Positions 1-64,000 of a DNA stretch of 64,000 bases are shown one piece after another. The notes under the pieces were generated by a model. The model was not told the DNA's origin and made no database searches. It was given only the letters and a program-made list of their open reading frames with translations. A program made the position numbers and the translations under genes. This DNA comes from an uncultured Bacteroidales bacterium (GTDB lineage Bacteria; Bacteroidota; Bacteroidia; Bacteroidales; Muribaculaceae): NCBI GenBank assembly GCA_902776435.1, contig CACYQB010000008.1, positions 37,217 to 101,216 on the forward strand, in the 5' to 3' direction. Numbering within the stretch: position 1 is the stretch's first letter; every line of letters begins with the position of its first letter.

Positions 1-1194
1 CAGATAGCCCTCGACGTTATCTTTGTAACGCGAGTTAGGGTACTCGTTGAGGAAGTCCTCAAACAAGTCGATGCTCTTGTCAAACGGAGTGCGTGCGCCC
101 TTGCTCAAGCCGACGGCATAGTTATAATAGGCGGTCTCCTTGACACTGCGGTCATAGTCCATCATGGCAGCCTGCTGGAACGCCATGTTAGCGCCATTCA
201 GGTCGTGGAGCTGGCGCTTGGCCTGACCCATGTAGAGATAAGCGCTCTGGGCGAGGGCGTCGCTGCCGTCGGTAACATAGAGCATGTCGTTCACGACAGC
301 TTGGTAATTGCCATCGCGGTAATCGAGCACACCCATCGTGTAGGCAGCGGTGCGGTAAGGCTCACCCTCGGGGTTATCGAGGTAACGCCTCAAGTAGGTC
401 TTGGCCTCTACATTGTTGTTCAGATGGTAGTAGCTCTCACCCACCAGGCGGTTGAGCTCGGCGTCAAAGTAGTCGTTCATGTGGGCAGCGAGCAACTGCT
501 TGCCATTGTCGATAACCTGACGGTAGTGCTTCTTGTTATAGTCAATCTGAGTAAGATAGTACTGGGACTGATAACCCAACTCGCTATCCCTGGGGATGCG
601 CTCAAAGCGCTCCTGGGCGGAATCATAATCCCCCTGGGCATAGTCCAAATAGGCCTTATAGAAGTCGGTTGCGCCGGCATACCTGCGACTGTTCTCCAGC
701 TCATAGTACTGATGCTCAGCCTCCCGGTAGTTGCCCAAGCGCAGGTTACAGTAGGCACGACGATAGATCAAGTCCTCGTCGCTGTCAATGTCCAATGAGC
801 GGTTACGCACCAATGAGTAACTCAACAACGCGCTTTCCCACTGCCCACGGTAGAAATAGTAATTACCAATCCTCATCTGGGCATCCATGGCGAGGGGTGA
901 TGCGGGATACTGTTCAATAAAGTTCACCAGAGCGTCAAGGCTGGACTCCTCGCCGCGCTCAAAGCGGCTCAGAGCGATATAGTAATCGGCCTGTTCACGC
1001 ATCGACGCATCGTTGGGCAACTGCTTCATGTGTTCAAGCTGGTCGATGGCGCCCACATAGTTGCGGGATTCATACATCAGCCTGCCGCGTTCCAGATAAC
1101 CAGCGGCCTCGCTTGACATCACGCCCGGCTGGCCCACAGCAACCACTGGGGCAGCCACAAGCGCAGACAATAAGACTTTCTTAATCTTTTTCAT
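1..1194 (-). CDS. Tetratricopeptide-repeat protein, partial (3' end off the window)
   Basis: The frame is open from an ATG at 1194 to the left edge (398 codons), so the C-terminus lies outside the window. The protein starts with a hydrophobic signal-like segment (MKKIKKVLLSALVAAPVVAV) and then has repeated helical units rich in A, Y, G and L, such as YLERGRLMYESRNYVGAIDQ and YNYAVGLSKGARTPFDKSID, which is the TPR pattern. Long secreted or periplasmic TPR proteins of this kind are common in Bacteroidales. I infer an envelope scaffold or tol-pal-like role, but no specific function is visible. A -7-like box lies about 80 bp upstream of the start. Confidence 0.8.
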   Translation of the reverse strand, partial: MKKIKKVLLSALVAAPVVAVGQPGVMSSEAAGYLERGRLMYESRNYVGAIDQLEHMKQLPNDASMREQADYYIALSRFERGEESSLDALVNFIEQYPASPLAMDAQMRIGNYYFYRGQWESALLSYSLVRNRSLDIDSDEDLIYRRAYCNLRLGNYREAEHQYYELENSRRYAGATDFYKAYLDYAQGDYDSAQERFERIPRDSELGYQSQYYLTQIDYNKKHYRQVIDNGKQLLAAHMNDYFDAELNRLVGESYYHLNNNVEAKTYLRRYLDNPEGEPYRTAAYTMGVLDYRDGNYQAVVNDMLYVTDGSDALAQSAYLYMGQAKRQLHDLNGANMAFQQAAMMDYDRSVKETAYYNYAVGLSKGARTPFDKSIDLFEDFLNEYPNSRYKDNVEGYL

Positions 1195-1273
1195 ATATCG
1201 ATATTTAGTTATTTTCCTGATAGTTAGGCCTCCTCAACAGGGAGTGCCATGCCGTTCACATTAATATCAACTG

Positions 1274-1281
1274 CAAATTTA
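1274..1281 (-). promoter_or_regulatory. -7 promoter box for the TPR gene
   Basis: The minus strand reads TAAATTTG, matching the Bacteroidota consensus TAnnTTTG. No convincing -33 element was found at the expected distance. Confidence 0.4.
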
Positions 1282-1409
1282 ACAATAAATTGTCAACCTA
1301 CCCCATCCGAACTTCTAAAATAATGCTAAAATCGCCTAAAAATATCATAGTCGGGCTGAGTGCGTTAAATGCGGAAAATGAGAAAAAAGGAAGAAAAAAG
1401 GGCAACTTT

Positions 1410-1440
1410 TTTGTCAGTATGCAAAAAATAACTACCTTTG
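1410..1440 (+). promoter_or_regulatory. Bacteroidota-type promoter for the PpiD-like gene
   Basis: TTTG at 1410-1413 and TACCTTTG at 1433-1440 are separated by 19 bp, a full match to the group's -33/-7 pattern. The downstream ATG is at 1502. Confidence 0.75.
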
Positions 1441-1501
1441 CGTGTTTATTTGGCGAAATGCCCTAAAACAGAGAGAAATAACGTAATATAAATAATTGTA
1501 A

Positions 1502-3574
1502 ATGGCTACATTAGAGAAAATTAGGCAGAGGAAAAAGATCCTTGCCATCGTAATCGGTGCCGCTTTGATTGCTTTTATCATTGAGGTAGGTATCGAGGCC
1601 ATCGGTCGTTCCGGTGGTAACAGCGCAGCCGCAAAAGTCGGCAATGAGAAAATTGACATTATGAAGTTCCAACGTCGCGTGGAGCAAGAAGCCGCTAACG
1701 ACCAGCAGAACAGCCAAGAGATTGACGGCGCAGTTCGTCAGCAGCAGGTGCTGGACGAGATGATCAACGAGAAACTGCTCGAGCAGGAGTATGACAAGTT
1801 GGGCATCTACGTTAGTGACAACGAGATCAGCCAACTCATGATTGGCAAGAATCCCGCTCCCGCAGTGGTACAGTTTGCTCAGCAGGTTGGCGCCAAGTCG
1901 CCTGCCGACCTCTATGATTTCATCATGAACCCCAGCAAGCAGGGCGTTCAGGAGGCTCAGGTAGCAGAACTGCGCAACCAGTGGCTCAAACTCAAAGAGG
2001 ACGTCACCAAACAATACATGTTCGCCAAGCTGCAGAACCTGATGGCAGGTTGTATGCAGGCCAACGATCTGGACCGTGCTCAGATCGCCGAGGATGAGGC
2101 CATGACCAACGTGGTTACCTTCGCTAAGAAAGACTACGCATCGATTGCCGATGACAAGTATCCCGTGAGCGATGAGGAACTCAAGGCCGAGTGGCAGAAG
2201 ATCAAGCCCTTGTTCAAGGTTGACGAGGACGTTCGCACTATCCACTACATTGCTGTGAACATTGATCCCAGTGCAGAGGATATCGCAGCTGCCAACAAGA
2301 TTGCTGACGCAGCCTATATCGCCCTGCAGAAGGGTCGTGGCGTCGACTCAGTTCGCCTGTTGGGTACCGTGCAGATCGACACTGCCAAGATGGTTCAGAA
2401 GGATCTTCCTGCTAAGGTTCGTGACTTCTTTGCCAACGCCGAGGTGGGCACCACCCGCCGCGACAGCACCGTGGGCAACCACCACGTGATGTACAAGCTT
2501 ATCAACAAGCAGGTGAGCCTCGACTCAGTTGACCTGGGTTACGTTGTTATCCAAGGTGATGCCAAGACTCAGAAGGCCGTTCTCGACCAGCTGAACGCCG
2601 GCAAGACCCTTGACGACATCAAGAAGGCTTATCCCCAGAAGGCTGACGGCAAGCCGAGCGAGTGGCAGCGCATCTTCAACATGCCTGACACAATGAAGGC
2701 TAAGATTGCCAACGCTACTCCTGGTGTTTACTTCACCTACATGAGCGGCGATCAGGGTGCCACCCTGCTCAAGGTGAACGACAAGAAGGCTGCCAAGACG
2801 TTCTACACGCTGGCAACCATCACCTATGACGCATACGCTAGCACCAAGACCAGCGAGCAGCTGCGTGACAAGTTCCAGGACTTCCTGAACAAGAACAAGA
2901 CCATCAAGGACTTTGAGGAGAATGCAGCCAAGGCTGGTTACAATGCCGTTGAGATGATGATCACCCCGAGCACCGCTCAGATTGGCCGCAGCATGTACGG
3001 TCAGGGTGGCATCAAGGAATCCCGCAAGGCCATCAAGTGGGCGTTTGACAACAAGAAAGGTCAGGTTTCGCCCATCTTCAGCGACAACAAGGATGTACTG
3101 CTTGCAGTTGCCATCGATGACATTTATGAGGACGGCTATCTGCCCTACAACTTCACCCAGGGCAAGGAGATGCTCACCCAGCGCGTGCGCAACAGCAAGA
3201 AGGGTGACGACCTGATGAAGCAGTACCAGGGCAAGGCTAACGACCTGAACGGCTATGCTTCACTCATGGGCGTTAAGGTGGATACCGCTAACGTGGTATT
3301 CGCTTCTGGCGTGCCCAACATTGAGCCTAAGGTCGTAGGCCGCATCTGCGCTAGCAAGCAGGGTGCCCTCCAGGGTCCTGTTAAGGGCAACGATGCGATC
3401 TACGTTTACCAGATCGTTAAGCAGGAGAAGTCAGAGCGCAAGCCCACTAAGGAAGAGCTCGACAACCGCTATGCACAGACCCGCGGTGCCCAGAACTTCG
3501 CTAACCCGCGCAACATCTATCAGATCCTCACCAAGGCCACCAAGGTGAAGAAGCGCCTCATCGATTTCTTCTAA
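1502..3574 (+). CDS. PpiD/SurA-like membrane-anchored peptidyl-prolyl isomerase
   Basis: A 690-residue protein with a short basic N-terminus, one membrane anchor at about residues 14-33, and then the SurA_N-type segment (KVGNEKIDIMKFQRRVEQEA). This layout is that of PpiD, an inner-membrane folding factor facing the periplasm that helps outer-membrane and secreted proteins fold. A parvulin-like domain is expected in the middle (about residues 240-480), but its active-site residues are poorly conserved here, so chaperone activity is more certain than isomerase activity. It has its own promoter and is followed by a strong terminator, so it is probably monocistronic. Confidence 0.8.
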   Translation: MATLEKIRQRKKILAIVIGAALIAFIIEVGIEAIGRSGGNSAAAKVGNEKIDIMKFQRRVEQEAANDQQNSQEIDGAVRQQQVLDEMINEKLLEQEYDKLGIYVSDNEISQLMIGKNPAPAVVQFAQQVGAKSPADLYDFIMNPSKQGVQEAQVAELRNQWLKLKEDVTKQYMFAKLQNLMAGCMQANDLDRAQIAEDEAMTNVVTFAKKDYASIADDKYPVSDEELKAEWQKIKPLFKVDEDVRTIHYIAVNIDPSAEDIAAANKIADAAYIALQKGRGVDSVRLLGTVQIDTAKMVQKDLPAKVRDFFANAEVGTTRRDSTVGNHHVMYKLINKQVSLDSVDLGYVVIQGDAKTQKAVLDQLNAGKTLDDIKKAYPQKADGKPSEWQRIFNMPDTMKAKIANATPGVYFTYMSGDQGATLLKVNDKKAAKTFYTLATITYDAYASTKTSEQLRDKFQDFLNKNKTIKDFEENAAKAGYNAVEMMITPSTAQIGRSMYGQGGIKESRKAIKWAFDNKKGQVSPIFSDNKDVLLAVAIDDIYEDGYLPYNFTQGKEMLTQRVRNSKKGDDLMKQYQGKANDLNGYASLMGVKVDTANVVFASGVPNIEPKVVGRICASKQGALQGPVKGNDAIYVYQIVKQEKSERKPTKEELDNRYAQTRGAQNFANPRNIYQILTKATKVKKRLIDFF

Positions 3575-3596
3575 TTTAGAAAGAAATGACACATCC

Positions 3597-3634
3597 AAAT
3601 CCCGCAGGAAATCCTCTTGCGGGATTTGTTTTTT
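3597..3634 (+). terminator. Rho-independent terminator after the PpiD-like gene
   Basis: AAATCCCGCA pairs with TGCGGGATTT (10-bp stem, 11-nt loop), followed by a T-rich tail. Confidence 0.85.
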
Positions 3635-3688
3635 GCGGAAAATCACATTTTTATAGATTTGTCAACCCATTAATTCAAAAAAATGACC

Positions 3689-3696
3689 TATCTTTG
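3689..3696 (+). promoter_or_regulatory. -7 promoter box for sufE
   Basis: TATCTTTG lies 29 bp before the ATG at 3726. The nearest upstream TTTG (3658-3661) is 27 bp away, longer than usual, so only the -7 box is claimed. Confidence 0.5.
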
Positions 3697-3725
3697 GAGG
3701 TTAAACCAAAACATCACTATTTTTC

Positions 3726-4160
3726 ATGTCAACAATCAACGACAGACAAGACGAAATCATTGATGAATTTGAAGGTCTAGATGACTGGATGGACCGTTAC
3801 AGCGTTATCATCGACATGGGTAACGCCATGCCCTCGCTGGACGAGCAATATAAGACGGCCGACAACCTGATTGACGGTTGCCAGAGCCGCGTGTGGCTGC
3901 AAGCCGACTGCATCGACGGCAAAATGCGCTTGCAGGCCGATAGCGACGCCATCATCGTCAAGGGCATCATCTCGATGCTCGTGCGAGTGCTCGACGGAGC
4001 AACTCCCCAAGAGGTGCTTGACGCTGACCTTTACTTCATCGAGCGCATCGGATTGCGCGACCACCTCTCCCCCACCCGCAGCAACGGTCTGCTGGCAATG
4101 ATCAAGCAAATACGTGCTTATGCCATCGCCTTCCAGGCCCGTGACCACGGAGGATGCTGA
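3726..4160 (+). CDS. sufE: SufE family sulfur-acceptor protein
   Basis: A 144-residue protein of the usual SufE length. SufE accepts the persulfide sulfur from the cysteine desulfurase SufS and hands it to the SufBCD scaffold during iron-sulfur cluster assembly in the cytoplasm. The acceptor cysteine is visible in NLIDGCQSRVWL (Cys52), and the family's C-terminal pattern (IERIGLRDHLSPTRSNGL) is present. No other suf genes lie nearby in this window. Start at 3726 is preceded by its own promoter box. Confidence 0.9.
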   Translation: MSTINDRQDEIIDEFEGLDDWMDRYSVIIDMGNAMPSLDEQYKTADNLIDGCQSRVWLQADCIDGKMRLQADSDAIIVKGIISMLVRVLDGATPQEVLDADLYFIERIGLRDHLSPTRSNGLLAMIKQIRAYAIAFQARDHGGC

Positions 4161-4209
4161 AACGAAATATTAAATTCATTCATATATTAACCAATCAACC
4201 TAAAAAATT

Positions 4210-5796
4210 ATGTTTAAAAACCATCCCAAGGGTCTAATCCCTGCCGCGTTGAGCAACATGGGCGAACGCTTCGGCTACTACATCATGAATGCCGTGCTGC
4301 TGTTGTTCCTGTGCTCCAAATTCGGCCTTGACGAGGGCACATCGGGCGCCATCTATAGCGTCTTCTATGCCGGTATTTATGTATTAAGCTTAGTCGGCGG
4401 TTTCATTGCCGACCGCACCCAGAATTACAAGGGTACTATCCAATGGGGTCTCGTGATCATGGCCATCGGTTATGTGCTGTTGGCAATCCCCGTTGTTCAT
4501 TCTGCTGGCAACCACATGTGGCTGCTCGTGTTCACCTGCGTGGCCCTGTTCCTGATTGCCTTCGGTAATGGTCTGTTCAAGGGCAACCTGCAGGCTATCG
4601 TTGGTCAGATGTACGACAACATGGAGGCCGAGGCTGTTGCCCAAGGCAAGTCCGAGGAAGAGATCAAGTCGATCAAAGATCGCCGCGACTCTGGTTTCCA
4701 GATTTTCTACGTATTCATCAACATCGGTGGTCTGATTGCCCCGTTCGTTGCTCCGTTGCTGCGCCAGTGGTGGCTCGGCGTCAAGGGTATGGTCTATGAT
4801 GCAGGTCTGCCCGCATTGTGCCACCAGTACCTGAAAGAAGGTGCCAACATGGCTGGCGAGCAGATGACCAACCTCACCGCACTGATGGAGAAGGTGAACC
4901 AGGGTGGTCTTGACATGAGCAACATGGAAGCCGCCTGCAACAGCTATCTTGAGGTGTTCAACACGGGTGTACACTACAGCTTCATCGCTTCGGTGGTTGC
5001 CATGTTCATCTCGTTGATCATCTTCATTGCCTTTAAGAGAATCTTCCCGACTCCCGCCAAGAAAGAGGCTGCTGCAGTCGAGGAATACACTCCCGAGGAG
5101 AAGAGAGCCATGGCCAAGGAGATCAAGCAGCGCATGGCTGCCTTGTTTGCAGTGCTGGGCGTGTGCGTATTCTTCTGGCTGTCGTTCCACCAGAACGGTC
5201 AGTCGCTGTCGGTATTCGCTCGTGACTATGTCATCACCGACAAGATTGCTCCCGAGATCTGGCAGGCAGTGAATCCGTTCTTCGTAATCGTGCTCACCCC
5301 CATCATCATGGCTATCTTCGCCGCATTGGCAAGGAAAGGCAAAGCCATTTCGACACCTCGCAAGATTGTCATCGGTATGGCTATTACCGGTCTGGCTTAT
5401 CTGTTCCTGGTTGTCCTGAGCATGGCTTATGATTATCCCAATGGCGAGGTCTTCCGCGCAATGGGTATTGACCAGCAGGCAGCCATGAAGTCTCAGTGGT
5501 GGGTACTCATTGCCACCTACTTCTTCCTGACCGTTGCCGAGCTGTTTATCTCTCCGCTGGGTCTGTCGTTCGTATCCAAGATTGCTCCCAAGCACCTGCA
5601 GGGTATTTGCCAGGGTTTGTGGCTGGGCGCTACCGCACTGGGCAACCTGTTCATCTGGATTGGCCCGGTTATGCTCAACAAGATGCCCAAGCTGTGGATG
5701 TGCTGGGCTGTGTTCCTGGTTATCTGCCTCGTCGCCATGGGCGTCATGTGGGGTATGGTAAGCTGGTTGGAGCGCGTTACCGGCGAGAAGGAGTAA
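4210..5796 (+). CDS. POT-family proton-coupled peptide transporter (first of two)
   Basis: A 528-residue MFS protein with 12 or more membrane segments and the POT signatures (GERFGYY near residue 18; GNGLFKGNLQAIVG near residue 117; FYVFINIGGLIAPF). The family imports di- and tripeptides with protons across the inner membrane. The N-terminal motif that is usually ExxER reads NMGER here, so the first glutamate is asparagine. A second POT gene follows after 94 bp, with a large hairpin between them. A periplasmic or membrane-embedded insertion lies between about residues 190 and 255. Substrate specificity cannot be read from the sequence. Confidence 0.9.
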   Translation: MFKNHPKGLIPAALSNMGERFGYYIMNAVLLLFLCSKFGLDEGTSGAIYSVFYAGIYVLSLVGGFIADRTQNYKGTIQWGLVIMAIGYVLLAIPVVHSAGNHMWLLVFTCVALFLIAFGNGLFKGNLQAIVGQMYDNMEAEAVAQGKSEEEIKSIKDRRDSGFQIFYVFINIGGLIAPFVAPLLRQWWLGVKGMVYDAGLPALCHQYLKEGANMAGEQMTNLTALMEKVNQGGLDMSNMEAACNSYLEVFNTGVHYSFIASVVAMFISLIIFIAFKRIFPTPAKKEAAAVEEYTPEEKRAMAKEIKQRMAALFAVLGVCVFFWLSFHQNGQSLSVFARDYVITDKIAPEIWQAVNPFFVIVLTPIIMAIFAALARKGKAISTPRKIVIGMAITGLAYLFLVVLSMAYDYPNGEVFRAMGIDQQAAMKSQWWVLIATYFFLTVAELFISPLGLSFVSKIAPKHLQGICQGLWLGATALGNLFIWIGPVMLNKMPKLWMCWAVFLVICLVAMGVMWGMVSWLERVTGEKE

Positions 5797-5825
5797 TATC
5801 CCGAACTACACATTATTAATTAATA

Positions 5826-5870
5826 AGAGAATCTAGAGAATCTAGAACAACTAGATTTTCTAGATTCTCT
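5826..5870. terminator. 20-bp stem hairpin between the two peptide transporters
   Basis: Arms 5826-5845 and 5851-5870 pair over 20 bp with one G-U and a 5-nt loop (AACAA). The stem is AT-rich, and each arm contains AATCTAGA-type repeats. It is followed by a weak A-rich tract rather than a T-run, so it may act as an mRNA-stabilising or attenuating hairpin instead of a strict terminator. Confidence 0.6.
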
Positions 5871-5890
5871 GATAAAAAAGACATTGAATT

Positions 5891-7432
5891 ATGTTTGAAG
5901 GACAACCTAAAGGACTATTCGCGTTGGCATTGGCCAACACGGGCGAGCGCTTCGGCTACTACACGATGATTGCCGTGTTCGCCCTCTTCCTCAGGGCCAA
6001 CTATGGTTTGTCGCCAGCCGTTGCAGGCACCATCTACAGTTCGTTCCTGATGGTCGTGTATTTCCTCCCGTTGATTGGCGGCTGGATGGCCGACAAGTTC
6101 GGCTTCGGCAAGATGGTGACCATCGGTATCATCATCATGTTCCTAGGCTATCTGCTCTTGGCCGTTCCATTGGGCGGCAACACCTTTGCTCTGATTGTGA
6201 TGATTGGCGCACTGCTGCTGATTGGCCTGGGTACAGGCCTGTTCAAAGGCAACCTGCAGGTGATGGTGGGTAATCTGTATGACGACACCCGCTATGCTGC
6301 AAAGCGTGACGCCGGTTTCTCGATTTTCTACATGGCTATCAACATCGGTGCGCTGTTTGCTCCGACGGCAGCTGTGAAAATCAAGGAGTATGCCGAGACC
6401 GTTTGGGGCTTCTCTTCCAACGACGCTTACCACTTCTCGTTTGCTGTGGCATGTGTTTCGCTGGTTCTCTCTATTGCCATCTACTACGCCTTCCGCAGCA
6501 CGTTCCGTCACTGTGAGGGCGGCAAGAAAGTGGCTGCCAAGGACGAGGCCAACACCGTTAAAGAGCCCGAGTTGAGCAAGGACGAGACCAAGCAGCGCAT
6601 CATCGCCCTGTGCCTCGTGTTTGCCGTTGTCGTATTCTTCTGGATGGCATTCCACCAGAACGGCTTGTCGCTGACCTTCTTTGCCGACGAGTTCACCGCC
6701 AACACGTCGAGTGGCTTGGAGAGCATGGCCTTTGACGTGTGGAACCTGGTGCTGATTATCTTCATCGTCTATGCAGGTTTCTCGCTGTTCCAGAGCAAGA
6801 CGGCTAAGGCCAAATGCATATCGGGCGCTATCATCGTGGCTGCGCTGGGCATCTTGTACTACAAGTACACCCGCACCACTGGCAGCATCGATATCGCCGC
6901 ACCGATTTTCCAGCAGTTCAACCCGTTCTATGTCGTTGCACTGACGCCCGTGTCGATGGCCATCTTCAGTTGGTTGGCCAGCAAGGGCAAGGAACCCTCG
7001 GCACCTCGCAAGATTGCTTACGGTATGGTGGTCGCCGCCATCGCCTATGCCATCATGGCATTTGCTTCGGTCGGTCTGCCCATGCCGCAACAGGCACCCG
7101 ATGCCAGTGGTAACCTTGTGGGCCAGCATGTGGCTGACGTGACACCCAACCTGTTGATCAGCGTCTATCTGGTGCTGACCTTCGGTGAACTGTTGCTGTC
7201 GCCAATGGGCATCTCGTTCGTCAGCAAGGTGGCTCCTCCCAAGTACAAGGGAGCCATGATGGGTGGTTGGTTCGTATCGACCGCACTGGGTAACCAGCTT
7301 GTGCTCGTGGGCGGCGCCCTCTGGGGTAAAGTGCCCCTGTGGGTATGCTGGAGCGTCTTCCTGGGCGTCTGTCTCGTGGCCGCCATCTTCATGTTCGCCA
7401 TGATGAAGCGCCTCGAGAAAGTAGCGAAGTAA
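5891..7432 (+). CDS. POT-family proton-coupled peptide transporter (second of two)
   Basis: A 513-residue paralogue of the upstream gene with the same POT signatures (NTGERFGYYTM near residue 16, GTGLFKGNLQVMVG near residue 116, FYMAINIGALFAP). As in its neighbour, the usual first glutamate of ExxER is asparagine (Asn16). The central loop (about residues 205-235) is charged and shorter than in the first copy. The pair probably arose by tandem duplication and diverged in substrate range. A REPIN-like repeat follows 11 bp after the stop codon. Confidence 0.9.
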   Translation: MFEGQPKGLFALALANTGERFGYYTMIAVFALFLRANYGLSPAVAGTIYSSFLMVVYFLPLIGGWMADKFGFGKMVTIGIIIMFLGYLLLAVPLGGNTFALIVMIGALLLIGLGTGLFKGNLQVMVGNLYDDTRYAAKRDAGFSIFYMAINIGALFAPTAAVKIKEYAETVWGFSSNDAYHFSFAVACVSLVLSIAIYYAFRSTFRHCEGGKKVAAKDEANTVKEPELSKDETKQRIIALCLVFAVVVFFWMAFHQNGLSLTFFADEFTANTSSGLESMAFDVWNLVLIIFIVYAGFSLFQSKTAKAKCISGAIIVAALGILYYKYTRTTGSIDIAAPIFQQFNPFYVVALTPVSMAIFSWLASKGKEPSAPRKIAYGMVVAAIAYAIMAFASVGLPMPQQAPDASGNLVGQHVADVTPNLLISVYLVLTFGELLLSPMGISFVSKVAPPKYKGAMMGGWFVSTALGNQLVLVGGALWGKVPLWVCWSVFLGVCLVAAIFMFAMMKRLEKVAK

Positions 7433-7443
7433 TCAACAATACA

Positions 7444-7543
7444 GCGAGCCACAGGCTCGCAATATTCCGACAAGCACGGCGGCAACGACAGCCGCGACGG
7501 CTACAGCGGCTGCCCGTTGGAGTATTGCGAGCCTGTGGCTCGC
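7444..7543. repeat. REPIN-like repeat, copy 1
   Basis: A 100-bp element with 25-bp inverted ends (one mismatch). Each end is itself a small palindrome, GCGAGCC-ACA-GGCTCGC. The GC-rich centre has a further inverted pair (CAGCCGC / GCGGCTG). Two inverted REP palindromes around a spacer is the REPIN layout. It lies 17 bp upstream of the RAYT-like gene, and a second copy lies just downstream of it. Confidence 0.85.
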
Positions 7544-7560
7544 TTTAAAATCAACAAGAC

Positions 7561-8523
7561 ATGGACGACAAGCGCAATGAAGGGCGCAAGCAATGGTCAC
7601 AATTACACCCTGAAGTCCCCGCCACGGTGTCGATGAAGCGCCGAATGGTTAGCCACGACTACCAGGGAAGGGCTATCTACATGATTACCATGTGCGTGGA
7701 AGGGCGTCTTCCTCGGCTAGGGATCTTACAGGGTCCAGACGACAGTCATCCTCTGCCCTGGGTCAGTCTCTCGCCACTGGGCGAAAGAGTGAAAGCAGAA
7801 TGGTTGGGAATTCCTCGCTATTATCCTCAAATCAGGATGCTGGCATTGACCATCATGCCCGACCACATTCATGGCATCCTGTTTGTCACCGAACCGCTTC
7901 CTGTCCATTTTGGGAAAGTCATCAATGGCTTCAAGATTGGTTGCAACAGAGCTGCACGGGAGTTGGGGCTATCGGTACCACTATGGGAACAGGGGTATAC
8001 CGACGGGGTGCTTCAAGGCAAGGGCCAACTCGACCGCTGGATAAGTTACCTCAACGATAACCCGAGACGCCTCTGGGTCAAGCGAAATCATCAGGATTTC
8101 TTCGCAGTTTCTCACCACCTCACTATTGCAGGTTCTACGGTGAGCGCTATGGGTAACCATCGGCTCCTGCAACATCCTTCAATCATTCAGGTTTACTGTT
8201 CACGACGCATGAGTAAGGAGGAAATAGCGCGCGAAGGTGACCGCTTGCTTGCCCACGGAGCAGTACTCGTCTCTCCAGCTATCAGTCCGGGTGAAAGAAC
8301 CATTATTGACAGGGCGATTGAGGCTGGGGTGCCTGTGATACTTATCTGCAACAATGGCTTCGATGCGATTTCCAAGCCCGGCGGGAAGCTGTTCGATGCT
8401 TGTGCTAGTGGTAAAGTGTTGCTCGTTTCCCCATTTGAGCACCACAACGACTACTACCCGTTGACTGCCGAATGCTGCCGCCAGATGAATGCCCTTGCGC
8501 GAGCCATCGCTACGCGGCAGTGA
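7561..8523 (+). CDS. REP-associated Y1 transposase (RAYT-like) fused to a DprA/SLOG-like domain
   Basis: A 320-residue protein in two parts. Residues about 25-185 resemble IS200-like/REP-associated Y1 transposases: the metal-binding HUH motif is LTIMPDHIHGIL (His102, His104), and the later helix has the family-like LDRWISYLNDNPRRLW, with Tyr163 as candidate nucleophile. Residues about 197-295 look like a Rossmann-type DprA/SLOG fold (IIQVYCSRRMSKEEI, GAVLVSPAISPGERTIID, GVPVILICNNG). RAYTs act on REP single-strand hairpins, and this gene sits between two REPIN-like repeats with matching palindromes, so the repeats are its probable substrate. The added domain's role is unknown; a nucleic-acid or nucleotide-binding role is inferred only from the fold family. 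Confidence 0.75.
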   Translation: MDDKRNEGRKQWSQLHPEVPATVSMKRRMVSHDYQGRAIYMITMCVEGRLPRLGILQGPDDSHPLPWVSLSPLGERVKAEWLGIPRYYPQIRMLALTIMPDHIHGILFVTEPLPVHFGKVINGFKIGCNRAARELGLSVPLWEQGYTDGVLQGKGQLDRWISYLNDNPRRLWVKRNHQDFFAVSHHLTIAGSTVSAMGNHRLLQHPSIIQVYCSRRMSKEEIAREGDRLLAHGAVLVSPAISPGERTIIDRAIEAGVPVILICNNGFDAISKPGGKLFDACASGKVLLVSPFEHHNDYYPLTAECCRQMNALARAIATRQ

Positions 8524-8536
8524 GGAGAGGGCTACT

Positions 8537-8548
8537 GCGAGCCGGAGG
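8537..8548. repeat. Partial REP half-site
   Basis: GCGAGCCGGAGG repeats the REP core without its partner arm, 21 bp before the second REPIN-like copy. It is probably a remnant of an incomplete copy. Confidence 0.5.
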
Positions 8549-8557
8549 TATCCTTCT

Positions 8558-8656
8558 GCGAGCCGAAGGCTCGCAATACTCCGACAAGCACGGCGGCAAC
8601 GACAGCCGCGACGGCTGCTGCGGCTGCCCGTTGGAGTATTGCGAGTAGTAGCTCGC
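8558..8656. repeat. REPIN-like repeat, copy 2
   Basis: A 99-bp copy of the repeat at 7444. The left palindrome is intact (GCGAGCC-GAA-GGCTCGC); the right one is altered to GCGAG-TAGTA-GCTCGC. The spacer is nearly identical to copy 1. It is followed by a T-run, so it may also terminate transcription of the RAYT-like gene. Confidence 0.85.
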
Positions 8657-8697
8657 ATTTTTTCTTGCTCCATAAAATAAAACTGAAAAGTTTGTCG

Positions 8698-8705
8698 TAT
8701 CTTTG
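8698..8705 (+). promoter_or_regulatory. -7 promoter box for hpt
   Basis: TATCTTTG lies 20 bp before the hpt ATG at 8726. No good -33 element was found. Confidence 0.55.
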
Positions 8706-8725
8706 CAGTTTAAAACTATAGTCTC

Positions 8726-9268
8726 ATGGAAGAAGTAACTTATCAGGGCCTGACGTTTGTGCCTTACATCAGACGTGAAGAAATTGCTAAGCAGGTGTAT
8801 CGTCTTGCTCAGGAAATCAAGCGTGACTATGCTAACGGAAATCCTCTGTTCCTGTGTGTCCTTAACGGATCCTTCATCTTTGCTGCCGACCTGTTCCGCG
8901 CCTGCAACCTGCACGACTCGGAAATCACATTCATCCGTTTCAAGTCTTATGAGGGGATGGAATCGACGGGCAAGGTGAAAGAAATCATGGGCCTTGGCGA
9001 GAGCATCAAGGACCGCAATGTACTCATTGTCGAAGACATCATCGACAGTGGTGTGACCGCTGAGCAACTGCGCAAAGAACTCGCCAAACACAATCCTAAA
9101 AGCGTGAAAATGGTGTCGTTGCTGTTCAAGCCTGATGCCCTCACGGTTGGCAAGGCTCCCGAGTATGTCGGTTTCGAGATTCCCAGCAAGTTTATCCTGG
9201 GCTATGGTTTGGACCTGGATGGTCTGGCACGCAACCTGCCTGACATCTACGTTCTGAAAGAGAGTTAA
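8726..9268 (+). CDS. hpt: Hypoxanthine phosphoribosyltransferase
   Basis: A 180-residue purine-salvage enzyme that converts hypoxanthine (and usually guanine) plus PRPP to the nucleotide. The PRPP-binding loop is clear in NVLIVEDIIDSGVTAEQL (about residues 98-115), and the purine-site region PEYVGFEIPSKFILGYGLD is near residue 150. Length matches the family. It has its own promoter box and is followed 34 bp later by adenylate kinase, which fits a nucleotide-metabolism operon. Confidence 0.93.
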   Translation: MEEVTYQGLTFVPYIRREEIAKQVYRLAQEIKRDYANGNPLFLCVLNGSFIFAADLFRACNLHDSEITFIRFKSYEGMESTGKVKEIMGLGESIKDRNVLIVEDIIDSGVTAEQLRKELAKHNPKSVKMVSLLFKPDALTVGKAPEYVGFEIPSKFILGYGLDLDGLARNLPDIYVLKES

Positions 9269-9302
9269 CAAAACATTTTAGTTAATCAATAGAATCAAGA
9301 TT

Positions 9303-9878
9303 ATGTTGAACATTGTTATTTTTGGTGCACCGGGATCAGGCAAAGGCACCCAGAGTGATAAACTGATTGAGCATTACAAGTTATTCCATATTTCAACTGG
9401 CGACGTGCTGCGTGACAACATCAAGCGCGGAACCGAGCTGGGCAAGACCGCCAAGGGCTACATCGACCAGGGTCAACTCGTTCCTGACGAGCTCATCATT
9501 GACATCCTGGCCCAGGTGCTCGACGAGAATAAGGATAAAGCCGCTGAGGGTGTCATCTTTGACGGTTTCCCCCGCACGATACCTCAGGCCGAGGCACTCG
9601 AACAACTGCTTGCCGACCGAGGCACCAAGATTGATGCCGTTGTGGGCCTTGAAGTCCCCGAAGATGAGCTCATCAAGCGCATCCTGCTGCGTGGCCAGAT
9701 GAGTGGCCGCTCGGACGACAACGAGGAGACCGCACGCAAGCGCCTGGACACTTACCACAACCAGACATCACCGTTGAAAGCCTTCTACGAGGAGCAAGGC
9801 AAGTACATTGCCATCAACGGCCTAGGGACGATTGACGGCATCTTTGGCCTGATCAAGGAGTCCCTTGACAACCTGTAA
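9303..9878 (+). CDS. adk: Adenylate kinase
   Basis: A 191-residue enzyme that interconverts ATP + AMP and 2 ADP. The P-loop is GAPGSGKGTQ (residues 8-17), the AMP-binding FHISTGDVLR is near residue 35, and DGFPRT is near residue 85. The lid region is the short type without a zinc-binding four-cysteine insert. The stop codon overlaps the start of the next gene by one base (TAATG), so the following membrane protein is probably translated by coupling. Confidence 0.95.
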   Translation: MLNIVIFGAPGSGKGTQSDKLIEHYKLFHISTGDVLRDNIKRGTELGKTAKGYIDQGQLVPDELIIDILAQVLDENKDKAAEGVIFDGFPRTIPQAEALEQLLADRGTKIDAVVGLEVPEDELIKRILLRGQMSGRSDDNEETARKRLDTYHNQTSPLKAFYEEQGKYIAINGLGTIDGIFGLIKESLDNL

Positions 9879-11206
9879 TGAGCGAGGAGAAAAAGGACAG
9901 CCTGTGGCAACGCATCATGCAGAACATCCAGTACTGCATTTATGGTGTGTGGGATGATACAAAGCAAGTATGGCCGGTCAAGGTGGTGAAGACCATCAAC
10001 CTGAGTGTGCATTCATTCCTTGACCGCGACCTGCAGATGCGTTCCTGTGCCCTGACCTACAACACCGTACTGGCCGTTGTCCCGGCTCTGGCAATGTTAT
10101 TTGCCATCGCCCGGGGCTTCGGGTTCCAGAACTTGATGCAGAGCGAGCTGTTCCGATATTTCCCCGCCCAACGAAAAGCGCTGGAATCAGCCTTAGCCTA
10201 CGTCGACAACTACCTCGCCCAGGCCTCCCAAGGCGTCTTCATCGGCATCGGCCTCATCTTCCTGCTGTGGACGCTTATCTCGCTGATGAGCAACGTTGAG
10301 GATACCTTTAATCACGTGTGGGGCGTTACTACCAAGCGGTCACTACAGCGCAAGTTCACCGACTACACGGCCTTGTTCCTGCTACTGCCCGTGCTGATGG
10401 TCTGCTCGGCTGGCATCACCATCTTCATGAGCGATGCCGTGCAACACTTATTTGAAGGGAACCCTCTGTCCCCCGTGATGCACAACTTGTTGGGATTTGT
10501 CCCCACTATCATCTCATGGTTCATCTTTACCGCTGCATACTACATGATACCGAACACCAAGGTGCATTTCAAGTATGCCCTATTTGCAGGTATCTTGGCA
10601 GGTACTCTGTTCCAGGTTGTGCAGTGGCTGTTTGTGACAGGACAGGTTTATGTGTCAAAGTATAACGCCATTTATGGAAGCTTTGCTTTCCTGCCGTTGA
10701 TGTTAGTGTGGATGCAGTTATCATGGCTCATCACACTATCAGGAGTGGTGCTGACATACGCCTGCCAGAACTTTGACAGCTTCGCCTATCGCGACAAGGC
10801 AAAAGACTCCTCCCAGAACTATTCCAACCAGATGGCTGTCGCTGTACTAGCCCTTGCCACCAAGCGGTTCAAGCAACACGAGCAACCCCTGACCCTGGTA
10901 GAACTTGTCAATGACTATGACATTCCTGGCCCCCTCGCCGAGAAGATACTCACTCGACTCATGAATGCGGGGTTACTCTCGGCCGTCTATCAGGATAACA
11001 ACGATACCAAAGCCTACCAGCCTGCATGTGACCCCGATGACCTGACAGTCAACATAGCGATGAGTGCCCTCAGCAATTACGGTAATTCCAATTTCATCGT
11101 CAAGGCTGACAAACGTTTCGCAAAACTGTTAGACAAAATCGCCAAGTTGCATGATACGCAGCTATCCAGCACGCCGGATATCACCCTGCTTGACTTGATG
11201 AAATAA
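9878..11206 (+). CDS. YihY/BrkB-family inner-membrane protein
   Basis: A 442-residue protein. Residues about 60-310 carry six hydrophobic segments and the BrkB/YihY signatures (RSCALTYNTVLAVVPALAML; the later TLFQVVQWLFV and YGSFAFLPLMLVW). The C-terminal about 120 residues form a soluble domain with a winged-helix look (LVNDYDIPGPLAEKILTRL), as in longer YihY members. The family is often mislabelled as ribonuclease BN; its role is unsettled. The start overlaps the adk stop codon, giving tight coupling to adk. Confidence 0.85.
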   Translation: MSEEKKDSLWQRIMQNIQYCIYGVWDDTKQVWPVKVVKTINLSVHSFLDRDLQMRSCALTYNTVLAVVPALAMLFAIARGFGFQNLMQSELFRYFPAQRKALESALAYVDNYLAQASQGVFIGIGLIFLLWTLISLMSNVEDTFNHVWGVTTKRSLQRKFTDYTALFLLLPVLMVCSAGITIFMSDAVQHLFEGNPLSPVMHNLLGFVPTIISWFIFTAAYYMIPNTKVHFKYALFAGILAGTLFQVVQWLFVTGQVYVSKYNAIYGSFAFLPLMLVWMQLSWLITLSGVVLTYACQNFDSFAYRDKAKDSSQNYSNQMAVAVLALATKRFKQHEQPLTLVELVNDYDIPGPLAEKILTRLMNAGLLSAVYQDNNDTKAYQPACDPDDLTVNIAMSALSNYGNSNFIVKADKRFAKLLDKIAKLHDTQLSSTPDITLLDLMK

Positions 11207-11270
11207 CCAAGGATAAGGCGGGGTTGGGATAAAAAAAACGGCAAAAGACGTTTATTTAACCAAAAAGTAC

Positions 11271-11278
11271 TATCTTTG
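11271..11278 (+). promoter_or_regulatory. -7 promoter box for tRNA-Leu
   Basis: TATCTTTG lies 20 bp before the tRNA 5' end. Confidence 0.6.
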
Positions 11279-11298
11279 CAGGCGAATTCATAACCGAT

Positions 11299-11386
11299 GC
11301 CTGAATGGTGGAATCGGTAGACACGAGGGACTTAAAATCCCTTGGCCATTGCGGCCGTGTGGGTTCAAGTCCCACTTCAGGTACCA
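11299..11386 (+). tRNA. tRNA-Leu (anticodon UAA)
   Basis: The acceptor arm GCCTGAA pairs with TTCAGGT (G-U at the first pair). The anticodon loop CTTAAAA gives UAA. A long variable arm and the T-loop GGTTCAAGTC are present, and the CCA end is encoded. Confidence 0.95.
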
Positions 11387-11387
11387 T

Positions 11388-11430
11388 AAACGGTTGATAA
11401 TCAATGATTATCAACCGTTTATTTTTCTTT
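11388..11430 (+). terminator. Rho-independent terminator after tRNA-Leu
   Basis: AAACGGTTGATAAT pairs with ATTATCAACCGTTT around a 5-nt loop, followed by ATTTTTCTTT. It lies between convergent tRNA-Leu and NAD(P)HX-repair genes and could serve both. Confidence 0.85.
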
Positions 11431-11445
11431 ATTAGGTTGTTTGGG

Positions 11446-12966
11446 TTATTTCATGACCTCGACGATGGCCTTGCCCAGGTTGTCAACGATATCGCTGGCC
11501 ACCATGCCGTAAGTGCCGTGTTCCTGAGCCGCCAGGTCACCTGCCAAGCCGTGAAGATAGACGCCGAGCACTACTGACCAGTCAGGCTGATAGTTCTGGG
11601 CAATGAGTGCTGAGATGACACCCGTCAGCACGTCACCACTACCGGGTGTTGCCATACCGGCATTACCGCTACTATTGACATAGACCTTGCTGTCAGGGCG
11701 CACGGTCATCGTGTAGTGTCCCTTAAGCACGATGGTGATGTTATATAGCCTTGAGACATCGATGGCTTTCTTGAGACGTTCCTCATCGGTGTGATGCTCG
11801 CCGAACAAGCGGTCAAACTCAATGGCATGGGGAGTGATCACCGAACGCGGCGGGATGCTCTTGAGGAGCATAGCGCGACGGGCGATGCAATTGAGCGCAT
11901 CGGCATCCAAGAGGCAAGGCCGCTTGAAGTTCATGATGAACTGATGGACAGCCTCCAGAGTCTCGTCATTAACACTCATTCCAGGGCCAAGGGCCACCAC
12001 GCTGTAAGTGTGGCGCAAGTCGATGGAGGTGGTCACGATTTCATTACGGTCAGGCTCGAAAAGGGCCTCGGGGACTGCCGTCTGCAGCACTTGATATCCA
12101 CAACGTGGCGCATGCACAGTCACCAAACCCGCTCCTGTACGCAACGCACCTCGGGCAGCAAGCACGGCGGCACCCATCATGCCATAACTGCCCGCGATGA
12201 GCAACACCGTTCCATTGTCATACTTGTTGACAAAGGGATTGCGGGGCTTCATCACTTCATGGACATCCTCACGCTCTATGAGGTAAAAGTCAGTCGGCGT
12301 GCGCGCGAGGCTCTCGCGGTCGAGCTCCAGATCAAGCACCTTGCAGTCGCCAACGAACTCGGCGTTCTCGGCAAAATAGAAAGCAAGCCGCTTGCTCTGA
12401 TAGGTCAGCGTGAGGTTAGCATGGATGATGTTGCGGCGGTCATTGCCCACATTCCACTCACCAAACATGCCCGATGGGATGTCAATGGAGACAACGTAAG
12501 CACCACTGGAATTGATGTACTGCACCAGCGAAGTGTAACCACCCCTGAGCGGCGTGCGCAGCCCGTTACCGAACAAGCCGTCAACCACAACGTCATTCTC
12601 ATCAAGCGCTGGCGGGTTGAAGTTGCGCACCACCTCAATGAATTCGATGTCGTCACCAGCCGTCTCGATCAGGCGGTCACGATTGGTGAGACAGCATTCT
12701 GACAGATTTGCTGACTTGATATTGAAGAGATACACCTCAGGACGATACCCCTGTTCATACATCATTCGTGCCACCGCCAGCGCGTCGGCACCATTATCGC
12801 CAGGACCTGCAAAAAAGACGAAACGCTTAGACGTGCGCCATCTCGAGATTAACTCGTAGGACACAGCCGATGCGGCCCGTTCAATGAGGTCGAGCATCAT
12901 GATGTTCTCTTTTTCAAGGGTGTGGTCGCCGATACGGCGCAATCCATCGTTGGTAAATATCTTCAT
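11446..12966 (-). CDS. nnr: Bifunctional NAD(P)H-hydrate epimerase / ADP-dependent dehydratase
   Basis: A 506-residue fusion that repairs hydrated NADH and NADPH. The N-terminal half is the YjeF_N epimerase (AGPGDNGADALAVARMMYEQ near residue 53; VDGLFGNGLRTPLRG near residue 129). The C-terminal half is the ribokinase-like dehydratase (LLIAGSYGMMGAAVLAARGA near residue 255; GNAGMATPGSGDVLTGVISA near residue 435). The N-plus-C fusion is the usual bacterial form. It is convergent with tRNA-Leu. A -7-like box on the minus strand at 13007-13014 supports the ATG at 12966. Confidence 0.93.
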   Translation of the reverse strand: MKIFTNDGLRRIGDHTLEKENIMMLDLIERAASAVSYELISRWRTSKRFVFFAGPGDNGADALAVARMMYEQGYRPEVYLFNIKSANLSECCLTNRDRLIETAGDDIEFIEVVRNFNPPALDENDVVVDGLFGNGLRTPLRGGYTSLVQYINSSGAYVVSIDIPSGMFGEWNVGNDRRNIIHANLTLTYQSKRLAFYFAENAEFVGDCKVLDLELDRESLARTPTDFYLIEREDVHEVMKPRNPFVNKYDNGTVLLIAGSYGMMGAAVLAARGALRTGAGLVTVHAPRCGYQVLQTAVPEALFEPDRNEIVTTSIDLRHTYSVVALGPGMSVNDETLEAVHQFIMNFKRPCLLDADALNCIARRAMLLKSIPPRSVITPHAIEFDRLFGEHHTDEERLKKAIDVSRLYNITIVLKGHYTMTVRPDSKVYVNSSGNAGMATPGSGDVLTGVISALIAQNYQPDWSVVLGVYLHGLAGDLAAQEHGTYGMVASDIVDNLGKAIVEVMK

Positions 12967-13006
12967 TGTGATTGGGTGATTTTCCAGTTGTTTTTATTCA
13001 AGCAAG

Positions 13007-13014
13007 CAAAATTA
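13007..13014 (-). promoter_or_regulatory. -7 promoter box for the NAD(P)HX repair gene
   Basis: TAATTTTG on the minus strand, 40 bp before the ATG. Confidence 0.5.
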
Positions 13015-13234
13015 CTTCTTTTTTAGCGGATGGGATATATAAAAAGGGAAAAAACTCAAGGAATTATTTCTTAAAAAATGCTTAAAACGCGCACTCTGCT
13101 ACATGACAGTGACTTATGTGCCATCAAGAGAAAAAACATCATTTTCCACGATTCTCGTGGGGGCAAACCATCATTTTTATTGAATTATTATTGAAAATCA
13201 TATGCACCTAACTATCGGGTAACGACTTTTTTAC

Positions 13235-13242
13235 TATCTTTG
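13235..13242 (+). promoter_or_regulatory. -7 promoter box for the CotH gene
   Basis: TATCTTTG lies 46 bp before the ATG at 13289. No -33 element is obvious. Confidence 0.55.
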
Positions 13243-13288
13243 CGGCCAAATAATCAACTAACATCAAAAAAAGTATTTTTTTAACACT

Positions 13289-15019
13289 ATGTACAAAAGA
13301 CTCCTTTCAGCATTGGCGCTCATGTTAGTAGCCACAGCCTCTTGGGCTCAGGTACTTAACATCGGTGGCCATCGTGCGGTATTTGACAGCATCAACAACA
13401 TGTGGCTGTGCAGCATCCCGCAATCCAGTTTCGGCAGCGACTACACTGCCACTATCAACTATGGAGACACCATCAGCGAATTTGCCGTCGACGGCAATCT
13501 GATCGCTAATGGTGAAGAATGTGTATTTGAGAACGTGATGGGTGGCAAGAAGTACACCGTCACGGCCCAACTGAACGACACCATTCCGGTTGAAGGCTTT
13601 ATCACTTTCACCTGGTTACCCATTGTCGAACTGTATGGTGATTTCACCGACTACTACAGCTATGCGACTGTTGTTGTGAGCGAACCTGATTCAGCTCTCG
13701 CCGAGCCCATGTTTGCCAAGATCAAGAGACGTGGCCACTCGACCAATCACGGAAGCGCCCACAAGCTGAACTTCCGCATTAAGTTCCTGAATCCCGATGA
13801 TTCGACCAAGGAGAATCACCGTTTCTTCGGCCTTCGCGATGACAACACCTGGTTGCTCGATGGTGGACAGCGCGACATGCTTCGCGTGCGCAACCGCGTG
13901 AGCACAGACCTGTGGCTCGACATGTCCCGTCGCCCCTGGTACACGGACAGCCTGCCCAATGCCCACAATGGCTCCCGCGGCCAAATGGTTGAAGTTCTGC
14001 ACAACGGTAAATACATGGGATTCTACAGCATGTGTGAGCCCATCGACCGCAAGCAGCTCAAGCTCAAACGTTATGACGAAGAGAATGAAATCTTCCATGG
14101 CTTGATGTATGAAGCATCAATCTGGACACGCACTGCAACCATGAGTGACCCTGATCTGGAGAATTACAATCCCAACATGGCAGGATGGGACGGTTTGCTG
14201 ATAAAGTACCCCGACTATGATGAGATTGGTAGAGTATATTGGGGCCCCATGTATAACGCTGTCATGTTTGCTGGACGTGCCGATAACAGCATCAAGCTGC
14301 GCGCCGATAGCATGGGCTACTACTTTGACATGCCCGTGATGGAGGACTACTATATCTTTGTTGGTTCCATTCAGGCGCTTGACAATGAAAGTAAGAACAT
14401 CTTCTACAGCTGCTATGACAATCAGGTACATCCCCGCCTAACTATGACACCTTGGGACCTTGACATCAGCCTCGGCGGCCAGATTTCCCCTGAATGGGAT
14501 TCGGGCGACCTGGTGATACCAGAGCGTCGCATCAAGTGGATTAGCCACCTTCCCATGGCTTGCATGATGGGCGTGAAAAAATTCCGCAATGAGGTACACG
14601 ATCGTTACGTTGAGCTCAGGAAGACATATCTCAACCCCGATAGCCTAGTGGAACGCTTCCGAACCGTTATCAACAATCTTGATGCGTGCGGCGCCATTGA
14701 TCGCGAAGAAAGCCGCTGGAGCCATGACCAAGACATCAACTGGAAAGCACTGAACATCCGCCAGGAGATGGACTATCTTGAAGACTGGCTCCGTCGCCGC
14801 ATAGCATTTCTCGATGAAAACGAGTTCCTACCCGCTCCTGAATACGATCCCGGTGACGTGAATGGTGACGGCGAGGTAACCATTGCCGACGTCAACTTGC
14901 TGATTGATATCATCTTGGGCGCCGAAGACAATACCGAAGGCCGTTCCGACGTCAATGTTGACGGTGAGGTAGGTATTGCCGACGTCAATGTCGTTATCGA
15001 CATCATCCTGAACAGTTAA
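13289..15019 (+). CDS. Secreted CotH-kinase-family protein with C-terminal dockerin-type repeats
   Basis: A 576-residue exported protein. The signal peptide is MYKRLLSALALMLVATASWA. Residues about 120-480 resemble the CotH protein-kinase fold (KIKRRGHSTN, KLNFRIKFLN, TWLLDGGQRDMLRVRNRVS, TPWDLDISLGGQ). The tail has two dockerin-like calcium loops, DVNGDGEVTIADVNLLIDII and DVNVDGEVGIADVNVVIDII. CotH proteins can phosphorylate secreted proteins in spore formers; in Bacteroidales the role is unknown. The repeat tail may anchor or pair with a cohesin-like partner. It is monocistronic, followed by a strong terminator. Confidence 0.85.
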   Translation: MYKRLLSALALMLVATASWAQVLNIGGHRAVFDSINNMWLCSIPQSSFGSDYTATINYGDTISEFAVDGNLIANGEECVFENVMGGKKYTVTAQLNDTIPVEGFITFTWLPIVELYGDFTDYYSYATVVVSEPDSALAEPMFAKIKRRGHSTNHGSAHKLNFRIKFLNPDDSTKENHRFFGLRDDNTWLLDGGQRDMLRVRNRVSTDLWLDMSRRPWYTDSLPNAHNGSRGQMVEVLHNGKYMGFYSMCEPIDRKQLKLKRYDEENEIFHGLMYEASIWTRTATMSDPDLENYNPNMAGWDGLLIKYPDYDEIGRVYWGPMYNAVMFAGRADNSIKLRADSMGYYFDMPVMEDYYIFVGSIQALDNESKNIFYSCYDNQVHPRLTMTPWDLDISLGGQISPEWDSGDLVIPERRIKWISHLPMACMMGVKKFRNEVHDRYVELRKTYLNPDSLVERFRTVINNLDACGAIDREESRWSHDQDINWKALNIRQEMDYLEDWLRRRIAFLDENEFLPAPEYDPGDVNGDGEVTIADVNLLIDIILGAEDNTEGRSDVNVDGEVGIADVNVVIDIILNS

Positions 15020-15043
15020 TCCTAACAGGAAATCCACCATCTT

Positions 15044-15091
15044 CCACCAGGCTCCCGCCATCATTCGGCAAGAGCCTGGTGGTCTTTTTTT
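15044..15091 (+). terminator. Rho-independent terminator after the CotH gene
   Basis: CCACCAGGCTC pairs with GAGCCTGGTGG (11 bp), followed by TCTTTTTTT. Confidence 0.9.
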
Positions 15092-15107
15092 GCAACTAAG
15101 TAATATG

Positions 15108-15142
15108 GAAAATAAAAAACGCAGGTCGATGTGACCTGCGTC
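15108..15142 (-). terminator. Rho-independent terminator of tRNA-Lys
   Basis: On the minus strand, ACGCAGGTC and GACCTGCGT pair around a 5-nt loop and are followed by TTTTTTATTTT, just after the tRNA 3' end. Confidence 0.85.
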
Positions 15143-15146
15143 ATCG

Positions 15147-15219
15147 TGATTCGCGTGGGGCTCGAACCCACGACCCCATCCTTAAAAGGGATGTGCTCTA
15201 CCTGCTGAGCTAGCGAATC
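15147..15219 (-). tRNA. tRNA-Lys (anticodon UUU)
   Basis: On the minus strand, acceptor GATTCGC pairs with GCGAATC, the discriminator base is A, and the anticodon loop CTTTTAA gives UUU. The D-loop (AGCTCAGCAGGTAGAGC) and T-loop (GGTTCGAGCC) are typical. The CCA end is not encoded. Confidence 0.95.
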
Positions 15220-15707
15220 TCCCAAAAAGCGGTGCAAAGGTATAGCTTTTTTCAATACCAGCCAAATTTTTCACCAGTTTTTGTGGAAATATCGCTTTTT
15301 AGCCTCAAATGTACTAAAAAAGTACTATTTGTAGGGGCATCCAAGCGGAAGAACTTGCCCCATTGTAATAGACTCACAGTCAACCACAAAGCCCAAAAAA
15401 TAACCAAAACATGTACCATAAAGCCACTGACAACCACAAAGATAGTGTAAGTCGAAAACAATGCCAAATTAATCTGGGCATTGTTGAGTTGCAACCTATC
15501 TTAGCTGAAACCAAAGATACACAACAAAATGTATGTCCAAAGCTGCTCCAAGTGAAAAAGATGCAAACACATTGGGTGTAATTGTGAAATAATAGCTATT
15601 TTTGCAAATGGTATTTGGTCGAAGGCGGCCTAAGTTACGATATGCTGCATTGGAACCATCTGAACCAGTAATAGTTTATTCCATCATTCATTCAAAAGCC
15701 AATAATT
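15220..15707. other. Intergenic region upstream of a secreted hypothetical gene
   Basis: This AT-rich stretch of 488 bp has no convincing gene. A -7-like TATTTTTG is at 15597-15604. AACCACAAAG occurs twice about 50 bp apart. The hydrophobic minus-strand frame at 15252-15494 has no support and is not called. Confidence 0.5.
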
Positions 15708-16871
15708 ATGCATAGGATTCTTATCTTAACATTTACATTTTGTGCGTTATTTTGTCAACTGAGTGCTCAAGATGTCATCACTCTTACGAATGCTGAAGAG
15801 ATATCTGCAAAAGTTGAAGAAATTACAGAATCAGAGATTATTTATAAAAAGGCAAGCAATCCCAAGGGTCCATCTTATCGTGTAAGCCGTGGTAAGGTGT
15901 TATCTATAAAATATGCAAATGGTGAAAAGGATGTATTTACGACTATTGACTCCCAAAAAACAACTTCCTCTGTAACTTCTCAAGAACAAAGAAGTGGCAA
16001 ATCCGATGATTTAGAAGCTAATTCTGATGCATTCAAAAAAATTTCGCAGATGAATGACATTCATTATGTGGGGAAATCTGATAATAACAAGAAAGCCAAA
16101 AAAATTATAGGCTTTTTTTACCCTACGGATGACTCTGAAATTGCAGATGCAAATGTTGAGCTATCTTTTTACATGGTTACTGTGAGTCGAACTGATCACA
16201 AACCATGCGTAAGGGGCGACAAAAGTAATTTAGATAAGCTTGCGAAAAGTTTCATATCTAATAATTTTTATGCTATACGTGTCACCAATAGAACAGATAA
16301 AATCATTTATCTAGATAAAGGAAACTGCTTTTTTATTCATAATTCCATTTCTGTTCCATATTATGTGCCTCAAAAAACTTCTGAGTATGAAGGAAGTAGC
16401 ACTGGATTAGGAGTTGATCTAGGCTCATTTTCAGGTGGACTACTCGGTGGCGTTAGTCTTGGTAATAGTACTTCTTCTGGGACAACTACAACAACATACT
16501 CGCAACGCATAGTTTCAATTCCTCCACACATGAGTATTGATTTACAGCCTATGCCTCTGATTCCTATTATAAAGATTGGAGATGATGCACACACTTATTT
16601 TGGATTAGAACTATCAGCGTCTTCTTGGGATGGTCATACAAAAATTGAATATAAGACCATGGATGAAGTAAATGAAGGAGAAGAGAGAATATTACCACCT
16701 ATGAGTGAGTACGCCTTTGGTTCATTTATCACATACGCCTTTGATGAGCAAATGACGATAAGCTATAATCTCAATATGACATTTTTGATGAAAAAAGTGA
16801 TTGGCTATAAGAAAGCAGAAAAGGATCTGACTAACGGATATTTAAAAAGCTTATCAATTATTCTTGAATAA
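15708..16871 (+). CDS. Secreted protein of unknown function
   Basis: A 387-residue protein with a clear signal peptide (MHRILILTFTFCALFCQLSA). The first 60 mature residues (DVITLTNAEEISAKVEEITE, then YKKASNPKGPSYRVSRGKVL) match a short beta-rich N-terminal segment common in secreted Bacteroidota proteins, where it precedes varied domains. Residues about 225-265 are rich in Gly, Ser and Thr (SFSGGLLGGVSLGNSTSSG) and could span or contact a membrane. Codon use is more AT-rich than in the neighbouring core genes, hinting at later acquisition. No function can be named. Confidence 0.7.
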   Translation: MHRILILTFTFCALFCQLSAQDVITLTNAEEISAKVEEITESEIIYKKASNPKGPSYRVSRGKVLSIKYANGEKDVFTTIDSQKTTSSVTSQEQRSGKSDDLEANSDAFKKISQMNDIHYVGKSDNNKKAKKIIGFFYPTDDSEIADANVELSFYMVTVSRTDHKPCVRGDKSNLDKLAKSFISNNFYAIRVTNRTDKIIYLDKGNCFFIHNSISVPYYVPQKTSEYEGSSTGLGVDLGSFSGGLLGGVSLGNSTSSGTTTTTYSQRIVSIPPHMSIDLQPMPLIPIIKIGDDAHTYFGLELSASSWDGHTKIEYKTMDEVNEGEERILPPMSEYAFGSFITYAFDEQMTISYNLNMTFLMKKVIGYKKAEKDLTNGYLKSLSIILE

Positions 16872-16954
16872 GAGAGATAATATAGGCATATTTGATGAAA
16901 CTTTAACACATGGTCCATGTCAATATTTTGAGAAACAGAATCAATGGATAGTAT

Positions 16955-17080
16955 TGTAGTAGCTAGGCCGGTCGAGGTTGCGGTAGGGCTGATGTGCGCC
17001 CCTGATGTGGTGGTCGAGGACGTCGGAGCTGGCCTCGAGTGTCCGCCTATAAGAAATCTCAGATGAATCAGTTGTTGAAA
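16955..17080. repeat. Imperfect border repeat, downstream side of ATPase 1
   Basis: About 120 bp that is similar to 18411-18530 in the same orientation. On the minus strand both encode a peptide of the type RG(A/V)HQPYR(N/K)LDR, with most differences at third codon positions, so they look like decayed copies of the same gene end. They flank the ATPase gene at 17126-18268. Confidence 0.65.
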
Positions 17081-17125
17081 CTCCTTCGAGGTCGGCGATG
17101 GTGCAGGCGACCCTAGAGGATGCGG

Positions 17126-18268
17126 TCAAATGACTTTGCCATCCCAAAGGCGTTTAAAGAATTGTTCAACGGGCCATATTTCTACGCCATTGAACTTGCG
17201 GGGGCGATCTTCAAGCGAAAGAAGGTACAACTTCGCTTCGGGATATTCTTCACTGAAGGCTTTCAGTCCCTTGGTATCATGCGAACTGACGTTTTTGGAA
17301 GATTTAACCTCGATGGCAACCTCGGCATCACCGAGGACTGCATCCACCTCATATTTGTTGTCCAGCGTGTGCCAATAGGTAAGTGACTTCAATGGATGGC
17401 GGTAAGACATAAAGGCACGCAACTCTTGGATGACAAGATGCTCAAGTGCATGACCATATACGTCGGTGCCTGGCTGTAGAGGGATTCGGCGAAGCAGATG
17501 GTTAGGAATGGCAACGTCAAAGTAGTAAAATTTGGGAGACTGGATAACCCTGCGTTTTGCCACCTTAGTGTAGGAAGGCAGGAAGAATCCCAGCATGGTC
17601 TCTTCAAGAATGGAGAAGTATTCCTTAACCGTTTTTGATGAGACGCCGCAATCCTGGGCAATATTGGTATAGTTGACAATTTCACTGTTGCTCAGTGCCG
17701 CGACTTGCAGGAATCTTGTGAAAGCATCAAGGCGGCGAACGATAGCCTCCTCGACGATCTCTTGCTGCAGGTAGTAGCCAATGTAGGCCTGAACCCTCAT
17801 AGTGGGATTCTCCATCAGGTAGTGGCGGGGCAACATGCCATGATTCAGAGCACGGTTGAGGTCAAAGTCTGGTATCTCGTCACTCACCAGCGGAAAGAGT
17901 GTCTGCCTGAGTGCTCGACCGCCTAAGAGGTTAGCTCCGCTGCGTCGCAGTTTACGGGCGCTTGAGCCACTCAATATGAACCTCTGTTTTTTATTCTCAA
18001 TCAGCCAGTGTACTTCGTCAAGCAAAGCAGGAACCTTCTGCACCTCATCAATGATAATCAATTCACCTTCGTCAAGCAGTTCGCATTCCTCGCGCAATTG
18101 TGATGGGCGCAGTTGCAACGCCATGCGCACGTCACTCTTCAACAAATCATATACATGAGCGTCAGGAAAAAGCATCTTCAACAATGTGCTTTTTCCCGTC
18201 TGCCTTGAACCCCAAAGGAATAGACTTTCATCTTTGGCTTCGTCCAATTTTAATATCCGTTCCAGCAT
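17126..18268 (-). CDS. AAA_14/DUF4143 ATPase 1
   Basis: A 380-residue ATPase of the AAA_14 plus DUF4143 family. Walker A is LWGSRQTGKSTLL (Gly20-Ser27), Walker B is ELIIIDEVQKVP (near residue 75), and the DUF4143 part includes SGSSARKL and the C-terminal nuclease-fold-like EVDAVLGDAEVAIEVKSSKN. I chose the ATG at 18268 because a -7 box lies at 18290-18297, inside the longer open frame. The family's function is not established; the C-terminal motif resembles restriction-endonuclease-like folds. Two more members occur at 48 and 52 kb. Confidence 0.85.
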   Translation of the reverse strand: MLERILKLDEAKDESLFLWGSRQTGKSTLLKMLFPDAHVYDLLKSDVRMALQLRPSQLREECELLDEGELIIIDEVQKVPALLDEVHWLIENKKQRFILSGSSARKLRRSGANLLGGRALRQTLFPLVSDEIPDFDLNRALNHGMLPRHYLMENPTMRVQAYIGYYLQQEIVEEAIVRRLDAFTRFLQVAALSNSEIVNYTNIAQDCGVSSKTVKEYFSILEETMLGFFLPSYTKVAKRRVIQSPKFYYFDVAIPNHLLRRIPLQPGTDVYGHALEHLVIQELRAFMSYRHPLKSLTYWHTLDNKYEVDAVLGDAEVAIEVKSSKNVSSHDTKGLKAFSEEYPEAKLYLLSLEDRPRKFNGVEIWPVEQFFKRLWDGKVI

Positions 18269-18289
18269 ACCACTTGCATTTTGTAGGCG

Positions 18290-18321
18290 CAAATGTACAA
18301 AGCAACTGTAAAACTCGCAAG
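18290..18321 (-). promoter_or_regulatory. Promoter of ATPase 1
   Basis: On the minus strand, TTG (18319-18321), a 21-bp spacer, then TACATTTG (18290-18297). The leader to the ATG is about 20 nt. Confidence 0.65.
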
Positions 18322-18331
18322 AAAAACACAG

Positions 18332-18395
18332 AAAATCTGAAGTACTACTCCAAAAATTCAGCGAAAATCTGAAGTAGCGCTCCAAATTTTCCGCA
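18332..18395. repeat. Two tandem 32-bp repeats upstream of ATPase 1
   Basis: Units start at 18332 and 18364; both begin GAAAATCTGAAGTA and share most of the rest. They lie just upstream of the promoter, as do the 33-bp repeats near ATPases 2 and 3. Confidence 0.75.
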
Positions 18396-18410
18396 TTATT
18401 TACCACTACC

Positions 18411-18530
18411 GAGGTAGGTGGAGCGGTCGAGTTTGCGGTAAGGCTGATGTACGCCCCTGTTGTGGTGGTAGCGGGCGTTGGCGCTAGCTTCGAGCGCAGG
18501 TGGCCATTAGAAAGCTCAGATTAATCAGTT
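18411..18530. repeat. Imperfect border repeat, upstream side of ATPase 1
   Basis: Direct-repeat partner of 16955-17080, just beyond the ATPase promoter region. On the minus strand one frame reads RGVHQPYRKLDRSTYLGSGK followed by a stop codon. Confidence 0.65.
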
Positions 18531-18734
18531 GTTTTGTTACAGTTGATATTCTGTTGTTTCGGTTGTTTGATAGAAAGCACGGGCAGGGAGTCATCGAGTC
18601 CACGAGCATGAATGAGACGGGGCATTCAGTCGAGTATTTCGCCCTGTTATACTGATTATTCTGTCTAGCAGCGGCTGCCGCATCATCTCAAGCACTGAGC
18701 GATTGAATTCAGGTAGGGCATCCCATTTGCGGTA
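18531..18734. other. Probable decayed coding remnant
   Basis: No complete gene. A minus-strand frame of about 43 codons (ALPEFNRSVLEMMRQPLLDR...) is open but has no start or support. Together with 18411-18530 this looks like gene debris around the ATPase insertion. Confidence 0.3.
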
Positions 18735-20447
18735 TCAGTTCAGCGTGATTTTTAAGGGGATTACCTGGTCGTCGGAATGGAACCAGATGGGAAATACAAT
18801 GTAGTCAACCGACTTGCTTGGTGCCGTACATATCAGGTAACAATGGCCCTGATACATCAGGGGGTAAAAACCAGCCGGGTCGTAGTCAATGTTGATGCCG
18901 TAGTCACGGCGGCGCTGCAACTCTTCAATCTCATTCTGCTTCAAGTCTGCATGCGGGATGAGGCCCTTGTCATGGAACTCAGCGGTCTGATAACTGCCAG
19001 GCACATTGTCCGTAAGGACCTCAAGGGCAATATAACCCTGATCGTCAAAACTGTAAAGGGAGCCCGTGAGTTTGGGATAATTAGATTTCGGGACATATTC
19101 CTTTGCCCCGTCAAGCAGACGGCCCTCGTGATAGCGCTCGTAGATGGAATCGCTGACAAACTGGATATTGCGCTTACCGAAATAAGCCCGATAGATGTCC
19201 TCATGGGCAAAGAAATTGGTGGACATGAAATTCATGGGCTTGATAAAACGGCTATAGCCGTCATACATCCGCTCACGCAACACGACTTGATCAGAAGCGG
19301 CAAGAATTTCATTCACCGTCTGGTTGTCATAGGCCTTGTACCGATTAAGTTGGACAAGACCACGGGCTGCAGTGAAGCCTGCGAGAAGCAAGCAAACAAT
19401 GATTGCCAACAAGCGTGCCCAAGTACCCTGCCGAAATACCCTATCGGCCGCTATGGTAATGATGATGAGTGCTATGGTAACAAAGGGGGCGTAGGTGCGT
19501 TCGCTGGTCTGCCCGAGAGCAAACAGCACCACCGCCATACTCAGGGAAATCCAAGTCCATGGAGATTGCCGAAGCGCTCTGCCTCGACGTAGAAACAATG
19601 CCACTATTCCCACGAGGATGGCAACAATCGGGAGGTAGAAGCGCCACATCTTCTCACTAAAGATGTACCAGCGGCTGTGCAGCAAGTCGATAAACGGCAG
19701 ATTAACCACGATATCGCCTGAAGCGGCCCGTGCCCAGGCACCAGGCGAGGAAACAATGAGCGCGACGCCCAGCAGATACCCAGTAAGGGCTATTAACGCC
19801 CTGCGATCCCACTGCGAACGGTTGACTACGTAATAAACCGCAAGACCTATCAGCACGCCAAAGGAAGTAGCCTCGTTGAAGCTGCCAGCCACAAACGAAA
19901 CGAGAAACAGCAAGGTTGCTCCACCCCACCCCAGAGCGCCACGATGTGGACGCTGCAAGTAGTAAATCAGCGCCAAAGATAAGGCGATGGCCCACATGTA
20001 GTTGCAACTGCCGTCAAGCCATAGCATGGTCTCTCCCGGGACAGGATAGCAGGTGCCCACGGCGACCAGGAAGATCGACAACGCCAATAACGACCGCCGG
20101 CCTGTTGCTAACAGACTCATCATGTGGGACAAGAAGCCGAACACGAGGGTATTGCACACATTGAACACCGTCTTGCCCAACAGGGCACAAAACAGAGCGG
20201 CTACCAGGTTGGCTGTGCGCCCATTGGCATGCAGGAATTGGTTAATGTGAGAGTGAAACAGGTCGCCTAATGAACGTACGGGTGTCCACACGCCCTCCAT
20301 AAGGGAGAACGCCATGTCGTCCTCCTTGAGGGTTGTGAGCATGTTCATCACCATGAAGACCGCGCACGCCAACACGAGCACGGCCCAATAGGCGACGTCA
20401 TGCCACCGCCGGGTGGCAGGCGACTCAGTTTGTAGTATAGAAGTCAA
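18735..20447 (-). CDS. DUF6056-like polytopic membrane protein
   Basis: A 570-residue protein with about ten hydrophobic segments in residues 17-360 and a soluble C-terminal part of about 200 residues. The early loop DDMAFSLMEG followed by NQFLHANGRTANLVAALF resembles the DUF6056 family, whose layout recalls GT-C glycosyltransferases (an acidic pair in the first periplasmic loop). A role in cell-surface glycan transfer is a reasonable inference but is not shown. It lies 9 bp downstream of frr on the same strand and could be read through from it. Confidence 0.65.
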   Translation of the reverse strand: MTSILQTESPATRRWHDVAYWAVLVLACAVFMVMNMLTTLKEDDMAFSLMEGVWTPVRSLGDLFHSHINQFLHANGRTANLVAALFCALLGKTVFNVCNTLVFGFLSHMMSLLATGRRSLLALSIFLVAVGTCYPVPGETMLWLDGSCNYMWAIALSLALIYYLQRPHRGALGWGGATLLFLVSFVAGSFNEATSFGVLIGLAVYYVVNRSQWDRRALIALTGYLLGVALIVSSPGAWARAASGDIVVNLPFIDLLHSRWYIFSEKMWRFYLPIVAILVGIVALFLRRGRALRQSPWTWISLSMAVVLFALGQTSERTYAPFVTIALIIITIAADRVFRQGTWARLLAIIVCLLLAGFTAARGLVQLNRYKAYDNQTVNEILAASDQVVLRERMYDGYSRFIKPMNFMSTNFFAHEDIYRAYFGKRNIQFVSDSIYERYHEGRLLDGAKEYVPKSNYPKLTGSLYSFDDQGYIALEVLTDNVPGSYQTAEFHDKGLIPHADLKQNEIEELQRRRDYGINIDYDPAGFYPLMYQGHCYLICTAPSKSVDYIVFPIWFHSDDQVIPLKITLN

Positions 20448-20456
20448 GCCACTGAC

Positions 20457-21017
20457 TTAGACAGTGAGGATTTCTTTCTCCTTAGCGGCAAAGACCTCGT
20501 CAATCTTCTTCATGAACTTGTCATGAATCTTCTGGACTTTTTCCTCGCCGTCCTTGCTGACATCCTCACTCATGCCTTCCTTGATGGCCTTTTTAAGACC
20601 TTCGATAGCCTCACGACGGGCATTGCGGATGCTCACGCGCGCCTTCTCGCTCTCGGCCTTGGTATCCTTTACCAATTGCTTGCGGCGTTCCTCGGTCAGG
20701 GGCGGGATGTTGAGGCGGATGACCTCACCATTGTTGATGGGCATGATGCCCACGTTGCTGTCGATGATGGCTTTCTCGATGGTGCCGATCATGTTGCGCT
20801 CCCAGGGCATGATAGCGATGGTGCGCTGGTCAGGCGTGCTCACGTTGGCCACGTTAGCAATGGGAACGGGGCTGCCATAATAGTTCACGCGGATGCCGTC
20901 GAGAATCTTCACGTTGGCCTTACCTGCACGGATGTGTGCGAGGCTGTCATCGAGGAAATCCACGGCTTCCTGCATCTTTTTCTCGGCTGCGTCGAGATAG
21001 AATTTCACGTCGTTCAT
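20457..21017 (-). CDS. frr: Ribosome recycling factor
   Basis: A 186-residue protein that splits the post-termination ribosome together with EF-G. Family signatures include FLDDSLAHIRAGKANVKILD near residue 21, IRLNIPPLTEERRKQLVKD near residue 105, and the helical tail. The ATG at 21017 gives the standard length; the longer open frame adds 36 residues with no homology expected. It is followed closely by the DUF6056-like gene. Confidence 0.95.
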   Translation of the reverse strand: MNDVKFYLDAAEKKMQEAVDFLDDSLAHIRAGKANVKILDGIRVNYYGSPVPIANVANVSTPDQRTIAIMPWERNMIGTIEKAIIDSNVGIMPINNGEVIRLNIPPLTEERRKQLVKDTKAESEKARVSIRNARREAIEGLKKAIKEGMSEDVSKDGEEKVQKIHDKFMKKIDEVFAAKEKEILTV

Positions 21018-21149
21018 AGTTGTGTCGTTTTTTATTGTTTTGTCGTTGAATTTTAATTTTATGGTCACGAAATTACACCATTTGCCACAACCCTGCAAAT
21101 TTTTTGCCAAAAATGTATTTGACACCAGTTGCCGAGCCTCTTTTATTGC

Positions 21150-22367
21150 TTACTGAAAGGTCAGTGACGACATGGCTCCATGAGCAAGATAAGTGGCAGC
21201 CTGGGCTATCTCCTCAGGCGTGACAGCCTGGATGCTCTCGATGGTATCGCTGATAGAGGCAACAGCACCGTGATATAGCAAACCTCGCCCAGCGCGCATC
21301 GCCATGAACTCGGTGCTGTCGGCAGCGACAATCAACTGTCCGCAGTATTGCTTCTTGTAGGCATCAAGGCGACGAGCCGGCAGCAATTCCTGGCCCAAAC
21401 GGGCCGTTATGCGGTCAATGACACGCAGGCTTGACTTGACATCATCGGGGTCACAGCCCAGATAGATTTCCATCCATCCGCAGTCACTCAACAGCGTCAA
21501 GGTCGATTCGACAGAATACACGTATCCACGACGCTCCCTCAACTCGACATTGAGCAGCGAGTTCATACCTGGGCCACCCAAGATATTGTTCAGCAGCATC
21601 AAGGCATGTCGCAGGGGGTGGTGCATGTCAGGCACCCGCGCTCCAACAATTGTATGGGCCTGGTGGGTGCCTATCTGAATGACTTTGCGGAACGGCTCCA
21701 CCGATTTGGGCATGACACGGTGACGGGGCGCCATGGCATGACTCATGCTGCCGAATGCTTTTTCGGCCAAACGGAATACCCGCTCGTGGCGTTCCGGACC
21801 GACCGAGAAAAAGGCCATATTAGTCGGGACGTACAAGGTCTTGAGGTAGCGCATGCAATCGTCACTGGTGAGGCGCTCCAGGTCCTCTTTACGCCCCAGA
21901 ATGTTGTGGCCCAACTCGCTGCCGGCAAAAAGCAAATCCTCGAAATCATCATAGACGGCATCGCTGGGCGTATCGCGGTAACTGGCAGCCTCCTCAAGCA
22001 CGACGTCACGCTCGCGGTCCAATTCCTCCTGAGGAAAAACAGACCACTGGACCAGATCGGCCAACAAGTCGATGGCTCGACCCAAGTGTTGCTCCGGGAA
22101 CACCGAGTAAAGCATAGTGCCCTCCTTAGTGGTATAGGCATTCAATTCTCCGCCCACGCGTTCCATGCGGTTAAGGATGTGCCAGGCACGACGATGTCGT
22201 GTGCCCTTGAAAATCGTATGCTCAACAAAATGGGCCAAACCATAATGGCCCTCAAGCTCATCACGGCTACCCGCGTTAATGGCAATACCGCACCAGGCGA
22301 CCTGGTTAGAGGTCTCCACGTGCACTAAGGGCAAGCCATTGGATAAGGTATGATAATGTATGATCAT
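21150..22367 (-). CDS. M16-family zinc metallopeptidase
   Basis: A 405-residue protein. The inverted zinc motif HxxEH is HFVEH (His46-His50), the third ligand region is RERDVVLEEAASYRD near residue 120, and the C-terminal half contains the usual R/Y pair region (NVELRERRGYVYSVESTLTL). These peptidases (PqqL/mitochondrial-processing-peptidase-like) act on short polypeptides, commonly in the cytoplasm. I chose the ATG at 22367 because upstream codons run into a repeat (22389-22540). No signal peptide is seen from this start. Confidence 0.88.
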   Translation of the reverse strand: MIIHYHTLSNGLPLVHVETSNQVAWCGIAINAGSRDELEGHYGLAHFVEHTIFKGTRHRRAWHILNRMERVGGELNAYTTKEGTMLYSVFPEQHLGRAIDLLADLVQWSVFPQEELDRERDVVLEEAASYRDTPSDAVYDDFEDLLFAGSELGHNILGRKEDLERLTSDDCMRYLKTLYVPTNMAFFSVGPERHERVFRLAEKAFGSMSHAMAPRHRVMPKSVEPFRKVIQIGTHQAHTIVGARVPDMHHPLRHALMLLNNILGGPGMNSLLNVELRERRGYVYSVESTLTLLSDCGWMEIYLGCDPDDVKSSLRVIDRITARLGQELLPARRLDAYKKQYCGQLIVAADSTEFMAMRAGRGLLYHGAVASISDTIESIQAVTPEEIAQAATYLAHGAMSSLTFQ

Positions 22368-22388
22368 TTTATCTTTGAGTATCTTTCT

Positions 22389-22540
22389 CGTGGCTGTGTC
22401 ATAATTCATCTGTCGAAATTGAATCGCGCTTCGCGCGAGCAATTGAGCAAAATCATCAAAAAATTTAAATAAAAATTTTTGTTTAATTTCTCGGCCGTTA
22501 GGCCGATTAAAAGCCCAGAAGCCTATTATGACACATCCTC
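22389..22540. repeat. MITE-like repeat, copy 1 (degraded)
   Basis: The left part starts CGTGGCTGTGTCATAATTC, the middle shares GAATCGCGCTTCGCGCGAG and GTTTAATTTC with copy 2, and the right end is ATTATGACACA before the match decays. It is the same element as at 24490-24654, but its right terminal repeat is incomplete. Confidence 0.75.
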
Positions 22541-22569
22541 ATACGTTGACATGTCAACGGGATTTATTG

Positions 22570-23247
22570 CTACAGTCGGGTGTTGATGTGGAGGACATGC
22601 TGGACGAGGTACATCTCATGGATGTCGCTCAAGCGCACGTCCATGTCATCATAATTGGGATTCTCGCTGCGCAGGACGACCATATTGGGGTCTGTGTGAC
22701 GCCGAAGGTATTTTACCAACCTGAAGTCATCGAGTTGAACCACATAAATTTGACCCCAATAAATCTGGTTGGGGTTGCTCACCTCGCGTACCGCCACAAA
22801 ATCACCATCCATAATAACGGGTGACATCGAATCGCCACTAACGCGCACAATGCGGCAGTTGGGGCTCATGTTGGGCAAGTTGACCCAACCCACGATGTTT
22901 TCTTGAGCAAACAACTCGTTGCGCCCTGATGCGAGGCCAGCAGTAGCATCCACATCATAGACAGGAGTTCCCGTGCCACTGGGTGCGGTCAAAGCAGCAT
23001 CTACGTGGACTGGGGTTTTGCCAAAGGGCAGGTCGGTCCCATCGAGCAGCCACTCTTTAGAAACGCCCAAGTTCACCACCAAGCGATTCAAGAAAGAATC
23101 GCTCAACGGCATGTGGGCATTGAGATATTTGGACAGGTTGGAGGTATCGACGCCGATACGTTCGGCAAACTGCACCTGGCGCACGCCCAATTCCTTCATC
23201 AAGTACTTGATGCGCGCGATGATTTCAGCATTCTTTTGTGTATCCAT
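22570..23247 (-). CDS. HTH-S24 repressor (LexA/CI-like)
   Basis: A 225-residue regulator. Residues about 6-60 form an XRE-type helix-turn-helix (ELGVRQVQFAERIGVDTSNL). The C-terminal S24 domain has the catalytic pair Ser140 (VSGDSMSP) and Lys179 (DDFRLVKYL), and an Ala-Gly bond at residues 103-104 (DATAGLASG) is a candidate self-cleavage site. Such proteins repress stress or prophage genes until RecA-stimulated autocleavage. The ATG at 23247 fits a full promoter at 23281-23312. The nearest genes show no prophage, so the regulon is unknown. Confidence 0.88.
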   Translation of the reverse strand: MDTQKNAEIIARIKYLMKELGVRQVQFAERIGVDTSNLSKYLNAHMPLSDSFLNRLVVNLGVSKEWLLDGTDLPFGKTPVHVDAALTAPSGTGTPVYDVDATAGLASGRNELFAQENIVGWVNLPNMSPNCRIVRVSGDSMSPVIMDGDFVAVREVSNPNQIYWGQIYVVQLDDFRLVKYLRRHTDPNMVVLRSENPNYDDMDVRLSDIHEMYLVQHVLHINTRL

Positions 23248-23280
23248 ATATTTAGATTGATTAATGTGTTTTTGCAGCGG

Positions 23281-23312
23281 CAAAATTACCACAAAAAATT
23301 GCAATCTGCAAA
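23281..23312 (-). promoter_or_regulatory. Promoter of the S24 regulator gene
   Basis: On the minus strand, TTTG (23309-23312), a 20-bp spacer, then TAATTTTG (23281-23288). Confidence 0.7.
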
Positions 23313-23384
23313 TTTTCTTCCACAAATCAAATTTTCCACACCTTGAAAACTCATCAAATCTAAGTCAGATTTAAAAAAGAATTG

Positions 23385-23392
23385 TATCTTTG
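23385..23392 (+). promoter_or_regulatory. -7 promoter box that decides the start of the next gene
   Basis: TATCTTTG sits inside the longer open frame and so rules out the start at 23382 in favour of the ATG at 23442. Confidence 0.6.
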
Positions 23393-23441
23393 TGACAGAA
23401 AACTATCAGATGTCATTATTCATCATTTCATCATTACCGAT

Positions 23442-24467
23442 ATGAAACAATATACTCATGCATGGCTGGCCATGCTGGCCATCAAGCGCCTGGAGAAAAT
23501 AGAGATTCCAGAAACAGTCAATGCTAGCGGCAAGCCCACACCTCTGGCAAGGGATGCCAAGTTGCTGGTACGCCTGTTCAAGAATTATCGCGACTTTGTG
23601 GTCACGGGAGCCTGGTACCCCGACCACGTCCTGGCAGACAACGCGGGTGATTACTCCCACAGTCTGAAGCACACCACGTTCCTGGCCGGGGAGAAGCCTC
23701 AGTTCTTCAAAATGCCCGACACGATGGAAGTGTACCAGTACATGAAGTCCCATTCACCCATTTACAAGAACAAGGTTCCATATCTGGTTGTCAAGGGCAA
23801 CCTTCATGACCGTTGCGATGCCATGGCCCATACGATTGTGGACAACTTCAAAATCCAGTACCACGAGGAAAAGGGCAATCCCATCCTGCCGTCATCCACT
23901 CACATGGCGTTGAGGTTTTTCATGTTGAGCCATTATCTTGCCGATGCCCACATGCCGCTGCATTGCGACGCCCGCCCATTGGGAAAAATTCATGCGTCCA
24001 TCGAAGGGGAGTGGGAAAACCAGATTAAGAAGTCCTATAACATCGACATGGATAATGAACGATTCTTCTATGACCCTAATGGATATCCACTGGCTACAGC
24101 AGACATGACACCTTTAATCAAGGCTGTCGAGGAAAAAGTCATCACCCGGCCATTCAATTACAGCTGGGGAAGCGCCGACGGCACCAGGGAATATGCTCAA
24201 GCCATCGGACAATACTCGTTTATGCTGGCTCAAGAAATGTTTCCCGAGTCACTTGGGGATTGCACACTGACGCAATACAAGAAGAGTGAGGTTTTTGCCA
24301 ACTTTGATAAGTATAGCGCCATGCTGATGGCGGATGCTGTCGACTCCATTGCACGCGCGTGGCTCCACGTATGGGTCCGTTACCGCAACTGGGGTCCTGA
24401 CTACAACTTAGTGAACGCCGCTGCCGAAGAAAAGAAGAAAGCAAAGGCTCAGGAAACCCAAGCGTAA
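23442..24467 (+). CDS. Zinc-dependent phospholipase C / S1-P1 nuclease-like protein
   Basis: A 341-residue protein with histidine and aspartate motifs of the zinc phospholipase C / S1-P1 nuclease fold: HAWLAMLAIKRLE at the N-terminus, then MLSHYLADAHMPLHCD (HxxxDxHxPxH) near residue 165. In that fold the His and Asp residues bind a trinuclear zinc site that cleaves phosphodiesters. No signal peptide is seen, which is unusual for a secreted phospholipase, so the substrate is uncertain. The end is Lys/Ala-rich. It is convergent with the tricorn-like gene across a MITE-like repeat. Confidence 0.65.
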   Translation: MKQYTHAWLAMLAIKRLEKIEIPETVNASGKPTPLARDAKLLVRLFKNYRDFVVTGAWYPDHVLADNAGDYSHSLKHTTFLAGEKPQFFKMPDTMEVYQYMKSHSPIYKNKVPYLVVKGNLHDRCDAMAHTIVDNFKIQYHEEKGNPILPSSTHMALRFFMLSHYLADAHMPLHCDARPLGKIHASIEGEWENQIKKSYNIDMDNERFFYDPNGYPLATADMTPLIKAVEEKVITRPFNYSWGSADGTREYAQAIGQYSFMLAQEMFPESLGDCTLTQYKKSEVFANFDKYSAMLMADAVDSIARAWLHVWVRYRNWGPDYNLVNAAAEEKKKAKAQETQA

Positions 24468-24489
24468 TGCCCTAACGGCATACATCGAC

Positions 24490-24654
24490 AAAAACGTGGC
24501 TGTGTCATAATTCTTTTGCCGCAAATTGAATCGCGCTTCGCGCGAGAAATTAAGCAATTTTTTTAATAAAATTAAAATTAAAGTTTTTGTTTAATTTCTT
24601 GGCCGTCAGGCCAATCAAAGCTATAGGCACGGATTATGACACAGCCACGTTTTT
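24490..24654. repeat. MITE-like repeat, copy 2 (complete)
   Basis: A 165-bp element with perfect 22-bp terminal inverted repeats (24490-24511 and 24633-24654; core ACGTGGCTGTGTCATAAT). The middle is AT-rich with a short palindrome, TCGCGCTTCGCGCGA. It encodes nothing. It lies between two convergent genes and ends 17 bp before the stop codon of the next gene. No target-site duplication was clearly seen. Confidence 0.85.
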
Positions 24655-24671
24655 ACTGAATCATCGGCTGG

Positions 24672-27600
24672 CTACTTGAGCATTTCCTCGACAGCGCGCT
24701 CGAGTTGGCGGTCATGGCCGGTGATGTAATCCTCGGGGGTGTTATAGACCTCGACGTCGGGCAGCAGCGGGGTGTTTTCGCAGTAGTTGCCACGCATGTC
24801 CCTGCAACCCACTTGAGGAATACCGAAGACCAGGGTGTTGTCGATCAACGTCTCCCACCACACGGCAGTCATTGTGCCAGGCACTGGAGTGCCGATGAGT
24901 TTGCCGATGCCTAATTCCTTATATACGAAGGGGAAGCCGTGGCCGTTGCTGTAGTCGTCCTCGCACATGAGTACGCAAGAGGGCTTGGTCCACTTGTTGA
25001 ACGGATCGGCGCCAACTACCTTACCATGGGGTACGAAGTCCTGATACTGCTTGCCGCTGAGCAATGTGCACAGGTCATCATGCAGCCACCCACCACCGTT
25101 GTGGCGCTCATCGACAATCACAGCCTTGCGGTTGCGGTTCTTGTCGCTCAGCAACTCACGATAGACGGTGCGGAAACTCTCGCTGTTCATCTCCTTGACG
25201 TGTACGTATGCCAACTGTCCGCCCGAGAGGCTATCTACCAACGCACGGTTACGGTCCACCCAACGCTTGTAGAGCAATTCTTGTTGCTCGCCCTTGCTGA
25301 TGGCCTTGACCGTGACGTCAAAGCGCTTCTTGCTCTGGGGATTATAGACGGTGACGCGGATGGGTTTGCCCGCCTTACCGTCAAGCATCCAGTTATAGTC
25401 TTCTCCTGCCGAGATAGTGACACCGTCAATCTTCTCAATGATGCAACCCGGAGTTACACCCGTCTTCTTGACGGCAAAGGGGCCGCGCTTGATGACCTCC
25501 TCGACGAGCAGGCCGTCGCCCTTGTAGGTGTCATCGAGGAAGAGGCCTAAGGCTGCCGTGTTCAAGGTCGGTCCATCAGGCCTATAACGGGCACCCGTGT
25601 GCGAACCGTTTAACTCGCCGAGCATCTCGCTGAGCATGTCACGGAAGTCGTAATTGTTGTTGATGTATGGCAGGAAACGCTTGTAATTGTCGCGGTAGCC
25701 TTCCCAATCCACACCATGAATGTCCTCGACATAGAATTTGTCCTTGACCTGTTGCCAGATGTGGTTAAACATGTACTCACGCTCTTCCTGGGGGCGGTAG
25801 TTGAAGTTGGCCTCAAAATTAACCGACTCGGGTTTACCCTTGGCCAAGTCCACCTTTTTGATGCCGCTTCCCGTGCAGACGAACAAATTCTTGCCGTCCT
25901 TGTCGGCAATCATGGGGCCGTAGCCCACACCCTTGAGGACGATTTCGGTCTTGTTCTCGCGCAGGTCATGTTTCCACAGGTCCATACCACCTTCGAAGGC
26001 GGCCTGATAATACAGCGTGTCACCACCGTTAGACAGCACAGCATCGCCCAAACGAGAGGAGTTCACCGTCATGCGCGCAATGCGGTCGCGGCAATTCTCC
26101 AAGTCAAATTGCAGGGCGGGCACGGCAGGTTTCTCCTCGGTAGCGCCTTTTTTCTTACTCTTCGCGGCTTTCTTCTTGGAGTCCTTATCCTTGTTTGCCT
26201 GCTGATTGCTTGCCTCCTTTTTCTTTTCTTTCTGGGCCTCCTCGAGCATGACCTTTTCCTCCTTGGTCATGCGGAAGCGCTCGTAAGCGTCCAGGTCAAA
26301 GAACATGATGTAGATATCGTCCTCGGCGCCCCAACTGCCGTGACTGCGGTAACCTGCACGGTCGCTGGTGAAAATCATTGCCTTGCCACCCAGGACCCAC
26401 TTGGCGTTACCCTCATTGTATCCGCTCTCGGTCAAGTTGTGGATTTCGCCATTGCCGCTGGCGTTGACCAGCGCCACGTCCTGACTGTTCCAGCCACCCG
26501 TGCCGATGTAGGAAGAGAGGAGCCAACGGCTATCAGGACTCCACTCATACCACACGTCGCCGTCACTGTAAGAATAGATGTACTTGCCGTCCATCAAGGT
26601 GCGGACAGCCTTGCTCTTGACATCCACCGCACGCAAGGTGGCACGGTCCTCGAGAAATGCCACGCTCTTGCCATCGGGGCTGTAGGCAGGCTGAATAGAG
26701 GTGTGACCCGTGTTGGTGAGTTGAACTTCTTCCAGGTCGGTGGCGTAGGTGAACAATTTCTCATCCTTGTTCTTGATGGAGGTCTGGTAAATCTGCCACA
26801 TGCCGCCACGTTCACTGTCATAGACGATGCTGCGGCCATCAGGCGAGAAGTCGATGGTACGCTCCTGCTCGGGAGTGTTGGTTACCTGCTTAGTGGTGTT
26901 AAATTCCACTGAGGTCACATACACATCACCATGCATCACAAATGCCACCTCCTTGCCGCTGGGGGATACACGGATTGCCGTAGCACCGCTTTTCTTGATT
27001 TGGCGGACGAGCTCTTTCTCGGTACAATCGGTTGCGATGGTGATATCCACACGCTTAGGCTCGCCGCCCTCGCGCAGGGTGTAAATTTCGCCGTTATAGC
27101 CATAGCACAGCATTCCATTATCGGCTACCGTCAAGAAGCGCACAGGATGTTTTGCATGGTGGGTGAGTTGCACGGCTTTGCCGCCAACGGTATTCTTATA
27201 GACGTTGAAAGTCCCATCCTGCTCGCTCAAGTAATAATAGGCATTGCCATCGGGAGCCCAGCGGGGCGTTCTGTCCTCACCGTTGAAGTCGGTCAACTTG
27301 GTGAATTTGCCATCACGCTTGAGCCACACGTCGCGCGTAATTGACGAGGTGTGGTGCTTGCGGAAGGGATCCTCATAACCCTTGACATCGTGGTAGAGGA
27401 TGTCGCCGCGGCTATTGATACTCAAATCCTGCATGGGCAGTTCCGAGAAAAGGCGCGCACGTCCACCGTCAACGCTCACCTGATAAACCTGAGGGAACGA
27501 ACGGTCAGCAAACAAAATCGACTTGGCCGTCGGCATGACACAGGCCTCAAAGAGTACCGTCCCGTTATCCAGGAAGCACAGCGGGGTCTCATTGCCGCTA

Positions 27601-27923
27601 TCGGTGGTAAGGCGTTTGGGTGTACCACCATCCTTGCCGACGATAAAGACGTCAAGGCTTCCCTCGCGGGCCGAAGCAAAAGCGATTTTCTGTCCGTCGG
27701 GACTCCATACGGGGTAAGCGTCATAGGCGGCATTGGAGGTCAGCTGATGAGCCACGCCACCCGCTGACGGTACCGTAAAGAGGTCGCCCTTGTAGGAGAA
27801 CGCGATGGTCTGGCCATCAGGTGAAATGGCGTTGAATCGCATCCAAAGCGGATTAACTTGTGCAATAGCACCCATGGTCATCAACAACGCGACAACCACG
27901 GTCAATTGTCTCTTCATGTTCAT
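24672..27923 (-). CDS. Tricorn-like S41 protease with PD40 beta-propeller
   Basis: A 1083-residue secreted protein. The signal peptide is MNMKRQLTVVVALLMTMGAI. Residues about 30-560 hold WD40-like PD40 blades (repeated SPDGQTIAFS, SPDGQKIAFAS, SPDGRSIVYDS). A Lys/Glu-rich linker is near residue 580-610, a PDZ-like domain near 790-870 (VKKTGVTPGCIIEKIDGVTI), and the S41 peptidase domain is C-terminal (AVIVDERHNGGGWLHDDL). The nucleophile is probably the Ser in DDYSNGHGFPF. Tricorn proteases trim oligopeptides; in Bacteroidales the exported form probably degrades peptides in the periplasm. Confidence 0.9.
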   Translation of the reverse strand: MNMKRQLTVVVALLMTMGAIAQVNPLWMRFNAISPDGQTIAFSYKGDLFTVPSAGGVAHQLTSNAAYDAYPVWSPDGQKIAFASAREGSLDVFIVGKDGGTPKRLTTDSGNETPLCFLDNGTVLFEACVMPTAKSILFADRSFPQVYQVSVDGGRARLFSELPMQDLSINSRGDILYHDVKGYEDPFRKHHTSSITRDVWLKRDGKFTKLTDFNGEDRTPRWAPDGNAYYYLSEQDGTFNVYKNTVGGKAVQLTHHAKHPVRFLTVADNGMLCYGYNGEIYTLREGGEPKRVDITIATDCTEKELVRQIKKSGATAIRVSPSGKEVAFVMHGDVYVTSVEFNTTKQVTNTPEQERTIDFSPDGRSIVYDSERGGMWQIYQTSIKNKDEKLFTYATDLEEVQLTNTGHTSIQPAYSPDGKSVAFLEDRATLRAVDVKSKAVRTLMDGKYIYSYSDGDVWYEWSPDSRWLLSSYIGTGGWNSQDVALVNASGNGEIHNLTESGYNEGNAKWVLGGKAMIFTSDRAGYRSHGSWGAEDDIYIMFFDLDAYERFRMTKEEKVMLEEAQKEKKKEASNQQANKDKDSKKKAAKSKKKGATEEKPAVPALQFDLENCRDRIARMTVNSSRLGDAVLSNGGDTLYYQAAFEGGMDLWKHDLRENKTEIVLKGVGYGPMIADKDGKNLFVCTGSGIKKVDLAKGKPESVNFEANFNYRPQEEREYMFNHIWQQVKDKFYVEDIHGVDWEGYRDNYKRFLPYINNNYDFRDMLSEMLGELNGSHTGARYRPDGPTLNTAALGLFLDDTYKGDGLLVEEVIKRGPFAVKKTGVTPGCIIEKIDGVTISAGEDYNWMLDGKAGKPIRVTVYNPQSKKRFDVTVKAISKGEQQELLYKRWVDRNRALVDSLSGGQLAYVHVKEMNSESFRTVYRELLSDKNRNRKAVIVDERHNGGGWLHDDLCTLLSGKQYQDFVPHGKVVGADPFNKWTKPSCVLMCEDDYSNGHGFPFVYKELGIGKLIGTPVPGTMTAVWWETLIDNTLVFGIPQVGCRDMRGNYCENTPLLPDVEVYNTPEDYITGHDRQLERAVEEMLK

Positions 27924-27952
27924 ATTGAAAAAGTATTTGGTTAGTTCTTGGG

Positions 27953-27960
27953 CAAAGGTA
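27953..27960 (-). promoter_or_regulatory. -7 promoter box for the tricorn-like gene
   Basis: TACCTTTG on the minus strand, 29 bp before the ATG at 27923. Confidence 0.6.
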
Positions 27961-27990
27961 ACTAAAAAGTCGTAAATAAAGAAAGAGATG

Positions 27991-28743
27991 TCAGTATTTC
28001 ATCCAGTGCTGGCGCTCATCGGGAGACATTTGCTCGATGGCATAGCGCAGGGCGGTGCGGGGCATCTCATGGGCATGACGCTCAAGGAACTGACGTAACA
28101 GGTCCATACTACAGCGTTTGCCTACCTCACGCAGCATCCACCCGACGGCCTTGTGCATCAGGTCATGAGGGTGATGCAGGTGCCACTCGGCATAGCGCAG
28201 ACACCACGAGGGGTCACCCGCCTGGGTCGTCTTCCATGTGCACACCATACTCATGCGTTGCTTCCACAGGCAGGGACTGTTGGCCAGGTTGTCCATGATT
28301 TCCTGTTTATTGCCCAAACGGGAAGGCAACAGCAGCCAGTGTCCGAGAATCTTGGGCGCCGACAGGTCCACTAGGTCCCAATTATTGGCCTGCTCAGCGT
28401 TATGCAGGTACATCCTCACGATAGCATCGCGCTCCATGATGGCTGCCTCATCGTTTTCAAGCCGTTTTTTCGCCAATCGGCCGAACTTCTCGACCATAAT
28501 CAGCAACCCGCACAAGCGAACCTCATGCCATCGTGACATCAGCAACGCCGGGATTTCTTCAAGCGGGGTGTCGCTGGCCGTCAGTTTCACGATTTGCCTC
28601 GTCTGGGGCACCTTCAACCCCAAGAACTCATCGCCTTCACCATATTGTCCCGGTCCCGTCTTGAAAAACCTCATCAACACCTGCCGCTGTTTCTCGTCCT
28701 TCAGCGACTCCATATACCCAATTATTTCCTTTGACGTCATCAT
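27991..28743 (-). CDS. AlkD-like DNA alkylation repair protein
   Basis: A 250-residue all-helical HEAT-repeat protein of the AlkD family (DNA glycosylase for bulky N3- and N7-alkylpurines). The pattern is clear: GEGDEFLGLKVPQTRQIVK near residue 35, SRWHEVRLCGLLIMVEKF near residue 70, NNWDLVDLSAPKILG near residue 120, and the C-terminal HDLMHKAVGWMLREVGKR. The start may be either of two adjacent ATGs (28743 or 28740). It stands alone between the tricorn-like gene and glmS. Confidence 0.88.
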   Translation of the reverse strand: MMTSKEIIGYMESLKDEKQRQVLMRFFKTGPGQYGEGDEFLGLKVPQTRQIVKLTASDTPLEEIPALLMSRWHEVRLCGLLIMVEKFGRLAKKRLENDEAAIMERDAIVRMYLHNAEQANNWDLVDLSAPKILGHWLLLPSRLGNKQEIMDNLANSPCLWKQRMSMVCTWKTTQAGDPSWCLRYAEWHLHHPHDLMHKAVGWMLREVGKRCSMDLLRQFLERHAHEMPRTALRYAIEQMSPDERQHWMKY

Positions 28744-29066
28744 ATCGCAAAGTTACACCATAATTCCTCACCACCTCACAATTGTTGGAAATTTTTCAAG
28801 AACGCCGGTTGAAAATGCTGGATTGCGGTGGATGGTAAGGTCGCAGGTAAGCCCACAAAATGTGCCCGAATTGTATTGTTGATTAGCAGATTACGATGAG
28901 ATTAGAGGTAGTAGCCGCTAATGCGAACGCGAGCAATAAGACAATAAAATGCCATTATTAGTAGCATATTGCTTGCTGGTTTCAAAATTAATTGTACTTT
29001 TGTAAAGCTATTGCGGAGAAATTCTGTCATTTGCTCATTTTTCAATTAACTATCAATTAATCATTC
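28744..29066. other. Divergent intergenic region upstream of glmS
   Basis: 323 bp with the glmS promoter at its right end. I see no glmS ribozyme-like structure and no other gene. A partial heptad-like sequence (GATTAGAGGTAG) is near 28900. Confidence 0.5.
28973..29002 (+). promoter_or_regulatory. Promoter of glmS
   Basis: TTG (28973-28975), a 19-bp spacer, then TACTTTTG (28995-29002). The ATG is at 29067. Confidence 0.65.
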
Positions 29067-30914
29067 ATGTGTGGAATTGTAGGATATATAGGCAAAAATG
29101 AAGCCTATCCGATTTTAATCAAAGGACTGAAAAGACTGGAATACCGCGGCTATGATAGCGCGGGAGTAGCACTCATTAACAACGATGGCGGCTTGAACGT
29201 TTATAAAGCCAAAGGCAAGGTGGCTGACCTGGAATCCTATTGTGAAGACAAGGACAAGACAGGATGCGCCGGCATTGCCCACACCCGTTGGGCAACACAC
29301 GGCGAACCCAACAGCGCCAATGCCCATCCCCACTACTCGGCATCGGGCAGGCTGGCCCTCATCCACAACGGCATCATTGAGAACTACATGACGCTGAAGG
29401 AGAACCTAGTGGAACGCGGCATTGCCTTCAAAAGCGTGACGGACACCGAGGTGCTGGTTCAACTTATCGAGCACATCATGCTCAGCAACAATATTGAACT
29501 GCTCGAGGCAGTGCAAGTGGCACTGCACCAGGTTATCGGAGCCTATGCCATCGCCATCCTCGACCGCAACCACCCTGACACCATCGTGTGTGCCCGCCAG
29601 AGTTCGCCCCTGGTAGTGGGACTGGGAAAACAAGGAGAATACTACCTAGGGTCTGACGCAAGCCCCATTGCCGAATATACCGACCGCGTGATTTACCTCA
29701 ACGACGGGGACATCGCCGTGATGCGCTTGGGCGAGGAGTTGAAGGTCGTCAACATGGACAACGAGACCCAGCACCCCAAGGTAAAACAGATCGACATCAC
29801 CCTCGGGCAACTCGAGAAGGGCGGTTACCCCTACTTCATGATCAAGGAGATCTTTGAGCAACCGACATGCATGCGCGACTGTATGCGTGGACGCATCAAT
29901 GTGGATGCCGACCGCATCACCCTGTCGGCAGTCATCGACTACCGCGAACGACTGATTACGGCACGTCGCATCATCATTGTTGCCTGCGGAACCAGCTGGC
30001 ATGCCGGCCTCATCGGGAAACAACTCATCGAGAGCATGTGCCGCATCCCCGTCGAGGTGGAATATGCCTCAGAATTTCGCTACCGCGACCCTGTCATCAT
30101 GCCCGATGACGTCGTTATCGCCATCTCACAGAGCGGCGAAACCGCCGATACACTGGCAGCCATCGAACTGGCGCGCCAAGCTGGCGCATTTGTATTTGGC
30201 GTGTGCAACGCCATCGGCGCCTCCATTCCTCGCCAGACGCAGACGGGCGTTTACATCCATGTCGGGCCTGAAATCGGTGTCGCCTCGACCAAGGCATTTA
30301 CCGGGCAGGTCACCGTGCTGTCGATGCTCGCCCTGAGTATCGCACGTGAGAAACAGACCATCGACAACGAGACCTACAAGCGCATGGTTGCCGAACTCAC
30401 CCGCATTCCCGACAAAATGGAGCAGGCCCTTCAGACCAATGAGCAAATCGAGCGCTTGGCACCCATCTTCACCTACGCCAAGAACTGCCTGTACCTGGGA
30501 CGGGGATATAACTACCCCGTAGCCCTTGAAGGGGCATTGAAACTCAAGGAAATCAGTTACATCCATGCCGAGGGGTATCCTGCCGCCGAAATGAAACACG
30601 GTCCCATCGCTCTCATCGACTCAGAGATGCCCGTGTTTGTCATAGCCACCCGAGATAAACTATACGAAAAGATTATTTCCAACATCCAGGAGGTGCGTGC
30701 CCGTGGAGGTCGAGTGACGGCACTGGTGACGCAAGGAGACACGCAGATACAGCAATTTGCCGATCATGTCATCGAACTGCCCGACACGATAGAATGCTTC
30801 CAGCCACTCATCGCCAGCATTCCGCTGCAACTGTTGGCCTACCACATCGCCGTGTGCAAGGGCAAGGACGTTGACCGTCCGCGCAATCTGGCCAAGAGTG
30901 TTACGGTAGAGTAA
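29067..30914 (+). CDS. glmS: Glutamine--fructose-6-phosphate aminotransferase (isomerizing)
   Basis: A 615-residue enzyme making glucosamine-6-phosphate from fructose-6-phosphate and glutamine, the first step towards UDP-GlcNAc for peptidoglycan and LPS. The N-terminal class II glutaminase begins MCGIVGYIG with Cys2 as nucleophile, and has THGEPNSANAHPH. Two SIS domains follow (ACGTSWHAGLIGKQLIES, SQSGETADTLAAIELA; later GYNYPVALEGALKLKEISY and AEMKHGPIALID). The C-terminal KSVTVE is the family's conserved tail. It has its own promoter. Confidence 0.97.
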   Translation: MCGIVGYIGKNEAYPILIKGLKRLEYRGYDSAGVALINNDGGLNVYKAKGKVADLESYCEDKDKTGCAGIAHTRWATHGEPNSANAHPHYSASGRLALIHNGIIENYMTLKENLVERGIAFKSVTDTEVLVQLIEHIMLSNNIELLEAVQVALHQVIGAYAIAILDRNHPDTIVCARQSSPLVVGLGKQGEYYLGSDASPIAEYTDRVIYLNDGDIAVMRLGEELKVVNMDNETQHPKVKQIDITLGQLEKGGYPYFMIKEIFEQPTCMRDCMRGRINVDADRITLSAVIDYRERLITARRIIIVACGTSWHAGLIGKQLIESMCRIPVEVEYASEFRYRDPVIMPDDVVIAISQSGETADTLAAIELARQAGAFVFGVCNAIGASIPRQTQTGVYIHVGPEIGVASTKAFTGQVTVLSMLALSIAREKQTIDNETYKRMVAELTRIPDKMEQALQTNEQIERLAPIFTYAKNCLYLGRGYNYPVALEGALKLKEISYIHAEGYPAAEMKHGPIALIDSEMPVFVIATRDKLYEKIISNIQEVRARGGRVTALVTQGDTQIQQFADHVIELPDTIECFQPLIASIPLQLLAYHIAVCKGKDVDRPRNLAKSVTVE

Positions 30915-30951
30915 TGACAAAGAAAAATGATGGTTAAAAACAAAAAACTGT

Positions 30952-30982
30952 TTTGTTATCCGCTCGACTTGAACTACCTTTG
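30952..30982 (+). promoter_or_regulatory. Promoter of the permease-esterase operon
   Basis: TTTG (30952-30955), exactly 19 bp, then TACCTTTG (30975-30982): a textbook Bacteroidota promoter. Confidence 0.8.
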
Positions 30983-31015
30983 TAACGGTAAAAGTTAATC
31001 ACGAGACGCTCAATC

Positions 31016-32233
31016 ATGAGTAAAACAATGGAAACCAACCATCTAACCGTTGCACGAAAAACGATTGTAGGCATTCAGTTCCTTTTCGTTGCCTTTGGCT
31101 CTACCGTCCTCGTCCCCTTGCTTGTGGGACTTGACCCAGCCACCGCACTTTTCACCGCCGGCATCGGCACTTTTATTTTTCACATGGTCACCAAGGGTAA
31201 GGTGCCCATTTTTTTAGGCTCTAGTTTTGCCTTTATCGCACCCATCATCTCGGCCTCCAAGCAATGGGGCATGCCAGGCACACTGGCAGGCATGATGGGT
31301 GTGGCGCTGGTCTATTTCGTCATGTCGGCCTTGATCAAGTGGCAGGGGCGCCGCCTGTTAGAACGATTGTTCCCGCCTGTTGTCATTGGGCCGGTGATTA
31401 TCTGCATCGGACTGTCGCTGGCGCCTGCTGCCGTCAATATGGCACAGGAGAACTGGTTGCTGGCCTTTATCTCGCTCTTGACCGCCATACTGGTACTCGT
31501 CCTTGGACGCGGGCTCCTCAAGTTGGTGCCCGTGGTGTGTGGCATTATCGTGGGCTATATTGTCGCTTGGTTCATGGGACTTGTCGATGTGTCGGCTGTG
31601 AGTAGTGCGCCATGGTTCGCCCTTCCGCCGAGTATCACTCATTTTCACTTGCCGCAATTTGCCTGGGAGCCGTTCCTGTTCATGATACCTGTCGCCATCG
31701 CGCCTGTCATCGAGCATATCGGTGATGTGTTTGTGGTGAGTGCCGTGGCCGACAAGGATTTCGTCAAGGACCCAGGCCTGCACCGCACCATGCTGGGCGA
31801 CGGCTTGGCTTGCCTAACGGCGGCGCTATTTGGCGGTCCTCCCGTGACAACTTACAGCGAGGTGACGGGCGCCATGCAGATTACGCGTATCACGGCCCCC
31901 TCGGTCATCCGCATCGCTGCGGGTACCGCCATCGTCATCTCGGTCATAGGCAAACTAAGTGCCTTGTTACAGAGCATCCCTGGCGCTGTGCTTGGTGGCA
32001 TCATGATGCTGTTGTTCGGCTCCATCGCCTCGGTGGGCATTCAGAATCTGGTGAACCACAAGGTGGACTTGAACCAGACGCGCAATATCATCATCGTCAG
32101 CGTGGTGTTGACCCTGGGCATCGGCGGTGCCATCCTGCCTATGGGCTCTTTCTCGTTGAGTGGCATCGGCCTCTCGGCTCTCGCTGGTGTAATCCTTAAC
32201 CTTGTCCTCCCCCTAACCAAGGAAGAAGCATGA
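31016..32233 (+). CDS. NCS2-family nucleobase permease (uracil/xanthine, UraA-like)
   Basis: A 405-residue membrane protein with about 14 segments. The UraA-type signatures are visible: GIQFLFVAFGSTVLVPLLVG at the N-terminus, GSSFAFIAPI (TM3 half-helix), and the substrate-binding VIEHIGDVFVVSAVADKD near residue 235, where the glutamate corresponds to the proton/substrate-coupling Glu of UraA. The later FGGPPVTTYSEVTGAMQITR is the conserved TM10 region. It imports uracil or a related base with protons. The last four bases overlap the start of the next gene (ATGA), giving coupling to a secreted esterase. Confidence 0.9.
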   Translation: MSKTMETNHLTVARKTIVGIQFLFVAFGSTVLVPLLVGLDPATALFTAGIGTFIFHMVTKGKVPIFLGSSFAFIAPIISASKQWGMPGTLAGMMGVALVYFVMSALIKWQGRRLLERLFPPVVIGPVIICIGLSLAPAAVNMAQENWLLAFISLLTAILVLVLGRGLLKLVPVVCGIIVGYIVAWFMGLVDVSAVSSAPWFALPPSITHFHLPQFAWEPFLFMIPVAIAPVIEHIGDVFVVSAVADKDFVKDPGLHRTMLGDGLACLTAALFGGPPVTTYSEVTGAMQITRITAPSVIRIAAGTAIVISVIGKLSALLQSIPGAVLGGIMMLLFGSIASVGIQNLVNHKVDLNQTRNIIIVSVVLTLGIGGAILPMGSFSLSGIGLSALAGVILNLVLPLTKEEA

Positions 32234-33102
32234 AACGCAGCAGTATAATGCTTGCCCATGTGGTGGTAGTAGCGGTGTTGCTGACGCTGGGCGTCCTGCC
32301 ATGCCACGCTGGGCGGTACGTGGAAGATTCGGTCAAGGTCGATGGCTATCAGCGCCAGTTGGTAATGTACCTGCCTGATGGCTTACAGCCCGACGCGCCA
32401 TTGGTATTCATCCTTCATGGTTATGGCGCCGGCATCTGGCGAGAGAATCCCATGCTTGCCGCGGCCGACCGTCATGGTTTTGCCGTGTGCCTGCCCCAGG
32501 GGCTGAAAGATCCACAGGGAGAACCCAGTTGGAATGTGGGCTATCCTTTCCAGCAAGGATGGAAAGTCGATGATGTCAAGGCGTTGTGCCACATGGCACG
32601 CTATGTCCAGAAGCGTTACCGATTGAGCCGCCAAAACACCTTCCTGACAGGCATGTCCAACGGCGGTGAGATGTGTTACCTGATGGCTTACAGCAATCAA
32701 TCGACCTTTAAGGCCGTGGCTCCCATTGCAGGGTTGACCATGGCTTGGATCTATGAACAGATGGAGGCTCCCCGCCCCATCCCGCTCATGGAAATCCACG
32801 GCACCGAGGACCGCGTGTCAGAGTGGATGGGCGACATGGAGAATAAGGGCGGATGGGGCGCCTATCTGCCAGTGCCTCTCGCCATCGGCTACTGGATAGC
32901 GAAGAACCGCTGTAGCCACGAGCAAGTGGAGAACGTGCAGGGCCATGAGGGCCACCTCATCATCAAGCATCGCTATTCAAGCCCCACCACGGGTTGCGAC
33001 GTGTGGCTCTACGAAGTCGTGGGCGGTGTCCACAGCTGGTTTACCAACGACATCGACACCGGTGAGGAAGTGTGGCAGTTTTTCTCCCGCTACGTGAAAT
33101 AA
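32230..33102 (+). CDS. Secreted alpha/beta-hydrolase esterase (PHB-depolymerase/LpqC-like)
   Basis: A 290-residue exported hydrolase. A signal-like N-terminus (residues 1-28) is followed by the Esterase_phd fold: oxyanion region VFILHGYGAG (near residue 60), nucleophile elbow FLTGMSNGGEM (Ser143), an acid region near EIHGTEDRVSEWMG, and a catalytic His probably in GGVHSWF near the C-terminus. The family includes feruloyl and acetyl-xylan esterases as well as PHB depolymerases; in a gut-type Bacteroidales a polysaccharide-esterase role is more likely, by inference. The start overlaps the permease stop codon. Confidence 0.8.
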   Translation: MKRSSIMLAHVVVVAVLLTLGVLPCHAGRYVEDSVKVDGYQRQLVMYLPDGLQPDAPLVFILHGYGAGIWRENPMLAAADRHGFAVCLPQGLKDPQGEPSWNVGYPFQQGWKVDDVKALCHMARYVQKRYRLSRQNTFLTGMSNGGEMCYLMAYSNQSTFKAVAPIAGLTMAWIYEQMEAPRPIPLMEIHGTEDRVSEWMGDMENKGGWGAYLPVPLAIGYWIAKNRCSHEQVENVQGHEGHLIIKHRYSSPTTGCDVWLYEVVGGVHSWFTNDIDTGEEVWQFFSRYVK

Positions 33103-33144
33103 TAACGTTGTGACATTCCTTAGCACCCATTGAGAAAAATATCA

Positions 33145-33152
33145 TATCTTTG
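33145..33152 (+). promoter_or_regulatory. -7 promoter box for the DUF4298 gene
   Basis: TATCTTTG lies 28 bp before the ATG at 33181. Confidence 0.55.
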
Positions 33153-33180
33153 TACCTGAATCATAACTATAACCAAGACA

Positions 33181-33492
33181 ATGGCATCAACCAATCCATC
33201 AATAAAACGCATCCGCCAGATGGAGCGCCACCTCAATGCGGCCACCGCCGCGGTGAAACGCCTTGAGGGCGCCCTCGACAAGTGGGAAGCCGTGCAGGAG
33301 GCTATCGCTGCACTGAAAGGGTACTACGGCAGCGACCTGTGGCGACAGGACTTTGCCGACGATGAGGCAGGTCTGCTGCCCGATGACCTCAAGCGAGGCG
33401 TACTCAGCGAGGACGGCATCTGGAACCTGCTTACCGATGTCAACGAATTAAACCAACGACTCAAGCGAGTTGCGAAGAAAAAGAATCATTAA
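33181..33492 (+). CDS. DUF4298 domain protein
   Basis: A 103-residue helical protein of the DUF4298 family (MERHLNAATAAVKRLEGALD, then GYYGSDLWRQDFADDEAGLL and a Lys-rich end). The function of this family is not known; members are often found beside small enzymes in Firmicutes and Bacteroidetes. The stop codon overlaps the next start by one base (TAATG), so it is probably co-translated with the nitroreductase. The charged coiled-coil-like N-terminus suggests a small cytoplasmic partner protein. Confidence 0.8.
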   Translation: MASTNPSIKRIRQMERHLNAATAAVKRLEGALDKWEAVQEAIAALKGYYGSDLWRQDFADDEAGLLPDDLKRGVLSEDGIWNLLTDVNELNQRLKRVAKKKNH

Positions 33493-34181
33493 TGATGACA
33501 CTACAAGAAGCCATACAAGCCCGCCACAGCGTGAGGGCATACACAGGGCGGCCATTGACTGACGAAGACGCCCAAGCGCTGCAAGAGAAGATTGAGGAGC
33601 TGAACCGCATGGGGCAGTTGCACATCCAGTTGATAAGAAATGAACCGAAAGCGTTCTTGGGTCCATTTGCGAGATACGGCAAGTTCCGCAATGTGACCGA
33701 CTACCTCGTTATGGCAGGAGTCAAAGCCGATGACCTGGACGAGCGCATCGGCTACTACGGCGAGCAACTGGTGTTGTTTGCCCAGACCATTGGGCTGAAT
33801 ACCTGCTGGGTGGGCCTCAGTTATACTAAAATTCCAGATACTTACGTCCTGAACGAGGGCGAAGTCATCCAGGCCTACATTTCCATCGGCTACGGCGCGA
33901 CTCAAGGCGTGTCGCACAAGATCAAGCACATCGACCAAGTGAGCAACGTGAGCGCCAGCACGCCCGAGTGGTTCCGCCGCGGTGTGAAAGCCGCCCTACT
34001 CGCCCCCACCGCCATCAACCAACAGAAGTTTTCGTTTGAGTATGTGCGAAATACCGACGGTCTTCCTCAAGTGCGCGCCAAGAAAGGCTTCTCCCTGGTC
34101 GGTTACACCCACATGGACCTGGGCATCGCCAAATATCACTTTGAAATCGGCGCCGGGAAAGATAACTTCAACTGGGCGTAA
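33492..34181 (+). CDS. Nitroreductase-family protein
   Basis: A 229-residue flavoprotein-like protein. The N-terminal IQARHSVRAYTGRPLTDEDA is the FMN-phosphate-binding start of the nitroreductase fold. The middle GYYGEQLVLFAQTIGLNTCWVG is the usual dimer and FMN helix, and KAALLAPTAINQQKFSFEYV near residue 165 is a second family-like segment. It lacks the extended lid of NfsA-type enzymes. It is probably an NAD(P)H-dependent oxidoreductase of unknown substrate. Translation is coupled to the DUF4298 gene. A heptad-like repeat follows the stop codon. Confidence 0.82.
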   Translation: MMTLQEAIQARHSVRAYTGRPLTDEDAQALQEKIEELNRMGQLHIQLIRNEPKAFLGPFARYGKFRNVTDYLVMAGVKADDLDERIGYYGEQLVLFAQTIGLNTCWVGLSYTKIPDTYVLNEGEVIQAYISIGYGATQGVSHKIKHIDQVSNVSASTPEWFRRGVKAALLAPTAINQQKFSFEYVRNTDGLPQVRAKKGFSLVGYTHMDLGIAKYHFEIGAGKDNFNWA

Positions 34182-34198
34182 TGCTCGCTACGCTCGCA

Positions 34199-34228
34199 GG
34201 TTAGAGATTAGTGATTAGAGGTTAGTGA
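34199..34228. repeat. Heptad repeat array 1
   Basis: Four 7-bp units of the form G(A/G)TTAG(A/T) in tandem. A matching array in the opposite orientation is at 36833-36862. Confidence 0.65.
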
Positions 34229-34277
34229 GGCTTCCGCTCTTTTGATAATCAACTGCTGAGAAGCAGTAGGGTTGTGT

Positions 34278-34694
34278 TTATGATTGGATGGAGCGTTGAT
34301 CTTGGAGTGATTGACGCATGGTCATGACTTCTTGGATATTGCCGATGAATGAAGTGATGCCGAAGGTCATCAGCAACGAGATGGCAACTGCAGTGATGAA
34401 TCGGGAGTTCTCGCTCAGCCATTGCAACAGGAAAAACTGATGCTTGAAGGTGAAAACAGGAACATCCATGGGTGTCAATAGGATGTAAGTCATCGCTATG
34501 GCGCTACTGATGATGCCTGCAAGAAACGCTATTGCCACAGCCAGTTTGTAGCGACGGAGGGTTGCTTCTTGATGCTGCTTGATGTACTCCACAGCGTCGA
34601 GGCGCGTTGTGAGCGAGGCCATAAAGGCACCAGTGTCATCGAAATGTGGCTTATGTGCGAGGAAGAGATCCTCAAGGGCTTTATCTTTGTTCAT
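34278..34694 (-). CDS. Membrane protein downstream of an ECF sigma factor (possible anti-sigma)
   Basis: A 138-residue protein with a cytoplasmic N-terminal part of about 45 residues, then two membrane segments (about 50-70 and 95-118) and a short tail. Its start overlaps the sigma-factor stop codon (ATGA), the usual arrangement for a sigma factor and its membrane-bound regulator. I see no known anti-sigma zinc motif, so the anti-sigma role is inferred from position and membrane topology only. It is the last gene of a three-gene minus-strand operon. Confidence 0.6.
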   Translation of the reverse strand: MNKDKALEDLFLAHKPHFDDTGAFMASLTTRLDAVEYIKQHQEATLRRYKLAVAIAFLAGIISSAIAMTYILLTPMDVPVFTFKHQFFLLQWLSENSRFITAVAISLLMTFGITSFIGNIQEVMTMRQSLQDQRSIQS

Positions 34695-35167
34695 AACTGT
34701 AGTCTTGCTTTAAGTTTGTCACGTCCTCTTGAGAGTTGTTGCTTGACCGCATCTTGCGATGCGTCGGTAATGGCGGCAATCTCCTTGATGCTGTAGCCAT
34801 TGAGGTAGAAGAGTGTGATGGCTGAGCGTTCCTTGGGCGGCAAGGTGCGCAAGGCGAGGTAGAGATCCTGGTGCTCGAAACTGGAATCGGCCGCTGGGCC
34901 GCCAATAAGCGAGCGCGCTTCGTCAATACTTTCCATAGTCCTGCAACTCGCCTTGTGGTTGAGGAAGGTGTTGTAAGCAATTTTGAAGAGCCATGATCGG
35001 AATTTCCCCTTATTCTGATAGCCCGCCAGCGAGAGGTAAGCTTTGACCAGGGCATCCTGTGCCAGGTCGTCGGCATCGTCCTTCTTGCCGCAGCACAGGG
35101 CGAGCAAGAAGCCTCGCAGGGCCTCTTGCTCACGCTCCACATGCGATATGAATACTTCGCGCGTCAC
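34691..35167 (-). CDS. ECF-type RNA polymerase sigma factor
   Basis: A 158-residue sigma-70 family factor with only regions 2 and 4. Region 2 is DDLAQDALVKAYLSLAGYQN with KFRSWLFKIAYN (about residues 32-70); region 4 is LPPKERSAITLFYLNGYSIK with the helix-turn-helix IAAITDASQDAVKQQLSRGR (about residues 105-150). ECF factors switch on stress or envelope genes. It lies 3 bp after the DUF6249 gene and overlaps the membrane gene that follows, so all three are probably one transcript. Confidence 0.9.
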   Translation of the reverse strand: MTREVFISHVEREQEALRGFLLALCCGKKDDADDLAQDALVKAYLSLAGYQNKGKFRSWLFKIAYNTFLNHKASCRTMESIDEARSLIGGPAADSSFEHQDLYLALRTLPPKERSAITLFYLNGYSIKEIAAITDASQDAVKQQLSRGRDKLKARLQL

Positions 35168-35170
35168 TGG

Positions 35171-35617
35171 TTATTCTTGCGCTGTCAATCTTTTCTCTTC
35201 GGCCTCCATCTCCTTGGCAAGCATCTTCTTGCCCATGAAATAATTCACAAGAAATGCGATTCCCACTCCCAGAGAAATGAGTCCAAAGCATATCGCAGTC
35301 ATCGGGTCGTCAGTGCCGCCGAGATGGTTTGCACCCAGATAGATGCCAAAGCCGATCAATCCTATGCCGAGCAGCGTGGTGAGGCATCCCCACAGCAGTT
35401 TTGTGAGCAGTTTCTCCTTCAACAGTTTGGGCTTGCGCGAAATCTTCTTCATGATTTCCTCGATATCCATTTCAGGATTCTTCTCAATAGCCGCCAACAC
35501 AATTTCAGTACGCTTGTTGGTCTCATTCATCTTCTGACGGACACTCAGAAAAATAATCACGATGGGAAGTATGCATCCACAGGCGATGGGTACTAAAATA
35601 TCAACTAATTGATCCAT
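35171..35617 (-). CDS. DUF6249 membrane protein
   Basis: A 148-residue protein with an N-terminal membrane segment (residues 5-25), a charged cytoplasmic stretch (KMNETNKRTEIVLAAIEKNP...), two further membrane segments (about 75-95 and 108-128) and a Lys/Glu-rich tail. This is the DUF6249 layout, common in Bacteroidota beside ECF sigma factors. It starts a three-gene operon with the sigma factor, so a part in signal input is plausible but unproven. Confidence 0.75.
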   Translation of the reverse strand: MDQLVDILVPIACGCILPIVIIFLSVRQKMNETNKRTEIVLAAIEKNPEMDIEEIMKKISRKPKLLKEKLLTKLLWGCLTTLLGIGLIGFGIYLGANHLGGTDDPMTAICFGLISLGVGIAFLVNYFMGKKMLAKEMEAEEKRLTAQE

Positions 35618-35741
35618 AATTCTTTTATGTTTTATTTGTTAGACTTCTGTTTCCTTGAACCGATTCATTACTAAAACAGTTTAGGATGACAAAAGGTGAC
35701 ATCCATGACAAGATTTTTTGCAAATATTTTCCAAAATACCT

Positions 35742-36830
35742 CTATAGCAGGGTGTGGATGAATGCGGATATCATCGGGGTGTGGCGGCGGACGTCGCGGT
35801 AAAGGGTGAGTTGGTTGCGGGCTCGGTCCAGATTGTGGGTGGGATACTTGATTTTGTAGTAGGTGTCGCCGTTGATGTAATCAGCCAGGAAGCGCACACA
35901 CTGCATGAAGGGGAACAGGGCGACGGCATAGGGAAGCATCTCGATTTCGATAGGCGTGAGGAAGTCGCGGGCCGACTCCAGATAGCCGGTCGTGAAGGCC
36001 TTGAAGATCTCTTGGTTGAAACCCACACGGGAGATGTTTGGGTCGTCTTCGGCGGTGAAGTTGGCACCGGTGCGCAGGAAGTCGCCGTAGTCCGAGAAAA
36101 TGAATGACGGCATCACAGTGTCGAGGTCGATGACGCACAGCACCTGGCCCTGCTGATCAAAGAGCATGTTGTTGACCTTGGTGTCGCAGTGGCAGATGCG
36201 TTTGGGCAACTTGCCCTCGCGGTAGAGCCGTTCGGCCTGGCACATCTCCTCGGCATCACGCTCCAGTTCGTCAACGATGACACGCACCCCGTCAAGACGG
36301 CTTGCAGTATCGTTGGCGACGGCCTCTCGTAGTTGGCGCATACGCAGTTCCATGTTGTGGAAGTCGGGGATAGTCTCGCCCAGCGGCTCGGGCACATCGA
36401 CCAGCATTTTTTCAAAGTTGCCGAAGGCCTTGCCGCAATCATAAGCGCTTTCAGGAGTGACGGCCTCACGTGTGACGGAATCGGGGATATATACCATCAC
36501 ACGCCAGTAGCGGTCGGCCTCGTCGCGATAGTAGGTCTTGCCACTGAGGGCTTTGACGAACTGCAGCACACGGCGGTCGATGTCGGTAGTATTGCAAGCT
36601 TCCAGCTTGCTGCGGATGTGGGCCGTCACCACTTCGATGTTGTGCTGCAGCAGGTCCACATCCTGAAAGATGGCGTTGTTGATGCGCTGGAGCACATAGT
36701 CGGGCGCTTCGCCGTCAGTGACAACGTGATAAGTGTCGTTGATGAGGCCGTTACCCAGCGGCTTGACCTCCTTGACGGAGCCTGATATCTCAAATTGCGC
36801 CAGAATGCCAGCGATATCGATTGTTTCCAT
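35742..36830 (-). CDS. APH-fold sugar kinase (N-acetylhexosamine kinase-like)
   Basis: A 362-residue aminoglycoside-phosphotransferase-fold kinase. The N-terminal lobe has VKEVKPLGNGLINDTYHV, the catalytic loop is CHCDTKVNNMLFD (Asp in HCD), and the metal site is VLCVIDLDTVMPS. This pattern matches NahK-like N-acetylhexosamine 1-kinases. Its upstream neighbour, 26 bp away on the same strand, is a GH109 enzyme that releases GalNAc, so phosphorylation of the freed GalNAc at C1 is a reasonable inference. I chose ATG at 36830; the longer frame begins with GTG inside a repeat. Confidence 0.8.
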   Translation of the reverse strand: METIDIAGILAQFEISGSVKEVKPLGNGLINDTYHVVTDGEAPDYVLQRINNAIFQDVDLLQHNIEVVTAHIRSKLEACNTTDIDRRVLQFVKALSGKTYYRDEADRYWRVMVYIPDSVTREAVTPESAYDCGKAFGNFEKMLVDVPEPLGETIPDFHNMELRMRQLREAVANDTASRLDGVRVIVDELERDAEEMCQAERLYREGKLPKRICHCDTKVNNMLFDQQGQVLCVIDLDTVMPSFIFSDYGDFLRTGANFTAEDDPNISRVGFNQEIFKAFTTGYLESARDFLTPIEIEMLPYAVALFPFMQCVRFLADYINGDTYYKIKYPTHNLDRARNQLTLYRDVRRHTPMISAFIHTLL

Positions 36831-36832
36831 TT

Positions 36833-36862
36833 TCACTAATCTCTAATCACTAACCTCTAATC
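36833..36862. repeat. Heptad repeat array 2
   Basis: On the minus strand, four 7-bp units G(A/G)TTAG(A/T). It fills nearly the whole gap between the GH109 and kinase genes, and the GH109 stop codon (TAG) lies inside it. Confidence 0.65.
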
Positions 36863-38392
36863 AGCATCTTTAGATGCTTTTTCCCAGTACTTGGCGCCTT
36901 TGGCTTTCAGTTGCTTGGTGAAGGCTTCGGCCGCGGCGCGTGTCGCAGCCTCGTCCTCGGGCTTTGCCCAAGCATGGCGGTAGCCACGGAACCTGCTCCA
37001 CTCGCCTCGGGTAAAATCGGGCACCTGTACGGGCTTGTTGCCGTTGTTCATCGAGAGGCTGCCCAGTTCGGCCAAGCAGCACCATTCGGCCAGGTCATAC
37101 ACGTCAATGTCTAGTGGTAGCCCGTTCTGCAGGCAATAGACCAGTCGCGAGTCCATGATGAAATCCATGCCACCATGGCCACCCACTTCCTTGGCCTCCT
37201 CGCCATAGCGTTTCACAAGCGGCGAGGTGAACCTCTGCAGGAGTGCCTCGGTATCCTCTTTGCTCAGATAGGAATGGCCCGTATAGTCCTTGCTGACGTT
37301 GACACCGGCCTTTTTCATCACCTCGCTGGCCAGCGCGAATCCCTCGACGGGATATTTGTTGACAAAGCCCTTGGTGCCAGTGAGCTGGTACATGCGGTTA
37401 TAGGGTTGCGGCGTCATCACGTTGTGATGAATCTCGATGACCTTGCCGCGCTCGGTTGAGATGAGTGTAGTGGTGTGGTCACCGTTCTTGAAGTCGGTGC
37501 AATACTCACCTGCGCGAGCCTTGAACAGTTCCTGGCCGTTGAAGGAGCGGGTATCCATCGCCACAAGCGTTCTCATGCGGTCGCCGCGGTGAAGGTTAAG
37601 CACTTGCGCGATGGGGCCCAGACCATGGGTAGGATAAACGTCACCGCGGAACTTGCTATTGTAATCCAGACGCCAGCCCAGTTTGTCATCGTCACCATTT
37701 TTCCAATATTCGTCCCAATAGGGCGACAACTCGTGGCGATAAGCCCCTTGCACATAAATCACTTGGCCCAGAAGCCCCCTCTGAGCCATGTAAAGGGAGT
37801 TGAGCTCAAAGAAGTCATAACAGCAGTTCTCGAGCATCATCACGTGCAGGCGCTTGCTCTCGCTCAGGTTGATAAGCGACCAGATTTCGTTCAGGTTCAT
37901 CGCCGAGGGGACCTCGATGGCCACGTGATGGCCATGTTCCAGTGCCTCACGCGCCACCAGGTAGTGATGAAGCCAGTCGGTGGCGATATACACCAGGTCG
38001 ATGTCGTTGCGGCGGCACAGGTCCTTGTAGCCGTCCTCGCCGTAATACACGTCGGCAGCGGGCATAGAGGCTTTGCGCAGGATGTCTTGGCAGGCTTCGG
38101 CACGGTCCCGCTCATGGTCACACAGCGCTTTCACCTCAATACCGGGGATATGGGTCCAGCGCTCCACAGCATCAGGGCCACGCATGCCTAATCCGACGAA
38201 GGCAACCCTCACGACAGGAATTTTCTCAACTGTAAGTCCCAGCGCCGACCGCTGACCACCAGGTCGCTCAGGCACCTCGGTCACGATGGTCCCGTCCTTG
38301 ATGGTGTAAGGCCAGTTGAACTGCGCCAATGCGCTTAATGACATAAGCGCAAACATTGCTAACACAAGTGCTATTTTTTCTCTGAAATTCAT
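36857..38392 (-). CDS. GH109-family glycosidase (alpha-N-acetylgalactosaminidase-like)
   Basis: A 511-residue exported protein. The signal peptide is near residues 1-23 (MNFREKIALVLAMFALMSLS). The Rossmann fold of the Gfo/Idh/MocA group follows (RVAFVGLGMRGPDAVERW near residue 62), then DIDLVYIATDWLHHYLVARE and HVAIEVPSAMN. The ENCCYDFFELN and GAYRHELSPYWDEYW segments match GH109. These enzymes bind NAD+ and remove terminal alpha-GalNAc, as from blood group A or mucin glycans, by an oxidation-elimination mechanism. It precedes a sugar kinase on the same strand, suggesting a GalNAc salvage pair. Confidence 0.88.
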   Translation of the reverse strand: MNFREKIALVLAMFALMSLSALAQFNWPYTIKDGTIVTEVPERPGGQRSALGLTVEKIPVVRVAFVGLGMRGPDAVERWTHIPGIEVKALCDHERDRAEACQDILRKASMPAADVYYGEDGYKDLCRRNDIDLVYIATDWLHHYLVAREALEHGHHVAIEVPSAMNLNEIWSLINLSESKRLHVMMLENCCYDFFELNSLYMAQRGLLGQVIYVQGAYRHELSPYWDEYWKNGDDDKLGWRLDYNSKFRGDVYPTHGLGPIAQVLNLHRGDRMRTLVAMDTRSFNGQELFKARAGEYCTDFKNGDHTTTLISTERGKVIEIHHNVMTPQPYNRMYQLTGTKGFVNKYPVEGFALASEVMKKAGVNVSKDYTGHSYLSKEDTEALLQRFTSPLVKRYGEEAKEVGGHGGMDFIMDSRLVYCLQNGLPLDIDVYDLAEWCCLAELGSLSMNNGNKPVQVPDFTRGEWSRFRGYRHAWAKPEDEAATRAAAEAFTKQLKAKGAKYWEKASKDAD

Positions 38393-38427
38393 ACTTATAG
38401 TGGCATTTGATGATAACTTTACGGGAA

Positions 38428-38435
38428 CAAATATA
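38428..38435 (-). promoter_or_regulatory. -7 promoter box for the GH109 gene
   Basis: TATATTTG on the minus strand, 35 bp before the ATG at 38392. Confidence 0.55.
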
Positions 38436-38573
38436 GCAACAATTCAGCAGTTTAGCCCACTGAACTGAAATTTTTAAAAGAAAAACCACTAGTGATGACA
38501 AATCCCACCTTAAACGCAGCACAATTGAATGAACACTCTGCTTAATGATTTATCATCTCGATGGCAATAAATA

Positions 38574-38589
38574 ATATCGCGCGCGATAT
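38574..38589. promoter_or_regulatory. 16-bp palindrome upstream of the redox operon (candidate operator)
   Basis: ATATCGCGCGCGATAT is a perfect palindrome about 105 bp before the gpx ATG. The operon encodes a MarR-type regulator, so this is a candidate operator, by inference only. Confidence 0.45.
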
Positions 38590-38694
38590 ATTGTTAAACT
38601 ATCTTAATGTTGGGTATAAATCGCTTGCGAAATAACATATTTGCAGTAACTTAGCGCCATAAATGGCAAAACAGTAATTAAAAGAGATAAAAAA

Positions 38695-39240
38695 ATGACA
38701 AAGATTTATGACTTCAAAGCTCTGACGAGCAGAGGTAAAGAGATTAACTTCAAGGAGTTTGAGGGCAAGGTGCTGTTGATTGTAAATACCGCCAGCAAGT
38801 GCGGTTTTACGCCCCAATTTGCAGGACTGGAAGAACTCAACCAGAAGTATAAGGACAAGGGACTGGTCATCATCGGCTTCCCCTGCAATCAGTTTAAGGA
38901 GCAGGATCCCGGCTCTGACGGAGAGATTGAGGAATTCTGCCAGTTGAACTACGGCGTGACCTTCCAGATCATGAAGAAGACAGATGTGAACGGCGCTAAT
39001 GCTGAGCCCATCTTCGAGTATCTGAAATCACAGGCCCCCACCGAGGAGTACCACGGTCTTAAGGCCAAGGGTGCCGCATTGCTCTTCAAGACCCTCAGCA
39101 ACAGTGTGGAGAAGGACAGCGACATCAAGTGGAATTTCACCAAGTTCCTGATTTCCAAGGACGGTGAGACCATTAAGCGCTATGCTCCCACCACCGAGCC
39201 TAAGGACTTTGAGAAAGACGTTGAAGCCATGCTGGCTTAA
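38695..39240 (+). CDS. Glutathione-peroxidase-family thiol peroxidase
   Basis: A 181-residue GPx-fold enzyme with a cysteine (not selenocysteine) in NTASKCGFTPQF (Cys36), the Gln-containing GFPCNQFKEQDPGSDGEI (near residue 62), and WNFTKFLISKDGE near residue 142. It reduces hydrogen peroxide or lipid peroxides, in bacteria usually with thioredoxin. It is the first gene of a run of tightly spaced redox genes (gpx, MarR regulator, small protein, GPx-nitroreductase fusion, flavin reductase, CPBP, flavodoxin, small membrane protein). No signal peptide, so it is cytoplasmic. Confidence 0.92.
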   Translation: MTKIYDFKALTSRGKEINFKEFEGKVLLIVNTASKCGFTPQFAGLEELNQKYKDKGLVIIGFPCNQFKEQDPGSDGEIEEFCQLNYGVTFQIMKKTDVNGANAEPIFEYLKSQAPTEEYHGLKAKGAALLFKTLSNSVEKDSDIKWNFTKFLISKDGETIKRYAPTTEPKDFEKDVEAMLA

Positions 39241-39249
39241 AACATTGTC

Positions 39250-39690
39250 ATGTACGCAGAATTACAATTAGATAATCAAGTCTGCTTCCGCCTCTATACG
39301 GCAGCAAGGTTGGTCACGCAGGCCTATGCGCCAATGCTGACGGAACTGGGTATCACCTATCCGCAGTATCTGGTGCTGATGGTGCTTTGGGAGAAGGACT
39401 GCCAGCCCGTGAATGACATCGCCCGTCGGCTGCTGCTGGAGACCAACACCGTGACGCCACTGCTCCAACGCATGGAGAAACTCGGGATTATCAGCCGCAA
39501 AAGGGGGGAGCAAGACAAGCGTCAACACCTAGTCAGCCTAACAGTAAAAGGTCGTGACATGGAACAAAAAGCCTACAGCCTCATTCCTGCCGGCATGAGT
39601 GAGCAACTCGCTTCATGCCCGCTGAAACTTGAGGATTATCAGCGCCTCGTTCAAGAACTTGACTCAATTATTAACACGTTTAAAAAATAA
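39250..39690 (+). CDS. MarR-family transcriptional regulator
   Basis: A 146-residue winged-helix regulator. The pattern is typical: LGITYPQYLVLMVLWEKD near residue 38, recognition region VNDIARRLLLETNTVTPLLQ near residue 55, and the wing ISRKRGEQDKRQHLVSLTVK near residue 80. OhrR/MarR-type members sense organic peroxides through an N-terminal cysteine; here a cysteine is present at residue 9 (DNQVCFRLY), in the right area. It lies 9 bp after gpx, so it probably controls this redox operon. Confidence 0.92.
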   Translation: MYAELQLDNQVCFRLYTAARLVTQAYAPMLTELGITYPQYLVLMVLWEKDCQPVNDIARRLLLETNTVTPLLQRMEKLGIISRKRGEQDKRQHLVSLTVKGRDMEQKAYSLIPAGMSEQLASCPLKLEDYQRLVQELDSIINTFKK

Positions 39691-39697
39691 AGGAATT

Positions 39698-39883
39698 ATG
39701 GCACATCAATGCGAAAACTGCAAATTCCGTGCACACTATGACCAGAAACCCAACTCCCTGTTGGGCCGCTTCTGGCGTTGGCACATCAACTTCTGTCCAG
39801 GCTGGAAAGGCTACTTTACCAGCCTGAACAACGAACAAAAGGATGAAATCCGCACCAAGTATCAATTCACCAAATATCAGTAA
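39698..39883 (+). CDS. Small 61-residue CxxC protein
   Basis: A short protein beginning MAHQCENCKFRAHYD with a CxxC pair and a further Cys near residue 34 (HINFCPGWKGYF). The ATG at 39698 has a purine-rich site (AAAGGA) upstream and lies 7 bp after the MarR stop codon; the longer frame overlaps marR. A redox or metal role is suggested by the CxxC and by its place in the operon, but the family is not known to me. Confidence 0.7.
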   Translation: MAHQCENCKFRAHYDQKPNSLLGRFWRWHINFCPGWKGYFTSLNNEQKDEIRTKYQFTKYQ

Positions 39884-39885
39884 CG

Positions 39886-41025
39886 ATGATGAAGAAAATA
39901 ATATTTGGCTTTATGGCTATCATGAGCGTGATGGGTATGTCGGCCCAAAGTATCTATGACCTCACAGTGAAGGACGACTTGGGTCGTGATGTGTCTCTTG
40001 CCGACTATAAGGGTAAGGTCATGCTGATTGTGAACACTGCCACGCGTTGCGGTTTCACGCCCCAATATGATGAACTAGAGGCTCTCTACGAGAAGTACCA
40101 TGCCGATGGCTTTGAAATTCTGGACTTCCCGTGCAACCAGTTCGGCGAGCAGGCTCCCGGCAGCATCGAGGAGATTCACCAATTCTGCACGGCTAACTTC
40201 AACATCCAGTTCCCACAGTTCGACAAGATTGACGTGAATGGAGCCAATGAGTCACCATTGTTCACCTACTTGAAGGCGCAGAAGGGCTTTGGCGGTTTTG
40301 ACCTCAACGACCAGAGGGGCAAATTCATGGACGAGATGCTGCGCAAGCAGGATGCCGACTACGACAAGAAGAGTGACATCAAGTGGAACTTCACTAAGTT
40401 TCTTGTTTCCCGTGACGGTCGTGTCGTGAAACGCTACGAGCCTACGGACAAGATGGCTGACATCGATGCCGCCATTCAGATTGAGATGAATCCCGTCCTG
40501 AGCAACATCATGGCCCGTCGCTCAATTCGCAAGTATTCGGACAAGCCTGTCGAGCATGAGAAACTGGAGATGGTGGTCTGTGCCGGCATCAACGCCCCGA
40601 GTGGCATGAACCGCCAGCCGTGGATTGTCCGCGTCGTGGAAGACCAGCAGCTGATTGCCGACGTGACCGAAGTCTATAAACGCCATAACCCCGAGCAGGT
40701 GAAACGCGACAAGGATTTCAAGAACATGTTCCGCAATGCTCCTAACCTCATCTGCGTCTGCACACCCGCCGAAGGTGGCGGCGAACTCAATGCCGGCTTG
40801 CTGGGAGAGAACATGATGCTGGCGGCTCAGTCGATGGGACTCGGGACCTGCTGTCTGGGCGGCCCTGTGCGCTTCCTGAACGCGAATGCCGACGCCAAGT
40901 TCTTCCTTGAGCGTCTTAACATCCCCGAGGGCTACAAACTGAACTACATCCTTGCCATCGGTTATCCCGACGAGCAACCTGAGGCCAAACCCCGTGATGC
41001 CTCTAAAGTACAATATATTAAGTAA
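39886..41025 (+). CDS. Exported glutathione peroxidase-nitroreductase fusion
   Basis: A 379-residue two-domain protein. Residues 1-21 (MMKKIIFGFMAIMSVMGMSA) are a signal peptide. Residues about 23-190 form a GPx domain (TATRCGFTPQYDE, Cys55; DFPCNQFGEQAPGSIEE; WNFTKFLVSRDGR). Residues about 200-379 form a nitroreductase domain (MARRSIRKYSDKPVEHEKLE, GINAPSGMNRQPWIVRVV, MMLAAQSMGLGTCCLGGPV). The frame runs without interruption through both. The fusion suggests a flavin-dependent reductase that supplies electrons to the peroxidase, by inference. The start may be 39886 or 39889. Confidence 0.85.
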   Translation: MMKKIIFGFMAIMSVMGMSAQSIYDLTVKDDLGRDVSLADYKGKVMLIVNTATRCGFTPQYDELEALYEKYHADGFEILDFPCNQFGEQAPGSIEEIHQFCTANFNIQFPQFDKIDVNGANESPLFTYLKAQKGFGGFDLNDQRGKFMDEMLRKQDADYDKKSDIKWNFTKFLVSRDGRVVKRYEPTDKMADIDAAIQIEMNPVLSNIMARRSIRKYSDKPVEHEKLEMVVCAGINAPSGMNRQPWIVRVVEDQQLIADVTEVYKRHNPEQVKRDKDFKNMFRNAPNLICVCTPAEGGGELNAGLLGENMMLAAQSMGLGTCCLGGPVRFLNANADAKFFLERLNIPEGYKLNYILAIGYPDEQPEAKPRDASKVQYIK

Positions 41026-41045
41026 CCATAATAACTATTAGCTCT

Positions 41046-41609
41046 ATGAAAAGTTTTGGATCAAAACCGTGGATTCTTCCACAACCCGTATTGATTATTG
41101 GTACCTACGACATGTATGGCAAGCCTAATGCCATGAACGCGGCATGGGGCGGGCAGTGGGATAATGGCGAAATCATGATTTCGCTTGGCTCTCACGCCAC
41201 GACCGACAATCTCAAGAACAACCGCGACCTGACTGTTGCCTTTGCCACCGCCCAAACCATGGTGGCAGCTGACTACGTGGGCATTACCAGTGGCCGCGAC
41301 ACGACCGACAAGATGGAAAAGACCGGATGGACTGTCGAGAAGGCTCCCAACGTGAATGCCCCGATGTTCAAGGAGTTCCCGATGACACTGGAATGTCGTG
41401 TGAAGGAGAAACTCGATGAGTCAGAACATGGCTATAACCTCGTGGCCCAGATTGTCAACGTCCTCTGCGATGAAAAATACCTGGCAATCGACGGCGAACC
41501 CGACGTGGAGAAAATGGAAATTATCACCTTCGACCCCATTCACCACACCTACATCCAGTTGGGAAAGAAGGTTGGTAACGCTTTCGCCGACGGCGCTCAA
41601 ATAAAGTGA
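41046..41609 (+). CDS. Flavin reductase-like (FMN-binding) protein
   Basis: A 187-residue protein of the flavin reductase/FMN-binding split-barrel group: PVLIIGTYDMYGKPNAMNAA near residue 14, then the FMN-site-like SLGSHATTDNLKNNRDLTVA and ADYVGITSGRDTTDKMEKTG. It probably binds FMN and reduces a flavin or another small substrate with NAD(P)H. It lies in the redox operon, 20 bp after the GPx-nitroreductase gene, so it may feed reduced flavin to the neighbours. No signal peptide. Confidence 0.85.
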   Translation: MKSFGSKPWILPQPVLIIGTYDMYGKPNAMNAAWGGQWDNGEIMISLGSHATTDNLKNNRDLTVAFATAQTMVAADYVGITSGRDTTDKMEKTGWTVEKAPNVNAPMFKEFPMTLECRVKEKLDESEHGYNLVAQIVNVLCDEKYLAIDGEPDVEKMEIITFDPIHHTYIQLGKKVGNAFADGAQIK

Positions 41610-41640
41610 GAATCATGAGTAAGGAAGGAGACTTGACGGC

Positions 41641-42459
41641 ATGAACAAATTTGTCAGCCTTCTCAAGCCCCTAATGCCGATACTCGCAGCGGCATACAGC
41701 ACTGCACTCATCTATATCACTGCATGGCCGACAGACAGTGACTCGCCAGGTTTTGGTGGCGAGTTATTGTCGTGGCTGCTTACATTGGCAGGAATCGGGC
41801 TGACGCTGTTTCTCATTCAACGGGTAGAGCCGAAATTGTTCCCAACCGCCAGACAGTTTCAGATCAAGTCGCCAGTGGTCCTTGTCATTATTGGGCTGTT
41901 ATTCATTGCTCCGCTCTGGTTTGTCGCAAAGGAATATATCATATACGGTCTGACGAGGCTCGTTCACTATGTGCAGATGGAACCGTTGACTTACTCGGCT
42001 CCAGAACTACGCGAGGATTTGCTGGCCAGTGTTCATGCCGTATTGCTTGCCCCAATACTGGAAGAATTATGTTTCAGGCAAATGGCCATCTCGCCCTTCC
42101 GCAGCCGTAGCGCTCAGCTGGTTGTCTGTGTGATAATGGCCCTGTTGTTCGGAATGCTCCACGTGCGGAATTTCCTTGGGGCATTCATTGATGCCCTGTT
42201 CTACGGGGCGATATTCATCTGGTCACGAAACATCTGGAACAGCGTGGCGCTCCATGCGGGCTGTAATCTGACGGCAACGCTGCTTGCGGTCTATTGCTGT
42301 TTAGGCCTTGGTGACTTGCGGATAGCGAAAACACCTGTTATCATCCTGCCTGACACGAAAATTGTCCTCGGCAGCATTGTCTTGTGTATTGCGGGGATTC
42401 TGCTAATCAACACAAAGAGAAAAAAACAACATAACGAACAAAGAACTATACCATCATGA
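41641..42459 (+). CDS. CPBP-family intramembrane metalloprotease
   Basis: A 272-residue membrane protein with about seven or eight hydrophobic segments. The CPBP/Abi motifs are visible: EELCFRQMAISPFR (EExxxR, near residue 140) and FGMLHVRNFLGAFIDALFYG (near residue 170), plus a later HAGCNL near residue 205. These residues bind the catalytic metal in the membrane. Members process CAAX-type or other membrane substrates, or protect against bacteriocins. The end overlaps the next gene (ATGA). Confidence 0.85.
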   Translation: MNKFVSLLKPLMPILAAAYSTALIYITAWPTDSDSPGFGGELLSWLLTLAGIGLTLFLIQRVEPKLFPTARQFQIKSPVVLVIIGLLFIAPLWFVAKEYIIYGLTRLVHYVQMEPLTYSAPELREDLLASVHAVLLAPILEELCFRQMAISPFRSRSAQLVVCVIMALLFGMLHVRNFLGAFIDALFYGAIFIWSRNIWNSVALHAGCNLTATLLAVYCCLGLGDLRIAKTPVIILPDTKIVLGSIVLCIAGILLINTKRKKQHNEQRTIPS

Positions 42460-43100
42460 AAAAGATTATCATTATCGATGGAGGCCCGAGAAAGATTTTC
42501 AACACGGCCTCGATGCTAAAGAAGTTCGCCGAGGGAGCAAGTTCGGTGAGCAGTGAGATTGAAGTCAAGACAGTGCGCCTGTATGACCTCGACTACAAGG
42601 GCTGCATGTCGTGCATGGCCTGTAAAATCAAGGGCAGGGCATCTAATGTCTGCAAATTCAAGGATGCGCTGACACCTGTCCTTGAAGAGATTGCCCAAGC
42701 AGATGGCCTGGTGCTGGGCTCGCCGATATATTTTGGCGACGTGACGGGACAGATGCGCACCTTCCTGGAGAGACTGGCATTCCCCTGGCTCTCCTATAAC
42801 GACTACAGCATGACGGCACCCAAGCGGATGCCCGTAGTGCTGCTGGAGACCATGAACGGGACGCCCGAAAGGAACAACAGCCAGGGTTATGGCTCGATGG
42901 AGTACTGCATCAAGACTGCCCTGGGTGAACCCGAGCGCCTGATAGCCTACAACACCTATCAAGTGAAGAATTACGACAACTTCGAACTGGCAGGCTTCTC
43001 AGAGGAGGCCAAACGCAAGTATCGCGACGGACATTGGGAGCTGGACTTGCAGAAGGCCTATGACACAGGCAAGCGCATGGCCGAGAAAATTCTGGGATGA
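42456..43100 (+). CDS. Flavodoxin-family NAD(P)H-dependent oxidoreductase
   Basis: A 214-residue flavoprotein of the NADPH-dependent FMN-reductase / iron-sulfur-flavoprotein type. The FMN-phosphate loop is IIIIDGGPRKIFNTASML (residues 4-21). A cysteine cluster, LDYKGCMSCMACKIKGRASN, then a further Cys (VCKFKD), resembles the iron-sulfur flavoprotein cluster. The QADGLVLGSPIYFGDVTGQM stretch is the second FMN-binding loop. It overlaps its neighbours on both sides by four bases, so it is translated in a coupled chain. Confidence 0.88.
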   Translation: MKKIIIIDGGPRKIFNTASMLKKFAEGASSVSSEIEVKTVRLYDLDYKGCMSCMACKIKGRASNVCKFKDALTPVLEEIAQADGLVLGSPIYFGDVTGQMRTFLERLAFPWLSYNDYSMTAPKRMPVVLLETMNGTPERNNSQGYGSMEYCIKTALGEPERLIAYNTYQVKNYDNFELAGFSEEAKRKYRDGHWELDLQKAYDTGKRMAEKILG

Positions 43101-43384
43101 CATCCAACTCACCAAAAGGCACAATCCTACGCCTGTGGCATAAGTTGAAGTCCTTGCTACAGTCACTCTCGTTCAGGACCGGTGTCGTCGTGCTGGTGTG
43201 CTGCATACCGTTCTATATACTGTCCTTTGCCCAAATGCTGCTACCCATCAGCGTTACGGCAAAGGGCGTATTATGGACGATACTCTTCGGTCTAGCCAAG
43301 ACCTGCCAATACGGAGGCTTGACAATCCTCGGCGTCGAAGGCTACAAACGCCTCAAAAACAAACTCAAACGCAAAACTAAATAA
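43097..43384 (+). CDS. Small membrane protein (transporter-suffix-like)
   Basis: A 95-residue protein with two membrane segments (about residues 28-48 and 55-77) and a strongly basic tail (YKRLKNKLKRKTK). The pattern FRTGVVVLVCCIPFYILSF followed by PISVTAKGVLWTILFGLA resembles the transporter-suffix-like small membrane proteins. Its start overlaps the flavodoxin-family stop codon. The role is unknown; it ends the redox operon, 9 bp before the GH97 gene. Confidence 0.6.
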   Translation: MTSNSPKGTILRLWHKLKSLLQSLSFRTGVVVLVCCIPFYILSFAQMLLPISVTAKGVLWTILFGLAKTCQYGGLTILGVEGYKRLKNKLKRKTK

Positions 43385-43393
43385 TACTGCAAC

Positions 43394-45340
43394 ATGGAAC
43401 AGAAATTATTGTCATTAACGCTGCTGGCAGTATTCAGCTTGATTGTAGCGGCAGCGCCCAGAGTGGAAACCATCACTTCCCCTGATGGAAACATCAGAAT
43501 TGAAGTCGCCATCGGTGACCAATTGCAGTATAGTGTCTATTATGGCGAGGAGCAGGTGTTGAAGGACAACGTCCTGACCTTACAAGTCGGTAAGGAGCAG
43601 TTTGGCCAGAAGCCTGTTCTCAAGGGCCTCAAGCGGTCCAGGGTCGATGAAGTCATCAAACCCGTGGTGCCCATGAAGTATGCATTGGTACCCAATAAGG
43701 CCAATCAGATGTCATTGACCTTCAAGGATGGTGTCGGCGTGGATTTTCGCGCCTATGACAACGGCATCGCCTACCGTTTCAATATCAATAAGGGTAAGCG
43801 AAAGGTGGATGTGGTGGACGAAGGCGTGGAACTGAATTTTCCAGAGCCCTTCATTGCCCATATCTCGAAGACAGATTCCTATGCCATGTCGTGTGAGAAG
43901 CCTTACACTCACATCTCTACAGCCGAGCTGAAGGAGGGGGACGAAATGACCTATCTACCCATCCTGCTTGAGAGTCCACAGGGAACCAAGATACTCTTCT
44001 CTGAGAGTGATGTTCGCGATTATCCCCATATTTTTCTGACGCCTAATGGCAAGAATGGTTTTACGTCTGTTTTCCCCAAATCACCCGAAACATGGGAACC
44101 CAGTGGTGACCGCGGCTGGAAAATCACTAAGGAGCGTGATTGTATCGCAGCCAGTGTAGACGGTCGCCGCACTTTACCCTGGCGCTTTGCTGTCATCGGT
44201 GACGACGCCACGATAGCAGGAAACCAGATGGAAGTCTTGCTGGGCGGGAAATGCGAACTCGACGACGTGTCATGGATCAAGCCCGGTCAAGTGAACTGGG
44301 ATTGGTGGAACCACTGGACAGTGTGGGGTGTGGACTTTGAGACAGGCATCAACAATAATACCTATAAATACATCATTGATGTAGCCTCGAACTTAGGCGT
44401 GGAATATATTCTGCTCGATGAGGGCTGGAACAAGAGTGTGAAAGACCCCTTTACCACTCTTGACAAGATTGACGTGCAGGAACTGGTAAACTATGGACGT
44501 GAGAAGAATGTGGGCGTCTGGCTGTGGCTGTCGTGGCTCACGGTAGAGCATCACATGGATTTGATTCCTTATTATGCACGGATGGGTGTGAAGGGACTGA
44601 AGATCGATTTCATGGATCACAGTAACCAGTGGATGGTCAATTACTATGAGCGCATTGTCCGCGAGTGCGCCAAGTACAAGCTGATGGTTGATTTTCATGG
44701 CGCATTCAAGCCATCGGGACTAGAGCAGCGACTGCCCAACTTGCTGTCTTACGAAGGAGTGCTCGGACTGGAGCAATGTGCCGGCTGTGAGCCCAAGAAT
44801 AGCATCTGGTTACCGTTCATTCGCAATGCTGTGGGAGCTATGGACTTTACACCAGGCGCAATGCAAAATGCCCAGCCAGAGGATAACAGGGGCACTGGTT
44901 CACTGCCTATGGGTGGCGGTACTCGCGCCTATCAAATGGCGCTTTACGTCTGCTTCGAGAGCGGTTTACAGATGCTCGCCGATAGTCCCACCAGATATCT
45001 GCGTGAAGAGGAGTGTGCACGCTTCATTTCTTCGGTGCCCACTACCTGGGACGACACCCGCATCCTTGCGGCCAAGGCCGGTGACTACTATGTTGTGGCC
45101 AAGCGAAAAGGTGACCAGTGGTTCATCGGTGCTATCACAGGAGAGCGTCAACAGCCCCTCGACTTGACCATCTCACTTGACTTCTTGACTAAACCTGGCC
45201 ACTTAACCTATTTTCAAGACGGCCGAAATGCCCATCGCATCGCCGTGGACTACAAGAAGGGCGAGCAGGCGGTCACCCCGCAGACCCGATTGCATCTTCA
45301 CCTCGTCCGCAACGGCGGCTGGTGCGGCGTAATCAAGTAA
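43394..45340 (+). CDS. GH97-family glycoside hydrolase (alpha-galactosidase-type)
   Basis: A 648-residue exported enzyme with a signal-like N-terminus (residues 1-21). The N-terminal beta-sandwich of GH97 is followed by the catalytic barrel (VNWDWWNHWTVWGVDFETGI near residue 300; YILLDEGWNKS near residue 338; VKGLKIDFMDHSNQWMVNYY near residue 399). Asp405 in KIDFMD sits where retaining members such as the Bacteroides alpha-galactosidase carry their nucleophile, whereas the inverting SusB type lacks it; so a retaining alpha-galactosidase-like activity is inferred. It lies 9 bp after the redox operon, perhaps by chance of position. Confidence 0.88.
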   Translation: MEQKLLSLTLLAVFSLIVAAAPRVETITSPDGNIRIEVAIGDQLQYSVYYGEEQVLKDNVLTLQVGKEQFGQKPVLKGLKRSRVDEVIKPVVPMKYALVPNKANQMSLTFKDGVGVDFRAYDNGIAYRFNINKGKRKVDVVDEGVELNFPEPFIAHISKTDSYAMSCEKPYTHISTAELKEGDEMTYLPILLESPQGTKILFSESDVRDYPHIFLTPNGKNGFTSVFPKSPETWEPSGDRGWKITKERDCIAASVDGRRTLPWRFAVIGDDATIAGNQMEVLLGGKCELDDVSWIKPGQVNWDWWNHWTVWGVDFETGINNNTYKYIIDVASNLGVEYILLDEGWNKSVKDPFTTLDKIDVQELVNYGREKNVGVWLWLSWLTVEHHMDLIPYYARMGVKGLKIDFMDHSNQWMVNYYERIVRECAKYKLMVDFHGAFKPSGLEQRLPNLLSYEGVLGLEQCAGCEPKNSIWLPFIRNAVGAMDFTPGAMQNAQPEDNRGTGSLPMGGGTRAYQMALYVCFESGLQMLADSPTRYLREEECARFISSVPTTWDDTRILAAKAGDYYVVAKRKGDQWFIGAITGERQQPLDLTISLDFLTKPGHLTYFQDGRNAHRIAVDYKKGEQAVTPQTRLHLHLVRNGGWCGVIK

Positions 45341-45398
45341 CACCAATAACACAGTTCAGTATTAAGAGATTGCGAATATAATCAAAATGTAAAGCTAT

Positions 45399-45998
45399 AT
45401 GGAAAGTCAAATAACAAGAGAGGCAGCTTGGGAGCTGCTGAGAAAATATAACAAAGATCCGTTTCACCTGCAGCATGCGTTGACGGTGGAAGGTGTCATG
45501 CGCTGGTATGCTGGGCAACTTGGGTTTGCCAACGAAGTGGATTTCTGGGGCATCGTAGGACTGCTGCACGACATCGATTTTGAGCAGTATCCTGAGAAGC
45601 ATTGCATCAAAGCGCCAGAACTGCTGCGTGCAGGGGGTGTGGGCGAAGAAATGATTCACGCCATCTGCAGTCACGCTTACGGCTTGCACGTGGATGTGAA
45701 GCCTGAACACTTGATGGAGAAGGTGCTCTTCGCTACCGATGAACTGACTGGACTGATATGGGCAGCTGCACTGATGCGCCCGTCGAAGAGCGTCCAGGAC
45801 ATGGAACTGAAATCTCTCAAGAAGAAGTACAAGACAAAAGCATTTGCTGCCGGCTGTTCCCGCGAGGTGATTGAGCAGGGAGCGGAAATGCTGGGATGGC
45901 CCTTAGACGAGCTACTGCAAAAGACTCTCGACGCCATGAGGGACTGTGAAGCCCGGGTAGCAACTGAGATGGACGTCCTCCTTAATGGCAATGGATAA
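45399..45998 (+). CDS. HD-domain phosphohydrolase
   Basis: A 199-residue HDIG-type protein. The HD motif is WGIVGLLHDIDFEQYP (His-Asp near residue 57), preceded by QHALTVEGVMRWYAG (first metal His) and followed by ICSHAYGLH. Such proteins hydrolyse phosphates of nucleotides or similar compounds using two metal ions. It stands alone after GH97. The substrate is not predictable. Confidence 0.8.
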   Translation: MESQITREAAWELLRKYNKDPFHLQHALTVEGVMRWYAGQLGFANEVDFWGIVGLLHDIDFEQYPEKHCIKAPELLRAGGVGEEMIHAICSHAYGLHVDVKPEHLMEKVLFATDELTGLIWAAALMRPSKSVQDMELKSLKKKYKTKAFAAGCSREVIEQGAEMLGWPLDELLQKTLDAMRDCEARVATEMDVLLNGNG

Positions 45999-46232
45999 GT
46001 GTTCTCCCACTAAACCAGACGACAACACACGTTGACAAACAACAAGGGCAGCTATTTATGATTTTAGTTGTCTTTTGTTGATTAATTATTATAATTATCT
46101 GAAAAACAATAAATTAATAGAATAACTATTTCGGAAACTTTAACCGAATTTAGCAGAAAAAATTCTTTTGTTCGCTGATTTTTATTGACCTTTGCCGTCA
46201 ACGGTTTATAACTATTATTGAACGAAAGGAAT

Positions 46233-47057
46233 ATGATTACCAACTTTGAGACCAACAAAGTTTATTTTGCACAGGGATTAAGTTCAGCAGTATTTGAGAA
46301 TGCAGCCAATTCCTTAGTCTCTGCGTTTCATGACTCTCATGTTAATTGGGCCAAAATTCCGTGCACTCATTCACCACAACATATTTGGGTTCGAGACTAT
46401 ATGCCTGTTCAGGTGGGTAGGGACAGGTTTATTAAGTTTCGCTATGAGCCAGATTATTTAATGGGAAGTCCTAAGTACAAGCCGGATGTACATAGCATTC
46501 TAAGCCAACTGTGTATCGATGTCTGCTGCTCTCCCATTAATCTTGACGGCGGGAATATCATCAGTTGTGGCGACAAAGTCATAATGACAGACAAAATCTT
46601 TAAGGAGAACCCGCAGTATAGCCGCAACAGGCTAATAGAAGAACTGACTGAGTTTTTGGAAGCTGAGCTCGTTTTGATTCCCTGGGATATCTACGAAGAA
46701 TACGGGCATGCCGACGGTATGGTGCGGTATATGGGAAACGGAAATGTGCTACTCAACAATTATTGCGATTTTGATAAAGCCCTACACAAGAAACTGCTAG
46801 CTGCGTTGAGTCCCCATTTCAACATCACAGAACTACATTATGACACTTTCACCGACATGAGTTGGGCATACCTCAACTTCCTGCACATGGGCCATCAGAT
46901 TTTCATCCCGTTGATCGACGACAGACTCGGCGAGAAAGCATTCAGACAGATCGCTGAAGCCTTCCCCAACTGCCATTGCCACCCAGTACAAAATTGTGAA
47001 AGTATCGTCAATGAAGGCGGTGCATTAAATTGCTGTACCTGGAATATTCTGACCTAG
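46233..47057 (+). CDS. Agmatine deiminase-family protein (Porphyromonas-type)
   Basis: A 274-residue amidinotransferase-fold enzyme. Visible active-site regions are WVRDYMPVQVG near residue 52, NLDGGNIISCGDKVIMTDK near residue 107, YGHADGMVRYMGNGNVLLNN (His and Asp) near residue 160, and GGALNCCTWN at the end with the catalytic Cys. The family converts agmatine or peptidyl-arginine to N-carbamoylputrescine or citrulline. I chose ATG 46233 because it has AAAGGA upstream; the longer frame would need TTG. Its AT-richer codons mark the start of the accessory region. Confidence 0.82.
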   Translation: MITNFETNKVYFAQGLSSAVFENAANSLVSAFHDSHVNWAKIPCTHSPQHIWVRDYMPVQVGRDRFIKFRYEPDYLMGSPKYKPDVHSILSQLCIDVCCSPINLDGGNIISCGDKVIMTDKIFKENPQYSRNRLIEELTEFLEAELVLIPWDIYEEYGHADGMVRYMGNGNVLLNNYCDFDKALHKKLLAALSPHFNITELHYDTFTDMSWAYLNFLHMGHQIFIPLIDDRLGEKAFRQIAEAFPNCHCHPVQNCESIVNEGGALNCCTWNILT

Positions 47058-47135
47058 ATAGTTGTATAACAGTCGCAGAAAAGGAAACAAAAGGCTCGCT
47101 CAAAAAAGATGCAGAGTCTTTTGCGCTTAATCTCA

Positions 47136-47915
47136 TTATCGGTTAAGAAAAAGATATTTATATTGTTCTTGGCCATTAAATATCCCGGCAACTTTATATC
47201 CGTTTTCCCATTCGATTCCTCTTAAATAGTATCTGTATTCTGCATTCAGATAATCACAGAAGGAGTTGAAAAGATTAACATCTTGTTCTAGATAGTCACC
47301 ATCTTTGGAAACGAGTTTTTTATACTCTTTCAATATAGTTTTGAATTTTGTTTCTACTTTACCCTTGATGGCATTCTGGTATTTTTCTTTATCATCACGT
47401 CCTTCCTGTAATTCTAATTCACTCTTAGAGACATTAAAAGCTATGTATCGTTGAGACGAACAGATTTCCACATCACCAAACTTTGTGGTTTCGACAATCA
47501 CTGGTGTGAGGTTATTGTTATTATCAAAAGCATCCAGAACATCAAAAAGTTCATTAACACATTTTTGTGGTCCACAAATTGTTTTTATATAATTCCAGCC
47601 CCCGTCATATTTTCTTATACTTCTAATTAATATGCCTCCGAATTGAATTGGTTCACTATTTTGATTGCTTTTAATGGTCAAATCAACACCGCTCTGATGA
47701 AAGAACCATTGTTTTTCTAAGCAAGTTCTTGGATACGTTATGATATCCCGATGATTGGGTCCATAATAATAAAACTCAATCTCAGCAATCTGATAATAGG
47801 CATCTTTTTTCTTAACACAATAGCGGCCCATTAACATCCTGGCGCATTCCTCTAGAATACTCTTATTCAAATGATTGCTTTCTATATGTTGGTAAAAATT
47901 AAATATATTATCCAT
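47136..47915 (-). CDS. Divergent 3-methyladenine DNA glycosylase-like protein (uncertain)
   Basis: A 259-residue protein of AT-rich codon use. I do not recognise it with certainty. The order of motifs follows Mpg/AAG glycosylases: CARMLMGRYCVKKKD, then IAEIEFYYYGPNH (where Mpg has its catalytic Glu), an RT...KQWFF stretch, GGILIRSIRKYDGGW, and ICGPQKCVNELFDVL. These segments match the fold's landmarks (lesion pocket, RN.MF, LLRA, GP). The C-terminal 90 residues are helical and charged and are not part of Mpg. It lies directly next to a repeat box of the cassette region. Confidence 0.45.
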   Translation of the reverse strand: MDNIFNFYQHIESNHLNKSILEECARMLMGRYCVKKKDAYYQIAEIEFYYYGPNHRDIITYPRTCLEKQWFFHQSGVDLTIKSNQNSEPIQFGGILIRSIRKYDGGWNYIKTICGPQKCVNELFDVLDAFDNNNNLTPVIVETTKFGDVEICSSQRYIAFNVSKSELELQEGRDDKEKYQNAIKGKVETKFKTILKEYKKLVSKDGDYLEQDVNLFNSFCDYLNAEYRYYLRGIEWENGYKVAGIFNGQEQYKYLFLNR

Positions 47916-47931
47916 GACTTTATTCTTTCAC

Positions 47932-48057
47932 TTGCCGATGCATAAGATTAAACTAATTGATTATCAGGGCTCATGCTCTTTACTATAGAAATATGGCAGA
48001 GTTGCATAGTATAAATCTAAAGCCCCACATTTATAACACTTATGACTTTGTTTAACG
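47932..48057. repeat. 126-bp border box A (downstream side of ATPase 2)
   Basis: Shares its left end TTGCCGATGCA, the middle TTGATTAT and (A/C)AAATATGG(C/T)AGAGTT-type segments, and its right end (GTTTAACG) with boxes B and C. It is the most divergent of the three. It lies 26 bp past the ATPase 2 stop codon and 16 bp before the start of the glycosylase-like gene. Confidence 0.8.
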
Positions 48058-48083
48058 CTGAGAATCAAAGCGTTCTGCTCATT

Positions 48084-49415
48084 TCAAAGGAATGGTGTCA
48101 TGTAAACAGGAAGCAGAAGCGTTTCCTCATCTTTTTTCAAATCCTTTGTGTAGATCAGATAACGCCGTTCAACGACGTGGGAATATTTCTGACAAAAAAC
48201 ATCCAGCGACTTATGAGATTTGTAACCTGAAGATTTGACTTCAATTGGGTGTAACTTGGCGCCTCGTGAGAGCAGAAAATCTATCTCATAATAATGGGTT
48301 TCGTCCTTTGGCCAGGTGTAATAGAACAGTTTGTTACCTGATGCTGTCAGCACCTGTGCTATCATGTTCTCATAGACGTAACCCAGATTGGTGCTTAGTT
48401 TATCATTTAAAAGTTTCTGATAGATGATATTCTCGGTATGGTCCTTGTCCCAGAATGCGAGAGTGACGAAAATTCCTGTGTCAGCACAAAATATCTTGAA
48501 CTTTGAACGATCCTTAGTCAATGACATGCCAACGTTTGGCTCGTTGGAATGATAGGAAAAAAGAGCAGTCTTGCTGTCTTCAAGGTCCTTCAGAAGTTCA
48601 ACCAGTTTCTCGTCATTGACATCGCCAAGCACGGTATATGGCTTATAACGATTGCTGACTTGGCTTAACTGAGACGGAATCTCCATAAAGAGTGTCTCTA
48701 GGCGTCCTGTTTCATCAAGCTTTTGAAAGTCTTCTTGATAAACTTTAATGATGCCACGCTTCACATGATCCACCATACTGAAATTGTTAGTTTCAATATA
48801 TTCATTCACGGCTTGTGGCATACCACCCACCAACATATAAAGTCTAAAGTCACGCATCTTGTCTCGATGGGCTCTTTCCAACGGGAGCCGCCTTTCATAA
48901 AAAGTGTGGAGCAGGGGCACCGTTGCTTCGTCACCCAAAGCCCATCGGAACTCTTCATAGTCCATCGGATATAGCGTCACTCGCTCCTCCTCGCTGGGTA
49001 TAGTGATGTTCTTTGTATTCTTCTTGATACTAATGAGAGAACCCGTCTCAATGTAATCATAGCGGCCATCTTTTACAAGATACTTTATTGCTTGCCGGGC
49101 TGGTGGGCATTTTTGCACCTCATCAAAGATGATGACCGACTTACGCTCTCTGAGCACAACATTATATAAGGCTTGCAATTGCAAAAAGATGAAATCTTTG
49201 TTCATGAGATTGTTGAACAAGGATTTCACTTCATCGGATGCTTCGTTGAAGTCAATAAGGATATAGGACTCATATTCATTCTTTGCGAACTGTTCAACAA
49301 GTGTTGACTTGCCCACACGACGTGCCCCTTCTATCAAGATAGCCGATTTGCCATTCTGCACTCGTTTCCACTCGAGAAGGCGATCATAAAGCTTTCGTTT
49401 GAATACTCTCTCCAT
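48084..49415 (-). CDS. AAA_14/DUF4143 ATPase 2
   Basis: A 443-residue ATPase. Walker A is ILIEGARRVGKSTLV (Gly30-Ser37), Walker B is KSVIIFDEVQKCPPARQAIK near residue 100, and the middle has YDYIETGSLISIKKN and YPMDYEEFRWALGD. The DUF4143 C-terminal part includes HYYEIDFLLSRGAKLHPIEV (a nuclease-fold-like ELD/ExK pattern). The ATG at 49415 is preferred over 49445 because a promoter lies at 49443-49474. It is similar along its whole length to ATPase 3 but only distantly to ATPase 1. It sits inside the first cassette-like module. Confidence 0.88.
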   Translation of the reverse strand: MERVFKRKLYDRLLEWKRVQNGKSAILIEGARRVGKSTLVEQFAKNEYESYILIDFNEASDEVKSLFNNLMNKDFIFLQLQALYNVVLRERKSVIIFDEVQKCPPARQAIKYLVKDGRYDYIETGSLISIKKNTKNITIPSEEERVTLYPMDYEEFRWALGDEATVPLLHTFYERRLPLERAHRDKMRDFRLYMLVGGMPQAVNEYIETNNFSMVDHVKRGIIKVYQEDFQKLDETGRLETLFMEIPSQLSQVSNRYKPYTVLGDVNDEKLVELLKDLEDSKTALFSYHSNEPNVGMSLTKDRSKFKIFCADTGIFVTLAFWDKDHTENIIYQKLLNDKLSTNLGYVYENMIAQVLTASGNKLFYYTWPKDETHYYEIDFLLSRGAKLHPIEVKSSGYKSHKSLDVFCQKYSHVVERRYLIYTKDLKKDEETLLLPVYMTPFL

Positions 49416-49442
49416 AATCGTTACGATGCCTGATTTCGAGTG

Positions 49443-49474
49443 CAAATGTAGTGTATTGATTTAAATTACGCAAA
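49443..49474 (-). promoter_or_regulatory. Promoter of ATPase 2
   Basis: On the minus strand, TTTG (49471-49474), a 20-bp spacer, then TACATTTG (49443-49450). Confidence 0.75.
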
Positions 49475-49490
49475 TGTTTATGTTAGAAAT

Positions 49491-49543
49491 ATCCGAAAAT
49501 ACCGAAATTATCGTTTTGAAAACATCCGAAAATACCGAAATTA
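49491..49543. repeat. 33-bp repeats upstream of ATPase 2
   Basis: Units start at 49491 and 49524 (33-bp period; the second is cut after about 20 bp). Core AATACCGAAATTAT. The array ends one base before box B. Confidence 0.75.
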
Positions 49544-49544
49544 T

Positions 49545-49671
49545 TTGCCGATGCAGAAGATGCAACTTATTGATTATCAGATATTTATAAATTAAACGGT
49601 ACAAATATGGTAGAGTTTTGCAGTGCCAATTTCAAACCCTTCATTTTTAACACTTTTGACTTAGTTTAACG
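49545..49671. repeat. 127-bp border box B (downstream side of rhuM)
   Basis: Nearly the same as box C over its full length (shared stretches include AAACGGTACAAATATGGTAG and TTAACACTTTTGACT). It abuts the 33-bp repeats of the neighbouring ATPase 2 module, with the rhuM stop codon 93 bp away on the other side. Confidence 0.85.
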
Positions 49672-49763
49672 GATAAACAATGGACTAATGTAAGAAGATG
49701 GTTTGCTCTTGTTGTTTTCAGCATCTTAGTTAATGCCTTTTTGCCCCCAAAACGCTATAAGAA

Positions 49764-50780
49764 TTATTTCCCACCATCGTCGCCACCATCGTCACCTTCG
49801 CCCTGTTCGAGCATGCCCCTGATGCGCTTATCAAAGTCTGAGTCAATGCGCTGCGTTCGGTTAAAGATGTCGTACTCGCGCTCAGCCTTGTCTTTTGCCT
49901 GCTTAGCGGACACGCTTCCCTTGTCTGGAAGTATTTCATATCGCCTAAAAGCGAGGAACTCGTTGACGCTGGCTGCGAACTGTTCCATGTTGAATGTGTT
50001 TTCACGCTCGATAAGGTCTTCGATGTAGTCGAAATAGCCTGAGACTGCTCGCTCGAGCTGGCGGATCTCTTTCTCGGTCAGGTAGTTTTTTGCCACCGAC
50101 ACGTCAGACTTAAGGATGCGCCCATCGGGGGAGTTCTTCCATGTGGTCAAACCCATGTGCTCCTTAGCGTGGTCTGCCTTGGTGTAGATTATTTCGGCAG
50201 CCGTCTGCCCAGTGATGGCATAATGAAAGCGATTCTGAACCATGGCATAAAATTCTCGTGTTGTAGGCGAATTCCTGTCATAGTCGGTGCTGCACTCGGC
50301 ATAGATGTCCGTTATTTGCTGCCAGATCCTGCGCTCGCTGGCGCGGATGGAACGCACCCTCTCCAGCAACTCGCGGAAGTAGTCTTTGCCGAACACAGCG
50401 ATTCCCTGTTTCAACCTATCGTCGTCAAGTACGAATCCCTTGCGGATATACTCATTGAGTATCTTGGTGGCCCACTGGCGAAATCTGGTCGCTCTAAGTG
50501 AGGACACGCGGTAGCCTACAGCGATAATGGCGTCAAGACTATAAAAGGCTACTGGCTTGTCGGAATTTGCAATTTGCATTTTTTGCAAACTGCTTTTTTC
50601 ATCCAGCTCACCACTATCAAAGATATTACTCAAATGACGGGAAATGCCGGAAGTATCTACCCCGAAGAGTTGTGACATCGCCTTCTGTGTGCACCAGATA
50701 GTGTCGTCCTTGATTACCACTTGGACTTTACCATCATCCTCGGGCAGGTTGTATAACAAAAACTGTATTTCGTTGCTCAT
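49764..50780 (-). CDS. RhuM-family protein
   Basis: A 338-residue protein of the virulence RhuM family. It starts MSNEIQFLLYNLPEDDGKVQ; the DNA-binding-like region is TIWCTQKAMSQLFGVDTSGI, then VGYRVSSLRATRFRQWATKI (near residue 95) is the family's signature. The tail is rich in Glu, Asp and Gly. The function is unsettled; it is common on pathogenicity and defence islands. The start at 50780 agrees with the promoter at 50823-50853, which rules out the upstream ATG at 50852. The gene is the cargo of the second cassette-like module. Confidence 0.85.
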   Translation of the reverse strand: MSNEIQFLLYNLPEDDGKVQVVIKDDTIWCTQKAMSQLFGVDTSGISRHLSNIFDSGELDEKSSLQKMQIANSDKPVAFYSLDAIIAVGYRVSSLRATRFRQWATKILNEYIRKGFVLDDDRLKQGIAVFGKDYFRELLERVRSIRASERRIWQQITDIYAECSTDYDRNSPTTREFYAMVQNRFHYAITGQTAAEIIYTKADHAKEHMGLTTWKNSPDGRILKSDVSVAKNYLTEKEIRQLERAVSGYFDYIEDLIERENTFNMEQFAASVNEFLAFRRYEILPDKGSVSAKQAKDKAEREYDIFNRTQRIDSDFDKRIRGMLEQGEGDDGGDDGGK

Positions 50781-50822
50781 GTCTCTGTAATATAATAGTT
50801 TTATTACGCTTCTTTCGTTGCA

Positions 50823-50853
50823 CAAATGTAACAATAAAATCCCAAATATCAAA
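50823..50853 (-). promoter_or_regulatory. Promoter of rhuM
   Basis: On the minus strand, TTTG (50850-50853), a 19-bp spacer, then TACATTTG (50823-50830). The surrounding 60 bp is about 90% identical, by eye, to the ATPase 3 promoter region. Confidence 0.75.
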
Positions 50854-50887
50854 GGAAAAGTGCAGAATTGCCGAAATTCTCAAAAAA
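50823..50887. repeat. 5' border shared by rhuM and ATPase 3 (copy 1)
   Basis: About 65 bp from the -7 box to GCCGAAATTCTCAAA. It closely matches 53956-54020. It has one unit of the 33-bp repeat family. Confidence 0.8.
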
Positions 50888-51137
50888 ACAAATCATCGCC
50901 TTGATGGTCGTTGGCAAAAAAATGATGAACAGATTGCGTCGACAGCATCGACACAATTAACTGAAATAAGTAAGTCAAAAATATAATAATATGACATTCT
51001 TTCGTTATTTATTTGCGTAGTTGGACAAAAAATGTCTATTTCTGCAAACGAAATAATGAACACATAATAATGACATCTTCTCTATTTCTAAATCACCTCA
51101 TAATACTCCTTAAGACGTTAGATAACTTGCGACAACA

Positions 51138-51153
51138 TTCATGATATCATGAA
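51138..51153. promoter_or_regulatory. 16-bp palindrome upstream of 51227 gene
   Basis: TTCATGATATCATGAA is perfectly palindromic, about 40 bp before the -7 box at 51193. It is a possible operator; the binding protein is unknown. Confidence 0.35.
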
Positions 51154-51192
51154 CTTTTTTATTCTCCATGCTTAAAATCAGCGTTATTTTTG

Positions 51193-51200
51193 TACTTTTG
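51193..51200 (+). promoter_or_regulatory. -7 promoter box for the 51227 gene
   Basis: TACTTTTG lies 26 bp before the ATG at 51227. Confidence 0.5.
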
Positions 51201-51226
51201 CGCGACAACATCTTAACCAAATTATT

Positions 51227-51619
51227 ATGGAACTTTCTAAAGCAGATAAGCGGCTATGCCGTGAACTCATCAATACGGGTATCGAACGGGAATGCAAGCG
51301 TTTTGTAGAACAGATTCAGCGAATTGCCTGCGAACCGATTCCTCCCGAGCAACTCAACGAACCATATCGTGAGGAGAATGGTCAAAGCATCGAACGAGTG
51401 TGGCACAAACGCTTCATCAAGTTGTTTAGAGCCACCGACAAGTTTAATCATCACGTTGCACTCCGCTATGACCATGCCACGGGCTCACACTACCTCGATT
51501 GTGTGGAGGGCCTATATTTGGACAAATGGTTGACGGATGAAGAAATCTCCCGTTTCAGCGACGAACCGCGGGATTACATCACCAGTCTTGGATCGTTTTA
51601 CTCAAACGATTCCAACTGA
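51227..51619 (+). CDS. Hypothetical protein, 130 residues
   Basis: I do not recognise this family. The protein is polar and probably helical at the start (SKADKRLCRELINTGIEREC), with a later HHVALRYDHATGSHYLDCVE stretch that may form strands. It has no signal peptide or membrane segment. A promoter box precedes it, and a DUF6155 gene follows 64 bp later on the same strand. It lies between two of the cassette-like modules and could be an accessory passenger. Confidence 0.65.
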   Translation: MELSKADKRLCRELINTGIERECKRFVEQIQRIACEPIPPEQLNEPYREENGQSIERVWHKRFIKLFRATDKFNHHVALRYDHATGSHYLDCVEGLYLDKWLTDEEISRFSDEPRDYITSLGSFYSNDSN

Positions 51620-51683
51620 CTTCAATACAATTCATGTTTTTTGTACTCAGAAGCATTTTTGAAAAACTCCAATTGAAATAGAA

Positions 51684-52208
51684 ATGTCAAAATTAGAAGT
51701 CAAGAAGTATATCAAGTCGCTGGTGCGCAGTTCATTGGAGGAGTTGGTGATGGACTTGTATTCGGCTCGCAAAGAGGCGAAAGATTATCTGGAGTATGTG
51801 ATTAAACCAGACGATAATGCAAAACTGGAAGAGTATAGAAGAATCATTCATAATGAGTTCTTTCCAAGTCGTGGCGAGCCAAAATTGAGGTTTTCGGTCT
51901 GCCGTAAAGCGGTGTCAGAATTCAAGTCACTCGATCCTCTTCCCGAGTTGTTGGCCGACTTGATGCTCAGCATTCCGGAATATGCCAGTCAAATTGCTGA
52001 TGAGTATGGAGACATGTGGGAACAGTTTTACGATGCAGCCGAGAACAATTTCAAGACCGCCATGAAGTTTATAAGCCAACACCATCTTCAAAGTCATTTC
52101 CAGCAACGGATAGACACAATTCTGCATAATTGCGAGTCATCCGGCTGGGGATTCCCTGACACAATGTGGGATATCTATTATGATTATTCAGATATGCCAG
52201 AGGAATAG
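51684..52208 (+). CDS. DUF6155 family protein
   Basis: A 174-residue helical, acidic protein that fits the DUF6155 family (SKLEVKKYIKSLVRSSLEEL at the start, VMDLYSARKEAKDYLEYVIK next, and SGWGFPDTMWDIYYDYSDMP at the end). The function of the family is not known to me. No signal peptide or membrane segment. It may be co-transcribed with the preceding gene. Confidence 0.75.
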   Translation: MSKLEVKKYIKSLVRSSLEELVMDLYSARKEAKDYLEYVIKPDDNAKLEEYRRIIHNEFFPSRGEPKLRFSVCRKAVSEFKSLDPLPELLADLMLSIPEYASQIADEYGDMWEQFYDAAENNFKTAMKFISQHHLQSHFQQRIDTILHNCESSGWGFPDTMWDIYYDYSDMPEE

Positions 52209-52564
52209 AATGGTTGACCGCAAAATGCGTTGTATTAGTAAGTTGAATGATGTCTAGTGTTATTTTTCCAACGAAATTAGATTGTTCTCATGTTGTTTTT
52301 TAAGGAAAAACGATATTAAAACTAATATAATTGCAATAAAGCTGCATAAATATTTATTTGCCGATGCAGAAAATGCAACTAATTGATTATTAGATATTTA
52401 TATATTAAACGGTACAAATATGGTAGAGTTTTGAAGTACAACTTTCAAAGCCTTCACATTTAACACTTTTGACTAAGTTTAACGATCGAAATGAGTCAAA
52501 AACGGGGATTTTGACCATCATCTTAATCATATCGGAATAGTATCAAATCTATAAGCTGATTGCA
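52209..52564. other. AT-rich intergenic region with border box C
   Basis: No gene seen. Apart from box C (52358-52484) the stretch has no recognisable feature. Confidence 0.55.
52358..52484. repeat. 127-bp border box C (downstream side of ATPase 3)
   Basis: Almost the same as box B and related to box A. It lies 80 bp past the ATPase 3 stop codon on the minus strand. Confidence 0.85.
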
Positions 52565-53932
52565 CTAAAGAAACATTGCCATATACATTGGCAACATTAT
52601 CAAGTCCCGCTCTTTCCGAATGTCCTTCGAATGAAGGAGGTATCGTTGAAGGATGCGGGCCGAGAACTTCTTCTGGAATTCATTAATGGAAACATGAAGA
52701 TTGGATGTCGATGACTTGACTTCTATCGGGCAGATTTTAGCTTTACGGGACAACAAGAAGTCTATCTCGTAGTTATGTTTGCCCGATGGTGTCGGCCACG
52801 TATGGTAATACAACTTATTCCCAGTGGCTGTCAGAATCTGTGACACCACGTTCTCGTATACATAGCCCACATCAGCCTTCAGTTTATCGCTCAACAATTT
52901 TTGGTAAATGACATTCTCTGTAAATTTATCGTCCCAGAAAGCGAGAGTGACAAATAGTCCTGTATCTCCGCAAAACAATTTGAACTGGTCGCGGTTGATG
53001 TGTGATGCCAATCCTGCACTTGGGTCGTTGGCATGATAAGCTATATTGACGGTCATGGAATCTTTGAGGATATTTATTTGATCTCTCAGACGTTCCAGTT
53101 TCCCTCCTGTAATCACGCTACTTACCTTATAGCGAGAGGCATTGCTGTTTAGTTGGGATGGGATGGCATGAAACAAATCTGAGGTCTGCCCTGATGGATC
53201 CAATTCGTAGAAATCCTCATCGTAGAGGTCAAGGATGCTGCGCTTGCGCTGGTCAACAATACTCAAATCGTGTGTGTCAATATAGTCGTTGACAGCCTGG
53301 GGCATGCCTCCAACCAAAACATATAGACGGAAATCGCGCATCATACGACGATTTGTATCATCACTCAGTAGACTTAAATTGTTGAACATTGTACGCAAAA
53401 GGGGAATAGTTTGGTCATCTCCCAATGCCCAACGAAACTCTTCATAGTCCATGGGGTACATATCAAGGCGCGTTTCCTCACTGGGAATGAGAATGTTTTT
53501 CTGTTGCTCGGAGTTGCCAGCTGACTTCCTTTTACGCTTGATGCTCAACAGAGACCCAGTCTCAATATAATCGTAACGACCATCGGCCACAAGTGTTTTA
53601 ATGGCTTGCCGGGCTAATGGCTGCTTCTGTATTTCATCAAAGATGATGACAGACTTGCGTGGCTTCAGGCTTTTTCGATAGTTAAGTTGCAGTTGCGTGA
53701 AGATGTAGTCCAGATTGGAGACATCTTCAAACAAACGGTGTGTTGCTTGCGTTGCTGTTGAGAAGTCAACTAATATGTAGCTCTCGTATTCATTACGGGC
53801 AAATTGCTCGGCAACAGTGGACTTGCCGACACGCCTTGCACCCCTGATAAGAAGTGCGGTTGTCCCGTGCTGATTTTGCTTCCAACTCAGCATTTGCTCA
53901 TATATTTTGCGTCTGAAAATTCTTTCTGCCAT
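52565..53932 (-). CDS. AAA_14/DUF4143 ATPase 3
   Basis: A 455-residue paralogue of ATPase 2. Walker A is LLIRGARRVGKSTVA (Gly31-Ser38), Walker B is KSVIIFDEIQKQPLARQAIK, and the shared YDYIETGSLLSIKRK and YPMDYEEFRWALGDDQTIPL follow. The nuclease-like end is HNYEIDFLLSRKAKICPIEV. The ATG at 53932 is chosen because the promoter at 53956-53986 excludes the upstream start. The function is unknown; ATPases of this family are very numerous in Bacteroidales. It is the cargo of the third cassette-like module. Confidence 0.88.
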   Translation of the reverse strand: MAERIFRRKIYEQMLSWKQNQHGTTALLIRGARRVGKSTVAEQFARNEYESYILVDFSTATQATHRLFEDVSNLDYIFTQLQLNYRKSLKPRKSVIIFDEIQKQPLARQAIKTLVADGRYDYIETGSLLSIKRKRKSAGNSEQQKNILIPSEETRLDMYPMDYEEFRWALGDDQTIPLLRTMFNNLSLLSDDTNRRMMRDFRLYVLVGGMPQAVNDYIDTHDLSIVDQRKRSILDLYDEDFYELDPSGQTSDLFHAIPSQLNSNASRYKVSSVITGGKLERLRDQINILKDSMTVNIAYHANDPSAGLASHINRDQFKLFCGDTGLFVTLAFWDDKFTENVIYQKLLSDKLKADVGYVYENVVSQILTATGNKLYYHTWPTPSGKHNYEIDFLLSRKAKICPIEVKSSTSNLHVSINEFQKKFSARILQRYLLHSKDIRKERDLIMLPMYMAMFL

Positions 53933-53955
53933 TTTCCTCTTTGTATTATCAGGTG

Positions 53956-53986
53956 CAAATGTAACCATAAAATCCCAAATATCAAA
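53956..53986 (-). promoter_or_regulatory. Promoter of ATPase 3
   Basis: On the minus strand, TTTG (53983-53986), a 19-bp spacer, then TACATTTG (53956-53963). Confidence 0.75.
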
Positions 53987-54020
53987 GGAAATGTGCAGAA
54001 AATGCCGAAATTCTCAAAGG
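53956..54020. repeat. 5' border shared by rhuM and ATPase 3 (copy 2)
   Basis: Matches 50823-50887 over about 60 bp: the promoter, then ATAAAATCCCAAATATCAAA, then GCCGAAATTCTCAAA. Confidence 0.8.
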
Positions 54021-54100
54021 TTGAATACTGAAAAATGCCGAAATTCTCAAAGGTTGAATACTGAAAAATGCCGAAATTCTCAAAAATTGAATACTTTATT
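54002..54100. repeat. Three 33-bp tandem repeats upstream of ATPase 3
   Basis: Units start at 54002, 54035 and 54068. Each begins ATGCCGAAATTCTCAAA; the first two are identical, and the third diverges near its end. Confidence 0.9.
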
Positions 54101-54153
54101 ATATCTTTGCCTTCAGCAGTTCTATCATCAGTTCGATATTAGATTCAAAGAGT

Positions 54154-55110
54154 CTAATCATGCGCAATATTATTAAAGTATTGTACAATTGTTTTTTCAA
54201 TAAATGTTTCTAAAGATTTAGGTACACGGGCTCTTGGTGCTATTGTTTCCATAATATCATTCTCATTCAATGTACGTCCTTTATTAGTTTTATTAATGTG
54301 CATCGTAGAACAATCGTTATGAATTGAATTACAAAACAATATAAAGAAAACAGCGAAGTACTTACCTCTCACAATTTGATGAACCAAAGACTTTTCTTTC
54401 AGTTCAGACATAACAATCTCCATTTTGGATTTATCGTACATAGAATAGTCAACTTGACTATCTTTGTATAATTTCTTTATTATTTCGTCTTGGGATCCAA
54501 TTTGAGTTAATATACCATTTTTTACATTGAATAATTGCCTAATTTTCAAATTTTTATAATTTGCAGGTTTTATATTGTTTTGTTTCCATACTATGATATT
54601 TGCCATTATTGGCAACATTCTATTATCAAAATCATTCAATTGCTGATTGTACAAGTTCTTAATTGAGCTTAATTCATCCGTGGGAGTAGAGCAAAAGCCT
54701 AATATATCTTGCAAAACAGATTCTAAAGTATCCTCATTAAGGATATCATTCTCTATAGAATAATTATCGGTAATATAAACGTAAGGGTCATTAATTATAT
54801 TAGTATCGTTTATTATACAAGATAAATCTCTGTCCATAAAATAGACGATCTTTTCAATTGGATATTTTCTATTCCGTATTTCTTCATACACATACTTTAC
54901 AACTTCTTTTCCGTCTGATGGATATAGAATAACAGAACAATCTTTGTCTATTTTTTGTTTAATAGTTGTTCTGTAATATGATGGGTCATCTTTCCCTTCA
55001 ACAAAGCCATAACAAACTTTAGAAGAGTCTTTCTTGAAATCAGTATAGAATCTTGAAAGAGGAACTGTTTTTCCATTTCTTTCAAGCCTTAAAAGGTCTG
55101 CTATTCCCAT
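54154..55110 (-). CDS. DUF4435 TOPRIM-fold protein (PARIS AriB-like)
   Basis: A 318-residue protein with the DUF4435/TOPRIM pattern: CYGFVEGKDDPSYYRTTI (Glu38), IEKIVYFMDRDLSC (Asp93, Asp95), and YVYITDNYSIENDILNEDTL, whose SIEN segment is typical of DUF4435. In PARIS the AriB protein is a toxin nuclease kept inactive by AriA until a phage anti-restriction protein releases it. It follows AriA by 4 bp on the same strand. I chose ATG 55110 because upstream in-frame starts overlap ariA; 55140 is the alternative. Confidence 0.82.
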   Translation of the reverse strand: MGIADLLRLERNGKTVPLSRFYTDFKKDSSKVCYGFVEGKDDPSYYRTTIKQKIDKDCSVILYPSDGKEVVKYVYEEIRNRKYPIEKIVYFMDRDLSCIINDTNIINDPYVYITDNYSIENDILNEDTLESVLQDILGFCSTPTDELSSIKNLYNQQLNDFDNRMLPIMANIIVWKQNNIKPANYKNLKIRQLFNVKNGILTQIGSQDEIIKKLYKDSQVDYSMYDKSKMEIVMSELKEKSLVHQIVRGKYFAVFFILFCNSIHNDCSTMHINKTNKGRTLNENDIMETIAPRARVPKSLETFIEKTIVQYFNNIAHD

Positions 55111-55114
55111 AATG

Positions 55115-56485
55115 TTATTCCCTAAATTCTTCGATTCCATGCGCGTATTTATCCAAACTATTATCAAAAATAAAAGGAGAATGTGTCACGGCAATCAAAC
55201 CGTTACAGAAAGCACCTTTTCTGACATCTTCCAAGAAAGTTTTTTGCCATTTTACAGATAGAGACAGCTCTGGTTCATCAATTAAAACTAGGTAATCATG
55301 TTTATTTGTCAGATACAAATGACTGAACAATGAAACAATTTGTTTTTCTCCAGAAGACAATTGAAAGAGTTTTATGTCATGATCATCATAATTGGATGTA
55401 ATGCTAAACTCAAAAGTTGGACTATCATATTTCATGGATTTATTCTGTAAATAACTATTACATACATCTACAAAATCTCTAATTGATGTCTCTTTTTGAT
55501 TTAATTCTTTATGCGATTCATATAATTTAAGGAAATAGTGACAAACGACCTTATCGTGTTCAGACTGAATATCTCTATCTTTAATATTTTGTAATGTATT
55601 GAATAATTTCTTTTTCCGTTCTTCAGAAAGAATGGTATCATCAACTCTATTCATGATTTGATGAATTGTTTCCTCATCAATAGAAGCGATTTCCTTGGCA
55701 TTAATGGATTCGTATTTTTTATCAACAATATCTCCCAAATACCCAAGTGTCAAATCATTAAGATTTGTTCTTGAAGAATCCTTCAGATTGGTTAATGTGT
55801 TATTTATTGCCTCATCAACATCACGCATACCAAATTCTATGAGTTCTGTATAGTTGTTGTACTCATGCATATGCCTTATTCTACGACTTCTAAAATCATC
55901 TTCATCAATTCTTCCATCAAGAACAACTCTCAATTCTTGTTCTATTCGCCTATATGTCGGCAAATACAGGACATGAATATTCTCAACTTTTTTCCTAATA
56001 TCTTGTAATGATTTCAATAATTGGTTTCGCCTGTTTTTCTTATTACTTGTTTTTGAGAATAAGTCAGGATTTTCTTCAATACTCAGTTCTTGGAGTATAT
56101 ACTCAACGGGAATGTCATAGTGTTTACATATCATTTCTAGTCTTTCAATATCAATCCTGTTATCTCTTTCAAGCATGTTTTGAATGGCTCTTCTTACAGG
56201 AAGTGGTGATCTCCGTAATGATATATCATCAAGAGCTACAGAAGAATTAATAATGTCTTTTTTAGCAATCTTGTACTTTTCTGTATCAATGTATACTTCA
56301 ATACTTTCAAAATTGTATCGACTCAATTTTCCCCATTGTAACGACAATGTGTAATACAACATTTTAATAATAGTCGTTTTACAAGAACCGTTTTCACCTA
56401 ATAATATTAGGGTGTTGTTTTCAAACTTCAACTCGAAATTTAAAGTCTCATGTAGCTTGTTAATCTTAAAACTTTTTATTTCCAT
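55115..56485 (-). CDS. ABC-type AAA ATPase (PARIS AriA-like)
   Basis: A 456-residue ATPase, close to the length of AriA. Walker A is LILLGENGSCKTTII (residues 30-38), the ABC signature is QLSSGEKQIVSLF (near residue 385), Walker B is YLVLIDEPELSLS, and the switch His is in IAVTHSPFIFD. The last Gly of the P-loop is replaced by Cys (GENGSCKTT), an unusual change. Between them lies a long helical insert, as in OLD/RecF-type ATPases. In PARIS this protein forms a cage that holds AriB and senses phage anti-restriction proteins. The AriB-like gene follows immediately. Confidence 0.82.
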   Translation of the reverse strand: MEIKSFKINKLHETLNFELKFENNTLILLGENGSCKTTIIKMLYYTLSLQWGKLSRYNFESIEVYIDTEKYKIAKKDIINSSVALDDISLRRSPLPVRRAIQNMLERDNRIDIERLEMICKHYDIPVEYILQELSIEENPDLFSKTSNKKNRRNQLLKSLQDIRKKVENIHVLYLPTYRRIEQELRVVLDGRIDEDDFRSRRIRHMHEYNNYTELIEFGMRDVDEAINNTLTNLKDSSRTNLNDLTLGYLGDIVDKKYESINAKEIASIDEETIHQIMNRVDDTILSEERKKKLFNTLQNIKDRDIQSEHDKVVCHYFLKLYESHKELNQKETSIRDFVDVCNSYLQNKSMKYDSPTFEFSITSNYDDHDIKLFQLSSGEKQIVSLFSHLYLTNKHDYLVLIDEPELSLSVKWQKTFLEDVRKGAFCNGLIAVTHSPFIFDNSLDKYAHGIEEFRE

Positions 56486-56595
56486 ATATTATAGTTTTAT
56501 TTAGTTTGACATAAGTTTTGGTAATTGAAATAACTTAAGTTCGAGGCCTGATAGTTTTACTATTCTATTTTAAGCTTTATTAATTCAATTATTGA

Positions 56596-56937
56596 TTATT
56601 TGCCCTTGATTAAAAAATCAATTAACTTTGAAGCCCGTTCTTTTGTAATGCCCTCAAACTGTTTTATTAAAATCTCCACAAGTTCATCAATTGTTGGATT
56701 AATTCTTGTATCAGACTCCTGCAAACCAATTGGATTAATTACGGATAAATTCTTATTTTGAGGAGCGATGCTAATCTGAAGCAGATCAGAAAGAACTCCA
56801 TTGACTATAGAATCAACATCTTCAGTAGGGCAACCGGCATTAAGCGCTAGCTGATTGAGAACTGCGACCTGACATATGCCAGGATGAGTACTGATAAAAC
56901 CTTCAACTGGTTCGAAAAAATGTGATGGATGAATCAT
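56596..56937 (-). CDS. Small protein, last gene of the GTPase operon (possible adaptor)
   Basis: A 113-residue protein, helical, with no signal peptide. Its N-terminal half (MIHPSHFFEPVEGFISTHPG then VLNQLALNAGCPTEDVDSIV) could be a winged-helix or small alpha-beta fold, and the tail is a charged helix (TKERASKLIDFLIKGK). I do not recognise it surely. Double-GTPase systems often carry a small adaptor domain protein, and position (10 bp after the GAP1 gene) makes that a fair guess. Confidence 0.6.
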   Translation of the reverse strand: MIHPSHFFEPVEGFISTHPGICQVAVLNQLALNAGCPTEDVDSIVNGVLSDLLQISIAPQNKNLSVINPIGLQESDTRINPTIDELVEILIKQFEGITKERASKLIDFLIKGK

Positions 56938-56947
56938 ATTACAATTT

Positions 56948-58915
56948 TTATAATAAATCTATCAAAGTTTTATTCAACTGCTGATCAGGAGTAAAAGACT
57001 CAATATAATTCTTTGATACTTTTAGTGCCTTTAATCGTTCAACAACTCCTTTTCTGAGTTTCTTACATTTATCCCATTCTTGCCATGGCAAAACACTGCC
57101 TGTATACGACCTTATTTTATCCCAACTACTCCAACTGAGAGCACTTTTAGCTGCCAACTGATATATTGGGTAGAATGCCTTTTTTAGATAAGCTAAGGCA
57201 ATTGCATCATTCCAATTATATGATAGCAAGAAAAGGAATGTATAGTACTTATCAGGACCGTCATAAGAACTATTTGCAAATGCTTTCCAAGCAGAACTTG
57301 AGCTTTGTTTTACGTCTATAGAATTTGGAGAGACATTCGTCATAATAAATTCAACAACAACTTTATTTAATGAATCGCGTCCATTCATCCAATCTGCAAT
57401 CTGATCAAAATGAGTAAAACAATAAACACGTAAGCTATTATCCAATATATATTGAACACTAGCACTAAGATATTCCATAACAAGATATACCAGATCAGGT
57501 ACAACAGAAATGAAACGATCCTTCATCGTTTCATCAATATGATAATGCTTATACAATACTACTAAGAATAACTTATCCCACTTATCGAAATAAATATTAC
57601 TGTTCTTCTGGAAGATCTCATATGTTGATAAGAACCTGTCCTCTGGAAAATCAACCCATATAGATACAGATAGTAATTGAGGGCATAAAGTCACCAATGA
57701 TATGTAAGTTGGCCAATCCTGTGATGATATTTTAACCAAATCATCCAATTGAAGAAACTTGTATGAATTTTCTAAGGTTCTTTTGCCATACTGATTGAAA
57801 TAATCTTTTTGCAACAAATTTGATAAGAGACGAATGTATGAGTCCTTATCTTCACGGGCATGTCTAATTACGCGTTGTTCAAATTCGTTGAGACTATAAT
57901 CAAGAGATTGTGATGCTTTAAATGTGGCAATGTCAAGAAGTATATTTTCCTCGCTGTCGAACACCCTAGACACGCGTTCGCTCATGAAAGATTTTTTTAC
58001 GTTCAATCCCTCACCACTAGGAAATGACTCTGCTATAATTGACAATATGTCCTTGTAGCGTAAGGCAGACGAATCCGCAGACATAGCCTTATCCAAACAT
58101 TCTGATAAGTAAGCTACGGAACATAATTTAGAAATACTACTGCCAATATCTCCAGAGAATAATCGCAAGAACTTTGGCATACCTTTGTCATTATTCAGAA
58201 TTGCATGGCCCAGTGATCTTATTCCTTCATTGAAATTGGATGTCTCTAATCCTCCTACATCATTCGCAGTTAATAAAGGAACTGAATTGTGATTCGCAAA
58301 CTGTAATGAGGATTTAACTCTTGGGAAATGACGTCCTGATGCTGAACCTGAGCAAAAAGCTACTCTTGCTAAGATGCCTACAGGAAGATACTGTACAAGG
58401 CACAAACATAGATTCTGATAGAAATCGGATGAGCGCTCTATAGCAAAACATCTGGATGATTGTAGAAGTTGAACAAGTATATACATTATTTGCACCTGGG
58501 AGATCTGATTGCTTGCAAGAAAGCCCGCATCCATATGAGATTGATCACCAGATAGTTCAAATGCATAATTATAGTTGTGATGGCTGTCATTATTAGGTCG
58601 TTGAAAGAGAGGTAACAGTTGACGGAAATCAAAATTAGTTTCCAAATTTTCCAAATCAACAAGGAATGTGTGCGTCCACACACACCCAGGGCGAGGCATC
58701 TCATTGGCATACCAACTCTTAGCAATAGCATAATATTTGCCATCGGGGAGGGGATAGCCCATAATATAAGAACTATCACCATTCGCATCACCACTATACT
58801 CTGTCCAATCGCTCATCACTTTTAACAAGTCGTCATCAATACTTGGTAGTGTTAATGACGAAGCCAAAAGAGTGTGCCCTTGGTTATAGCCGTGTAGTGC
58901 CTGATGAATGATCAT
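56948..58915 (-). CDS. GAP1-type GTPase-associated protein
   Basis: A 655-residue protein. The N-terminus, MIIHQALHGYNQGHTLLASS, then SDWTEYSGDANGDSSYIMGY and MPRPGCVWTHTFLVDLENLE, is the GAP1-N1 pattern described for bacterial GTPase-linked conflict systems. The rest is long and helical and would correspond to the GAP1 middle and C-terminal parts. It probably acts on the two GTPases encoded upstream, but the mechanism is not established. It lies 9 bp after the first GTPase gene. Confidence 0.8.
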   Translation of the reverse strand: MIIHQALHGYNQGHTLLASSLTLPSIDDDLLKVMSDWTEYSGDANGDSSYIMGYPLPDGKYYAIAKSWYANEMPRPGCVWTHTFLVDLENLETNFDFRQLLPLFQRPNNDSHHNYNYAFELSGDQSHMDAGFLASNQISQVQIMYILVQLLQSSRCFAIERSSDFYQNLCLCLVQYLPVGILARVAFCSGSASGRHFPRVKSSLQFANHNSVPLLTANDVGGLETSNFNEGIRSLGHAILNNDKGMPKFLRLFSGDIGSSISKLCSVAYLSECLDKAMSADSSALRYKDILSIIAESFPSGEGLNVKKSFMSERVSRVFDSEENILLDIATFKASQSLDYSLNEFEQRVIRHAREDKDSYIRLLSNLLQKDYFNQYGKRTLENSYKFLQLDDLVKISSQDWPTYISLVTLCPQLLSVSIWVDFPEDRFLSTYEIFQKNSNIYFDKWDKLFLVVLYKHYHIDETMKDRFISVVPDLVYLVMEYLSASVQYILDNSLRVYCFTHFDQIADWMNGRDSLNKVVVEFIMTNVSPNSIDVKQSSSSAWKAFANSSYDGPDKYYTFLFLLSYNWNDAIALAYLKKAFYPIYQLAAKSALSWSSWDKIRSYTGSVLPWQEWDKCKKLRKGVVERLKALKVSKNYIESFTPDQQLNKTLIDLL

Positions 58916-58924
58916 ATTATCAAG

Positions 58925-59713
58925 TTAAATCAGTGAACTCAAAGGAAGTGTCAAGTCATATGACTTAATGCCATCTTCAGTAACAACGAATGAACGTTGC
59001 CCGTTTTCGGTTTTCTCGATAAGTGATTCCACATTTTCAGTAGAATAAATATCTCCTTGAGCACTAATACCAAACAATTTTGCATCAGGAAAATACCTCT
59101 TGATAAAATTGTTCATGAATCTTGAATTCTGCTTAAGATACTCACGCGGATTGGAATAATCATTCTGATACACATCCCACGCTGTGAAACAAATAGCGAG
59201 TTTCTTCCAAGGAAAGAGGTTGTGTAGTTCTTTCAAGATTAGAACATTCTGTACTTCATTTGAAATGTCCTTCATATCAAATGATGGTAGTTTTGTGTCC
59301 TTTATTGTATCATCATTTTGAAATTGATCAGCAAAAACAGATGAATTAAGGTCCTTTATAAACAGCATCAATGAGTCTGGTTCGCTATCCCAGTCTTTAA
59401 TAAGTTGAGACTGTTTTTGGACAATAGCCTGAAAGTTCTCTCCGGCTATATCGGGAAGGGATACAGAAATGACATTTCCATCGGTATTGCGCTTAAGGCT
59501 TAGCTCAATGTTTGTGGCTCCGCCAATTTGCGTTCTATCAACTTCCTTGATGCTTAGCCATGGTTGCTGGAGTCTATTGAGATAAGAAAAGTCTGCAGGG
59601 ATTTCAGCAAATGAAAGAGCTTGGCCCTCAACAGGATTACTCAGTAGATAAGACAGAGCTCCGATAAATGTGGTTTTACCAGTACTTGGCATGCCTGCTA
59701 TTAAACACTTCAT
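58925..59713 (-). CDS. TRAFAC-type GTPase of a double-GTPase system
   Basis: A 262-residue GTPase. P-loop is IAGMPSTGKTTFIGAL (Gly7-Thr14), the DxxG switch is SLPDIAGENFQAIV, and the base-recognition region is CFTAWDVYQ (TAWD in place of NKxD). G5 is probably GISAQG. Fold and context match the double-GTPase group: it is encoded 2 bp after a second GTPase and 9 bp before GAP1. The final Asp/Leu-rich stretch may contact GAP1. Confidence 0.82.
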   Translation of the reverse strand: MKCLIAGMPSTGKTTFIGALSYLLSNPVEGQALSFAEIPADFSYLNRLQQPWLSIKEVDRTQIGGATNIELSLKRNTDGNVISVSLPDIAGENFQAIVQKQSQLIKDWDSEPDSLMLFIKDLNSSVFADQFQNDDTIKDTKLPSFDMKDISNEVQNVLILKELHNLFPWKKLAICFTAWDVYQNDYSNPREYLKQNSRFMNNFIKRYFPDAKLFGISAQGDIYSTENVESLIEKTENGQRSFVVTEDGIKSYDLTLPLSSLI

Positions 59714-59715
59714 AG

Positions 59716-60615
59716 TTATTTCTTTTTATTAATCATTTCATTAACCCAGTCAAGACTTGATGCCTGAGGCTGGTTCGAGGTTTCTTCAACCGTATGCAGT
59801 ATAATATCTTCGAAAAGACTTATAAGCTTGTTGTTGTTTTTCAAACTATTTGCACGAATTTCAAAGGTTTGACCAATCTTAAGATTAATGATATCCTCAA
59901 AATTTGTAATCAGCTTCTCCTTTTCTTTTCCAAATTTGTTTTCATCATTAACCTTATCAATCTTATTGAACACCAATTGCAATTTGGTTTTACGAACAAA
60001 CAAGCCGTTTTCCTTCATATTCCTGAGGAGCTGCTGGTATTGAGTGGTTAGCGAAAGCCGTTGTTCATTGCAAAGCTTTTCAGAATCAACAAAGAACATG
60101 ATTCTATCAGCATTCTTGATTAAGATATCATCTGCAATTTTACCCTTTTTTGCAGCATAGTCCGCATAATCCTCACCTGAATGATCGGAAATGACAACAA
60201 GCTTATCTCCATACTGTGGATGACTGAGATGAAATGTAAGCAAATAAGGTTCGCCAAGAACAGTACGCTTGGTTTCTGGGGCTATTTCAATATTGCGGTC
60301 ATTCAATCTACGAAGGAAAGATCTTCGTTCTAACCCTACCAAGGTCTCAGAATCATAGAAAGCATATCCTGCAATATCTTCTTTTTGAAGTAGAGTCTGG
60401 TAAAATGAAGAAACAAATGATGTTTTACCATAGCCAACAAATCCCACAAGAACGGTAATCTCTGGTTTGCTTGATGACATCAAGGCATTGATCTTCTGGT
60501 CGTCACTCATAGCTTCTCCTATGAATTGACCAATATTATCAGCTCTTTCTGCTGGCTTTACAGCAGGCACTTCAGCTGGATTTACACCTGTAATAAGTTC
60601 TATCTTGTCGTCCAT
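59716..60615 (-). CDS. Second GTPase of the double-GTPase system
   Basis: A 299-residue GTPase. A Pro/Ala-rich N-terminal tail precedes the P-loop VLVGFVGYGKTSFVSSF (Gly58-Thr65). The DxxG switch is VVISDHSGEDYADY and the guanine motif is the canonical LVFNKIDKVND. The C-terminal part is helical. It is distinct from its neighbour by its intact NKxD. The start is tied to the helical gene upstream (single-base overlap at 60615). Confidence 0.85.
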   Translation of the reverse strand: MDDKIELITGVNPAEVPAVKPAERADNIGQFIGEAMSDDQKINALMSSSKPEITVLVGFVGYGKTSFVSSFYQTLLQKEDIAGYAFYDSETLVGLERRSFLRRLNDRNIEIAPETKRTVLGEPYLLTFHLSHPQYGDKLVVISDHSGEDYADYAAKKGKIADDILIKNADRIMFFVDSEKLCNEQRLSLTTQYQQLLRNMKENGLFVRKTKLQLVFNKIDKVNDENKFGKEKEKLITNFEDIINLKIGQTFEIRANSLKNNNKLISLFEDIILHTVEETSNQPQASSLDWVNEMINKKK

Positions 60616-61550
60616 TATTCTTCTAATTTTTCAATCATTTGTTCAGTAAGCAGTTCATAATAAAGATATATGCCAAACTCAATAACATTTAGCTTCCTCT
60701 GTAAAAGGAAATCTGAATTTTTAACTTGTTCTTTATTTATCAATCTCAAAAGTACTGATGTGCCAGTATTGATGTCTCTTGATAATGGCTCGATATCTTT
60801 CAATATATTAGATAGCATTTTATTTTTTTTCTCGCCATTAGCACTTTGGATGATATAAGCTTCTGCATCATAATTATAATATAAATATTGATAACTATCT
60901 ACTAGTCTTGTTATGATGCTATACACTCTGACAAAAGGATTTGAGATATTGAGTAATTCCTGATTTTTCAATAGTTCGTCACATCTATAGTAAGCTGCAT
61001 CTTTCGCAATTGTTTGTAAGTCTTTGATTTGCAGTTTATTAAGCTTGTTTTCGTCGTTGCCTGTGCGAAATTTAGCAATGATACTGATAATCGATGTGGA
61101 AAGCACCTCTCCGGTTGTGTCATGCTCTGACAAATAGTTTGTAATATGGAATTTATATATTTCCCTAATTACCACTTCATTAGACAGCTCATTCCAACGT
61201 CCTTTAGCCAAAATCATTGCATTCATGAACATTGTTGCATAGAGATGCTGCTTCAAATCATCGCTTTCTTCAAGAACTGTAAGATAGACAGAGAACAGAG
61301 ATAGACGTGCTATGACATTGGTTGGAAGGGTTGTTAATTCTGAATCATTATCTTTTAAAGTATTAGCGACATAATCAGAAAAATCTTCAGAAACAATACC
61401 CGTGATAAATGATAAAGAACATTCATCTATCTTAACGAACAAATCGTTTTCTTTATAAGAACGGCATATAGTGACAAGTTGTGTCAACAACTCGTTGTCA
61501 TATGGAATTGCTACAGCTCCATCTAATATTATAGCTAACTTTCGTTCCAT
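60615..61550 (-). CDS. All-helical protein of the GTPase operon (GASH-like)
   Basis: A 311-residue protein, almost entirely helical by composition and pattern, with no catalytic motif visible. Position between the phosphoesterase and the GTPases matches the all-helical protein GASH reported in GTPase-associated systems; the match rests on context and fold only. The stop codon overlaps the next start, so it is translated in a coupled chain with the second GTPase. Confidence 0.65.
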   Translation of the reverse strand: MERKLAIILDGAVAIPYDNELLTQLVTICRSYKENDLFVKIDECSLSFITGIVSEDFSDYVANTLKDNDSELTTLPTNVIARLSLFSVYLTVLEESDDLKQHLYATMFMNAMILAKGRWNELSNEVVIREIYKFHITNYLSEHDTTGEVLSTSIISIIAKFRTGNDENKLNKLQIKDLQTIAKDAAYYRCDELLKNQELLNISNPFVRVYSIITRLVDSYQYLYYNYDAEAYIIQSANGEKKNKMLSNILKDIEPLSRDINTGTSVLLRLINKEQVKNSDFLLQRKLNVIEFGIYLYYELLTEQMIEKLEE

Positions 61551-61554
61551 AAAA

Positions 61555-62811
61555 TTATTTCATGTTATTCCACAACTCAATAAGGCGACCTTCATCCTCC
61601 ATCTTATTTAAGAAGCGTATGCTATTTTCATTTATCGTTTCATTTTCATCAAAATCGGCACCAATTAAAGCTTTGCGATTCTTGCTCTGCAAGAATTTTA
61701 CTCTAATCTGACGCAATGTTATTCCTTCTGGTAAAATCACCTTTGGTGCAGGAGACTCCTGTTTCCACCTATTGACATGTTTTTTCAAGTCAACAATATA
61801 CGTATTGCAGCTTTCTGCATCTTCCTCAAACTTATCATCTTCCTCGTTGTATTTCTGTACTCTGAGTGCAACATGAAGCTCGTCGGATTTGTAATCTTTT
61901 GGCATAACATTCAATTCTAAAATATTATATATGCTGAAATAATCATTACTTCCCTCTGCTGAAGGTGGTTGAAGTGCTCCTGACTCAATTCGCACAGCAT
62001 TGTGAGCAGAAGAAGCGGAACGATGGAGATGCCCATAAATCTGCAATTGGAAATTCTGATCTAATGTGGCTTCAATCTCATCGTTGTCAACCAAGTGTGT
62101 CAAAGGATGGTGCATCATTACAATATTGATGCATCCTTCTGTATCCGCAATAGCGTTATAACTTAATGATGGGAGGAACTGTTTGTGCCCATTGCCATTA
62201 TCTTTTAAATCATCCCAATCAGAAATGAGCGATGTATTTAAGCAATATAAATACACATGATAATTTCCCAGATCCTTTAACGGTGATTTCAAATATAATT
62301 TATCTGTTGTTATATCAAAATTTGTTTCATTTGGATGAACAACAATCTTCTGCATCATTGGTTCTGCGCTATCAAAGCTGAATGCAAAATCATGGTAGTC
62401 CGTGAAAGGACGATAAAGCAGTTTGAAACTATTAAAGTCTTTATATAGTAATTGAGTAAATTTCTCATCAGGATTTGCTGATTCACATGAAAGCCCTGCA
62501 TTAATCAGATGTCGTAATTCGGGATTATGAGATACGAAATTCTTGTCATGATTGCCAGGAACCACATAAACACAATCAGTAGTGCATTTAACGATAACGC
62601 AGATTCTTTTAATTAATTTGAAAGCAATATCAAATTCGTCTTTTGCGCCCGTATTAGCAACATCACCACTAATCAGGATATAGTCAAAGCCTCCTTTTTC
62701 TGTAGCATAATCCTCCAAATCTTTCAAAAAAGCTCTACGCATCTTAGCGTTAGGATCTTGCTCTTCAGGAGCAGCAATGAAATGAATGTCTGATAAAATA
62801 AGGAATTTCAT
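61555..62811 (-). CDS. Calcineurin-like metallophosphoesterase heading the GTPase operon
   Basis: A 418-residue phosphoesterase. All five metal motifs are seen: FLILSDIHF (Asp8, His10), ILISGDVANTG (Asp50), VVPGNHDKN (Asn87, His88), IVMMHHPLTH, and QIYGHLHRS. The C-terminal 150 residues are a charged, helical extension not found in the minimal fold. It may hydrolyse nucleotide or nucleic-acid phosphodiesters; the substrate is unknown. It is the first gene of the six-gene operon and ends 4 bp before the helical gene. Confidence 0.85.
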   Translation of the reverse strand: MKFLILSDIHFIAAPEEQDPNAKMRRAFLKDLEDYATEKGGFDYILISGDVANTGAKDEFDIAFKLIKRICVIVKCTTDCVYVVPGNHDKNFVSHNPELRHLINAGLSCESANPDEKFTQLLYKDFNSFKLLYRPFTDYHDFAFSFDSAEPMMQKIVVHPNETNFDITTDKLYLKSPLKDLGNYHVYLYCLNTSLISDWDDLKDNGNGHKQFLPSLSYNAIADTEGCINIVMMHHPLTHLVDNDEIEATLDQNFQLQIYGHLHRSASSAHNAVRIESGALQPPSAEGSNDYFSIYNILELNVMPKDYKSDELHVALRVQKYNEEDDKFEEDAESCNTYIVDLKKHVNRWKQESPAPKVILPEGITLRQIRVKFLQSKNRKALIGADFDENETINENSIRFLNKMEDEGRLIELWNNMK

Positions 62812-63870
62812 ATATTTAAAAATATATAAATGATTTTTTAAGACTCTTGAGACTATGGCAAAATACTATTAGTTCAGATCCTTGGTTTCTCAAACTTAAA
62901 AACGATGTGTTTAAATTAAAACCGTATATCTTGATTCATAAATATTTACCATGCGTGGGCAAAAACTGCAAAACTTGAATGCACAAGAATAACTGAAGAA
63001 GTTTTTAACAAAGACCGTTTTGCATAAACGATGGCGTTCAAAGACCTGTGTGAATCCAGCTTCTATTGAATTTAAAAGGGCATCAAAGAATTCTCTAGCC
63101 TTTTTGCCTACCAATATATCGATATCCTTATCCATAAAGATGCCATTTTTATATTAATGAGTTACAAAGATAGCTCTAATTCTTGAAATAGACAAGGGAA
63201 ATGTAATCTTTTGGACTAATCTGATTTGAAAATGTAGATTTAGTCTCTATCAAAAGACATTTTCCATCAATTAATTACACCGAACTTGCGTTATCCTAAG
63301 TAAATTAAAGATGTATGGCGGGAAGAGATCTACAGTGACATATATTTCAATTGTGGAAATGTCTACCTATAAGGATTGTTTGATGCGAATATCAAAACGA
63401 GATGAATATCGTTGGGCATTCGAGAGATAGTTAGGATTAAAAAGTCTGACTTGGTGCCTATATGGTTTTTTATGTTTTAAAACTCATGGCTTGTCGCGAG
63501 AAAATTGTATCTATGTGTAGCGGTTCTGAAACACAATTGATTACGATATCATATTGCTATAAAGAGGTGTAGCGATTCTGTCGCCTTATGTAGCAAAGTG
63601 TAACTATAATTGTTTAAAGTGTGTGTTGAATGGAGCCTGAGCTAGAGAATGCTCATTCAACCTTTCTCGCTATATTGTTTTAATTATATTCGCGTCCATC
63701 TTTATATATTTTTCTCTCAGCCATTAGTATCTGTAACTAGTTATATTTCAATTGACTAGGATTGAAAAGATGATGACGTGATAGTGGTTGTTTTATGGGG
63801 AGAGAAAATAGTGCAGGTTTAATGTTTTAAACTTGTTCAGGCGTGGGTAAATACAATTGCAATAAGATTT
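62812..63870. other. AT-rich region with no clear gene
   Basis: About 1.06 kb separates the GTPase operon and the right-edge gene. A minus-strand frame of 74 codons at 62911-63135 starts MDKDIDILVGKKAREFF but lacks further support and is not called. GTAGCG(G/A)TTCTG occurs twice (near 63515 and 63567). No tRNA, terminator or insertion-sequence end was recognised. Confidence 0.5.
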
Positions 63871-64000
63871 TTATTTGAGTGATTTTTGATATTCCTCCTG
63901 GTATGGTCGAATGAAGTCGTCAAGCGAGGTGATGCCCATCTTCCTGGCTATCTTTTTCTTCTTGTTCGAGATGGTGACGACATTGTTGAACCTCATGCAG
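63871..64000 (-). CDS. Partial gene at the right edge (C-terminal end only)
   Basis: The frame is open from the right edge to the TAA at 63871 (about 43 codons visible) and reads MRFNNVVTISNKKKKIARKM then GITSLDDFIRPYQEEYQKSL. The basic stretch and charged tail suggest a nucleic-acid-binding protein, but nothing more can be said from this fragment. The start lies outside the window. Confidence 0.5.
   Translation of the reverse strand, partial: CMRFNNVVTISNKKKKIARKMGITSLDDFIRPYQEEYQKSLK

Follow-up and report, generated by a model that had tools for sequence, protein, structure and literature searches.

The three boxes that follow minus-strand genes in the window (the 64,000-nucleotide stretch of uncultured Bacteroidales DNA analysed here) are very probably attachment (att) sites, each forming the right end of an integrative cassette; such cassettes would be stacked in tandem where mnmE ends and moved by an integrase. 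We favour this reading, also for cassettes that have no integrase of their own, on comparative sequence grounds: because of a core that copies the mnmE end, swapped flanks, inserts, orientation, an integrase and the cargo. A cassette would extend from just past one 18-bp core through the end of the next box, and a tyrosine integrase would recombine the core of a circle (TTCTGCATCGGCAARTRA, the last mnmE codons) with a core at mnmE or in a resident box, with the mnmE end preserved and one core added by every insertion.

Architecture of the window

A box profile search placed three boxes of about 129 bp on the minus strand, at 47930-48057 (box 1), 49543-49671 (box 2) and 52356-52484 (box 3), 3′ of ATPase 2, rhuM and ATPase 3, respectively; the first-pass annotation of this DNA had put them downstream of the same genes, with starts correct to two bases or fewer. 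Identity is 91% between boxes 2 and 3 and 73% between boxes 1 and 2. They are the only full boxes in their own genome, where the next match by E-value is 29 bp long, and a 24-base box-edge pattern (up to three mismatches) matched twice in the window compared with zero matches in 100 shuffles.

Box 1, a diverged copy, is the putative right-end attachment region of the ATPase 2 cassette and adjoins a chromosomal flank common to a related genome, G283; its core (47928-47945, minus strand) has one mismatch to the core pattern and ends in TGA, as the same flank does in G283. The cargo, ATPase 2 (48084-49415, minus strand; AAA_14 and DUF4143; PADLOC model PDC-S01), lies between this box and the cassette's probable left end (49498-49540, minus strand), in which two TTTCGGTATTTTCGG repeats, 33 bp apart, touch the core of box 2. 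Sequence like this left end abuts mnmE in G264, G377 and G412. Box 2 would serve as the right-end attachment region of the rhuM cassette: its core, TTCTGCATCGGCAAATAA (49541-49558, minus strand), matches the mnmE end of the same genome at 17 of 18 bases, and the cargo is rhuM (49764-50780, minus strand; Virulence_RhuM; PDC-S05). The rhuM promoter and one TTTCGG repeat (50823-50883, minus strand) are common to ATPase 3, and homology to other cassettes starts or stops here. Towards the left end of the rhuM cassette, two genes on the opposite, plus strand (51227-52208) encode a 130-aa protein and a 174-aa DUF6155 protein, a pair that occurs, intact or reduced, at the same place ahead of other cargo in G403, G272 and G232.

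Box 3, the candidate right-end attachment region of the ATPase 3 element, has the core TTCTGCATCGGCAAATAA at 52354-52371; ATPase 3 (52565-53968; AAA_14 and DUF4143; PDC-S01) and, upstream of it, three 33-bp repeats of the GAATTTCGGCATTTTTC type (53999-54097) lie on the same minus strand. Also upstream is an AriB/AriA pair (54154-56485, minus strand), a PARIS-type defence system in which the AriA ATPase adjoins AriB (DUF4435); we take this pair as part of the ATPase 3 element, whose left end falls outside the window. A GAP1-type operon (56596-62811, minus strand) is spanned over nearly its whole length by a 7,366-bp match to G307 (56606-63970, 99.4% identity).

Several further claims made at first pass were borne out. 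On reading the sequence, each of ATPase 2, rhuM and ATPase 3 has a TTTG-N19/20-TACATTTG promoter upstream; the two ATPases are related, sharing both domains; and the borders of rhuM and ATPase 3 are near-identical (96% over 45 bp of promoter, besides the 91% of their boxes). The repeat AATRCCGAAATTMTC gave eight matches at up to two mismatches as against 0.6 expected, six of them upstream of the three genes, one within rhuM and one distant; copies 5′ of ATPases 2 and 3 have starts spaced 33 bp. Two details were not upheld. Boxes are not paired with repeats into a single set of borders, and upstream of several box-side ATPase clusters these repeats are missing; the TGCCGA motif said to be common to their edges belongs, in the box, to the mnmE-end copy, which on reading is absent from the repeats.

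The mnmE core and its flanks

Most boxes terminate with an 18-bp copy of the final bases of mnmE (also called trmE), a core gene for tRNA modification, reading F-C-I-G-K-stop. Box matches occur in 25 of 101 genomes of the genus, one of the 25 being the mnmE end only. Where mnmE lies on a box contig (nine genomes), all 13 boxes, counted by reading, are downstream of mnmE on the same strand. At up to two mismatches the core matched 79 times in 847,306 bases of loci, compared with about 4 expected from simulation; 36 of these matches are mnmE ends, 31 are box ends, 11 lie elsewhere on the same strand and one is on the other strand. The core is found at the 3′ edge of 31 of 37 boxes and is not recognisable in the other six, in a tally that excludes matches below 35 bits save a contig-cut box in G286. 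Short mnmE loci (L154, L170, L175, L179, L180, L182, L184, L185) and the contig-cut L181 and L183 were excluded from the locus reading and from the junction and core/box counts. Relatives show the pattern of a trmE/mnmE-targeted element, 3′-end insertion with a far-end copy of the last 18 bp; in the window's own genome mnmE and the array are not contiguous, and a link between its contigs C15 (mnmE) and C8 (array) was sought but their ends have no common 17-mer.

In other collections, box 2 had no match among phages, and a 19-base pattern matched ten viral contigs, none of which the box profile confirmed. The pattern scan of a genome collection returned 19 stretches, of which the profile confirmed 18, a Caedibacter stretch failing, and a plasmid search with the ATPase 3 module gave a single weak, partial ATPase match.

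Right flanks are interchangeable: they fall into 31 types over 66 junctions, and six types are found behind mnmE and also behind boxes. The junction table holds 23 distinct types behind boxes, with six types at the seven junctions of a single ATPase cluster. This count omits G242, whose right flank is shorter than 40 bases, and core matches at neither mnmE nor a box.

The presence/absence comparison proposed at first pass succeeds, in related species. G283 has the window arrangement minus the ATPase 2 unit, homology breaking at the end of box 1 and returning at box 2. Moreover, one chromosomal flank occurs in three states: directly beside mnmE in G040, where the flank is homologous, with an ATPase-plus-box insert of 1,837 bp in G391, and with a hipA insert of 1,705 bp in G268, G391 and G268 being 97.6% identical across 1,500 bp past the insert. 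The G040 flank may itself be an older insert, not bare chromosome, because two more cores lie 5.4 kb further on. ATPase 3 genes are 91.0-95.5% identical (full-length matches, four genomes) compared with 79.8-82.5% for the mnmE genes, which we count as evidence of transfer.

The original idea of a gene-swapping cassette is retained with a changed extent, from box edge to next box edge and not from repeat to box. As a border the box holds at the right end only, where its edge copies the mnmE 3′ end; the repeats provide left-end sequence for ATPase 2 only, those of rhuM and ATPase 3 lying in an element-internal promoter block. The opposite pattern, boxes always beside one gene family and no empty-site strains, is not what we found.

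Integrases outside the window

The window was said to contain no integrase, and none matched anywhere on its contig, C8; integrases do exist outside it: one adjoins mnmE in this genome (C15:78068-79117), and a relative, G232, carries one within its array. A 371-aa tyrosine integrase (Phage_integrase and SAM_5, with a sub-threshold arm-binding domain) has close copies in three of 101 genomes (G232, G403 and G164), far fewer than the 24 box genomes, and in all three it is the second gene behind a core; of 26 homologous places, ten are at neither mnmE nor a box. In G403 the integrase element is bounded by mnmE and a box, which is the next core, 16.2 kb on. The end of the element in G232 is uncertain because two degenerate cores without box arms, at 11812 (one mismatch) and 18403 (two mismatches), separate the integrase from the next box. 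A tyrosine integrase is likewise contained in a 389-aa-integrase element, whose right end was not found in ten stretches of eight genomes or in six other stretches. In the window's own genome, mnmE (C15) is followed by another integrase element, which encodes a topoisomerase, Mob_Pre and multi-HTH proteins, and an integrase (SAM_5/Arm-DNA-bind_5) related to the 371-aa one. This element resembles the integrative mobilizable elements of Bacteroidales, but its right end was not found.

Elements of the 371-aa type would use the same box as well as the same core, and their integrases may act on boxes generally. Many cassettes carry a single candidate anti-phage gene and lack an integrase; elements that have one and share the core would therefore mobilise them in trans. 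Cassettes would presumably circularise on the way; no excised circle was seen.

Other explanations, known systems and meaning

It is possible, but in our judgement unlikely, that the boxes merely began as att sites and that present shuffling is homologous recombination without an integrase, between boxes, promoter/repeat blocks and flanking genes. Some boxes do look mosaic by eye (the left half of the G237 box is like G203, the right half like G385), cargo varies behind one DUF6155 pair (rhuM, ATPase 3 or another ATPase), homology breaks near the promoter block and off the core, and most box genomes are without a close 371-aa integrase. Against this, right-flank switches occur at the core, including switches between mnmE and boxes, whose common sequence is little more than the core, and one and the same core serves inserts whose arms are unrelated (G268, G040). 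An immobile regulatory set of a defence regulon, with the box as 3′ element and the repeats as operators, is improbable. Such a set would fit the conserved borders of unrelated genes and the abundance of TTTCGG, which is 21 times commoner upstream of ATPase/rhuM genes than of other ORFs (mean per 300 bp, 1.39 for 28 genes versus 0.066 for 452 others), the 28 not being independent because they are related to one another. However, the terminus of the box copies the mnmE 3′ end, 23 flank types follow boxes, five of 32 readable boxes (counted by reading) lack any gene on their own strand in the 400 bp upstream, and an Rfam search of 46000-56000 gave zero matches. The repeats may be operators, which covers the upstream half only; the box/repeat regulatory pair was rejected after the edge of the box turned out to be the end of mnmE.

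A true integron, with attC gene cassettes and an integron integrase, is very improbable. The attC site is comparable in size to the ~130-bp box site, and the simplest units resemble integron cassettes in being one gene plus one recombination site of that size, in arrays and in a single orientation. Here, however, the site is mnmE-derived, the target is mnmE and not attI beside intI, and the three window genes each have their own promoter. An integron would have intI and attI beside the array as well as attC sites, but the integrases at mnmE are of phage/ICE type. The integrase has a phage-type SAM_5 domain, and its best solved-structure match, IntI4, extends over only 66 residues near the C-terminus (E 3e-07). 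The sharp edges and several copies of the box would suit a dispersing insertion element or MITE, an explanation made scarcely credible by the confinement of all three full own-genome copies to this array and by the one orientation of 13 of 13 boxes downstream of mnmE on mnmE-bearing contigs. A XerCD/dif reading was dropped after by-eye comparison with a dif sequence.

Integration at this gene is known from Salmonella genomic island 1 (SGI1), described as having a tyrosine integrase that targets the trmE 3′ end and 18-bp imperfect direct repeats, one of which is the last 18 bp of trmE, with tandem insertions reported (PMC3285670, PMC8409611). The mnmE copies at box ends resemble the repeats flanking SGI1. 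SGI1, however, is a gammaproteobacterial island of ~43 kb with int/xis and resistance genes, whereas the complete units of the window measure 1.6 and 2.8 kb, are integrase-free, carry candidate defence genes and share a ~110-bp arm within a Bacteroidales genus. CIMEs are described as having lost integration and transfer genes while keeping att sites, and ICE/IME accretion at one att site as newcomers integrating into the att sites of residents (PMC5704250). The ATPase 2 and rhuM units, each between cores, likewise have putative att sites on both sides and no integrase or transfer genes; unlike CIMEs, several units here are single genes, with one common right-end box and different neighbours in different genomes. 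Among the literature matches listed, judged by titles and the starts of abstracts, we found no mnmE/trmE-targeted Bacteroidales element, which does not imply that none is in print.

Box-side genes are mostly defence candidates, matching PADLOC models PDC-S01, PDC-S27 and PDC-S05, and may act in defence. The same three are reported among the frequent defence loci of bovine rumen genomes (PMC13356809). A literature search found no paper pairing DUF4143 with AAA_14. To these candidates the present analysis adds a probable genomic vehicle and landing site.

Tentatively, and with rather less than even confidence, we propose an integron-like system of independent origin, in which single-gene anti-phage cassettes, each terminated by an arm of ~110 bp and an 18-bp core derived from mnmE, would be moved in trans by resident elements that have an integrase and stacked behind mnmE as their common landing site. 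If such a cassette pool exists, ruminant Bacteroidales would shuffle PDC-S01, PDC-S05, PDC-S27 and other defence genes as exchangeable parts. Small mobile cassettes, mostly of single candidate anti-phage genes, would be a testable route of spread in ruminant gut bacteria: if PDC genes travel as mnmE cassettes, a single assay at one core gene, by PCR or read mapping, could follow their gain and loss, and the att site that they share would offer a simple handle for finding more cargo, which we expect to be enriched in defence genes.

Boxes that end in the 3' end of mnmE

The window (C8:37217-101216) reaches the end of its contig, in a genome assembled into 43 contigs, and carries the only full box copies of that genome, each about 129 bp long and all on the minus strand: box 1 (47930-48057) downstream of ATPase 2 (AAA_14/DUF4143), box 2 (49543-49671) downstream of rhuM, and box 3 (52356-52484) downstream of ATPase 3, a second AAA_14/DUF4143 ATPase. 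TTTCGG-type repeats spaced at 33 bp lie upstream of the box-side genes and exceed their expected frequency in the window. In an alignment of 30 boxes, most have sharp edges, CGTTAAAC on the left and TTCTGCATCGGCAARTRA on the right. The right edge is the end of mnmE: the gene of the same genome (C15:74643-76037) ends in a sequence differing from it at one letter, the codons for F-C-I-G-K and a stop. This core, counted with up to two mismatches in 847,306 bases of fetched loci, matched 79 times against about 4 expected (simulated sequence gave 7 in 1.5 Mb); 36 matches are mnmE ends, 31 are box ends, 11 lie elsewhere on the same strand and 1 on the opposite strand. The core is present in 31 of 37 boxes, the exceptions being those of G313 (6740), G164 (8017), G203 and G410 and both of G272. 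In L180, L177, L147, L087 and L188 the first core, at mnmE or another core end, is immediately followed by a variant second one (ATTCTGCGTGGGAAAGTGA type).

At E <= 1e-5, boxes were matched in 20 of 397 sampled family genomes, including this one, all within the window's genus; at E <= 0.001, 25 of 101 genomes of the genus matched, one of them (G242) over only 22 bp that are the mnmE end itself. A pattern scan of named genomes returned 19 stretches, 18 of them confirmed as boxes by profile. Eleven of the 18 come from records named RUG, which we take to be rumen MAGs, and the other sources include MAGs from roe-deer abomasum and cattle duodenum. A box cut by a contig end (L095:7717-7789) lies on a 7.8-kb contig, possibly misbinned, of a MAG labelled Eubacterium sp.

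Shuffled partners and the promoter block

We typed 66 junctions (35 mnmE ends and 31 box ends) by their next 45 bases. Flanks were clustered at a score of 16; among 2,145 shuffled pairs no score above 13 occurred. Six of the resulting 31 right-flank types (R0, R1, R2, R3, R5 and R8) are found behind mnmE as well as behind boxes. R1 stands after mnmE in G203, G409 and G301, and after a box in the window, G264, G403 and, twice, G301; R2, which consists of the TTTCGGTATTTTCGG repeats preceding ATPase 2, has mnmE before it in G264, G412 and G377 and a box before it in the window, G237 and G385; and both kinds of R8 junction occur within one genome, G095. R7 stands behind the rhuM box in G283 and behind the ATPase 2 box in the window. 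Left and right partners are therefore shuffled, with the break at the core. In G095 (L089:9963-10101, L178) a box core, and likewise the mnmE end, is joined to the interior of an ATPase 2-type gene; the intact gene shows, by eye, a short TTCTG match at the join position, perhaps a secondary site.

Related genomes differ in their inserts. Behind the insert, G391 and G268 share 97.6% identity across 1,500 bp, and their mnmE genes share 87%; the insert comprises 1,837 bp with an ATPase and box in G391, and 1,705 bp with the two parts of a HipA-type kinase and a core at its end, without a box, in G268. In G040 the homologous flank lies directly behind mnmE (82% over 1,369 bp, the alignment starting 111 bp past the core), and this flank may itself be an older insert, because two more cores occur 5.4 kb further on. 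G283 has both the flank and the rhuM unit of the window and lacks the ATPase 2 unit, its homology covering 45364-48056 at 87% and 49545-50883 at 97.7%, both running to its single full box. In the window's own genome mnmE and the array lie on separate contigs (C15 and C8). G403 holds its array on a single contig: mnmE, a 16.2-kb integrase element that has a box at its end, the DUF6155 pair followed by ATPase 3 and box, a second ATPase and box, then other genes. The interval from the ATPase 3 cassette to the adjacent box in G164 (L079:10372-11693) contains an rve-type transposase gene as well as an HTH_Tnp_1 gene.

Behind the DUF6155 pair, which is reduced in G232, stands rhuM in the window, ATPase 3 in G232 and G403, and another ATPase in G272, each ending in a box. 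Where cargo differs, homology to the window stops in or near the promoter block (at 50823 for G232 and 50930 for G272), and we infer that this block is a place of gene replacement by homologous exchange. The mosaic look of some boxes suggests that homologous recombination also contributes. Upstream of 28 ATPase and rhuM genes of this kind, which are mutually non-independent, TTTCGG has a frequency of 1.39 per 300 bp, versus 0.066 for 452 other ORFs, the signal coming chiefly from the ATPase 2/3 cluster and rhuM. These repeats, putative operators, double as the cassette left end at ATPase 2 and are internal to the element at rhuM and ATPase 3. Upstream of PDC-S27-type ATPase_2/DUF234 genes (for example in L088 and L077), repeated palindrome-like ATTTCGGGCGAAAT motifs are a different relative of them.

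Integrases and cargo

The window's contig has no Phage_integrase match. A 371-aa integrase (Phage_integrase and SAM_5 above cut-off, Arm-DNA-bind_5 below) has close copies (97-100%) in three of 101 genomes, G232, G403 and G164. In each it is encoded second after a core whose flank is R3; this core belongs to mnmE in two genomes and to a box in one. The next core after it is a box in G403; in G232 the next box lies 10.4 kb beyond, preceded by two degenerate cores without box arms; and in G164 the box at the corresponding place has lost its core. The own genome and eleven more encode a related integrase (34-36% identity) some 2 kb past mnmE, preceded by the same multi-HTH gene and with gene order largely kept where the contig continues; the own-genome element encodes a Mob_Pre protein and a topoisomerase. 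Counted by reading, 16 of 26 homologous integrase places are at an mnmE or box core and 10 at neither. We infer that either integrase acts on the box.

Cargo was read at 37 boxes. At five of them (G286, G256, G310, G351 and G095) the contig begins within 770 bp and leaves no gene to read ahead of the box. A PDC-type ATPase precedes 21 of the 32 readable boxes (including a fragment at a contig start in G301 and a G017 case with a 119-aa ORF in between), rhuM two, and an AbiEii gene, a CARF6 gene, a GAP1-type operon and a 673-aa gene one each; at five, a same-strand gene is absent within 400 bp. The ATPases have two Pfam architectures, AAA_14/DUF4143 and ATPase_2/DUF234, and PADLOC matched PDC-S01 or PDC-S27 in each cluster, with at least one member scanned per cluster; rhuM matches PDC-S05. 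PADLOC models gave no match for the 673-aa gene, a 728-aa box-side gene, the DUF6155 pair or the four GAP1-operon proteins scanned.

In G403, G272, G232 and G313 the coding DNA of ATPase 3 matches the window's at 91.0 to 95.5% identity; G164 has it in two pieces at 94-96%. The mnmE genes of these five genomes are 79.8-82.5% identical to that of the window genome, a contrast in keeping with horizontal movement. For ATPase 2 the identity is 95.0% in G377 and 87.9% in G264, whose mnmE is at 81.3%. Directly upstream of ATPase 3 lies an AriB/AriA pair, a PARIS-type defence system (54154-56485). The 7.4-kb GAP1-type operon stretch (56606-63970 versus L071:10990-18355) is 99.4% identical to G307, where nearby chromosomal stretches are only 80-85% identical to the window; the two contigs break off at the same point to within about 30 bases.

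The mnmE end as a probable site of integration

SGI1 lies at the 3' end of thdF/trmE, flanked by 18-bp imperfect repeats of which one is the last 18 bp of the gene, and at times integrates in tandem (PMC3285670, PMC8409611). CIMEs keep att sites and have neither integrase nor transfer genes, and their accretion has been described (PMC5704250). The elements described here share SGI1's kind of site, with a Bacteroidales genus as host; they depart from SGI1 and CIMEs in how large their units are and how these are built, as single candidate defence genes that have one right-end box in common.

Of 297 family genomes, 122 contain the exact core pattern. By hand count, 24 of the 76 minus-strand matches listed lie within 600 bases of a contig start, versus 3 of the 55 plus-strand matches listed within 2,000 bases; assemblies therefore tend to break just behind the core. 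Ten stretches fetched from these family matches comprise six with mnmE and four with the core elsewhere. In G130, of another genus (L202, L203), an integrase element lies behind mnmE, and a second one, in which the listed genes are the same, follows a core that adjoins an amidase gene and a 1,241-aa ORF, perhaps a prophage. These findings suggest that the mnmE end may be a family-wide landing site.
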